Shown in pieces: positions 1 through 36,779 of a DNA stretch of 36,779 nucleotides. Within the stretch, counting starts at the first letter, position 1; each line of letters starts with the position of its first letter. Both the position numbers and the translations under genes were made by a program. Source of the stretch: a virus. The notes below the pieces were generated by a model. That model did no database searches and had not been told where the DNA came from. It saw only the letters and a list, made by a program, of their open reading frames with translations. The stretch is taken from IMG/VR virus record IMGVR_UViG_3300044615_000233, positions 1 through 36,779 of that record. One strand, written 5' to 3'.

Positions 1-168
1 AACTCCTTGATAGCGCGGCTATTTAATAAGCACCATTCGTCAGTTATCCACGCTCTGCGTAACATGCGTAACCAGATCGAAACAGATGCTAACTTCCGTG
101 AATATGTCGAGCGCATGGAAACGCTGCTAGATATTAACTTTACCGTGCAAGTGGAAGAGATAGAGTAG
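1..168 (+). CDS. DnaA domain-IV-like protein, C-terminal fragment (copy 1)
   Basis: This is an open frame from base 1 to the TAG at 166-168, encoding the last 55 residues of the protein seen complete at 32381-32950. It begins inside the helix-turn-helix and contains the motif HHSSVIHALRNM, which resembles the DnaA signature in which HSTV(I/L)HA contacts the DnaA box. All nine base differences from the second copy are synonymous, so the protein fragments are identical. It is cut by the window start and is not a pseudogene as far as can be seen. Confidence 0.85.
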   Translation, partial: NSLIARLFNKHHSSVIHALRNMRNQIETDANFREYVERMETLLDINFTVQVEEIE

Positions 169-207
169 TTATTTGGCACATTTTGAAACTAGCGAAAGGC
201 CCAAAAT

Positions 208-597
208 ATGGCACGACCAAGAATAGAATTAGACGAAGACTTGATATATCAGATGGCAAAAGAGGGATGCTCGGTAGATGATATTGCTACCGAGTTTGCC
301 TGCTCGGATCAAACCATCTACAACAAATACTACGAAGTCTGGAAAGCAGGGCAAGCAGCCGGACGGCGTGCGCTCCATCGTAGGCAGTTTGAAAAAGCAA
401 TGGACGGCGATTCTGGAATGCTGCGCTGGTTAGGTGCTAACAGGTTAGGGCAGTCTGACAAGGTGCACCAGACCAACGGCGTACAAGAGATAGAAGTAGT
501 AATCCGCAAACCCTTAAAGGCAGACAATGGCGAAATTGGAGATAGCAGACCCGCTACCAGCACAGATAGACTTCTGGAGCAATCCGGCGAGGCATAG
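208..597 (+). CDS. Terminase small subunit-like DNA-binding protein (copy 1)
   Basis: This 129-residue protein sits immediately before the large terminase, the usual place for the subunit that recognises packaging sites and loads the motor. The N-terminal half (about residues 8-45) reads like a helix-turn-helix, with AKEGCSVDDIATEFACSDQTIYNKYY typical of small terminase HTH domains; the middle is basic. The last 24 codons overlap the start of the large terminase in another frame (527-597), suggesting translational coupling. Compared with its copy at 32991 the first ~95 residues are strongly diverged, while the C-terminal ~37 are nearly identical. The role is assigned from position and the HTH; no exact family is claimed. 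Confidence 0.75.
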   Translation: MARPRIELDEDLIYQMAKEGCSVDDIATEFACSDQTIYNKYYEVWKAGQAAGRRALHRRQFEKAMDGDSGMLRWLGANRLGQSDKVHQTNGVQEIEVVIRKPLKADNGEIGDSRPATSTDRLLEQSGEA

Positions 598-1693
598 GGG
601 ATTCATTGGCGGTATCGGATCAGGTAAGACGCTTGCGGGCTGCGTAGAGGTTCTACGGCAGCCTGCCGGCACGTATGGCACTATCCTAGCACCAACGTAT
701 CCAATGCTCCGTGATGCGACGCAGCTAACCTTCTTTGACCTGTTCAGTCAGTATGTAGAAGAGCATAACAAGAGCGAAGGTGTGACAAAGCTCGTAAACG
801 GGACTACGATCTTCTGGAGATCTGCGGACAAGCCCGATTCCCTGCGCGGCCCTAACCTAAACTGGTTTTGGTTAGATGAAGCGGATTATATGGATGGTGC
901 GACGTGGGACGTCATGCTAGGCCGTATTCGCCGCGATCCTACCAGATGCTGGATAACCACATCGCCTAACGGAGATACCAACTGGGTATACGAGCGCATC
1001 TTCCGCAAGGCAACGGCAGGCAATCCGGACTACTACGTCGTAACAGCCAAGACGCGCGACAACATCCACCTGCCTAGCGAATACGTACGTAACCTAGAAG
1101 AGACGTATACGAGCGAGTTTGCGCGGCAGGAACTGGAAGGAGAATTCATTGGGCCAATGGGGCGCATCATGAGGAAGGAATGGCTGCAATACGCTTTGCT
1201 TCCAGAAGATGACATTACGTACGTAATCGGAGTAGATTTGGCTGTTGGCATGAAGTCCAATGCAGACGATCGCGCTATTGTGGTAGTAGGCAAGCGAGGC
1301 ACGACCTATTACGTCGCTGATGTGGTTTTCGGCAAGTGGTCATTCAACGAGACCAAAGACAAGATCAAGCAGACTGCCTATAACTGGAATGCAGTCAGGG
1401 TATGCGTTGAGAACGTAGCTTATCAAGAGGTAATGGTACAACAGCTCCGAGCCGAAACCATGCTGAACATTCAGGGCGTCAATCCACGGGGGCGCAATAA
1501 GCTCACGCGCTTTCTACCCATCGCAGGCAAGTATGAGCACGGGTACATTAAACATGTGAATAGCGTGCCTTTGGAATTTACCGAACAGCTCCTTATGTTC
1601 GATGGCAAAGATGGGCGGCTGGACGATATGGTCGATGCTCTCATCTACGCTGTAAACGGACACGAATCAAATACTTACGTTTACGAGATATAA
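527..1693 (+). CDS. terL: Terminase large subunit (copy 1)
   Basis: This 388-residue ATPase-nuclease pumps DNA into the prohead and cuts the concatemer. Walker A is GGIGSGKT at residues 28-35, and Walker B is WFWLDE at 113-118. The C-terminal RNase H-like nuclease has acidic positions at D237 (VIGVDLAVG), VENVAY in the middle, and DDMVDAL near 366-372. It is on the short side for a TerL but both domains are complete. The start lies inside the small terminase gene, and the TAA abuts the GTG start of the portal. It differs from the second copy at only four residues (15, 227, 228, 381) despite many base changes. Confidence 0.95.
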   Translation: MAKLEIADPLPAQIDFWSNPARHRGFIGGIGSGKTLAGCVEVLRQPAGTYGTILAPTYPMLRDATQLTFFDLFSQYVEEHNKSEGVTKLVNGTTIFWRSADKPDSLRGPNLNWFWLDEADYMDGATWDVMLGRIRRDPTRCWITTSPNGDTNWVYERIFRKATAGNPDYYVVTAKTRDNIHLPSEYVRNLEETYTSEFARQELEGEFIGPMGRIMRKEWLQYALLPEDDITYVIGVDLAVGMKSNADDRAIVVVGKRGTTYYVADVVFGKWSFNETKDKIKQTAYNWNAVRVCVENVAYQEVMVQQLRAETMLNIQGVNPRGRNKLTRFLPIAGKYEHGYIKHVNSVPLEFTEQLLMFDGKDGRLDDMVDALIYAVNGHESNTYVYEI

Positions 1694-3784
1694 GTGGCAT
1701 TAGCCGATTACTTCCAAAAGATCTTTGGTCGTAACAACCAAGCACTACCAAGCCCAAACGGCACGCAAGTCGGAGGGCGAATTGGCTATCCCTCAAAAGC
1801 TGGTTACCTTGCCAACGTCGAACATGGATTCAATCGCAACCCAGTTGTAGCGGCTTGCGTAGGTGTTTACGCATCTACGCTCAATGAGCCGCCTTTGGCA
1901 GCCATGTACGACGATGGCACAATAAACAGGAACCATCCCGTCAGTCTGTTATTCCGCAAGCCCAATCCTCGTATGGGTCAAGCTGAATTCTGGCAGATCG
2001 TCTGGACATACCTAGCAATTAGCGGCAATGCATACATCGTAAAGGTACGCTCGGCAATGGGTAACATCGTCGAGCTGTATCCTTACTCGGATGCTCACGT
2101 TGCGCCGCTGCTTAACGATTTGGGATGGGTATACGCCTTCCGCTACCAGTCTGGCAACATAACGCAGGACTGGCCCGCTGATGATGTTATCCATATCCAG
2201 AATCCAGCGTACCGCGATCCGGTCAATATGCACAAGGGTGTAAGCCCTATCAGCGTGGCATGGGACAAGATTAACACATACAACGAGCTGCAAGCTACGA
2301 TCTATTCGCTTGTAGCTTCTAATGCTATCCCTAGCGGTATCTTGTCTGCACCGGGCGATGTTCCTATTTCACAGGTCGAATCTTTGCGGGCGCAATTGCG
2401 TAAACGCAAGGATGCCAACGGCAAAGACCGCACAGATGCGATCGTGCTAGGCAATGGTATGAGCTACCAGCAGATGGGCTTGGATGCACAGAAGCTGCAA
2501 GCGATTGAGACAACGCAGGAACTGGAAACGGCGATCTGCGGCGCATTCCGCATCCATCCAGCCGTTGTATTGACAAGTGCGGGGCTTGCACGTAGCACAT
2601 ACAACAACCTTGCTAGTGCCTACCAAGAATATACCACTTTAACGCGCGTACCGTTCTGGAATGCGCTTGAAGAGCAACTGGAATCGGGACTCCGTAAGGA
2701 ATTCCCAGATGTTCAGCTTGCTTTTGATACGTCAGAGGTGCAAGCGCTACAACCAGACGCGGCAACGATAGAAGCGCAGACATTGCAGCAGTTCACGGCG
2801 AATATCATCACGCTTAACGAAGCACGCGCAACGCTTAAGTACGAAGATGTAGAGAACGGCGATGTATTCGCTTACGAGCAGCAGCCAGCAGGCGGCTTTG
2901 GTGCGTTTACTGCTCCAGAGCCAGAGGCAAAGCAAGCGGTAGAAACCAACGCAGACCCAATCGAAAGCGTAGAGGGCCGCAAGGTAAAGTGGCACGAGCC
3001 GGAGGCGGTTAAATACTGGCAGAAGCAGGAAGATGTTATCCTCAAAGCTGCGGAAGCTACGCAGGCCGATGTTGCGGAAGTAATGAAGCGCGTAGAGCGT
3101 GCAGTCATGAAGCAGGTAAAAGCGGATCATTTTGTTGGCGTCAACAAAATGGTAAAAGCTCCAGAGGATGCAATCAACATAGCCGATTTGGTCAGGCAGT
3201 TTATTGCAGCCAATGAAGCTACGCAAGAGGCATTGCGTACGCAGATTATCGAGATGACGCTTGAAAGCGTGGGCGGTGATCTTACGCAAGTGCAGAGCCT
3301 GACGGATCAAATCCGTGATGAGCAAATCCGCAAGTCTACCGAGAACATGAAAGAGTCTTTGAACACGGCTAAAAAGGACGTGGCAAGGGTTCTAGAAGCT
3401 AACGCAGGCAAGCCAGTAGCGGAAGTGCAAAAGTCTCTGCTAGAAAAGTTTACCGAGATGCAGACGTCACGGGCAAAGATGATCGCCGTGACAACGTGCA
3501 AAGCACAGGCAACGGTAGTGCAGCGCAAGACGGTCGAGCGCGTCAATGCACGGGAAACTGATCCAAAGCGCAAGGTCGTGCAAGTATGGCTATCACAGCG
3601 TGATTCTGACGTACGCAAGACGCACGAAGAGCTGGATGGTAAGTGGATTGACGAAGGCGAAACATTTGACCAGTACGTAGACGGTGCGGGCGAAGGCCCC
3701 GGACTAGGTGAGCCAAGCGAGGCGATCAACTGCCGCTGCACACTACGACCTGTTCGCAAATCAAGAATAACGAGCGACGTATAA
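1694..3784 (+). CDS. Portal protein fused to a MuF-type head morphogenesis domain (copy 1)
   Basis: This 696-residue protein starts with GTG directly after the terminase stop. Residues ~1-400 form an HK97-type portal core (GFNRNPVVAACVGVYAS near 38-54, then a conserved WTYLAISGNAYI segment), the dodecameric ring through which DNA enters. After an acidic linker and a helical charged segment (~430-580), the C-terminus has the MuF/SPP1 gp7-like signature: W-x-SQRDSDVRKTH, an ELDG element, and a final NCRC. Fusions of portal and MuF exist in other phages, but here they make one long protein. It ends in TAATG overlap with the protease. Two patches differ strongly from copy 2 (see findings). Confidence 0.93.
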   Translation: MALADYFQKIFGRNNQALPSPNGTQVGGRIGYPSKAGYLANVEHGFNRNPVVAACVGVYASTLNEPPLAAMYDDGTINRNHPVSLLFRKPNPRMGQAEFWQIVWTYLAISGNAYIVKVRSAMGNIVELYPYSDAHVAPLLNDLGWVYAFRYQSGNITQDWPADDVIHIQNPAYRDPVNMHKGVSPISVAWDKINTYNELQATIYSLVASNAIPSGILSAPGDVPISQVESLRAQLRKRKDANGKDRTDAIVLGNGMSYQQMGLDAQKLQAIETTQELETAICGAFRIHPAVVLTSAGLARSTYNNLASAYQEYTTLTRVPFWNALEEQLESGLRKEFPDVQLAFDTSEVQALQPDAATIEAQTLQQFTANIITLNEARATLKYEDVENGDVFAYEQQPAGGFGAFTAPEPEAKQAVETNADPIESVEGRKVKWHEPEAVKYWQKQEDVILKAAEATQADVAEVMKRVERAVMKQVKADHFVGVNKMVKAPEDAINIADLVRQFIAANEATQEALRTQIIEMTLESVGGDLTQVQSLTDQIRDEQIRKSTENMKESLNTAKKDVARVLEANAGKPVAEVQKSLLEKFTEMQTSRAKMIAVTTCKAQATVVQRKTVERVNARETDPKRKVVQVWLSQRDSDVRKTHEELDGKWIDEGETFDQYVDGAGEGPGLGEPSEAINCRCTLRPVRKSRITSDV

Positions 3785-4545
3785 TGAAGTACAAGAACAT
3801 ACCAGTAGAATTCAAGGCGGATGAGCAGGGCAGCGTTGAAGCGTTTGTGAGCGTTTTCGGCAATGTCGATTCATACGGCGATCGTGTTATTTATGGCGCA
3901 TTCAAGGAAAGCATAGAAGCAAAGCTGCCCAAGATGGTATGGCAGCACGATATGCAGCGACCGATTGGGAAGACGGTGCTAGCAGAAGAGATAGCAGCAG
4001 GTGATGCGCGTCTACCAGAGCGTCTACGCGATAACGGCGCGCTGTATGTGAAGGGCCTGTTTAACCTCAACACGACCGACGGCAAAGACGCATACGAGCA
4101 CATCAAGTTTGGCAGCGTGGATGAGTACAGCTTTGGTTATGAAGAGGTAGAGACAACGCCGCTGGCAGATGGTACAAAAGAACTTAACAAACTGAACATT
4201 ATTGAATGGTCACCGGTTACGGTAGGGGCTAATCCCATGACCATGACAAGTAACGTAAAAGCTATGACACTCGAAGAAAAGCTGGATGTAGCGGCTACGC
4301 TTATCAAGCAATCAGAAGAGCACGCACTCGCATACGCGGATATGCGTAGTAAAGCGGGCCGTGTGCTCAACTCTCGTATCCGAGGCATGATCCTTTCACT
4401 TGCCGATCAATTGAAAGATGTCTCAAAAAATCTGTATCAGCTTCATGCAGAGACAGACCCAATACCAAAGGCAGACGATAAGGAGTTAAAGCGCAAGCAA
4501 CTCCTATCGCTTATGCAAACAATCAACACAATGGAGATAATCTAA
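3784..4545 (+). CDS. Prohead maturation protease (HK97 family)
   Basis: This 253-residue serine protease is expected to process the capsid precursor during head maturation. The family pattern is clear: an early SVFGNVDSYGDRV segment, catalytic-type histidine H55 in WQHDMQRPIGK, and serine S116 in EYSFGYE, followed by IIEWSPVTVGANPMT. The C-terminal ~90 residues are helical and charged, a possible scaffold-like tail. The ATG overlaps the portal stop by one base, and the stop overlaps the capsid ATG in the same way (TAATG), giving tight coupling. Confidence 0.93.
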   Translation: MKYKNIPVEFKADEQGSVEAFVSVFGNVDSYGDRVIYGAFKESIEAKLPKMVWQHDMQRPIGKTVLAEEIAAGDARLPERLRDNGALYVKGLFNLNTTDGKDAYEHIKFGSVDEYSFGYEEVETTPLADGTKELNKLNIIEWSPVTVGANPMTMTSNVKAMTLEEKLDVAATLIKQSEEHALAYADMRSKAGRVLNSRIRGMILSLADQLKDVSKNLYQLHAETDPIPKADDKELKRKQLLSLMQTINTMEII

Positions 4546-6005
4546 TGACGTGGGAAGAAATCCTCGCCGCTTTGGATGCTGTTCTCGCCGGGACATTTGA
4601 AACACCGGAAGCAATGGCAGCCGAAGTAGCAACAATCCGCGAACAGATCGCGGCGCTTCTAGCAGAAGCATCTGAAGAAACAGCCGAAGTTGAAGAAGTA
4701 TCGGCAGCCGTAGAGGGTGCAGCAAAGGCACAAGCCAAGCTCGCTCGTATCATGACAATCATCCAACAAAAGAAGGCGCTTAACGATATGAAGACAAAGA
4801 ACGCTTCAGATCTTAACGCACTCAAGACAGCGGCCCCAGTACCTTCTGGATTCGTTGCAGAAGGCGCAAAGATCACAGGCCAGCACTACCGTGGCAAGGC
4901 ATTCAAGCAGTTCGGCAGCGAAGCAGGATCAGCGGCATACAAGGCAGGACGCCAGATTGCAGCTTACCTTGGCGATGCTAGCTCGGCACAATGGTGCAAG
5001 GATAACGGCGTACCAATGCAGAAGACAATGGCAACTACCAACAACTCGCTTGGTGGTTTGACTGTTGTTGACGAACTGGATCAAGCTATCCTGTACTACC
5101 GCGAAGAGCGCGGCGTAGCTCGCGGTATCATGGACGTAGTATCTATGAATAGCGAAACACGTACCGTTAACCGTAACGTAGGCGGCACGACTGTATACGC
5201 ACTTGGCGAAGGCCAGAGCTACACAGCTTCAGATGTTCAGTTCAGCGGCGTACAGCTTACAGCAAAGAAGTTCGGTGCTCTCACACAGAACACGATCGAG
5301 CTCGGCGAAGATTCATACGCTGCAATCGCAGAAGAGATTGCAAAGGATCACGGCTACGCACACGCTGTACAAGAAGACAAGGTAGCTTTCTTGGGCGATG
5401 GTACTTCAACGTACAACGGCCTTGTAGGTTTGACCGAATCATTCAAGAAGCTCGTTACTGATATCGGCGGTACATGGGCAACGGATGCTAACAAGGCATA
5501 CGCAGCGGGCGTACAAGTTGCAACGGGCGCAACGCTTGCATCTGTAACTTTATCTGATATCATCAAGACGCAAGCAAAGGTTGCTACATTCCCCGGAATG
5601 AATAACCGCTTCTACGTTTCTTCGCAAGTATGGTACGGCACGATTGTACCTCTGATTCAAGCCGTAGGTGGTAACACAGCAACGCAGATCGTAGACGGCG
5701 TAACACGTCAGTTTTTTAACGGTTCCGAAGTTGTCTTCACAGATGAGCTTTACACGCCACTGCTTACAGCCGAGAACAGCCAGTTCGTACTCTTCTATGG
5801 TGATGCTGCTCAAGCTGGTTTGTTCGGCGATCGTCGCGGTCTATCGATCACAAGCTCGCAAGAAGTTGGATTCCTAACAGACACGCAATACAACAAGTCC
5901 ACAGCTCGCTATGGCGTAAACTGGTGGAATATCGGTAACGCATCAGCAACAGCGGCAAGCCGTCAGCGCGGCGCACTTGCAGCTCTTGTAACAAAGAACT
6001 CATAA
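4545..6005 (+). CDS. Major capsid protein with N-terminal delta/scaffold-like domain (HK97 fold)
   Basis: This 486-residue protein forms the capsid shell. Residues ~1-95 are acidic, alanine-rich and predicted helical (MTWEEILAALDAVLAG and following), like the HK97 delta domain that acts as internal scaffold and is removed by the upstream protease. The rest fits the phage_capsid family: a TTNNSLGGLTVVDELDQAIL element where mature chains often begin the N-arm, then the E-loop and A-domain regions, ending with a STARYGVNWWNIGNA strand typical of the family C-terminus. The position right after the protease supports the call. The exact cleavage site cannot be read from the sequence. Confidence 0.92.
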   Translation: MTWEEILAALDAVLAGTFETPEAMAAEVATIREQIAALLAEASEETAEVEEVSAAVEGAAKAQAKLARIMTIIQQKKALNDMKTKNASDLNALKTAAPVPSGFVAEGAKITGQHYRGKAFKQFGSEAGSAAYKAGRQIAAYLGDASSAQWCKDNGVPMQKTMATTNNSLGGLTVVDELDQAILYYREERGVARGIMDVVSMNSETRTVNRNVGGTTVYALGEGQSYTASDVQFSGVQLTAKKFGALTQNTIELGEDSYAAIAEEIAKDHGYAHAVQEDKVAFLGDGTSTYNGLVGLTESFKKLVTDIGGTWATDANKAYAAGVQVATGATLASVTLSDIIKTQAKVATFPGMNNRFYVSSQVWYGTIVPLIQAVGGNTATQIVDGVTRQFFNGSEVVFTDELYTPLLTAENSQFVLFYGDAAQAGLFGDRRGLSITSSQEVGFLTDTQYNKSTARYGVNWWNIGNASATAASRQRGALAALVTKNS

Positions 6006-6014
6006 GGTGATCAA

Positions 6015-6458
6015 ATGAATAACTTGCAAAACGCAAAGATTGTAAACGTAACGCCGCCTGCCGCTATCAAGGATGCAGCTTCGTTCGCTACAACAACGAT
6101 CGACACGCTCGGTTTTAACAAGGTAGCTATCTACTTTGCACTCGGCGCAACTGATATCGCTATGACTGCTCTCAAGGTTCAAGAGTCTGACGATTCAGGC
6201 ATGAGCGGAGCCGCTGATATTACAGGTGCTGTATACGGCGCAACTGGATATGCTGCTCTTCCAACAGCAGACGATGACAACAAGGTATTTGCCTTCTTCA
6301 TCGATCTCAAGGGACGCAAGCGTTATCTGGATGTAGTCGCTACGGCTGGTGATGGCTCAACAGGTACATTCGGCGCTTGCACGGCGCATCTCTACAATCC
6401 GCTTACAACAGAAGACAATGCTACGCAACGTGGCCTTGCTGCTAATCTTATTGTCTAA
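6015..6458 (+). CDS. Probable head decoration or accessory structural protein, unrecognised
   Basis: A 147-residue protein immediately downstream of the major capsid gene, nine bases after its stop. It is rich in Ala, Thr, Gly and Asp, with alternating hydrophobic strands (VAIYFALGATD, FAFFIDLKGRKRYLDVVAT) and no charged helices, consistent with a beta-rich virion protein. The position suggests a capsid-decoration or head-fibre role and expression at a level similar to the capsid. I do not recognise the family, and the function is inferred from context only. Confidence 0.7.
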   Translation: MNNLQNAKIVNVTPPAAIKDAASFATTTIDTLGFNKVAIYFALGATDIAMTALKVQESDDSGMSGAADITGAVYGATGYAALPTADDDNKVFAFFIDLKGRKRYLDVVATAGDGSTGTFGACTAHLYNPLTTEDNATQRGLAANLIV

Positions 6459-6470
6459 AGTGACATGACT

Positions 6471-6490
6471 ACGGGGCCTTTGGGCCTCGT
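6471..6490 (+). terminator. GC-rich hairpin after the capsid/decoration pair
   Basis: An 8-bp stem (ACGGGGCC with GGCCTCGT, one G-T pair) closes a TTTG loop, 13 bases after the stop of the 147-residue gene. No T-run follows, so it may be a weak or partial terminator, or an mRNA-stabilising end that lets capsid transcripts outnumber downstream ones. Confidence 0.5.
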
Positions 6491-6511
6491 GGTGATCTCA
6501 CTTGAAAGCAC

Positions 6512-6856
6512 ATGATAACACTATCCAACGCAGGCGCAAGAGTTGACTTGCAGATTCGCAAGGGTGGGGCTTTTGCTCGCACACTTACCTACAAAGTCAA
6601 CGGCGCTGTTCAGAATATCACGGGCTATACGTTCGCGGCTCAAGTGCGTACAGTATCGGGCACGCTTTCCGCTACGTTTACATGCACGATTGTAAGCGCA
6701 GTAGCAGGCACGTTTAGCATTGTGCTTACGAGCGCAGAGACGGCAGCACTTGTAACCACGACCGAATATAAGTGGGATCTTGAAGTTACGATCAGCGGCG
6801 TTGTGACCGAGCTTTTGCGCGGTGATGTTACGGTAGTGGATGAGGTTACCTCTTGA
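6512..6856 (+). CDS. Ig-like/BppU-like structural protein
   Basis: This 114-residue beta-rich protein begins DLQIRKGGAFARTLTY, includes VQNITGYTFAAQVRT and closes with YKWDLEVTISGVVTELLRGDVTVVDEVT. That pattern (tough N-strand, dLtGyt, G-F-x-hydrophobic, Y-W-dL, G-D-v-V) is common in small phage and prophage proteins near fibres and baseplates and resembles the N-terminal domain of BppU-like proteins. The next gene starts with TTG inside its stop codon. The exact virion location is unknown. Confidence 0.65.
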   Translation: MITLSNAGARVDLQIRKGGAFARTLTYKVNGAVQNITGYTFAAQVRTVSGTLSATFTCTIVSAVAGTFSIVLTSAETAALVTTTEYKWDLEVTISGVVTELLRGDVTVVDEVTS

Positions 6857-7329
6857 GCATAAGCGTAGTCAATATAAAGCAGGACACGTTAGTTGTTGAT
6901 GTGAAACAATCGCAGCCAACGGTTAACGTGCAGAGCTATGACCTAACGCTTGACATTGCTAGCGGCGGAATCGTCCCTGCGGCGATTGATACAACGCTGG
7001 TAGCATCTACTAGCTTGTCCGCTTTGCGATGCATTACAACGGACGGGAGCGGCCTTGCAAAGTATGCTACGCCAGACTCGCTTGCGAATGCCGTGGTAAT
7101 CGGCATCAGCACGACGGCGGCGAGCACGGGGCAGAACATCACGATCAAAACGAGCGGGCAGATTACGGACGCTTCGTGGAGCTGGACAAAGGGCGCGATC
7201 TATCTAGGGGCTAACGGCTCGCTAACGCAGACGGCCCCGACAGGTGGTAGCATCGTAGTGCACGTAGCAAAAGCAATAACAGCGACAACACTAATCATCG
7301 ACATAGACACAATCATTCAAACGGTGTAA
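6853..7329 (+). CDS. Fibre/decoration-like protein with a beta domain
   Basis: A 158-residue protein starting with TTG in a TTGA overlap with the preceding stop. The first ~45 residues are repeats of short beta strands (SISVVNIKQDTLVVDVKQSQ). The rest, from TLVASTSLSALRCITTDGSG onward, is a small domain that sets a token value to an attribute-like pattern (VIGISTTAASTGQNITIKTS, then GAIYLGANGSLTQT) found in many phage fibre and head-fibre proteins. A diverged version of the same domain occurs in the next gene, so the two are probable paralogues. The role is inferred from context. Confidence 0.6.
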   Translation: MSISVVNIKQDTLVVDVKQSQPTVNVQSYDLTLDIASGGIVPAAIDTTLVASTSLSALRCITTDGSGLAKYATPDSLANAVVIGISTTAASTGQNITIKTSGQITDASWSWTKGAIYLGANGSLTQTAPTGGSIVVHVAKAITATTLIIDIDTIIQTV

Positions 7330-7330
7330 C

Positions 7331-7840
7331 ATGGCAGAAAAGTATATCAAAAATAACGCGGGGCAATTGGCAGAAGTCGAAGCTACCGTATCATCATCAG
7401 GCGCCACGGAAGCGGGCAAGATTGTTGCTCTTGATGGAGGCGGCAAGCTGGACAATTCAGTATTGCCATCAGGGATTGGTGCAACTGTAAAGGTTGCGGC
7501 AACAAGCGAGAACTTGAGTGCAAGCGATCTCGTGAACCTATGGAATGACAGCGGTACAGTTAAGGTACGCAAGGCAGACGCAAGCAATGGACGCCGTGCT
7601 CACGGCTTTGTTATTGCATCTACAACAAGCCCTGCAAACGCCACGGTATATCTTGATGGTACAATCACAGGCCTTACTGGATTGACACCCGGCGCTCCTT
7701 ACTATTTGAGCGGTTCAAGCGCAGGTGATATTGTCTCAACTGCACCTAGCACATCGGGCTATATTTCGCAGGAAGTCGGAATTGCTTTGTCAGCAACCGA
7801 GATCAACTTTGAAGAACAGCAACCTATTACGCTGGCCTAA
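7331..7840 (+). CDS. Fibre-like structural protein
   Basis: A 169-residue protein. Residues ~5-55 contain the linker-like KIVALDGGGKLDNSVLPSGI, typical of phage fibre shafts. The C-terminal part (GFVIASTTSPANATVYLDG, then LTPGAPYYLSGSSAGDI and a QEVGIALSATEINFE end) is the same domain type as in the upstream gene. It starts one base after the upstream stop. It is probably a virion surface component; whether it belongs on the head or tail cannot be told. Confidence 0.65.
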   Translation: MAEKYIKNNAGQLAEVEATVSSSGATEAGKIVALDGGGKLDNSVLPSGIGATVKVAATSENLSASDLVNLWNDSGTVKVRKADASNGRRAHGFVIASTTSPANATVYLDGTITGLTGLTPGAPYYLSGSSAGDIVSTAPSTSGYISQEVGIALSATEINFEEQQPITLA

Positions 7841-7843
7841 TCT

Positions 7844-8080
7844 ATGGCAGTTAAGAAACCATTAGTCCTAGCCTCTGGCCAGATTCAGGAACTGCAAAGC
7901 GGTGATGAGATCAACATAGACGCTAGCGATATAACCACGGGAACGGTAGCTACGGCACGGCTTGCGAGTGGCACGGCTGATAACACTACGTTCTTACGTG
8001 GTGACCAGACATGGGCCGTGCCTGCGGGTGGTGGAAGTACAGATACGCCGCTGCATCCTTTTCTTTTGATGGGGGCATAA
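7844..8080 (+). CDS. Short fibre-repeat protein
   Basis: A 78-residue protein that consists almost wholly of a fibre repeat motif: SDITTGTVATARLASGTADN followed by TTFLRGDQTWAVPAGGG, normally met as one unit inside large tail fibres. Here it stands alone, with its stop overlapping the next ATG (TAATG). It may trimerise and join neighbouring small proteins into a composite fibre. No catalytic features are visible. Confidence 0.65.
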   Translation: MAVKKPLVLASGQIQELQSGDEINIDASDITTGTVATARLASGTADNTTFLRGDQTWAVPAGGGSTDTPLHPFLLMGA

Positions 8081-8418
8081 TGCCGAATACCTATAAAGTT
8101 CTTGGTCAGTTAGCCCCTGCTAATACAACAGCCGCAACTTTGTACACAGTACCTAGTTCAACATCAACTGTTGTATCAGCTATTACTGTGGCTAACATTA
8201 CTACGGGTGGCACTACTGCGCAATATAGAATTGCAATAAGGCCAGCAGGCGCAACACTTGCAAACCAGCATTACCTTGCCTATGACGTCAATGTATCTGC
8301 AAACGATACTGTTACGCTTGTGCTAGGTATTACATTGGCAGCAACTGATGTAATAACGGTTCGTAGTTCGGTCGCTGACACGATTGCTTTTTCTGCATTT
8401 GGCTGTGAAATCACGTGA
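8080..8418 (+). CDS. Small beta-rich structural protein
   Basis: A 112-residue protein. The ATG at 8080 was chosen because it overlaps the preceding TAA in TAATG; the reading frame itself is open further upstream. The sequence, starting MPNTYKVLGQLAPANTTAAT and with VVSAITVANITTGGTTAQYR, is alternating beta with Ala/Thr, like small phage proteins found beside fibre or head genes. There are no cysteine-rich or enzymatic motifs. The function is unknown; a structural role is inferred from neighbours. Confidence 0.65.
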   Translation: MPNTYKVLGQLAPANTTAATLYTVPSSTSTVVSAITVANITTGGTTAQYRIAIRPAGATLANQHYLAYDVNVSANDTVTLVLGITLAATDVITVRSSVADTIAFSAFGCEIT

Positions 8419-9284
8419 GCGTAAGATCAGCACGATATAACCTGCTTTCATTGCGTAATCCAAAAGGATTAACGGTCATACCCGAAGAGCTCGATGCGTG
8501 GGTTTTTCTTGATAATGCGCAGATCAGATCATCACAGCAACAACGCGCTATAATTCAGCTAGTCCGTGAATTAAAACATGCGCAGCTTTGGTCAAAAATG
8601 AAAGCTATATACCCGTTCGTGGGTGGGACGGCGACGACGCATAAGTTCAATCTTAAAGATCCTCGTGATTTGGCCGCAGCATTTAGATTACAGTTTTTCG
8701 GTGGGTGGACACATAGCAATAATGGTGTGCTGCCTAATGGTACAACTGCATTTGCAGACACAAATCTCACGGCCAGTACGTCTTTAATAAACAATAGCAC
8801 ACATTTATCATATTATTCACGTACAGCAGCTGCCTCTGGGGTGCCTGGTATAAGTACAGGAGTAGATATAGGAGCGCTCAATTCTTTTACAGGAACTATA
8901 CCTGTGATACAATTAGTTATTAGAGGTGATTTATCTGGATCACAAGTAAGTATATCTAATCACTACAGTGCTGCGAATCAAATAACAACAAATCAAACAT
9001 CTGGACAAGGTTTGTTTGTTGGCACACGTACAAGTTCAAATGTGCATAGACTATACAAAAACACAACAAATATAGCTTCTGATTTGAATGCAAGTAATAC
9101 AAACGTTTCGAGCGTAGCTCGCAGAATTTATATAGCTGCAAGAAACGATCAAGGGTCTGCTTTTCAGTACAGCAACAAAGAATCCGGATTTATTAGCATA
9201 GGCGACGGTCTGACTGGCACAGATGTAACAGCCCTCTACAACATCGTCCAACGATTCCAAACTTCACTCGGAAGACAGGTATGA
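8415..9284 (+). CDS. LamG/concanavalin-like fibre or glycan-binding protein
   Basis: A 289-residue protein starting with GTG in a GTGA overlap. The N-terminus (~1-60) is helical; from ~68 the pattern YPFVGGTATTHKFNLKDPRD, GGWTHSNNGVLPNGTTAFAD and STHLSYYSRT matches a domain common in phage tail-associated proteins with a lectin-like jelly roll. A surface-binding role is likely. The DNA from about 8700 to 9200 is visibly more A+T rich than the flanks, and codon choice shifts to A/T-ending codons, which suggests recent acquisition of the binding part. Confidence 0.65.
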   Translation: MSVRSARYNLLSLRNPKGLTVIPEELDAWVFLDNAQIRSSQQQRAIIQLVRELKHAQLWSKMKAIYPFVGGTATTHKFNLKDPRDLAAAFRLQFFGGWTHSNNGVLPNGTTAFADTNLTASTSLINNSTHLSYYSRTAAASGVPGISTGVDIGALNSFTGTIPVIQLVIRGDLSGSQVSISNHYSAANQITTNQTSGQGLFVGTRTSSNVHRLYKNTTNIASDLNASNTNVSSVARRIYIAARNDQGSAFQYSNKESGFISIGDGLTGTDVTALYNIVQRFQTSLGRQV

Positions 9285-9541
9285 ACCTAGCACAGATACC
9301 TATTAATGAGCTTGTCAACTACTGCGCCAAGCTAACAGCAGAGCAGGCGGACTCATTGCGTGGTCAGGTGTTCTTGCAGGATTCGTATTTCAATCCTATT
9401 CAGGACATCGAGGACAACTGGATTATTTCAGCGCAGGAAGTGGCGTATTGCGCGAATGCAGAGTTCCTATGGATTAAAGACCTGCCGATGATACCATTCG
9501 TACCAAAGCCCGCACCGCCGTTGTTTGGAGTTGAATCATGA
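9281..9541 (+). CDS. Hypothetical protein after the fibre gene
   Basis: An 86-residue protein coupled by ATGA overlap to the LamG-like gene. It is acidic, with helices and a proline-rich end (PFVPKPAPPLFGVES). No family was recognised with certainty; a position directly after a receptor-binding-like gene is often held by chaperones or small accessory proteins, but nothing in the sequence proves that. Confidence 0.6.
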   Translation: MNLAQIPINELVNYCAKLTAEQADSLRGQVFLQDSYFNPIQDIEDNWIISAQEVAYCANAEFLWIKDLPMIPFVPKPAPPLFGVES

Positions 9542-9822
9542 CCGTAGAGACTATGTTCGGCATCATCATGAGCACCATGCTAGCCATCATCGGATTCTGG
9601 GTTAAGACGTTAGTCAATGACTTCCGCGAGACACGCGATAACGTGATCGCCATGCACGAAGTCATGAGTAATACGACCAACGAGATCATTGCTCTCAAGA
9701 AATCAGATGAGCTAATCACACAGCGCATTGTGGAGATTATCGAGCGGCTGGTACGATTAGAAGAACGAACAGGCAACATAGACCCAAAACCACGTAAGGC
9801 ATACAAGCGTGCTGTCAGATGA
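9538..9822 (+). CDS. Single-span membrane protein with coiled coil (holin-accessory candidate)
   Basis: A 94-residue protein with a hydrophobic N-terminal segment (~4-28, TMFGIIMSTMLAIIGFWVKT) followed by a long amphipathic helix rich in Glu, Ile and Leu (IVEIIERLVRLEERTG) and a basic tail. This topology resembles XhlA-type and other small lysis-associated proteins, although in XhlA the membrane span is C-terminal. It overlaps the next gene, which is also membrane-associated, by 14 nt. The lysis role is an inference from topology and pairing. Confidence 0.6.
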   Translation: MTVETMFGIIMSTMLAIIGFWVKTLVNDFRETRDNVIAMHEVMSNTTNEIIALKKSDELITQRIVEIIERLVRLEERTGNIDPKPRKAYKRAVR

Positions 9823-10165
9823 TCCAATCATATCGAAGGTTGTACTGCGCTACAAGTTCTGGCCCAAGCGTCAGGATTACGTTCCGCCTATCGAGCGCGT
9901 GCCGCTTGCAAACGAATTGCAGCCGCATGTTCCACGTGAAACAAAGCTAGGATTTACGGGATACATGAAACTGATCCCGCATGTTTTTACAATTATCAAA
10001 GGTGCTTTAATGAGCAACTGGAAAACAACGGTCACAGGCGTAGTAGGTGCATTGGCTGTACTGGTCAATTCAATTACTGGCGTTGTGATTCCACAGGACG
10101 CAATTATTGCCGTCGTACTTTTCGCACTCGGATTCTTTGCAAAGGATGGTAAGAGCAATGATTGA
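9809..10165 (+). CDS. Holin-like membrane protein with possible nested short form
   Basis: A 118-residue frame with a GTG start inside the previous gene. Residues ~1-60 are soluble with many prolines. Residues 68-118 (MSNWKTTVTGVVGALAVLVN to FALGFFAKDGK) have two hydrophobic stretches and resemble small phage holin-like proteins of about 50 residues that begin at exactly such an MSNWKTT. An internal ATG at 10010 (residue 68) has AAAGG seven bases upstream, so a 51-residue product is plausible. Either form could be the functional holin. Confidence 0.6.
   Translation: MLSDDPIISKVVLRYKFWPKRQDYVPPIERVPLANELQPHVPRETKLGFTGYMKLIPHVFTIIKGALMSNWKTTVTGVVGALAVLVNSITGVVIPQDAIIAVVLFALGFFAKDGKSND
10010..10165 (+). 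CDS. Nested short holin-like product (alternative start)
   Basis: This in-frame internal start gives a 51-residue, two-span protein of typical small-holin length. The AAAGG ribosome-binding site seven bases before ATG is better than anything visible at the GTG of the long form. If both are made, the soluble N-terminal extension of the long form might act as a modifier; that part is speculative. Confidence 0.45.
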   Translation: MSNWKTTVTGVVGALAVLVNSITGVVIPQDAIIAVVLFALGFFAKDGKSND

Positions 10166-10358
10166 TTTTAGCAAGATCAAAAACAAGGCAGTGGTAACCA
10201 TCAACCACGGTGCAAAAGACATTGACGTAGAAGTAGTAAACGATACTCCGAGCGCGTGCGTAGTCAAGCTGCCAGACGGCTCGATTATGACCGTAGGCAA
10301 GATGCACGTTAAGGCAATCAAGCCAGAGACTCCCGTACCTTCTGCTATCAAGGAATAA
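10158..10358 (+). CDS. Small hypothetical beta-rich protein
   Basis: A 66-residue protein; the ATG at 10158 overlaps the end of the holin-like gene by eight bases and is preferred to an upstream in-frame start because of the purine-rich GGATGGTAAGAG before it. It reads as short strands (AVVTINHGAKDIDVEVVN, SACVVKLPDGSIMTVGKMHV), like small phage structural or accessory proteins. No family is recognised. Confidence 0.55.
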   Translation: MIDFSKIKNKAVVTINHGAKDIDVEVVNDTPSACVVKLPDGSIMTVGKMHVKAIKPETPVPSAIKE

Positions 10359-10361
10359 ACA

Positions 10362-10937
10362 ATGCCTCTCGTATCGCGCGCAGTAATCAAGCAGGACTGG
10401 TTAAACATCGCAGCAATCGACACAAGCCGCGACGGTCTTATAGATCGTCTAATTGGCTATGTTGACAATGAGATTAAAGACATCTGCAATCAGCCCATCA
10501 TTCAGGAAAGCGTAACAGCTTACTACGAAGGCACGCGCGATACGTTGCTTCTAACAGGTTATACCGTGCCCGTAACGTTGAGCGCGCTTAAGTTCAGAGA
10601 TAGTTACGGTGATACCTTCAAGTCCGTTACGGGCACTACTAATCTTGTGGACATACGCGGCGTCAAATACCTATACCTTGAAGATGGTTTCATCAACAAG
10701 CAGTACGAAGCGGTCATGTCAATCGGCTATACTAGCATCCCTAGCGTTATAGAGATATGCGCCGCGGAGATGGTAACCGAGCTGTACATGGAGACACCAT
10801 TCGCACCGCAGGCAAACCGCTTTGGCGTAACAGCTATCACGGAAAGCGAAGCTGGTATGTCCATCTCCAAGACATTGCAGGCAATGCGTACGCGCGTTAA
10901 GCCAAGACTTGCACCATATACGCGCGTGACGATATGA
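10362..10937 (+). CDS. Head-tail connector (gp6-like adaptor)
   Basis: This 191-residue protein fits the HK97 gp6/DNA-packaging adaptor family that stacks under the portal ring. It starts with a helical bundle containing DRLIGYVDNEIKDICNQPII, where a short helix leads into a YY-xx-T strand, then a beta hairpin region with VTLSALKFRDSYGD and a helical C-terminus (VIEICAAEMVTELY). The position, first of a set of three morphogenesis genes before the tail tube, agrees. The stop overlaps the next ATG. Confidence 0.75.
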   Translation: MPLVSRAVIKQDWLNIAAIDTSRDGLIDRLIGYVDNEIKDICNQPIIQESVTAYYEGTRDTLLLTGYTVPVTLSALKFRDSYGDTFKSVTGTTNLVDIRGVKYLYLEDGFINKQYEAVMSIGYTSIPSVIEICAAEMVTELYMETPFAPQANRFGVTAITESEAGMSISKTLQAMRTRVKPRLAPYTRVTI

Positions 10938-11437
10938 GCGATCTCTCACAAAGATTGGCACGGCTGGAGCGTGGGATATTGGCAGCGGTAAAAGATGTAG
11001 CGCAGAGCATCCCTTACGAGCTGCAAATCTTTACAGAGGATTATCTCAATCCTAACGAAGCAGGGCAGAAAACGGCAAAAGATGGCCAGCGTTATTATCC
11101 ACGACCGAACACAACGTCTAAACTGCGTACACTTTACGGTAACATTGCACGGTCTCTTGCACCGGGTGAAACAGGTAATTTTAGCAATGTGGAATTTCGT
11201 AATGGCAAGTTTGAAATAGAGTACGGTTACGATCCGCGCACACCTGTGAAGTCTGGAAAGATCAATCAGACGCTTATGTACGCTAGGTACAACGAACTAG
11301 GCACATCACGAGCAAAGGCAAGGCCGTTCCTAAAGCCGGGCTTTGCTGCCTATATGCGTGATGCTTCTGGATACAAAGCCCTTATCAAAGAGCTTGAAAC
11401 TACGATTGTAGATGAGTTTATGCAGGAGTTCGGATAA
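10934..11437 (+). CDS. HK97 gp10-like neck/tail completion protein
   Basis: A 167-residue protein with the typical ending of the family, YNELGTSRAKARPFLKPGF (about residues 114-132), which corresponds to the E-x-G-T ... A-x-P-F-L-x-P signature, followed by an amphipathic C-terminal helix. Members join the connector to the tail during maturation. It is coupled by overlap with the genes on both sides. Confidence 0.8.
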   Translation: MSDLSQRLARLERGILAAVKDVAQSIPYELQIFTEDYLNPNEAGQKTAKDGQRYYPRPNTTSKLRTLYGNIARSLAPGETGNFSNVEFRNGKFEIEYGYDPRTPVKSGKINQTLMYARYNELGTSRAKARPFLKPGFAAYMRDASGYKALIKELETTIVDEFMQEFG

Positions 11438-11901
11438 TGGCTAGCAATTCGATGCAGTACATTGTAGATACAATCATTGACGCTCTGAACAGCGACGGCA
11501 ATCTTACGCCGCGCCGTATATGGAGACCGGATGCGTACGAGTCAAATACTACTATATGCTATCCATACATTAGCCAGATGCAGTACGACACGGACTCCGA
11601 GACGGGCTTGAGCTTGGGGCTTGGTCGTGCATTGGTCGAGATCATGTGCAACGCCATGATAGAAGCAGACCCAAGCGAGTTAGGCATAGCTAACGAGCGG
11701 GCGGGCGATATTGCCAGTCGTATCAAGTACGCTTTGGAGCAATACGATCTGGACGCACTAGGCAGCAACAACGACGGCAAATTTTATACAGCTATCACGT
11801 CAATGCACGTTGACGGTAACGTAGGCAACTTTAACACAGGCAGCAACAAAATACAGATGGGCGTTGCTGCTACTGTAACATTTGTGATACAACCAGTCTA
11901 G
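11437..11901 (+). CDS. Probable tail terminator/completion protein
   Basis: A 154-residue protein that begins one base inside the preceding stop. It has an N-terminal helix (MQYIVDTIIDALNS), a central strand pair including LGRALVEIMCNAMI, a helix (RAGDIASRIKYALEQY) and a final strand (ATVTFVIQPV), an alpha-beta pattern matching small tail terminator proteins. The order adaptor, gp10-like, terminator, tube is the usual one. Assignment is mostly by position. Confidence 0.65.
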   Translation: MASNSMQYIVDTIIDALNSDGNLTPRRIWRPDAYESNTTICYPYISQMQYDTDSETGLSLGLGRALVEIMCNAMIEADPSELGIANERAGDIASRIKYALEQYDLDALGSNNDGKFYTAITSMHVDGNVGNFNTGSNKIQMGVAATVTFVIQPV

Positions 11902-11906
11902 GGCAC

Positions 11907-12656
11907 ATGGACACACAGGACACACAACTAGATACCTTCCCCGTTAGCTTCTGCGTTATCGCATCGCATGATGATATGCACAAGAGCATGCAGGGAATGC
12001 TTCGCTCACTACCAAAGAATGCGGAAGTCTGCATCCTGCTAAATAAGCAGGGGCGCGAACATCACGTTAGCGAAGTAACAGAGCATACCGACGAGTACCA
12101 TACAATCCGCTCGCGCGAGTGGACGTACGAAAAGGGAAAATTCAGCTTTGCACAAGCTCGCAATCTATGCGGTCAGATGGCAACGAAGGAATGGATCTTC
12201 TGGATTGACTGCGACGAGTACCTATGCGAGCAGCAGCATGAAGGCATAGCAGAAGCAACGCTACGACACGGCGGCGGCGTAGGTGGTTTTATGGCGGGGC
12301 AAGCGTCGCTGTCATGCTATAAAAAGCTGATCGGCGAAGCAAATGAAAACGAATACTTTAACATCGGGCAATTGCGGATGTACCGTAACACTCTAGAATT
12401 TTACTGGGAAGGTTACGCACACGAGCAGATTGCACACACTATCCGCGGAGCTGGTTACAGCATCGTAGATACAACTATCACGATCGCACACAATGGTTAC
12501 AGCGGCGATCCTGAAGTGCTCAAGAAGAAGCTCATACGCAATACCACTCTGATCGGCAGATGGTTAGCAGAGAACAACGAAGAGCACGGACTGCATACAT
12601 TCTATCGCGATACATACGTTCGCGATTTAACAGCACTAATTAAAATGGAGAAATGA
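11907..12656 (+). CDS. Family-2-like glycosyltransferase
   Basis: This 249-residue protein opens with a nucleotide-sugar binding fold (SFCVIASHDDMHKSMQGMLR, then AEVCILLNK), has KGKFSFAQARNLCGQMA as in many GT2 members, and a DxD metal motif at D101-C-D103 in WIFWIDCDEYL. The end (YRDTYVRDLTALI) is helical. It lacks a membrane span, so the acceptor should be cytoplasmic. It sits between the tail terminator and tail tube genes, so the acceptor may be a virion protein or a nascent host glycan; neither is shown. The start six bases after the upstream stop indicates it belongs to the same transcript. Confidence 0.8.
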   Translation: MDTQDTQLDTFPVSFCVIASHDDMHKSMQGMLRSLPKNAEVCILLNKQGREHHVSEVTEHTDEYHTIRSREWTYEKGKFSFAQARNLCGQMATKEWIFWIDCDEYLCEQQHEGIAEATLRHGGGVGGFMAGQASLSCYKKLIGEANENEYFNIGQLRMYRNTLEFYWEGYAHEQIAHTIRGAGYSIVDTTITIAHNGYSGDPEVLKKKLIRNTTLIGRWLAENNEEHGLHTFYRDTYVRDLTALIKMEK

Positions 12657-12657
12657 A

Positions 12658-13257
12658 ATGGCACTATCTGGATATGTAATCAATGGTGGTCGTAAGGCAG
12701 AGTTCTTTACGATTACTGTTGGTACAACACAGACAACCTTTGCATCGACTACTCCTGTCTATACCTGCGAAGCGCAGATTACGTCAGACGGAGCGAATGA
12801 TGACAACGGTATTCGCACATGGACGTTAGACCAAGTACAAGCAGACAAGCTTTATTGGGACTTCGTTCAGACATACGCACCTGCTTCTACCTCATCAGCT
12901 ACAACAGAAGAGCTGACGATGGAGAACGGTGAAATTATTAGTGGAGCATCAGCAGGGAGCACAGAACTTGCTATGCTTGTGAAGGGCGCAAAGATTAAAG
13001 GCGGTTTGAGTGATGGCATGCGTCTTGCATGGGCTGGACTTGTTAAGGTCTCAAAGTCTTCTGGCTCGGTAAACTTTGCAGGTACAGCTTATGTCAAGCC
13101 AACGCTAACGGCTATCGCGTCAAGCATTACTACAAATCTTGTAGTACCTTCTGCTGTACTTAACGATTACGTTGGACTTACATCTACAACCATTACAACG
13201 GTAACAATCGGCGCATCTACCTATCCTTATGGTAAGATGCTCGTTGACCTTGCGTAA
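12658..13257 (+). CDS. Major tail tube protein
   Basis: A 199-residue beta-rich protein that starts one base after the glycosyltransferase stop. It carries long alternating strands (AEFFTITVGTTQTTFASTTP, IRTWTLDQVQADKLYWDFVQT), a run typical of tube proteins before tail chaperones, and a C-terminal Thr-rich strand region. It is followed by a strong hairpin terminator, consistent with a highly expressed virion protein. It was assigned from position and composition; the tube fold cannot be verified by eye. Confidence 0.75.
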   Translation: MALSGYVINGGRKAEFFTITVGTTQTTFASTTPVYTCEAQITSDGANDDNGIRTWTLDQVQADKLYWDFVQTYAPASTSSATTEELTMENGEIISGASAGSTELAMLVKGAKIKGGLSDGMRLAWAGLVKVSKSSGSVNFAGTAYVKPTLTAIASSITTNLVVPSAVLNDYVGLTSTTITTVTIGASTYPYGKMLVDLA

Positions 13258-13261
13258 TTCA

Positions 13262-13275
13262 GCGTAGCGATACGC
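13262..13275 (+). other. Small hairpin with GNRA tetraloop
   Basis: GCGTA and TACGC pair around a GCGA tetraloop five bases after the tail tube stop and just before the main terminator hairpin. GNRA loops give stable RNA ends and could protect the tube mRNA from 3' exonucleases. Confidence 0.4.
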
Positions 13276-13280
13276 GTACT

Positions 13281-13332
13281 GGGGGCTGGTACTGGCGATC
13301 TGTGTCCCGTCAGTTACTGGCCCCCTATTTTT
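13281..13332 (+). terminator. Rho-independent terminator after the tail tube gene
   Basis: GGGGGC at 13281 pairs with GCCCCC ending at 13325, extended inward by GU pairs and a CTG/CAG step over one bulged T, and is followed by TATTTTT. It lies 24 bases after the tube stop and 12 before the next ATG, so it probably reduces transcription into the chaperone and tape measure genes. Confidence 0.7.
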
Positions 13333-13343
13333 AAGGACACACA

Positions 13344-13955
13344 ATGAAACTTAACGGCATAGAAATAAAGCATCTACCGGTCACGCTCCGCAATCAACAG
13401 ATTTGCAAAGACTGGTATCAGCGCATTAGCAATCACATACAGCAAAGAAGCGTCGAGTATATGCTCCGCACGATTGCACGATTGCGGCACGGTAGCGAAG
13501 AGTTAGCAGAGCTAATCGACGAAGTGGGCATGGTCAATAACGTAACGCTTCAGGCGCGAATTGTGGGGCTAATAGAGGCACATAAAGCGCAGCATGACTA
13601 CGAGAATGAACAGCGCAAAGCAGCAAAGCAAGCCGAGCTGGAATACGAGCCAATGACGGCAGAAGCAGCAAAGGCCATAGCAGAGCAGGAACTGAAAGAC
13701 TCGCTAGTGGTGCTGCTAAAAGATAGCCCGGAGATAGGGCGCCAGATGTACTTTAATTTGGACGCTTTCCCGCATACGATGGAGTCTATGCTGCTAGGCA
13801 TTGACTGCATACGGGGCACGGTCGATTATAGCAAGCTATTAGAGCAAGAATCGGATGCTATCAAGAGCGCAAACGATAGCGAATTCTGGCAGGACGTGAC
13901 GGCCTCGGAGGTGGCTCAATACGTCGATCGATTTCGCAGCTCGCACAAGCAATGA
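13344..13955 (+). CDS. Tail assembly chaperone-like protein A
   Basis: A 203-residue protein after the tail tube gene and before the tape measure, where G/GT-type chaperones of siphophages lie. It is mostly helical and charged, with no membrane or signal segment. The C-terminal third, LDAFPHTMESMLLGIDCIRG to WQDVTASEVAQYV, is clearly related to the protein at 14309. Its ribosome-binding leader AAGGACACACAATGAA is the same 16 bases as before that second gene. The role is from position; the alternative is a family of unknown tail proteins. Confidence 0.65.
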   Translation: MKLNGIEIKHLPVTLRNQQICKDWYQRISNHIQQRSVEYMLRTIARLRHGSEELAELIDEVGMVNNVTLQARIVGLIEAHKAQHDYENEQRKAAKQAELEYEPMTAEAAKAIAEQELKDSLVVLLKDSPEIGRQMYFNLDAFPHTMESMLLGIDCIRGTVDYSKLLEQESDAIKSANDSEFWQDVTASEVAQYVDRFRSSHKQ

Positions 13956-13980
13956 GTTATACGAAGTTTGGCGGGTCACT

Positions 13981-14319
13981 ATGTGGAAAATTCACGAAGT
14001 GAAGCTGTTAGACAAGTACGGATTCTCGCAAGAGCATCCTAACTTTACAATGGACATAGACGATAACTACACCGACACGTTACCAGCTACCGCATCATCT
14101 ATGGCAATGGCTCTGCAATACGCTCCCGAATGGGGATTGAGTTACTACGAAGTAATGGATATGGCGTATGCGGAGTTTTACAAGCTGGTAAACATCCAAA
14201 AAGCAATTAACTATAAGAAGCCGTGGTGGACTGGAGATGTAGGCGAGCAAGCATACATGTACGAGAAAGCCAGCGGCAAGCGTCTCAACAAACCTCGAAG
14301 GACACACAATGAATTTTGA
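13981..14319 (+). CDS. Small protein between the chaperone-like pair, possible frameshift partner
   Basis: A 112-residue protein with acidic and aromatic content (SYYEVMDMAYAEFYKL, then YKKPWWTGDVGEQAY). An ATG at 13981 would make it an independent gene 25 bases after the preceding stop. However, the frame is open upstream from 13900, overlapping the end of chaperone A by 56 nt in the +1 frame, so a G/GT-like fused product is possible. Its stop overlaps the next gene by 11 nt. No family is recognised. Confidence 0.6.
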   Translation: MWKIHEVKLLDKYGFSQEHPNFTMDIDDNYTDTLPATASSMAMALQYAPEWGLSYYEVMDMAYAEFYKLVNIQKAINYKKPWWTGDVGEQAYMYEKASGKRLNKPRRTHNEF

Positions 14320-14746
14320 ACCAATCCCGCTATCAGTAGCGAACGCGAAGCTATTGCAAGAATGGCAAGGTAAGATTAGCGCATACATTGAAGAGCACGG
14401 CAAAGACCGCATCATGTCGGGCGTGTCGAAGATGTACGCAGAAGATGCAGAGTTTGCCGCACTTGTGGATAAAGCAATCAGCAATGGCGGTACGTTTACC
14501 GAGCTTGACTTGACCGAATGGGCAAAGAGCAATATGATAAAGGCAGCCGCGCTGCATCGCCAAATGCAGGAGCTACCGCACACAATGAGCGCACTTATGC
14601 TTGGCATTGATTGCATCAAAGCGACCGCAGACAAGAGCAAGCTATCCGAACAGGACGCAGCACAGTTTGACGATGAAGGATTCTGGCATCACGTAACAAT
14701 TACCGATGTGCAGAAGTATTGCAATACCCTACTTGAAATGAAGTAA
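14309..14746 (+). CDS. Tail assembly chaperone-like protein B, paralogue of the 13344 protein
   Basis: A 145-residue protein. The N-terminal half parallels the first copy (ANAKLLQEWQGKISAYIEEH against RNQQICKDWYQRISNHIQQR), and the C-terminal half matches well: LPHTMSALMLGIDCIKATAD and FWHHVTITDVQKY. The central ~60 residues of the first copy are missing. It carries the identical RBS leader. The ATG lies within the end of the 13981 gene, and its stop overlaps the tape measure start by one base. A tandem duplication followed by shortening explains it. Confidence 0.65.
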   Translation: MNFEPIPLSVANAKLLQEWQGKISAYIEEHGKDRIMSGVSKMYAEDAEFAALVDKAISNGGTFTELDLTEWAKSNMIKAAALHRQMQELPHTMSALMLGIDCIKATADKSKLSEQDAAQFDDEGFWHHVTITDVQKYCNTLLEMK

Positions 14747-17700
14747 TGGCAGAAAAAGCTACCGTCCAGTTAACCGTAGATACCAAAGATTTTCTCAAGA
14801 ATCTTACTAAAGCAATAGATACGATTGGCGTAGCTAGTGAAGAAGTACGCGATCTATCTAAAGACTTCACATCGGCTTTTACTGTTAGCGATGGGAAAGT
14901 AAAGCAGCTTAAGAACAGCATTGCTGCAATGATAGCAGCGGGCAACAATAGCGGCGATGCTTTCGATGGGTTGGTAGCGGAGCTTAAAGCAGCGCAGGCG
15001 CAAAGTGATAATCTCAAGAATGCGCTTAAAGAAGTAGATAAACTTGTAGTCAGTCCAGAGATTGACGATAAGGGTATTAAGTCTTTTAAAGAAGAACTGA
15101 CGGGCGCGTTTGAATCTTTAAAAGGTGGGGATGCAGGCGGCGCGTTGTCAGGATTGACTAGCGGTTTCGCCGCTGCTTTCCCCGTCGTGGGTTCTTTGTC
15201 CGCTGGCATGGAAGTGTTTAGCTCTACTATTGGAGCAGTGGCGGGCGCATTTGGTGATGCGTTTGCAGCGGGCGCGGAGTTTGACAAGACGCTCAAGCAG
15301 CTATCGATTAGCACGGGGCTAGCAGGCGAAGATTTAGGCAAGCTAGAGACGGCAGCGGACAATGCTTTTTTGAAGGGCGTAGGGGAGAGCGCGGCGGAAG
15401 CTGCGAAGATTGTGGGTTCGCTACGTCAGACGCTAGGAGATGCGATACCACTTGATAGTTTAGATGAAGCAGCGATTCGATCAAACCAAGTAGCGCAGGC
15501 ATTAGGTACGGAGACGCCAGAGCTTGTAGGTAAGCTATCACCGCTGATTAAGCAGTACGGCTTGAGCTTTAACGATGCGCTGAACTTGGTAGCATCTGGA
15601 GCACAAAAGGGCGTTACCGACATAGGCGGCTATTTAGATGCTATCCAAGAGTTTACGCCAAACCTCAAAGAAGCTGGATTCAGCGCGGAAGAGTTTACGG
15701 GGCTGCTAGGCAAAGCGGGCGAAGTAGGTCTCAAAGACTTTGCAAAAGTTGGCGATGGTATCAAAGAGCTACAAAACCGTATTAAGTCAGGCGACCTGCT
15801 AACGCAATTGCAGGGCATCGGCGGCGAGACGAGCAAGCAGCTTGAGAACCTAGCACGGCAAGCGCAGAAGGGCACGCTATCAGGTAAGGAAGTGCTCACG
15901 CAATCTATCGCAGAGATTGACAAGGCATTTAAAGATGGCAAAATATCGCAGTCGCTACGTGGTCAATTGCTCACTACCTTTGGCGGCTCCATCGCAGAGG
16001 ATATTGGCAGCGAAGCGTATAGTAAGATATTCAGCGCGCCAATTGATACAGCGGCGGTTAAGAAGGCAGCGCAAGAAGCGGGCAAGGTAATCGACCAAAC
16101 GATACCGCCGCCTGATTTTGGGCGCATCTTTGAGCTTGCAAAGAAAGAAGTTGGGCAGGCGCTCAATACGATATACAAAGATTTGATCGTGCCTATTATC
16201 AATCCTGTTATCGAAGGATTTGGCAAGGTACGCGATGTAATCGCAGGGGCATTTTCTGGGCTTGGCGGCGATACCAACATTCTAAAGACGCTAGGCAATG
16301 TTATAGGCACAATTGTAAACGTTGCCATAAACGGATTTGTACTTGCACTCAAGACAGTATTTACGGTCGTACGTGTATTGTTTGCGCCTATCCAAATTCT
16401 TATTAGCGCATTTGTCAAGCTGGTAAAATGGATTGGCGACGTTACCGGGGCTTCAGAGTTTTTAACGAAGGCATGGAACTATCTCAAGTCGCTTGGTGAA
16501 ACTGTCTTTACAGTTATTACCAACTTGGGCGATGCAATCGTAGGGCTTGTCAACGCCGTCAGTTCTTTTGATTTGGGCAACATCGAAAATGCTTTGTCTG
16601 CATTTGGCACGTTGACAGAAGCAAAAAAGAAAGATGCAGACGCTACGAAGGAACAGGCAAAGGCGCAAGAGGATGTTAACAAAGCAAACAACGGCGGACT
16701 GACTCCAGAAGAGGCGGCAAAGTTAGCAGAAGAACAAGCGGCAGCAGCAGAGAAAAAGAAAGAACAGGAAAAGGCATACGCCGAAGCGTTAAAGGCAGCG
16801 CAAGCAGAGTTAAAAGCATTAACGGCGGAAGAACAGAAGCGGCAGCAAATACGCGATGCGCAGTCTATCGAAGATGAAAACAAGCGCGCAATTAAGATCA
16901 TTGAAATCGAGCGAGACTTTCAGAAGAAGATATTGGATGAGCAGCTTGCAGCTATCAAAGGCAAGGGCAAGCTAGAGACAACGCAGCGCGAGATACTTAA
17001 TATCCAGCTCAAAAAGTTGGAACAGGAAAGCGCGGACGCTATTGCACAAATACGGGCAAAGCAGCGCGCCGATGAATTGGCAAAGGCACAAGAGCAGGCA
17101 AAGAAAGTAGAAGAGCTTAACGCTAAAGTTGCGGATCAGTTACTTGCACGATTGCAGGCACGCTTTGCGGGCGGTGACAACTCGCTTGCTACGGCTGTGC
17201 TCAATGCACAACGATCAGCTATTGAGCGCGGACTGACGGCAACGGTAGACGCTATTATTGCATCTACTCCACAGTATGCGGCTGCTATTGCTAAACTCAA
17301 CAAAGAGATAGAGCAGGGCTTGCTAAAACCTGCCGATTATGCAGAGCGTACGAACAAAGTACGCGCAGAGATACTTGCACGATTGCAGTCGCTACCATCT
17401 GATACTAAAGATGTGTACGCATTACAGATTCGCGGCGCATACCAACAGAGCGCGGATGAGATTGCAAAGGGTACGGCGGACATTGTAGCGCAGATCAGGC
17501 AGCAACAAGTAAAGCAGGCAAGCGATATATTCGCGGATTCATTGCGGGGCATTGGTGAAGCTTTGCGCTCGGTAGATTTTGCGACTATCTACGGCGAAGC
17601 TGCGGACAAAGCAGCGGCGTTGAATGAAGAGCAAGAAAAGCTAATCGAGAACTTGCAGGATGGTACAGCGACGTACCAAGATTCGGTAGATCAGCTTGCG

Positions 17701-18648
17701 AACTTGCAGGCACAACAGGAACAGACGGCAAGTGCGACGGCTACGGCTATCTCGCAGGCATTCCAAGCTATCGCAGATCAGCAGGCAAAGGCAGCGCAGG
17801 ACGGTATCAATACGGTAAACGCTGCACTTGAACGTAGAAAAGAGATAGCTAAACAAGAGATCGACCTTGAAAAAGACAAGGCAGATCAGTTGAAAGCTCT
17901 GCAAGATCAGGGTATCAAAGACAAGGAAGTTTACGAGGCAGCACTCAAGGCGATTGAAGATAAGTACACGCAGGATCGCGCTAATCTCAAGAAGGAAGAT
18001 GAGAAGTTAGCCAAAGAATCAGCGGAAGTACAGGACGCTGCACTCAATCAAATAGCGGTATCAGCGGGTGCTGCTTTTGCATCTCTTGTAGCGGGCGGTG
18101 AAAGCGCAGGGGAGGCACTCAAGAAAGTAGTCGGATCGACTGTTAGCGCATTGCTTGACTTGTATACGCCATCTATTGTGGCCTTGTTTAGCTCGGTTAT
18201 CCCTCCGCCATTCGGACAAATCGCCGGGCTTGCAGCGGTGCAAGCGTTAAAGGCATTATTGCAGTCCGCGTTGTCTGGATTTGAAGAAGGCGGTTACACC
18301 GGCAACGGCGGCACAAAGCAAGTAGCGGGCGTAGTTCACGGGCAAGAGTTCGTCATGACCGCAGAGACTACACGCAAGAACAGGGCGCTGCTTGAGCACT
18401 TGCATAGCGGCAAATCGCTTGAGTCATTCCCTGCTTTGCAGAAAATGCTCGCGGACAATCAGATCAGCACGATACCAGTAACGGAGCTACAACTTATGCG
18501 CTCCGAGCTATCGGCTATTCGGCAGCGTCTGGACTCAATGCCAAACGGCATACAAGGTAACATGGGCGTAGATGTGCAGGTAGGCATGGATACGTACCTT
18601 TACGAGCGTGACCGCTCACGAATGATTGCAAGAAAGTTGAGAGGATAA
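14746..18648 (+). CDS. Tail tape measure protein
   Basis: The longest gene, 1300 residues. It should set tail length and later help DNA pass the membrane. Residues ~1-110 are amphipathic helix. A Gly/Ala hydrophobic stretch lies near 130-175 and a membrane-active region at ~519-566 (FVLALKTVFTVVRVLFAPIQ and following). There is a long Lys/Glu/Ala coiled coil at ~625-800, a second at ~1025-1100, then hydrophobic helices and the typical tape measure ending GFEEGGYTGNGG with AGVVHGQEFVMTAETTRKNR at ~1178-1213. It starts in the stop of the chaperone-like gene. Confidence 0.93.
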   Translation: MAEKATVQLTVDTKDFLKNLTKAIDTIGVASEEVRDLSKDFTSAFTVSDGKVKQLKNSIAAMIAAGNNSGDAFDGLVAELKAAQAQSDNLKNALKEVDKLVVSPEIDDKGIKSFKEELTGAFESLKGGDAGGALSGLTSGFAAAFPVVGSLSAGMEVFSSTIGAVAGAFGDAFAAGAEFDKTLKQLSISTGLAGEDLGKLETAADNAFLKGVGESAAEAAKIVGSLRQTLGDAIPLDSLDEAAIRSNQVAQALGTETPELVGKLSPLIKQYGLSFNDALNLVASGAQKGVTDIGGYLDAIQEFTPNLKEAGFSAEEFTGLLGKAGEVGLKDFAKVGDGIKELQNRIKSGDLLTQLQGIGGETSKQLENLARQAQKGTLSGKEVLTQSIAEIDKAFKDGKISQSLRGQLLTTFGGSIAEDIGSEAYSKIFSAPIDTAAVKKAAQEAGKVIDQTIPPPDFGRIFELAKKEVGQALNTIYKDLIVPIINPVIEGFGKVRDVIAGAFSGLGGDTNILKTLGNVIGTIVNVAINGFVLALKTVFTVVRVLFAPIQILISAFVKLVKWIGDVTGASEFLTKAWNYLKSLGETVFTVITNLGDAIVGLVNAVSSFDLGNIENALSAFGTLTEAKKKDADATKEQAKAQEDVNKANNGGLTPEEAAKLAEEQAAAAEKKKEQEKAYAEALKAAQAELKALTAEEQKRQQIRDAQSIEDENKRAIKIIEIERDFQKKILDEQLAAIKGKGKLETTQREILNIQLKKLEQESADAIAQIRAKQRADELAKAQEQAKKVEELNAKVADQLLARLQARFAGGDNSLATAVLNAQRSAIERGLTATVDAIIASTPQYAAAIAKLNKEIEQGLLKPADYAERTNKVRAEILARLQSLPSDTKDVYALQIRGAYQQSADEIAKGTADIVAQIRQQQVKQASDIFADSLRGIGEALRSVDFATIYGEAADKAAALNEEQEKLIENLQDGTATYQDSVDQLANLQAQQEQTASATATAISQAFQAIADQQAKAAQDGINTVNAALERRKEIAKQEIDLEKDKADQLKALQDQGIKDKEVYEAALKAIEDKYTQDRANLKKEDEKLAKESAEVQDAALNQIAVSAGAAFASLVAGGESAGEALKKVVGSTVSALLDLYTPSIVALFSSVIPPPFGQIAGLAAVQALKALLQSALSGFEEGGYTGNGGTKQVAGVVHGQEFVMTAETTRKNRALLEHLHSGKSLESFPALQKMLADNQISTIPVTELQLMRSELSAIRQRLDSMPNGIQGNMGVDVQVGMDTYLYERDRSRMIARKLRG

Positions 18649-18649
18649 C

Positions 18650-19144
18650 ATGCCAGCAAAGAGTAACTGGACAATGACGCTGTACGGAAGCAATACGGAC
18701 ACGGCAACAATACCGGCAACCGTGGATGCTACTTATGGTGGTGCTCTAATGTTGATTTCATCGCTTACAACAGCGACAAATAAGAGCGTTTACATACTTG
18801 CTCCGCAATTTGACTATGTGTTTAACACAGGCACGCTTGAAGATGTGAGTGGAACGGTCATAGGTTTCACGACGCGCCGTATACAGTTCCAAATTGAAAC
18901 CTATCCGTTTAGTTACGATGCAACGTCGGTAACTTTAGAACAGGATATGGAGGACATGATTACGCTGCTGAACATCATCCGAGATTTCAAGTTCTTGTAC
19001 CTTCGCGTGGATGGTGGCTCGCGGGCGTATCCAGCCGCTACGTATGTCTATCCTGTGACGTTGACGTCTAACAACACAGCAATTAACAAGCAGTTTGGCA
19101 ATCGTACTTTAACGCTCACGTTTGAGCATAGGAAGCGCAGCTAA
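18650..19144 (+). CDS. Minor tail protein after the tape measure
   Basis: A 164-residue protein that begins one base after the tape measure stop, the position of distal tail/tail-tip components. It is beta-rich (WTMTLYGSNTDTATIPATVD, RRIQFQIETYPFSYDATS) with a short helix (MEDMITLLNIIRDFKFLYL) and a final strand (TLTLTFEHRKRS), consistent with a Dit-like or tail completion fold but not proven. It overlaps the next ATG by one base. Confidence 0.65.
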   Translation: MPAKSNWTMTLYGSNTDTATIPATVDATYGGALMLISSLTTATNKSVYILAPQFDYVFNTGTLEDVSGTVIGFTTRRIQFQIETYPFSYDATSVTLEQDMEDMITLLNIIRDFKFLYLRVDGGSRAYPAATYVYPVTLTSNNTAINKQFGNRTLTLTFEHRKRS

Positions 19145-20922
19145 TGGCACACTATCGCATTGCTCGCACTATGCCGAACGGATGGCAAGTGCGGCTGGAC
19201 ATGATAAGCTACGACGGCGCATTTGGTGATACGATTGTACCGTTGCCAGAAGTGGTATTGCTTGAGATGGGCGCACTAACCGCAGAGTTTGATTCGCTGC
19301 CGTATGGCCTTATGAATCCTGCAACGTTCTCATTTCGTCTTATCTGGGATCAGCTACCAAGTGGCGCTGGTTCTATACAGGAATATATTGAACAAGGTTA
19401 CGACGAGACAAGCCCCGGAATATACACTCGCAATACGTGGTATCTCTACACAGACCGAGGTACGAGCGGCGCAACGTGGACGCTTGAGTTTGCAGGATGT
19501 GAAGACAACGTAGAAGCACTAGAATTGCAGCCGCTCGATAACGGCTTTTTCTCATACAACGTAGAGCTTGTAGACATCGCATATTACTGGCTTAAAACGA
19601 AGAGCGGCTATGACATCTTTAACGGCATAGGAACGCTGGTAGATTCTGAACAAAATGCATGGCAAATAAAGCTAGTTGGCTCTGGCTTGTTTGAACGTGA
19701 GCAGTTACACGAGTTCTGGAGCATTAACACATCAGCAAAGTTTATTAATCTATACGATGTACTGGACGCATATGCTGATAGTGGAGGCGCTTGGAATACA
19801 GCTCTATCTCATTCTACTATAAGTGGCAACTTTGACTATGGAAACAATCTACGCAAAGTATTAACACATGCCGTAGACTGGTTTGCGCCTGCTAACATTA
19901 CGTCACTTCCACGTAATGCAGGCAGCACGGCGCTTACTAATCAAGAGCTTTGGATGATTGCAACAATTACGCCAAATGGTCAAACAACACCAATCGGCGG
20001 AATGCTTGTGCCACAAGACAAGTACGGCATAGCCAATGCAAACGTATCTGCTTATGATGTGTTGCGAGAGCTATGCGAGCAGTCTGGGGTACGTGTTGGT
20101 TATCGCTTTGAGGTAAGCGGCAGCGGAGGAACTACGGCAATACGTGTAATTTTTGATGTTAAGCGTATTACAGAAGGCCGCGACGATCCAAGTAACGTAG
20201 ACGCTACGCTTTCGTTATCCAGCGCGTTGACATATTCAAGCATTACAAAGCGCGGCGATAACATTTTAAAAGCAGAAGTACGCTACGAGACCGAATCAGA
20301 TCGCGACGCTACCGATATTGTCAAGGTGCAGCGCGGGGCTAGGGCATCTCGGAGCATGAACATAGAGCCGCTTTTGCATAACATGCCGGTGCATATCTTG
20401 GACAATAACCCAGATAACAGATGGCCCAAGTTCAAAGCACCTATAAAGCAGACTAATCAGCTATACGTTCGAGGCACGTACTACGGCGGATCGCCTAGCA
20501 ACTTTATCAAGGTGCATGAAAAGACACGCATCTATTATAGCTCATCACAATCTGTTGTTGTTGACCCAGACGGCCTAAAGAACCCAGTGCCAGCTACTGA
20601 TTTCAAGACGAATTCACAGACCCAAGCCACGTACTTCTTACAGATCAATGACTGCCAAGTGAACGGATGTATTACGGCTGCACTTTGCAACCTGCTTCTA
20701 ACTGTGTTCAGCAACGAAAACAACGCTATTGTAGAGGTTGAGTGGCCTTTGAACATAAGCAGCAAGGTCATGACGGACTACATTGCAGGCAAATTCCAGC
20801 TAACCAACGAAGCAGCAGACAAGTTTGATAACATCGCATGGGATAAGGCAATGCCAGTATCAATATCCGTTGACTTGATAGGCGCAAAAGCTACGCACCG
20901 CTACTATATGGTGAGCGCATAA
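19144..20922 (+). CDS. Tail tip/hub protein, putative
   Basis: A 592-residue protein in the position of Tal/hub proteins that cap the tail. The N-terminal ~200 residues are beta-rich with many aromatic residues (YRIARTMPNGWQVRLDMISY, ATWTLEFAGCEDNVEALELQ), then a mixed region from ~290 with GYRFEVSGSGGTTAIRVIFD and a C-terminal part with PVSISVDLIGAKATHRYYMV. No lysozyme or peptidase motif is visible. Neither family nor host-binding role can be proven; the order after tape measure and a minor tail protein supports the call. Confidence 0.65.
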   Translation: MAHYRIARTMPNGWQVRLDMISYDGAFGDTIVPLPEVVLLEMGALTAEFDSLPYGLMNPATFSFRLIWDQLPSGAGSIQEYIEQGYDETSPGIYTRNTWYLYTDRGTSGATWTLEFAGCEDNVEALELQPLDNGFFSYNVELVDIAYYWLKTKSGYDIFNGIGTLVDSEQNAWQIKLVGSGLFEREQLHEFWSINTSAKFINLYDVLDAYADSGGAWNTALSHSTISGNFDYGNNLRKVLTHAVDWFAPANITSLPRNAGSTALTNQELWMIATITPNGQTTPIGGMLVPQDKYGIANANVSAYDVLRELCEQSGVRVGYRFEVSGSGGTTAIRVIFDVKRITEGRDDPSNVDATLSLSSALTYSSITKRGDNILKAEVRYETESDRDATDIVKVQRGARASRSMNIEPLLHNMPVHILDNNPDNRWPKFKAPIKQTNQLYVRGTYYGGSPSNFIKVHEKTRIYYSSSQSVVVDPDGLKNPVPATDFKTNSQTQATYFLQINDCQVNGCITAALCNLLLTVFSNENNAIVEVEWPLNISSKVMTDYIAGKFQLTNEAADKFDNIAWDKAMPVSISVDLIGAKATHRYYMVSA

Positions 20923-21719
20923 TGCCGATAAATGATCCAATCAAAAACCGCAAGGTAGCTCCAGCATCGCTAGCGTTTGAACGTGACCAAATGCGCAATG
21001 GTGCGATCTTCCAAGTAGGTACAACACCCACTTCGGTGACCTATCAAGAGATTGTGAATATCCGCTACGGCGATATAAACCAGCTCTACATCACCAACCA
21101 GTATATCCAGACGGATAATGACAAGCTGATGAAAGCAATGCACGAATCTGAACACAGGTCGAAGCATTGGGTTTCGGATTACAAGCGTTCTTTCCAATGG
21201 GATATAAAGCAGAATCAAGCATACCGCGTAAATGACTGGCAGATACTAGCATTTAACAACGAAGTGCTGCGGGCTATGGGCTGCTCCAATGGCGGCGTCG
21301 TAGCTGATGGTACGGCTTACTGGCAATATCGCTGCCCGGAAGATGCGGCAGGCATCTACTGGGTATATGCTTACCTCAATTTTCAGTTTGCTAACAATGC
21401 CAACGTCTCAAGCTCAAAGCTCGGATTGTTCCTTAACGGCTCGCTTTACCGATTGATTGATAACGTAGACAATAACATGATGGGCGCAAATAAGATTATT
21501 GATACGCGCATGGGCGGCGGTGCTCACATACCGATGAGGACGGGTGATGTGCTTACAATACGGATGTATGCCAAAGATAGTCTGGCTGGTTTGGATGTAG
21601 CTTTGTATCCTACATCTGTTTACGGCTATGTAACGGGGCATCGTGAGAACTGCGACAATATCGAGATATACAACAACCCAGTAACCGGATTTCTTTACCA
21701 ATTCAACAACAACGAATGA
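20922..21719 (+). CDS. Receptor-binding-like tail protein with C1q/TNF-like jelly roll
   Basis: A 265-residue protein. The N-terminal ~110 residues are polar and helical (NQLYITNQYIQTDNDKLMKA), a likely attachment/trimer part. The rest follows the TNF/C1q pattern: GIYWVYAYLNFQFANNANVS, KLGLFLNGSLYRLIDN, a hydrophilic loop, HIPMRTGDVLTIRMYA and a final YGYVTGHR strand. Such domains form trimeric sugar- or protein-binding heads. The stop overlaps the next ATG. The binding target is unknown. Confidence 0.65.
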   Translation: MPINDPIKNRKVAPASLAFERDQMRNGAIFQVGTTPTSVTYQEIVNIRYGDINQLYITNQYIQTDNDKLMKAMHESEHRSKHWVSDYKRSFQWDIKQNQAYRVNDWQILAFNNEVLRAMGCSNGGVVADGTAYWQYRCPEDAAGIYWVYAYLNFQFANNANVSSSKLGLFLNGSLYRLIDNVDNNMMGANKIIDTRMGGGAHIPMRTGDVLTIRMYAKDSLAGLDVALYPTSVYGYVTGHRENCDNIEIYNNPVTGFLYQFNNNE

Positions 21720-22255
21720 GCTGCTTACCAAATACACCTGTCGCGCCTAATCTTTTGAGCGCAACCAACTCTAGTGATCTCGGTTGGATTGACCTAACCA
21801 GCGTATCAACTAGCTCGCTATCGCAATACTTCCCCGTATCCAACACGGTGATAACGTTTGAAGGTACGGCGAACACGACAAATCAGCACATGATCTTGCG
21901 GCAGCTTGAGATAGAAGAAACTGCTAGCAGTAGCGCCAATATCAAGAAAGCGCCGCTGCATGTTTACCTCTATACAAACAGTTCGCCGAGCACGCCAACG
22001 CTCGGAGCGGTATTTAACGGCAGCGTTACTGATCTTGTGGCGGTCGTACCAGTAGCGCAGGCGGACTATGTGCGCGTAAGCGATACTAAATGGGTGGCAC
22101 GTGTCAATCCTGATCGCTACTATCGTACTGGTGTGGGTTCTACGGCGGGCTTCTTGTACGGCATCGTAATATCAAATAACGGCTCAAGTCTTACTTATGC
22201 AGCATCGGCAGCGTTGCGCTTGAAGGTGATAACAGAAGCAGGTACAGCGCTATGA
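21716..22255 (+). CDS. Tail-tip associated structural protein
   Basis: A 179-residue protein coupled by ATGA to the jelly-roll gene. It is Ser/Thr/Ala-rich and beta (DLGWIDLTSVSTSSLSQYFP, APLHVYLYTNSSPSTPTLGA, FLYGIVISNNGSSLTYAASA) without charged helices, so probably a surface-exposed virion protein. I do not recognise the family; it may be a second receptor-binding component or a fibre tip. Confidence 0.6.
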   Translation: MSCLPNTPVAPNLLSATNSSDLGWIDLTSVSTSSLSQYFPVSNTVITFEGTANTTNQHMILRQLEIEETASSSANIKKAPLHVYLYTNSSPSTPTLGAVFNGSVTDLVAVVPVAQADYVRVSDTKWVARVNPDRYYRTGVGSTAGFLYGIVISNNGSSLTYAASAALRLKVITEAGTAL

Positions 22256-22392
22256 TTGACGTTGAAGAACTGATTGAACAGCTCAAAGTAATTGCATACG
22301 ATGACATCCCACCGGTACGACGTGCGCAGCTATTGCATGTTATCGTCTATCTGGAACAATGGGCGAAAGATCACAATGTAAGGGCTAACTAA
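22252..22392 (+). CDS. 46-residue acidic helical microprotein
   Basis: A small gene with ATG in ATGA overlap with the preceding stop and TAATG overlap with the next gene, so both boundaries match local style. The product (MIDVEELIEQLKVIAYDD to VYLEQWAKDHNVRAN) reads as two amphipathic helices. The coding pattern and coupling make a real gene likely; the function is unknown. It lies between tail-tip and lysis-type genes. Confidence 0.6.
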   Translation: MIDVEELIEQLKVIAYDDIPPVRRAQLLHVIVYLEQWAKDHNVRAN

Positions 22393-23363
22393 TGGGTAAT
22401 AAAGCAGTCCGGCTAACTGACGAAGAATACGAAGCGGTCGCAGCTATGCGGGCAGAGCGGCTCAAAAAGATGAAAACCAACAACACCAACATCCAGCTTG
22501 GCATTGCTAGGGCAGAATCTAGCTATGCCGAGCAGGCCGTAACCGGTGCTGTATTCGGTCAAGAGCCGGAGCCAGTTGCTCCGCTTGCAGGGGAGTTACG
22601 CGAAGATGAAATAACAGATTTGTCTACGTGCAACAAGATCGGCGTAATCTCGGATGCTCATTGGCCCTTTCACGATCTGCGCAGGGAAGCAGACGGAACG
22701 TACAGCGGGGCATATTTGACCGCTATCGAATGGCTGCGCAACTGCGGAGTAGATACGCTGCTTTTAAATGGCGACATGATGGACTGCTATAACCTATCCT
22801 CGCATGAAAAGGTAGAGAATAACAGGTCGTGGAAGTGGGAGCTGGATGCTGCTCGTACGATGGTCAAACATCTGCGGCAATTTTTTGGCGATAAGGTGCG
22901 AATCGTCTACCGCGAAGGCAATCACGAAGAGCGGCTCAAGCGTTACCTAGCACAGAAGGCCAAAGAGTTAGAAGGCACGATCATTCTAGAAGAGATGCTG
23001 GGTTTGCATGAGCAGGGTATAGAGTGGGTAGACGAGCGGGCAAAGGTTAAAGCGGGCAAGCTCTGGATAGATCACGGTCACGAATGGTTTGGAGGTGGTG
23101 GTGTTAATCCAGCGCGTAACTACCGCATGAAAGCCGTAGATAATGTAATGGTAGGTCACGTACATAAGACGTCCACAGACCTATTTAGAAGGCCGCTGGA
23201 CGGTACTTTTATAGCAGGGTGGTCTGTTGGGTGCTTATGCGATCTAAATCCCCGCTATGCGCCTCGTAATAACTGGAATCATGGCGTAGCTTTGGTGGAG
23301 TTAGAAGCGCAGGGTAACTTTACCGTTCACAACAAAGTAATCCTGCAAGGGGTAGTGCGATGA
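22392..23363 (+). CDS. Calcineurin-like metallophosphoesterase
   Basis: This 323-residue protein carries the full metal-binding set: D88 and H90 (SDAHWP), D128 (NGDMMD), N177-H178-E179 (GNHEER), H228/H230 (IDHGHEW) and H256/H258 (GHVHKT). A charged helical N-terminus of ~80 residues precedes the fold. The family hydrolyses phosphodiesters or phosphomonoesters; the substrate is unknown. It sits at the end of the tail region and before the lysis genes, overlapping the next gene by four bases. Confidence 0.85.
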   Translation: MGNKAVRLTDEEYEAVAAMRAERLKKMKTNNTNIQLGIARAESSYAEQAVTGAVFGQEPEPVAPLAGELREDEITDLSTCNKIGVISDAHWPFHDLRREADGTYSGAYLTAIEWLRNCGVDTLLLNGDMMDCYNLSSHEKVENNRSWKWELDAARTMVKHLRQFFGDKVRIVYREGNHEERLKRYLAQKAKELEGTIILEEMLGLHEQGIEWVDERAKVKAGKLWIDHGHEWFGGGGVNPARNYRMKAVDNVMVGHVHKTSTDLFRRPLDGTFIAGWSVGCLCDLNPRYAPRNNWNHGVALVELEAQGNFTVHNKVILQGVVR

Positions 23364-23695
23364 CGCCAACATCATTTAAGCTAGGCGGCAATACGTGGCG
23401 CGTTAAGCTGCAAAAGGCAATCGTCGTAGTGACTCCAGCGGGCGAAGTACAGCACTTGTACGGCGAATGCAACATAGACACCTACACGATCAGGATTGCT
23501 CGCACAGTCGAAGGCAAGCCCTGTACAGCGGACACGATGACGCAAACCTTTATCCATGAATTTATACATGCGGCACTTTACACGATAGGAAGGCGATTCG
23601 ATGATGAAGAACTTGTTGTTGGCCTTGAAAACATGGTCTGGCAATATCTCAAAACAGCTAAACACTCCAAAGGTAGAGCAGCCGACCGAATATAG
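23360..23695 (+). CDS. HEFIH-type zinc metallopeptidase-like protein
   Basis: A 111-residue protein with a zinc-binding HExxH at H66-E67-F-I-H70 (FIHEFIHAALYTIG), followed about 12 residues later by DDEELVVGLENMVWQYL, where a third ligand Glu is plausible. This is the arrangement of small gluzincin/SprT-like or DUF955-like phage proteins. The start is coupled to the phosphoesterase (ATGA), and the last 95 nt overlap the endolysin gene. The substrate is unknown. Confidence 0.7.
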   Translation: MTPTSFKLGGNTWRVKLQKAIVVVTPAGEVQHLYGECNIDTYTIRIARTVEGKPCTADTMTQTFIHEFIHAALYTIGRRFDDEELVVGLENMVWQYLKTAKHSKGRAADRI

Positions 23696-24131
23696 CTGGA
23701 TGCAGATCGCGCAGAAGGAAAAAGGGCAGGCAGAGGTAGCAGGCGCAAAGCATAACAAGCGCATCGTTGAGTACCATCAGCGCACGACATTGAAGGCAAA
23801 GGATGACGAAACGCCGTGGTGTTCTTCTTTTGTGAACTGGTGTGTAGGCAATGCTGGTTATAGTGTGACTGGATCAGCGGCAGCGCGGTCGTGGGCTAAA
23901 TATGGGCAGTCATGCAAGCCACATCCGGGCTGTATTGTAGTAATGACACGTACCGGAGGCGGTCACGTTGGCTTTTACGTACGCGAGACGGCTAAATACG
24001 TCTATGTTCTAGGCGGTAACCAGTCAAACAAGGTAAGTATCGCAGGATATGACAAGGGACGCATCATTGCATACCGTCTGCCTAGCGAGCTGAACGTGCT
24101 TGATGCTATGGTATACGACGCTAAAGCGTAA
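23601..24131 (+). CDS. Endolysin, TIGR02594/CHAP-like cysteine peptidase-amidase
   Basis: A 176-residue protein. Residues ~33-160 follow the TIGR02594/NlpC-P60-like fold: WMQIAQKEKGQAEVAG, C74 in ETPWCSSFVNWCVG, and H122 in GGGHVGFYV. This pair is the expected Cys-His dyad of a peptidoglycan hydrolase. The ATG at 23601 has GGAAGG seven bases upstream, so the start inside the metallopeptidase gene is well supported; an alternative ATG at 23700 lacks such a site. No signal peptide is clear. It closes the late region before a strong terminator. Confidence 0.8.
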   Translation: MMKNLLLALKTWSGNISKQLNTPKVEQPTEYSWMQIAQKEKGQAEVAGAKHNKRIVEYHQRTTLKAKDDETPWCSSFVNWCVGNAGYSVTGSAAARSWAKYGQSCKPHPGCIVVMTRTGGGHVGFYVRETAKYVYVLGGNQSNKVSIAGYDKGRIIAYRLPSELNVLDAMVYDAKA

Positions 24132-24161
24132 AGAATAGCCCGATATTTTTACCTATCCGAG

Positions 24162-24190
24162 AAAAGGTGCAATTATTTTGCACTTTTTTT
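24162..24190 (+). terminator. Rho-independent terminator at the end of the late region
   Basis: AAAAGGTGCAA pairs with TTGCACTTTTT around a TTAT-type loop, one G-T pair in the stem, followed by a run of seven T. It lies 30 bases after the endolysin stop and ahead of a promoter-like stretch, so it probably separates the late from the early unit. Confidence 0.8.
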
Positions 24191-24200
24191 CATTTGCCTA

Positions 24201-24228
24201 TTGTGTAAACGAAATGTAGACGTATATT
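24201..24228 (+). promoter_or_regulatory. Candidate sigma70-type promoter for the early region
   Basis: TTGTGT at 24201-24206 and TATATT at 24223-24228 are 16 bases apart and follow directly after the terminator. They lie 40 bases before the ATG at 24268. This fits a housekeeping promoter that opens the early genes after infection. The host's consensus is unknown, so the call is tentative. Confidence 0.5.
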
Positions 24229-24229
24229 T

Positions 24230-24250
24230 GTGACGTAATCAATTACTCAC
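24230..24250. promoter_or_regulatory. Imperfect inverted repeat at the predicted transcription start (operator candidate)
   Basis: GTGA-C-GTAAT and ATTAC-TCAC are complementary apart from one bulged base around a CA centre. It begins two bases after the -10-like element, where a bound repressor would block initiation. A hairpin in the 5' leader is an alternative explanation. Confidence 0.4.
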
Positions 24251-24267
24251 TTAACAAGGGCACGGCA

Positions 24268-24483
24268 ATGAACACAATTAAAGTAAACGTAAAAGGCCAG
24301 CAAATCAGCATGGTAGTTCTATCGCAGAAGGAAGCATCGGCAAATACAGCGGCTCATATGGTAAGCAACAACTGGATGCCGGTATTATTCCAAGCAAAGC
24401 GTCCAAATGGCAAGAAGTGCCACTTGGTATTTCAAGCAGCAAAGACAGGAGAATATATCAGCATCTCAGAAATGGCATTTTAA
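24268..24483 (+). CDS. Small early protein, unrecognised
   Basis: A 71-residue protein, first of the early region, preceded by ACAAGGG. It is basic with strands (TIKVNVKGQQISMVVLSQKE, KKCHLVFQAAKTGEYISISE) and a central helix. First-gene proteins are often host-takeover factors, but nothing in the sequence shows this. Confidence 0.6.
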   Translation: MNTIKVNVKGQQISMVVLSQKEASANTAAHMVSNNWMPVLFQAKRPNGKKCHLVFQAAKTGEYISISEMAF

Positions 24484-24542
24484 CTAACCACGGGGTGCAG
24501 CATCCTACACTGCAATCATTCACTTTTCACAAGGGTAGTATC

Positions 24543-24764
24543 ATGAACATCGGCATTGAATTTACGACAACACGCAGCGCAGACGGCAAGACGTACTGGC
24601 GCGTGGCTCCGTACTTGAGCGCATCGTATCGCCAGAAGCTGTATATGGTTGGCGTTGGGCTTATCGCTCTGCTTGCTATCACGTTATCAGCATTGGCAGT
24701 AGCGGCAACACCTGATCCGATTATCAAGCCAGAACAAACAGTAACATTATGGGGGTCGAAATGA
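24543..24764 (+). CDS. Small single-span membrane protein
   Basis: A 73-residue protein. The ATG at 24543 was chosen because ACAAGGG lies seven bases upstream; the open frame extends further upstream without such a site. One hydrophobic segment (MVGVGLIALLAITLSALAVA) follows a basic Arg/Tyr/Lys stretch, indicating a single span with a short exposed tail. It overlaps the next start in ATGA. The function is unknown. Confidence 0.6.
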   Translation: MNIGIEFTTTRSADGKTYWRVAPYLSASYRQKLYMVGVGLIALLAITLSALAVAATPDPIIKPEQTVTLWGSK

Positions 24765-25057
24765 GCACGGACAATGTTTGGCTTGTTACTGATTGGAACA
24801 ATGACAAAAATCGTAACTGGTCGTGTGCATACCTTAAAAATAGTCAAAGCTATTTAGTGTTTTACACATGGGATGTTCCTATTGCCAAAGTGTTAAATAA
24901 AGAACACGCCCAATTGATCGCCGCCGCCCCTGACATGCTGGGGGTACTAGAAGAACTAGATAAGTGCGCCTTATACTGGTCACAATATGACGTACCTGTG
25001 GGCATACACGATAGAATCAAATCAACCATCGCCAAAGCCAAAGGAGAGCAGCCATGA
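24761..25057 (+). CDS. Hypothetical early protein with AAAPDML motif
   Basis: A 98-residue protein; the ATG at 24761 (ATGA with the preceding stop, GGGGG seven bases before) is preferred to an in-frame ATG at 24749. The segment HAQLIAAAPDMLGVLEELDK is a motif seen in many uncharacterised phage proteins. The N-terminal half has an acidic/aromatic pattern. It is coupled to the next gene. The function is unknown. Confidence 0.65.
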   Translation: MSTDNVWLVTDWNNDKNRNWSCAYLKNSQSYLVFYTWDVPIAKVLNKEHAQLIAAAPDMLGVLEELDKCALYWSQYDVPVGIHDRIKSTIAKAKGEQP

Positions 25058-25476
25058 GTAAAGAAAAAACAGGCGGTCATTGGAAGAACCGAAGAAGAGC
25101 AATCATAGGTATGCACGATACGTATAAACTTCAAATGGTTGTTGAGGATCAGATTATGTCTAAATCTTCGGAATGGATAACAGATAGATTGCCTACAAAA
25201 CAAGAGGCAGTAAGTGGCAATGTTATATGTTGTCGATGGGGGCACATCAATCTACTGCAATGGTATAAGATCGAAGCAGGCGAACCGTGGACGCCCATTC
25301 GGAAACCAGATATGTATGTCAAACCGAAGAGGTGGACGGTGAAGTGGGATGATGATGCTAGCTTTTTTGCTTTATACGATTCAACTAAAATTACTTATTA
25401 CTTGCCAATGTTGTTCAGCAAACATGCCGAAGCCGCCCAACGTATCGCAGACATATACAATGAGGTGATGCCATGA
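25054..25476 (+). CDS. Hypothetical protein, DUF551-like
   Basis: A 140-residue protein. EWITDRLPTKQEAVSGNVIC resembles small DUF551-type phage proteins, which begin W-I-x-x-x-x-x-P and have a G-x-V/I-L strand. Strands and a final helix (AEAAQRIADIYNEVMP) follow. It is coupled to neighbours by ATGA overlaps at both ends. The function is not known for the family. Confidence 0.65.
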   Translation: MSKEKTGGHWKNRRRAIIGMHDTYKLQMVVEDQIMSKSSEWITDRLPTKQEAVSGNVICCRWGHINLLQWYKIEAGEPWTPIRKPDMYVKPKRWTVKWDDDASFFALYDSTKITYYLPMLFSKHAEAAQRIADIYNEVMP

Positions 25477-25709
25477 GCATGACAAAGCGATATTTGCACG
25501 TAATTGAAGAACAAACAAAACGCAAAAAATATACTTACGAATGGTGGGAAGATGAAGCACACTACGCAGCACAAGATGATCCGTTTAGATTTGGAGACGC
25601 ACAAAACCTTATTACAGGACGCAAAGAAGGACGGACGCAGCACGCAGAAGCAGCTCCAACATTGGTGCAAGACCTACATACGAACATTCATACAAGGGAA
25701 GAAAAATGA
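25473..25709 (+). CDS. 78-residue ORF, overlapped by a ribbon-helix-helix frame
   Basis: This frame has ATGA overlaps at both ends, the rule in this operon, and a plausible N-terminus (MSMTKRYLHVIEEQTKRKKY). However, its second half is polar and low in structure, while the +1 frame over the same bases encodes a convincing ribbon-helix-helix domain. Either the first half is the true gene, both frames are used, or a frameshift joins them. I cannot decide from sequence alone. Confidence 0.4.
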   Translation: MSMTKRYLHVIEEQTKRKKYTYEWWEDEAHYAAQDDPFRFGDAQNLITGRKEGRTQHAEAAPTLVQDLHTNIHTREEK

Positions 25710-25743
25710 TTTTCCGAGAGACCAAGCAGACGTTCACGAGTAG
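25552..25743 (+). CDS. Ribbon-helix-helix DNA-binding protein candidate
   Basis: In the frame overlapping the 78-residue ORF, the product from ATG 25552 (63 residues) reads TQHKMIRLDLETHKTLLQDA then KKDGRSTQKQLQHWCKTYI, i.e. a strand with alternating residues and two amphipathic helices separated by a G-R-S-x turn. This is the Arc/CopG RHH pattern. GGTGGGAAG lies directly before the ATG, slightly close for a good RBS; a TTG at 25504 in the same frame is an alternative. If real it could regulate early transcription. It overlaps the next gene by 38 nt. Confidence 0.5.
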   Translation: MKHTTQHKMIRLDLETHKTLLQDAKKDGRSTQKQLQHWCKTYIRTFIQGKKNDFPRDQADVHE

Positions 25744-26230
25744 CAGCGGCGCAGCGTATAAGCTCGCTGATCTTATGAATCAAATGATGCATACAGACGA
25801 TCCCGAAGTTGTGGCAATGTTTGAAGATGCGATAGAGGAAGCGGGCGAGAACTTCCGTGAGTATATTGTGCAGGCAATGGACATCGCGGCAAATCTCAAG
25901 ATGTCAGCGGAGGCAATCAAGTTAGAGCAAGAACGCTTGCACAATCTGCGTAACGAGCGGCTAACAAGGGCAGAGCGGCTCGAGAACGCAGTCAAGCGGT
26001 ATATGGAGATGGTAGAGTTAAAGGAGATTGTGACCGATCTCTACACGCTCAAGCTACGCAAGAACCCGCCAAAGGTAGAGATACTTGAAGAGGTGATAGT
26101 GCCTAGCGAATACAAGGTAGAGAGGGTTTGGTTTACGATAGACAAGAAAGCAATAGCCGATGCGCTCAAGAACGGCGTACCGGTAGATGGGGCAAGGTTA
26201 ATCAACACTACAAGGTTGGAGGTAAAATGA
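25706..26230 (+). CDS. Gp157-like protein (siphovirus Gp157 family)
   Basis: This 174-residue protein fits the siphovirus Gp157 family: a long helical N-terminal region (DLMNQMMHTDDPEVVAMFED, then EAIKLEQERLHNLRNERLTR), a coiled middle, a beta element with LRKNPPKVEI and VPSEYKVERVWFTIDK, and the ending KKAIADALKNGVPVDGARLI. Members often precede phage recombination genes, as here, and a Streptococcus member influenced phage resistance. The biochemical role is unsettled. AAGGGAAG precedes the ATG. Confidence 0.75.
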   Translation: MIFRETKQTFTSSSGAAYKLADLMNQMMHTDDPEVVAMFEDAIEEAGENFREYIVQAMDIAANLKMSAEAIKLEQERLHNLRNERLTRAERLENAVKRYMEMVELKEIVTDLYTLKLRKNPPKVEILEEVIVPSEYKVERVWFTIDKKAIADALKNGVPVDGARLINTTRLEVK

Positions 26231-26973
26231 GCCAAGCAATTACAGCGACCAACACGGCGGTCGCAGCATCTATAAACGAATCGCAGGCGGCAGCGTTGTT
26301 TGAGACGCTGGTAGTAAACGGCGATCTGTCTGCAATGTCGCAGGAACAGCGCATACAATACTACAAACTGGTATGCGAACGGGTGGGATTAGACCCATAC
26401 CAGAAGCCGTTTGATCTAATCAAGCTATCTGGCAAGCTCACGCTGTACGCTAACAAGACATGCACAGCGCAGCTTACATCTATTCGCGGTCTTCGTGTGG
26501 CTATCGTAGCGCGCGAGGTTATCGGCGATCAATATGTAGTAACCGCGCGATGCGAGACACCAACGGGCAGCTACTCCGAGGACATAGGAGCTGTTACGAT
26601 TGGCGGTATGCGCGGCGATGCGGCAAGCAATGCCATGAAGAAGGCAGCAACACAGGCAAAGCGCAGGGCGATCTTGAGTGCCTGCGGTCTCGGTATGCTT
26701 GATGAAGAAGAAGTTGTGCAAGTGCAGGGCGCTGAACGTATCGAATTGCCGCCTATAAAGCCCGCTACGACGTCAGAACAGGACGAAGCTATAACGGAGT
26801 GGCTATCGGCAATCGACGCCGCTACGGGGCCAGAAGAACTGACGGCAATCGTTATGCAAATCAAGAGCGTAGACGAAGGTATCAAAGCACCGATACGCGA
26901 ATACGTTGCACGACGCGCAAAAGAGCTGGATCTCGTATGGAGTAAGGGCGCATATACGGAGGTGCAGCGATGA
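26227..26973 (+). CDS. RecT/Rad52-like single-strand annealing protein
   Basis: A 248-residue protein from ATG 26227, overlapped by the Gp157-like stop. It has YYKLVCERVGLDPYQKPFDL, a KLTLYANKTCTAQLTSIRGL strand, TGSYSEDIGAVTIGGMRGDA and NAMKKAATQAKRRAILSACG followed by GMLDEEEV. These blocks match a phage family often annotated as RecT or Rad52-like, thought to anneal complementary ssDNA. The C-terminal ~80 residues are helical. The exact superfamily cannot be settled by eye. It is coupled to the next gene by ATGA. Confidence 0.6.
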   Translation: MSQAITATNTAVAASINESQAAALFETLVVNGDLSAMSQEQRIQYYKLVCERVGLDPYQKPFDLIKLSGKLTLYANKTCTAQLTSIRGLRVAIVAREVIGDQYVVTARCETPTGSYSEDIGAVTIGGMRGDAASNAMKKAATQAKRRAILSACGLGMLDEEEVVQVQGAERIELPPIKPATTSEQDEAITEWLSAIDAATGPEELTAIVMQIKSVDEGIKAPIREYVARRAKELDLVWSKGAYTEVQR

Positions 26974-27185
26974 GAAAGCTAGGAACATGGAAGCAGCCCA
27001 GCGGATTCTACTCCGTTGTCGATCTCGATGCTGACATCTGCGTGGCTGATTGCCTACCGACGATGCAGCTTGCTAACGAGATCATGCGATTGCTGAATGA
27101 TGCGTACGAAGACTGTGAAGAAAACAACCCAGCAATAGTAATGCTGGAAAAACTAACCTATAAGCCAACGGAAGGGGAGCAGTAA
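26970..27185 (+). CDS. Hypothetical small protein
   Basis: A 71-residue acidic protein coupled at both ends (ATGA before, TAATG after). It includes WKQPSGFYSVVDLDADICVA and a helical end (NEIMRLLNDAYEDCEENNPA). No family is recognised. Membership in the recombination gene run suggests an accessory role, but only by context. Confidence 0.6.
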   Translation: MRKLGTWKQPSGFYSVVDLDADICVADCLPTMQLANEIMRLLNDAYEDCEENNPAIVMLEKLTYKPTEGEQ

Positions 27186-27637
27186 TGGGTATCAGATCAT
27201 TCTTACGGCGCTGGCTCGGTATTGAGTCGGTAGAAAAGACGGTAAAAAAGACGGTAAAAAAGACGGCAGGCAGAGCATACCAGCAGCCGGTAATGGTACG
27301 ATTGCCATTTGAACAAGTACCGTATCAGCATAACAGCACATACAAGCGCTTTGCGAAGACAGTAGCTGATTTCTACACAAAGTGCGGTGGATACAGCAAC
27401 ATACAACAGAGTGAGCGGACTTTTGGGGATACGATTAACTGGTGCAGGGTCGCCAGCCGCGGGAATGAATGGCGTATATATGTCAAGGATTGCAAGATTC
27501 GTAAGGATAATGAGCATTTGGCGTATAGCAAAGTATTCTCAACGCGGGATAAAGCACTATCATTTCAAAAGCAGTTTATCGCTTACCATGAGCGCATGAA
27601 AGCAAAGGCCGCAAAGAGCGGTCTGAATTACAACTAA
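27185..27637 (+). CDS. Basic protein with Lys-Thr repeats, unrecognised
   Basis: A 150-residue protein starting in TAATG overlap. The N-terminus is a tandem KTVKKTVKKT run encoded by a DNA repeat, then FAKTVADFYTKCGGYSNIQQ and EWRIYVKDCKIRKDNEHLAY strands and a basic helical tail (HERMKAKAAKSGLNYN). The charge pattern suggests nucleic acid binding. It does not match a family I know. Confidence 0.6.
   Translation: MGIRSFLRRWLGIESVEKTVKKTVKKTAGRAYQQPVMVRLPFEQVPYQHNSTYKRFAKTVADFYTKCGGYSNIQQSERTFGDTINWCRVASRGNEWRIYVKDCKIRKDNEHLAYSKVFSTRDKALSFQKQFIAYHERMKAKAAKSGLNYN
27233..27267 (+). repeat. Short tandem repeat coding for the KKTV run
   Basis: A 12-base unit (AAAAGACGGTAA with close variants) is repeated nearly three times in a row inside the basic protein gene. 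The unit keeps reading frame, so copy number may vary by slippage without destroying the gene. Confidence 0.7.
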
Positions 27638-27675
27638 CAGAGCAGGGAATGCCCCTGCGATGTCGGTTGTGCAAG

Positions 27676-27690
27676 TACCACGACGTGGTA
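27676..27690. repeat. Perfect 7+1+7 palindrome
   Basis: TACCACG-A-CGTGGTA is a dyad with no mismatches. Its short central base is poor for an RNA loop, so a protein-binding or cleavage site is as likely as a hairpin. It lies 66 bases before the HNH gene. Confidence 0.6.
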
Positions 27691-27702
27691 TAGGTTTGGA
27701 AC

Positions 27703-27738
27703 GGGGCGGAGGTTGGGAAGCCAAAGCCCCTACTTTTA
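27703..27738 (+). terminator. Terminator-like hairpin before the HNH gene
   Basis: GGGGC at 27703 pairs with GCCCC ending at 27730, with an inner GGTT/AGCC step, and is followed by TACTTTTAA. The T-run is broken by AC, so termination may be partial. It would insulate the HNH gene from the upstream operon. Confidence 0.5.
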
Positions 27739-27755
27739 ATTAAAGGAGCAAGAAA

Positions 27756-28493
27756 ATGACGTGTTTTGAATGTGGGGACAAAGCAACTGAAAAACATCAC
27801 ATGATTCCGCAATCATTAGGCGGTACTAAAACAATTGATCTATGCAGTAAATGTCATTGCAAAATTCACGGTTTACAAGGGAATCGAATCAATGCGGTAG
27901 ATTTAATCAAATTTGGTGTATACCGTAAGAATCTAGAAAGTTTTATTGGCGTAATGGCATGGGATGTAAACCAAATATCTTGGAGGCTTAAGGTAGATAA
28001 AATGTCGGAACTTCCAAAGGCACAATTATGGTCATATAGAAAATATAGTGGCGATTTTAAGTTAACGTCAGCACAATTGCAAAAGCGTAGAAAGGTAATA
28101 GATCAATGGGCAGCCGAGAAAAGATGGGACTGGTTCTTGGAGTTAGTAAACGATGGTAATATAGTTGAGCAAGCATTGGTTCATAGAGCATTGCGTGACA
28201 GATTTTACGTAAAGAAATACTGGAGAGAACACAGGAAGATTGAATCTGCTGCAAAAGATGCAATTGTTCGCACTGATTCATATCATGGTATGATCTTAAA
28301 TAACATTTGGAATAACTATAACAATCATCAATCCCGATTAAAATGGATACGTGAAAGAACAGACGAAGAAAATGAATGGTACAAAGAAGAACAGATTACA
28401 GAACAAGAGAAGGCACATAACAGACGAATACAACGCTTATTCGGTACATTTTTCCCAATCGATTTAATTAGAGCTAACAATGCACGACAATAA
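27756..28493 (+). CDS. HNH endonuclease (homing type)
   Basis: A 245-residue protein with CFECGDKATEKHHMIPQSLG (C3, C6, H14-H15) and DLCSKCHCKIHGL (C30, C33, H38) near the N-terminus: a treble-clef zinc HNH core. The remaining ~200 residues are basic and helical, presumably for DNA recognition. The gene is clearly more A+T rich than its neighbours and sits behind a structured spacer, so it is a likely free-standing mobile homing endonuclease. A packaging role of HNH proteins is less likely because it is far from the terminase. Confidence 0.8.
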   Translation: MTCFECGDKATEKHHMIPQSLGGTKTIDLCSKCHCKIHGLQGNRINAVDLIKFGVYRKNLESFIGVMAWDVNQISWRLKVDKMSELPKAQLWSYRKYSGDFKLTSAQLQKRRKVIDQWAAEKRWDWFLELVNDGNIVEQALVHRALRDRFYVKKYWREHRKIESAAKDAIVRTDSYHGMILNNIWNNYNNHQSRLKWIRERTDEENEWYKEEQITEQEKAHNRRIQRLFGTFFPIDLIRANNARQ

Positions 28494-28683
28494 CCACGGC
28501 ACATGCAGAACATGCAGCCGATTGAAAGAATACGAGCGCGACCAATTGAGCTACGAAGGTTTCTATACCATCTCCGTACCAGTCGCAATTTGCGACGTGT
28601 TAGAGATAGAGCTAGATGATCCTGATACCTTTTACTGCGCTAACTACAAGCCGCACAAAGGGGGCAAGCATGAGCAAGCATAG
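28480..28683 (+). CDS. Small cysteine-rich protein
   Basis: A 67-residue protein that overlaps the HNH gene by 14 bases. CRTCSRL near the start and YCANYKPHKGG near the end give C-x2-C plus a further Cys and His, a possible zinc ribbon. The middle is acidic. Such proteins are common in phage early regions without known function. It overlaps the next start by 14 bases. Confidence 0.6.
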   Translation: MHDNNHGTCRTCSRLKEYERDQLSYEGFYTISVPVAICDVLEIELDDPDTFYCANYKPHKGGKHEQA

Positions 28684-28810
28684 CGACATCGATCTAGCAC
28701 GTTTCGCGGCGGATGCTATGGTGCTGATCCTGTTCTTTGTGGCTCTAACTTGCATCATTGCCTTTGCGTGCGCACTATACTTCTTCCTTTGGCTTGTGGG
28801 GATTGTATGA
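28670..28810 (+). CDS. 46-residue membrane protein
   Basis: The ATG at 28670 (GGGGGC a few bases upstream) gives a protein with a single long hydrophobic span (AMVLILFFVALTCIIAFACA and the following residues) after an acidic N-terminus. The stop overlaps the next start in ATGA. The function is unknown; an early small membrane protein could influence host envelope or superinfection, but nothing shows that. Confidence 0.6.
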   Translation: MSKHSDIDLARFAADAMVLILFFVALTCIIAFACALYFFLWLVGIV

Positions 28811-29175
28811 AGCAGCGTATAGAGCGAGTGAGCATAAGCGGCAAGGTAGTAGCTATCAGAGCATCCGTACAGGCGCAACGCGGCGGTAGATACCGTAAGC
28901 AGTTTATAGTAAACGATGCTATCAACGAGCAGGATGCAATAGCGGCAGCAAAGGATTATATTGCGCTTATACTGGAGCGGCTATCAAACATGCCGGCAGA
29001 ACGTGAGATAGTCAAGATAGTAGAAGAGATAGTAGACCAAGCAAAGCTTAAAGATGCACATAACACGAAAGTACGCGGGGCAGTAGGCAAAGACGTATCA
29101 GCGGTGCTTGCACGTTACCCTCTGTCTACAACAGTATTTGGCTATGAAAACAGCCTGGGCGAATGGGTAAAATAA
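28807..29175 (+). CDS. Hypothetical early protein
   Basis: A 122-residue protein from ATG 28807 (ATGA coupling; the frame is open further upstream). It begins basic with strands (IERVSISGKVVAIRASVQAQ) and continues as amphipathic helix (DAIAAAKDYIALILERLSNM, EIVKIVEEIVDQAKLKDAHN). No family was recognised. It ends the sub-operon before a hairpin. Confidence 0.6.
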   Translation: MKQRIERVSISGKVVAIRASVQAQRGGRYRKQFIVNDAINEQDAIAAAKDYIALILERLSNMPAEREIVKIVEEIVDQAKLKDAHNTKVRGAVGKDVSAVLARYPLSTTVFGYENSLGEWVK

Positions 29176-29179
29176 AAGA

Positions 29180-29203
29180 GCCGCCAGATTTTCGTCTGAC
29201 GGC
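29180..29203. terminator. Hairpin after the 122-residue gene
   Basis: GCCGCCAGA pairs with TCTGACGGC with one C-A mismatch around TTTTCG. No T-run follows on the + strand; on the - strand the hairpin is followed by CTTTTATTTTA, so it would terminate leftward transcripts better. It may be an attenuator or mRNA-end structure. Confidence 0.45.
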
Positions 29204-29265
29204 CCACGGAGGGAGCAAGGAGTCACGCACTCACTTACAAGGGGTGAACGAATATAGGGCATAAC

Positions 29266-29466
29266 ATGTACCAAGAACAAACAGACCCAGACTTCGTTAT
29301 CCACCTGATAAGCAGGTTCGATGACGATCAGCTTGTAGAATGGCATGAACGTGCCGGTATCTACGAATACGAAGCAAACATGAGCAGAGATGCAGCGGAA
29401 TACAAAGCCGCGCTAGATATACTTTCACAAATAGCGCAGAAGATGCGCAAGAAGGGCACACGATGA
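29266..29466 (+). CDS. Small hypothetical protein
   Basis: A 66-residue acidic, helical protein (DDDQLVEWHERAGIYEYEAN, YKAALDILSQIAQKMRKKG). AGGG lies six bases before the ATG, and the leader has CACTTACAAGGGG, similar to the stretch before the first early genes. It overlaps the next gene in ATGA. No family is recognised. Confidence 0.6.
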   Translation: MYQEQTDPDFVIHLISRFDDDQLVEWHERAGIYEYEANMSRDAAEYKAALDILSQIAQKMRKKGTR

Positions 29467-29810
29467 GTAGCGACGCAATCAACATCACGGGCGAGCTGAT
29501 CCACATTGGACAGACTCAACAGGTAAAAGACACATTTCAGAAACGTTCTTTTGTAGTAAAGACGCAATCGGAATATCCGCAGGAACTGGAATGCCAGTTC
29601 ACGCAAGACAAGTGCAAGGAGCTAGACCGCTTCAAGGTCGGCGATACCGTAACTGCCCGTGTAAACTTGCGTGGTCGCGGCTACCAGAAGCGCGAAGGCG
29701 GTATGGGGTGGTTTACGTCGCTTGATTGCTGGAAGATCGACAAGCTAGGCGAAGGCGCACCGGCAAGCAAGGCAGCGGTTATTGCTGAACCTACTGATCT
29801 TCCCTTTTGA
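29463..29810 (+). CDS. DUF3127-like OB-fold protein, ssDNA-binding candidate
   Basis: A 115-residue protein resembling DUF3127: an N-terminal ITGELIHIGQTQQVKDTFQK, then RSFVVKTQSEYPQELECQFT, VGDTVTARVNLRGRGYQKRE and a WFTSLDCWKID strand, the five-strand OB layout. The acidic end EPTDLPF recalls the SSB C-terminal tip, which recruits partners. It lies beside a nuclease and near an annealing protein. An ssDNA-binding role is likely but not proven. Confidence 0.65.
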   Translation: MSSDAINITGELIHIGQTQQVKDTFQKRSFVVKTQSEYPQELECQFTQDKCKELDRFKVGDTVTARVNLRGRGYQKREGGMGWFTSLDCWKIDKLGEGAPASKAAVIAEPTDLPF

Positions 29811-29812
29811 GT

Positions 29813-30112
29813 ATGAAGAGGGCTGCAAAGGTGGACATAAATCAGAAGGAGATAGTAGCATACCTCCGCAAGATTGGTGCTTCAGTCGCTGTTATGAGCG
29901 CAGTCGGTCAGGGCTTCCCCGATCTTGTGGTAGGATGGCGCGGGCGCAATTACATGATCGAAGTGAAGCAGGCCAAAGGCAAGCTCACGGAAGATCAGTA
30001 CGAGTTTGCAGCGCATTGGAGAGGGCAGTACAGCGTTGCACGGTCGATAGATGATGCGTGCAACATAATCGGAGCGGATTTACCACGACTGAACGTATTA
30101 AAGGAGGACTAA
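29813..30112 (+). CDS. PD-(D/E)XK nuclease, VRR-NUC-like
   Basis: A 99-residue protein starting at ATG 29813; a TTG at 29807 in frame is the alternative. It contains QGFPDLVVGWRGRNYMIEVK with D37 and E50-V-K52 of the PD-(D/E)XK core, then a helix with TEDQYEFAAHW. Stand-alone VRR-NUC proteins of this length are frequent in phages and are thought to cut branched DNA or flaps. It sits after an ssDNA-binding candidate and before a small membrane protein with a strong RBS. Confidence 0.8.
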   Translation: MKRAAKVDINQKEIVAYLRKIGASVAVMSAVGQGFPDLVVGWRGRNYMIEVKQAKGKLTEDQYEFAAHWRGQYSVARSIDDACNIIGADLPRLNVLKED

Positions 30113-30210
30113 TGGACGCAATCGACAGGGGGCTAGCTATCAGCTTGGTGCTGCTAGTGATGTATATCGCACTTGAGATATACGTACATAATAGGAGGGT
30201 AGATGACTGA
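30112..30210 (+). CDS. 32-residue membrane microprotein
   Basis: The ATG at 30112 overlaps the nuclease stop (TAATG) and has AAGGAGG just upstream, one of the best Shine-Dalgarno matches in the window. The product (MDAIDRGLAISLVLLVMYIA then LEIYVHNRRVDD) is a single transmembrane span with a basic tail. The strong RBS and overlaps at both ends argue that it is translated. It is too short for routine gene finders. Confidence 0.6.
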   Translation: MDAIDRGLAISLVLLVMYIALEIYVHNRRVDD

Positions 30211-30790
30211 ATACCCGAACTGGTTTGACTCGGTAGCACGAGCAAACTTTACAGAGTTTTTGCTGCCAGAAGCGGGCCGCGATAACTACCAAGCATTGCA
30301 GATCGGCGCATTTGTAGGGCACGCGAGCGATTGGCTGCTACGGTATGTGCTAACAGGTAACAAAGTGATGCTGTACGACGTGGACACGTGGCAGGGCAGC
30401 GACGAAGCAGAGCACGAGCTGTTTGATTGGCAAGACGTTTTCGACACGTACCTATCGCGCATCGGGCTGCGTGCATACATGAAGTGCCGATACTTCCGTA
30501 TGACGTCGGATAGGTTCTTCGATAGCTACGCGAACATGCTGGATCGCAACCAGTTCGACTTCGTATACATCGACGGCGACCATACCGCAGATCAGGTATG
30601 GAAAGACGGCGCAAAGGGATGGAAGTATCTCAAGCAGGGCGGCATCCTTGCTTTTGATGACTACCAATGGGATGGGGGCAAGGGGCCGGCACATAATCCA
30701 AAGCAGGGTATCGACACCTTCCTAGAAGTACACGATGGCGAATACGAGCTGCTAGCAAAGAACTGGCAAGTATGGCTGCGGAAGTTGTGA
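30203..30790 (+). CDS. Class I SAM-dependent methyltransferase (Methyltransf_24-like)
   Basis: A 195-residue protein with motif I variant LQIGAFVGHASDWLL (~32-46), an acidic end of strand 2 in MLYDVDTWQGS (D59/D61), and the family signature FDFVYIDGDHTADQVWKDG at ~118-136 followed by LKQGGILAFDDYQW. This is the layout of Methyltransf_24/CmcI-type O-methyltransferases, acting on small molecules or sugars more often than on DNA. No DNA target-recognition domain is seen. AGGAGG precedes the ATG. The substrate is unknown. Confidence 0.8.
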   Translation: MTEYPNWFDSVARANFTEFLLPEAGRDNYQALQIGAFVGHASDWLLRYVLTGNKVMLYDVDTWQGSDEAEHELFDWQDVFDTYLSRIGLRAYMKCRYFRMTSDRFFDSYANMLDRNQFDFVYIDGDHTADQVWKDGAKGWKYLKQGGILAFDDYQWDGGKGPAHNPKQGIDTFLEVHDGEYELLAKNWQVWLRKL

Positions 30791-30826
30791 TACGTTGATA
30801 ACGCGCGCAGAGAAATATCATCCAAT

Positions 30827-30844
30827 TATGGCGTAAGTGCCATA
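30827..30844. promoter_or_regulatory. Inverted repeat upstream of the replication genes
   Basis: TATGGC and GCCATA are perfect six-base arms separated by GTAAGT, ending nine bases before the ATG at 30853. It could be an operator or an mRNA hairpin limiting initiator synthesis. A TTGATA lies about 30 bases before it, but no good -10 is at the right distance. Confidence 0.4.
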
Positions 30845-30852
30845 GATTGCTA

Positions 30853-31833
30853 ATGCTAAAACCAAGTCATATGAATCAAGAAAATACACCCCTAGCTTTT
30901 GAAGTTCCCGATGGTCGAGAGGCCACCGGCGGTTTAGATTTGACCGTAGCAGAACAGCATGAGCTAGGGGTAGCTTATTTTGCTATGGATAAATCGTGGA
31001 TCAAGCTCTACCGCAAGATGCAGGATCATTGGGTCTATAAGAACCCAAACTATACCAACATTTGGCTAGCTATTCTATGGGGCACAAACTGGAAGCAATC
31101 AAAAGTTATAGTGCATGGTAAACTGGTTATTGTTGAGCGCGGCGAGATACTCACAAGCATAAGAACACTAGCACAACAATCGCACACGAGCGAGAAAAGT
31201 GTACGCAACTTCCTAAAGCATGCTGAAGTTGACGCAATGATTTTGCCAAAAAAGGGCACAGCAACGACACACTTTATCGTTTTGAATTATAACGACTTAC
31301 AAGAACAGCAATTGACAGAGGGGCACACGGAGGGCACACAGAGGGCACAGCAAGGGCACTATCATAAGAAGTTAAGAAGTAAAGAAGGTAAGAATATAGA
31401 ACAAATAGATAGTGTGAGTATGCGCTCGCGCGCATTCACGCCACCAAGTTTCGAGGAAGTTGAGGCATTCTTTACTTCTCAATTCCGCCATGACCTAGCA
31501 CAGCCCTATTTCGACTATTACACATCAAACGGCTGGCGCGTAGGTAAGAACCCCATGAAGAACTGGCAATCAGCAGCACGTAACTGGATTAGAAACGAAG
31601 CAAAGTATAAACAATCACAAGGATCATCAAATGCACAACCAAAACGCGGCGACAGGGAACGGACAGATAGAGAGACCTATTACGAACAGCTCGCAAACAT
31701 CGCCGTTGAGTCAGTCAGACAAAGATCGGGCACGGACGGAATGGTTCACAAGGTTATTGGTCAAATTGGACAATCTACGGGGCTTGCAATTGGAACCGGT
31801 ACGAGCCAAGGCGATACTTCAGGAACTACATGA
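30853..31833 (+). CDS. Winged-helix replication initiator/helicase-loader-like protein
   Basis: A 326-residue protein (start at 30853; 30871 is an alternative, and neither has a strong RBS). The N-terminal region has the phage initiator pattern DKSWIKLYRKMQDHWVYKNP, IVERGEILTSIRTLAQQSHT then SEKSVRNFLKHAEVDAM, a winged helix. The C-terminal DnaD/loader-like part has PPSFEEVEAFFTSQF, YFDYYTSNGWRVGKNPMKNW and AARNWIRNEAKY. It presumably binds the origin and recruits helicase. The last 203 nt (~67 residues, polar) overlap the next gene out of frame. Confidence 0.75.
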   Translation: MLKPSHMNQENTPLAFEVPDGREATGGLDLTVAEQHELGVAYFAMDKSWIKLYRKMQDHWVYKNPNYTNIWLAILWGTNWKQSKVIVHGKLVIVERGEILTSIRTLAQQSHTSEKSVRNFLKHAEVDAMILPKKGTATTHFIVLNYNDLQEQQLTEGHTEGTQRAQQGHYHKKLRSKEGKNIEQIDSVSMRSRAFTPPSFEEVEAFFTSQFRHDLAQPYFDYYTSNGWRVGKNPMKNWQSAARNWIRNEAKYKQSQGSSNAQPKRGDRERTDRETYYEQLANIAVESVRQRSGTDGMVHKVIGQIGQSTGLAIGTGTSQGDTSGTT

Positions 31834-32260
31834 TCGCCAGTATATTCACGATATTGCTAAAAAAGCCGAGCTAGTACTGCTCTACAAAGACTTTACTTTC
31901 CGTGGGGCAAATGTAATAATCGACATTGCTGACTTCTACCCAGATGATGAGCAGATCAAAGCAGCAGAAGCAAAGCAAAAAGGTGGTGAGTACTTCGTAA
32001 TCACAAAGCACGATCTAGAGAACATCCGAGCCGTAGCATACGACAAAGGATTCAGGCGCGGCAAAATCGAGGCTAAAATAGACCCACAGCATTTGCAAGA
32101 CGTAGACCAAAGCAAAAAGTACGGGTATCAGATACCACCGTCACCTTACGAGCTGGAAAAGGTAGCAATGGAGATGATAAAGGTCGAGCATAAAAAGGGC
32201 ATCAAGTTTGAAGGTTTGCCATGGTTGGATGAATTAAGAGGTCGCATTACAAGCGTTTAA
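31631..32260 (+). CDS. Replication-associated protein overlapping the initiator
   Basis: A 209-residue protein whose ATG has AAGGA with good spacing. The first ~67 residues are coded over the end of the initiator. After a disordered N-terminus, it reads as helices (EWFTRLLVKLDNLRGLQLEP, AKAILQELHDRQYIHDIAKK) and a basic middle (AYDKGFRRGKIEAKIDPQHL). A helicase-loader or primase-partner role fits by position; no known family is recognised, and it lacks a Walker motif, so it is not a DnaC-type ATPase. Confidence 0.65.
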   Translation: MHNQNAATGNGQIERPITNSSQTSPLSQSDKDRARTEWFTRLLVKLDNLRGLQLEPVRAKAILQELHDRQYIHDIAKKAELVLLYKDFTFRGANVIIDIADFYPDDEQIKAAEAKQKGGEYFVITKHDLENIRAVAYDKGFRRGKIEAKIDPQHLQDVDQSKKYGYQIPPSPYELEKVAMEMIKVEHKKGIKFEGLPWLDELRGRITSV

Positions 32261-32380
32261 ACATCCTAGAGCGTCCAAAGTATCAAACAACGAATAAAAA
32301 CGCGTCTACGGGCTTGCAAACGGCCAGCAAACAACTATTAAGCATAGCTTAACAACTCAAAAACAACACGGAGGGTAAAT
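32261..32380. other. A+T-rich spacer with dyad, origin candidate
   Basis: The 120-base gap between the helicase-loader-type pair and the DnaA-like gene is rich in A and C runs (AACAACGAATAAAAAC, CAAAAACAACAC) and contains the perfect dyad TTAAGC-ATA-GCTTAA at 32338-32352. Its place next to initiator genes makes it a candidate origin or initiator-binding region. No cluster of TTATCCACA-type boxes is visible in it. GGAGGG near the end is the RBS for the next gene. Confidence 0.4.
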
Positions 32381-32950
32381 ATGAGGCGGTATAGAAAGCT
32401 AAACGAGGTGCTCGCAATGTCCGACACCATCCTAAAATACTTTGATGTGCACCGCTCGCGGTTCGTAACATGGGCTCTTAAACAGCCCGACCTATTCCCA
32501 GAAGTAGGCAAGCGCGCGATGCAGGATTATTTGTGCATAGCACTCAATAGACACATGATCCCTTCACACATAACAGACACTAGAAGAGCACTAAAAATCA
32601 TCAAACAAAAACATACCATGAGACCAAACACGCAAAATCCAGCTATCCTAAACCTTATTGACCAATTCTGCAAGCTCTATAACTGCACATGGGAGCAGCT
32701 TGTAGCGCAATCTCGCTTCCATTGGGTCGTAGAATGCCGTTACCTGCTTATGTACTTCCTGTTCACGAAGTACCGACTATCAAACTCCTTGATAGCGCGG
32801 CTATTTAATAAGCACCATTCGTCAGTTATCCACGCTCTGCGTAACATGCGCAATCAAATCGAAACAGATGCTAACTTCCGTGAATACGTGGAACGTATGG
32901 AAACGCTGCTGGATATTAACTTTACCGTGCAAGTGGAAGAGATTGAGTAG
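32381..32950 (+). CDS. DnaA domain-IV-like DNA-binding protein
   Basis: A 189-residue protein with GGAGGG before its ATG. Residues ~1-85 are helical and unrecognised. Residues ~92-170 align by eye with DnaA domain IV: a helix with FCKLYNCTWEQLVAQSRF, an RYLLMYFLFTKYRLSNSLIA segment, then LFNKHHSSVIHALRNM, where H146-S147-S148-V149 corresponds to the DnaA signature. No AAA+ domain is present (full DnaA is over 400 residues), so it could bind DnaA boxes in host or phage DNA without ATP-driven melting. The C-terminus matches the fragment at window start. Confidence 0.75.
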   Translation: MRRYRKLNEVLAMSDTILKYFDVHRSRFVTWALKQPDLFPEVGKRAMQDYLCIALNRHMIPSHITDTRRALKIIKQKHTMRPNTQNPAILNLIDQFCKLYNCTWEQLVAQSRFHWVVECRYLLMYFLFTKYRLSNSLIARLFNKHHSSVIHALRNMRNQIETDANFREYVERMETLLDINFTVQVEEIE

Positions 32951-32990
32951 TTATTTGGCAAAAAACCAAACTAGTTGAAAGAACCAAATA

Positions 32991-33380
32991 ATGGCTAGAC
33001 CATTCGTTGAAATAGATACAGATGAGCTGTTCACAATGGCTAAAGAGGGATGCCCCGTTGCCGTGTGCGCTCAAGAACTCAAAATATCGGATCAGACGAT
33101 CTACAATAGATATTACGACATCTGGAAAGCAGGGCAAGCGGCAGGTGAGCGTATGCTTCATAAAAGACAGTTTGAAAGAGCTATTGAGGGCGATGTAGGA
33201 ATGCTCAAGCATCTAGGCGAAAACCGGCTCGGACAATCGCAAAAGATGCAGCAGCTAAATAGCAAGCAAGAGATAGAAGTAGTAATCCGCAAACCCTTGA
33301 AAGCAGACAATGGCGAAATTGGAGATAGCAGACCCGCTACCAGCCCAGATCAACTTCTGGAGCAATCCGGCGAGGCATAG
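32991..33380 (+). CDS. Terminase small subunit-like protein (copy 2)
   Basis: A 129-residue version of the protein at 208. The helix-turn-helix segment reads AKEGCPVAVCAQELKISDQT and differs at most positions outside the core from copy 1, while the end (QEIEVVIRKPLKADNGEIGD and on) is nearly the same. Length and the 71-nt overlap with TerL are kept. GAAAGAACC lies before the ATG. Both copies look functional. Confidence 0.75.
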   Translation: MARPFVEIDTDELFTMAKEGCPVAVCAQELKISDQTIYNRYYDIWKAGQAAGERMLHKRQFERAIEGDVGMLKHLGENRLGQSQKMQQLNSKQEIEVVIRKPLKADNGEIGDSRPATSPDQLLEQSGEA

Positions 33381-34476
33381 GGGATTCATTGGCGGTATCG
33401 GATCAGGCAAGACGCTAGCGGGCTGCGTGGAGGTTCTACGGCAGCCTGCTGGCACGTATGGCACTATCCTAGCACCAACGTATCCAATGCTCCGTGATGC
33501 TACGCAGCTAACCTTCTTCGACCTGTTCAGTCAGTACGTAGAAGAGCATAACAAGAGCGAAGGGGTAACCAAGCTCGTAAACGGTACAACGATCTTCTGG
33601 AGATCGGCGGACAAGCCCGATTCACTCCGCGGCCCTAACCTAAACTGGTTTTGGCTGGACGAGGCGGACTACATGGACGGCGCGACGTGGGACGTTATGC
33701 TAGGCCGTATTCGCCGGGACCCTACAAGGTGCTGGATAACTACATCCCCGAACGGAGATACCAACTGGGTATACGAGCGCATCTTCCGCAAGGCCACAGC
33801 AGGCAATCCAGACTATTACGTCGTGACCGCCAAGACGCGCGACAACATCCACCTGCCAAGTGAATACGTACGTAACCTAGAAGAGACGTATACGAGCGAG
33901 TTTGCGCGGCAGGAATTGGAGGGCGAGTTCATCGGGCCAATGGGGCGCATCATGCGTAAGGAGTGGCTGCAATACGCACTGCTACCAGACGAGGATATTA
34001 CGTACGTGATCGGCGTAGACTTGGCAGTAGGTATGAAGTCCAATGCAGACGATCGTGCTATCGTGGTGGTAGGCAAGCGTGGCACGACCTATTACGTCGC
34101 TGATGTGGTTTTTGGCAAATGGTCATTCAACGAAACCAAGGACAAGATTAAGCAGACGGCCTACAACTGGAATGCCGTTCGCGTGTGTGTGGAGAACGTG
34201 GCATATCAAGAAGTGATGGTGCAGCAGCTCCGAGCCGAAACCATGCTGAACATTCAAGGCGTCAATCCACGGGGCCGCAATAAGCTCACCCGCTTTCTAC
34301 CCATCGCAGGCAAGTATGAGCATGGGTACATCAAGCATGTGAATAGCGTACCTTTGGAATTTACCGAGCAACTGCTTATGTTCGATGGCAAAGATGGGCG
34401 GCTGGACGATATGGTTGACGCTCTCATCTACGCAGTAAACGGACACGAATTAAATACTTACGTTTACGAGATATAA
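33310..34476 (+). CDS. terL: Terminase large subunit (copy 2)
   Basis: 388 residues, with the same Walker A (28-35), Walker B (113-118) and nuclease motifs as copy 1. Only residues 15 (N for D), 227 and 228 (D-E for E-D) and 381 (L for S) differ. A 60-base block around codons 226-245 contains ten base differences with only two amino acid changes. That ratio indicates two functional alleles, not sequencing noise. Confidence 0.95.
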   Translation: MAKLEIADPLPAQINFWSNPARHRGFIGGIGSGKTLAGCVEVLRQPAGTYGTILAPTYPMLRDATQLTFFDLFSQYVEEHNKSEGVTKLVNGTTIFWRSADKPDSLRGPNLNWFWLDEADYMDGATWDVMLGRIRRDPTRCWITTSPNGDTNWVYERIFRKATAGNPDYYVVTAKTRDNIHLPSEYVRNLEETYTSEFARQELEGEFIGPMGRIMRKEWLQYALLPDEDITYVIGVDLAVGMKSNADDRAIVVVGKRGTTYYVADVVFGKWSFNETKDKIKQTAYNWNAVRVCVENVAYQEVMVQQLRAETMLNIQGVNPRGRNKLTRFLPIAGKYEHGYIKHVNSVPLEFTEQLLMFDGKDGRLDDMVDALIYAVNGHELNTYVYEI

Positions 34477-36570
34477 GTGGCATTAGCCGATTACTTCCAA
34501 AAGATCTTTGGTCGTAACAATCAAGCACTACCAAGCCCAAACGGCACGCAAGTCGGTGGGCGCATTGGCTATCCCTCAAAAGCTGGTTACCTTGCCAACG
34601 TCGAACATGGATTCAATCGCAACCCAGTAGTAGCTGCTTGCGTTGGTGTTTACGCATCTACGCTTAACGAGCCGCCTTTGGCTGCTATGTACGAAGATGG
34701 TACGATCAATAGGAACCATCCGGTAAGTCTGCTTTTCCGCAAGCCCAATCCTCGGATGGGGCAAGCTGAATTCTGGCAGATCGTCTGGACATACCTAGCG
34801 ATTAGCGGCAATGCATACATTGTGAAGGTACGCTCGGCAATGGGTAACATTGTTGAGATGTATCCATACTCGGATGCTCACGTTGCGCCGCTGCTTAACG
34901 ATCTGGGATGGGTCTACGCTTACCGCTACCAGTCAGGTAACATAACGCAGGACTGGCCCGCGGAAGATGTTATCCATATCCAGAATCCAGCGTACCGCGA
35001 TCCGGTTAATATGCACAAGGGCATAAGCCCTATCAGCGTAGCATGGGACAAGATCAACACATACAACGAGCTGCAAGCTACGATGTATTCGCTTGTAGCT
35101 TCAAATGCCGTACCGTCTGGAGTGCTGTCAGCGCCGGGCGATATTCCTAATGCTACCGTAGAGTCGCTCAAGGCGCAGCTACGCAAGCGTAAGGATGCAA
35201 GCGGGCGCGAGCGTACAGACCCGCTCGTGCTTGGCTCTGGTATGAACTACACCCAAATGGGCTTGGACGCGCAGAAGCTGCAAGCTATCGAGACGATACA
35301 AGAGCTTGAGACTTCAATCTGCGGTGCATTCCGCATCCATCCGGCGGTAGTGCTTACGAGCGCAGGACTGGCCCGCAGTACCTACAACAACCTTGCAAGC
35401 GCATACCAAGAGTTTACGACGCTAACGCGCGTACCATTCTGGAATGCGCTAGAAGAGCAACTGGAATCGGGACTACGTAAGGAATTCCCAGACGTTCAAT
35501 TGCAGTTTGATTTGGGACAAGTACAAGCATTGCAGCCGGACGTAGACGCTGTTATCTACCCTGTTATTGCGGAGTTTAACGCGAACCTAATCACGCTAAA
35601 CGAAAGCCGTGCCAAACTGGGCTTTGAGCCAGTAGAAGACGGCGATAAATACTCGTATGAAGTCGTACCGCAGGCGGGCGGCTTTGGTGCGTTTACTGCT
35701 CCAGAGCCAGAGGCAAAGCAATCGGTAGAAACCAACGCTGACCCAATCGAAAGCGTAGAGGGCCGCAAGGTAAAGTGGCACGAGCCGGAAGCGGTAAAGT
35801 ACTGGCAGAAGCAGGAGGACGTTATCCTTAAAGCTGCGGAAGCTACGCAAGCGGACGTTGCGGAAGTAATGAAGCGCGTTGAGCGGGCCGTTATGAAGCA
35901 GGTAAAGGCCGATCGTTTTGTTGGCGTCAACAAAATGGTAAAAGCTCCAGAGGATGCAATCAACATAGCTGATTTGGTTAGGCAGTTTATAGCAGCCAAT
36001 GAAGCTACGCAGGAGGCATTGCGTACGCAGATCATCGAGATGACGCTTGAAAGCGTGGGCGGTGATCTTACGCAAGTGCAGAGCTTGACAGATCAAATCC
36101 GTGATGAGCAAATCCGCAAGTCTACCGAGAACATGAAAGAGTCTTTGAACACGGCTAAAAAGGACGTGGCAAGAGTTCTCGAAGCTAACGCAGGCAAGCC
36201 GGCAGCGGAAGTGCAAAAGTCGCTGCTAGAAAAGTTTACCGAGATGCAGACGTCACGCGCAAAGATGATCGCCGTTACTACGTGCAAAGCGCAGGCAACG
36301 GTAGTGCAGCGCAAGACAGTCGAGCGCGTCAATGCACGGGAAACAGATCCAAAGCGTAAGGTCGTACAAGTGTGGCTATCACAGCGTGATTCTGACGTAC
36401 GCAAGACGCATAAAGATTTAGACGGCGAATGGATTGAAGAGGGCGAGACGTTTGACCAGTTCGTATCTGGAGCAGGCGAAGGCCCCGGACTAGGGGAGCC
36501 ACAAGAAGCGATTAACTGCCGCTGTACCTTACGTCCAGTTCGCCGATCACGAGTACAGGAACGGAACTAA
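34477..36570 (+). CDS. Portal-MuF fusion protein (copy 2)
   Basis: 697 residues with the GTG start, portal core, linker and C-terminal MuF signature (W-x-SQRDSDVRKTHKDLDG and NCRC) as in copy 1. Differences cluster: ~216-265 (NATVESLKAQLRKRKDASGR, then LVLGSGMNYTQMG) and ~348-400 (DLGQVQALQPDVDAVIYPVI and ESRAKLGFEPVEDG), plus the last 45 residues. Elsewhere the proteins are almost the same. The clusters suggest recombination with a third relative. Confidence 0.93.
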   Translation: MALADYFQKIFGRNNQALPSPNGTQVGGRIGYPSKAGYLANVEHGFNRNPVVAACVGVYASTLNEPPLAAMYEDGTINRNHPVSLLFRKPNPRMGQAEFWQIVWTYLAISGNAYIVKVRSAMGNIVEMYPYSDAHVAPLLNDLGWVYAYRYQSGNITQDWPAEDVIHIQNPAYRDPVNMHKGISPISVAWDKINTYNELQATMYSLVASNAVPSGVLSAPGDIPNATVESLKAQLRKRKDASGRERTDPLVLGSGMNYTQMGLDAQKLQAIETIQELETSICGAFRIHPAVVLTSAGLARSTYNNLASAYQEFTTLTRVPFWNALEEQLESGLRKEFPDVQLQFDLGQVQALQPDVDAVIYPVIAEFNANLITLNESRAKLGFEPVEDGDKYSYEVVPQAGGFGAFTAPEPEAKQSVETNADPIESVEGRKVKWHEPEAVKYWQKQEDVILKAAEATQADVAEVMKRVERAVMKQVKADRFVGVNKMVKAPEDAINIADLVRQFIAANEATQEALRTQIIEMTLESVGGDLTQVQSLTDQIRDEQIRKSTENMKESLNTAKKDVARVLEANAGKPAAEVQKSLLEKFTEMQTSRAKMIAVTTCKAQATVVQRKTVERVNARETDPKRKVVQVWLSQRDSDVRKTHKDLDGEWIEEGETFDQFVSGAGEGPGLGEPQEAINCRCTLRPVRRSRVQERN

Positions 36571-36779
36571 TGAAGTACAAGAACATACCAGTAGAATTTA
36601 AGGCGGATGAGCAGGGCAGTGTTGAAGCGTTCGTAAGCGTCTTCGGCAATGTCGATTCATACGGCGATCGTGTTATTTACGGCGCATTCAAGGAAAGCAT
36701 AGAAGCAAAGCTGCCCAAGATGGTATGGCAGCACGATATGCAGCGACCGATTGGGAAGACGGTGCTAGCAGAAGAGATA
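36570..36779 (+). CDS. Prohead protease, N-terminal fragment (copy 2)
   Basis: This 70-codon fragment is cut by the window end. It overlaps the portal stop in TAATG like copy 1, includes the SVFGNVDSYGDRV block and catalytic-type H55 (WQHD), and differs from copy 1 by about six base changes, all synonymous. Confidence 0.9.
   Translation, partial: MKYKNIPVEFKADEQGSVEAFVSVFGNVDSYGDRVIYGAFKESIEAKLPKMVWQHDMQRPIGKTVLAEEI

Follow-up and report, generated by a model that had tools for sequence, protein, structure and literature searches.

The window analyzed here, a stretch of 36,779 nucleotides that constitutes one IMG/VR virus record (IMGVR_UViG_3300044615_000233; class "linear"), most probably comprises one turn of a circular phage genome of ~32.8 kb followed by 4 kb of a second strain's allele, joined to it by the assembler (probability of approximately 0.95). 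The two copies in the overlap are almost certainly ordinary strain variants and not parts of a duplicated or tandem phage genome. The two-copy arrangement is a known kind of assembly artifact rather than a real feature, and the strain variation underneath it is real and biologically ordinary.

Self-comparison of the window revealed a single repeat, in which positions 1 to 3993 align end to end with positions 32783 to 36779 at 87.2% identity (521 mismatches and 6 gap columns in the 3,998 columns of a global alignment), a match well beyond chance. The end-to-end extent is no independent evidence, because every contig exceeding one turn of a circle overlaps itself end to end. This alignment had been described in a sequence-only reading, together with nine synonymous changes in the first 168 bases and a 60-base block of terL with ten changes; we counted the same nine changes, all of them synonymous, and found blocks with at least 10 changes per 60 bases (e.g., 1195-1249 and 1381-1441). 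The same reading had put few changes elsewhere, a statement at odds with the mismatch total and with up to 43 differences per 100 bases in terS, and it thereby understated the divergence between the copies (hereafter alleles A and B; Table 1).

Divergence between A and B peaks in the 5' part of terS (24 to 43 differences per 100 bases at positions 201-500) and in the portal gene, both midway (11 to 40 at 2301-2900) and at the 3' end (19 to 26 at 3601-3800), and the rest of the module mostly shows 3 to 14 differences per 100 bases. The terL divergence is mostly synonymous (93 synonymous versus 4 nonsynonymous codons; dS, 0.49; dN, 0.007), with 99.0% amino acid identity between the alleles; the corresponding values are 90.2% for the portal protein and merely 71.5% for terS. 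The reading frames are open in both copies, and both copies are under purifying selection; A and B are therefore both functional alleles, and neither is an error or a duplicate in decay.

TABLE 1 Features of the window and equivalent intervals in related contigs
Feature	Coordinates	Strand	Basis
Allele A: dnaA-like 3' end, terS, terL, portal, start of prohead protease	1..3993	+	87.2% identity to 32783-36779; equals contig 3300044608_000943 once placed after 32724-32782
Identical run opening the overlap (= 32783-32850)	1..68	+	Run-length comparison of the copies
Putative terS, allele A, HTH-like N terminus	208..597	+	HTH_7 below its curated cutoff; directly before terL
Large terminase (terL), allele A	527..1693	+	Terminase_6N/6C
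Portal fused to Mu-F-like head morphogenesis domain, allele A	1694..3784	+	PF04860, PF04233
Prohead protease (Peptidase_S78)	3784..4545	+	Family match; shortened second copy at 36570-36779
Single-copy remainder of the ~32,782-bp genome: capsid, tail, tape measure, lysis, and replication/recombination genes	3994..32782	+	Protein family matches; 32782-to-1 closure in six relatives
ORF with DnaA C-terminal HTH domain; 3' end repeated at 1-168	32381..32950	+	PF08299, 1.6e-9
Allele B: same dnaA-like 3' end-to-protease module, met after one turn of the circle	32783..36779	+	Equals contig 3300044608_001482 once 3994-4021 is appended
Putative terS, allele B	32991..33380	+	ORF and comparison with allele A
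Large terminase (terL), allele B	33310..34476	+	ORF and comparison with allele A
Portal/Mu-F fusion, allele B	34477..36570	+	ORF and comparison with allele A
99-base identical run closing the overlap (= 3895-3993)	36681..36779	+	Same 99-base run ends contig 3300045999_003053 (G005)
Equivalents of window 169-556	G003 23889-24315; G005 31597-33359; G009 21702-23430; G002 20968-22832		

The two alleles were found separately in another metagenome. A search of IMG/VR with terL as the query returned 50 loci, including two contigs of metagenome 3300044608 (L003 and L011), each of which holds one allele. Contig 3300044608_000943 (4,080 bp) is identical, with zero mismatches, to window 32724-32782 joined to 1-4021, and contig 3300044608_001482 (4,084 bp) matches window 32724-36779 joined to 3994-4021, likewise with zero mismatches. 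In this metagenome, each allele was thus directly observed alone between identical flanks (i.e., window 32724-32782 and 3994-4021), which places A and B at the same locus of a circular ~32.78-kb genome. Exactly 127 bases are common to the two contigs at each end, as expected if both are arms of the same bubble in a k=127 de Bruijn graph. The flanks also recur in other contigs. Contig 3300044636_000057 starts exactly at window base 3895, immediately past the last A/B difference, and matches window 3895-9125 at 100% identity; in two further loci (L065 and L068), B-type 3' ends (100% identity) run on into the ordinary downstream flank. A 40-mer of the portal 3' end in its A-type form occurred in 13 contigs and in its B-type form in 8, with none in common, so that no retrieved contig on these lists carries both alleles.

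The end of the window also bears the mark of the assembly graph. Both the window and a contig of the same phage group from another metagenome (IMGVR_UViG_3300045999_003053, 34,417 bp; G005) stop exactly 99 bases past the last mismatch, and 99 is a common k-mer size. Other details fit less well: relative to the k=127 edges in 3300044608, the first base of the window lies 59 bases inward and its last base falls 28 bases short. Its end matches k=99; the 68-base run at its start does not fit this value or any other standard k, and a single k for both ends was therefore rejected.

Closure of the circle was directly observed in related contigs. Homologs of the two sides of the 32782|1 junction are directly joined in six relatives (G001, G003, G004, G005, G006, and G007), and the terL-portal block is present once in the near-complete relatives G001 to G004 (32.0 to 33.6 kb). 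Short, near-perfect overlaps close two of these, G002 at ~21.5 kb of the map (genome of ~33,505 bases) and G004 at ~14 kb (~32,258 bases). Like the window, G005 wraps past one genome length, overrunning its 33,136-base genome by 1,281 bases at 92.97% identity (1-1281 versus 33137-34417; 90 mismatches in 1,281 bases); it differs from the window in its sample, in its breakpoint within terL, and in its shorter overlap. The repeat thus has no fixed position on the map: relatives cross the junction and have their own ends elsewhere, and the imperfect overlaps lie at different places in different contigs (terL in G005, ~21.5 kb in G002, and ~14 kb in G004), which makes the repeat a property of the assemblies and not a fixed genome feature. 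These results bear out two proposals of the sequence-only reading, namely, a circular or permuted genome of ~32.78 kb, upheld by the closure in six relatives, and a move of the assembly onto a co-occurring strain, in line with the separate A and B contigs of 3300044608, their identical flanks and 127-base common ends, and the finding of no other contig with both alleles.

The wrap-around most probably arose as follows. The circular map of ~32,782 bp could stem from a circularly permuted genome, from replication via concatemers, or from a replicative form that is circular. At least two strains in the sampled community most probably carry different terS-terL-portal alleles (A and B; 87% identical) between common flanks, and these alleles would form a bubble on the circle in the de Bruijn graph. 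The assembler would enter on branch A, pass once round the common 28.8 kb, and exit via branch B, stopping one k-mer after B rejoins already-used sequence. We infer this exact path, and likewise that the two strains share the 28.8-kb remainder, as opposed to its being a consensus that mixes them.

The window is assigned, from predicted protein families, to a tailed phage (Caudoviricetes with an HK97-fold head), because a large terminase, a portal protein, a prohead protease, an HK97-type major capsid protein, and a tape measure protein were all found. Other families in the window include a CHAP-domain enzyme, a DnaD-like loader, a DnaA-C domain protein, and Gp157/Gam-like, SSB-like, and VRR-NUC or Holliday-junction-resolvase-like proteins. 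A glycosyltransferase-like gene lies inside the head-tail block (window 11907-12656; weak match, E value of 1e-4). The phage genome collection contained no near-identity DNA match, only remote TerL relatives (~28% identity), and no relatives of the capsid protein; consequently, no isolate was usable as a circular reference.

In block-wise comparisons within the phage group, the two alleles matched different relatives: allele A at 2301-3050 was 99.7 to 100% identical to L010, L012, and L026, and allele B from ~3201 onward was 99.3 to 100% identical to L012, L015, L065, and L068. Types of the portal middle were seen with types of the portal end in each of the four possible pairings (AA, BB, AB, and BA), a pattern that indicates recombination in the phage group. 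The interval from the dnaA-like ORF to terL (window 169-556) is a variable spot, with clearly different terS genes in relatives. In some relatives, this interval holds extra genes recognized by eye from their motifs, i.e., DNA methyltransferase-like genes (DPPY...DPFMGSGSTG; PPCS) and a gene for a ParB-like protein. Several relatives carry an in-frame insertion of ~374 bases in the portal/Mu-F fusion gene at window 2934-2948 (e.g., G006 15408-15782). A possible recombination set is encoded at window 25706-26973 and 29463-30112, comprising Gp157/Gam-like, weakly Rad52-like, SSB-like, and VRR-NUC/resolvase-like proteins; this set may favor mosaicism of terS and the portal gene.

Could both alleles nevertheless be present in one molecule? 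In a tandem array or heterodimer, two related phage genomes would lie head to tail, e.g., as tandem prophages or as a concatemer formed by recombination on coinfection, and the window would span one genome and the start of the next. Phage concatemers exist, the four portal combinations attest to recombination, and short reads would not distinguish two monomers from a dimer whose 28.8-kb remainders are the same; the short-read graph of a circle A-S-B-S, with both S segments alike, would look no different. However, no integrase was detected among the window proteins scanned, a search of bacterial genomes returned no relative or prophage, none of the 13 A-type and 8 B-type contigs combines the alleles, and relatives close at one genome length. 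A dimer of units that differ by 13% along 4 kb but collapse along the other 28.8 kb would moreover be contrived. We regard such an array as very unlikely; the sequence-only reading had also ranked it lower, and it finds no support here. There is similarly little likelihood that part of the phage DNA in the sample consists of heterodimeric concatemers made by recombination, or of heterozygous headful DNA, which the contig would mirror.

Real direct terminal repeats of ~4 kb whose copies have drifted apart would match the shape of the window, with its 4-kb repeat at either end. Replication, however, renews both terminal repeats from a single template, and a divergence of 13% between copies is therefore unexpected. 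Fixed long repeats are also contradicted by the placement of each allele alone between the same flanks and by circle closure in relatives, which read through the junction with no second copy there and have their breaks elsewhere; this explanation is extremely improbable. Hardly more credence can be given to packaged terminal-redundancy heterozygotes, as in phage T4, in which a headful virion would have A and B at opposite ends. The circular map and the Terminase_6 large subunit are both consistent with headful packaging and circular permutation, and mixed strains and recombination are present, but short reads cannot join one end of a virion genome to the other, and the contig therefore provides no evidence of such molecules; a redundancy of 12% would need to coincide with k-mer boundaries of the graph, which the 99-base stop matches. 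The placement of the alleles, the closure of the circle, and the k-mer boundaries thus led us to reject all three alternatives (tandem genomes, drifted terminal repeats, and heterozygous virions).

Assembly of one genome turn plus a second strain's allele resembles cases already described. The authors of CheckV considered IMG/VR contigs with the same genome repeated to be probable assembly artifacts and found that direct terminal repeat (DTR) lengths peak at k-mer sizes, among them 55, 77, and 99 (PMC8116208). As in those contigs, the window exceeds one genome, part of it is read twice, and the overlap is tied to k-mer lengths; unlike them, with their same-sequence repeats or two to seven genome copies (PMC8116208), its second pass covers 12% of a turn and follows the other strain's allele (87% identity). 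Because of this diverged second pass, the window was missed by exact-repeat DTR tests and classed as linear. Divergent strains are known to produce loops and bulges in assembly graphs that cannot be phased beyond k (PMC11443906), and the window shares with such bubbles its divergent alleles, identical flanks, and long unphasable common stretch. It differs from ordinary strain bubbles (PMC11443906) in that the bubble lies on a circular genome, and the chimera consequently appears as an imperfect terminal repeat.

The two-copy arrangement has little biological importance in itself, and its use is as a caution. Wrapped contigs with diverged ends are classed as linear, are overlong, evade exact-repeat completeness tests, and can make terminase and portal genes look duplicated when they are not. 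Beneath the artifact, the true variation in the terS N terminus and in segments of the portal gene points to active recombination in this phage group.
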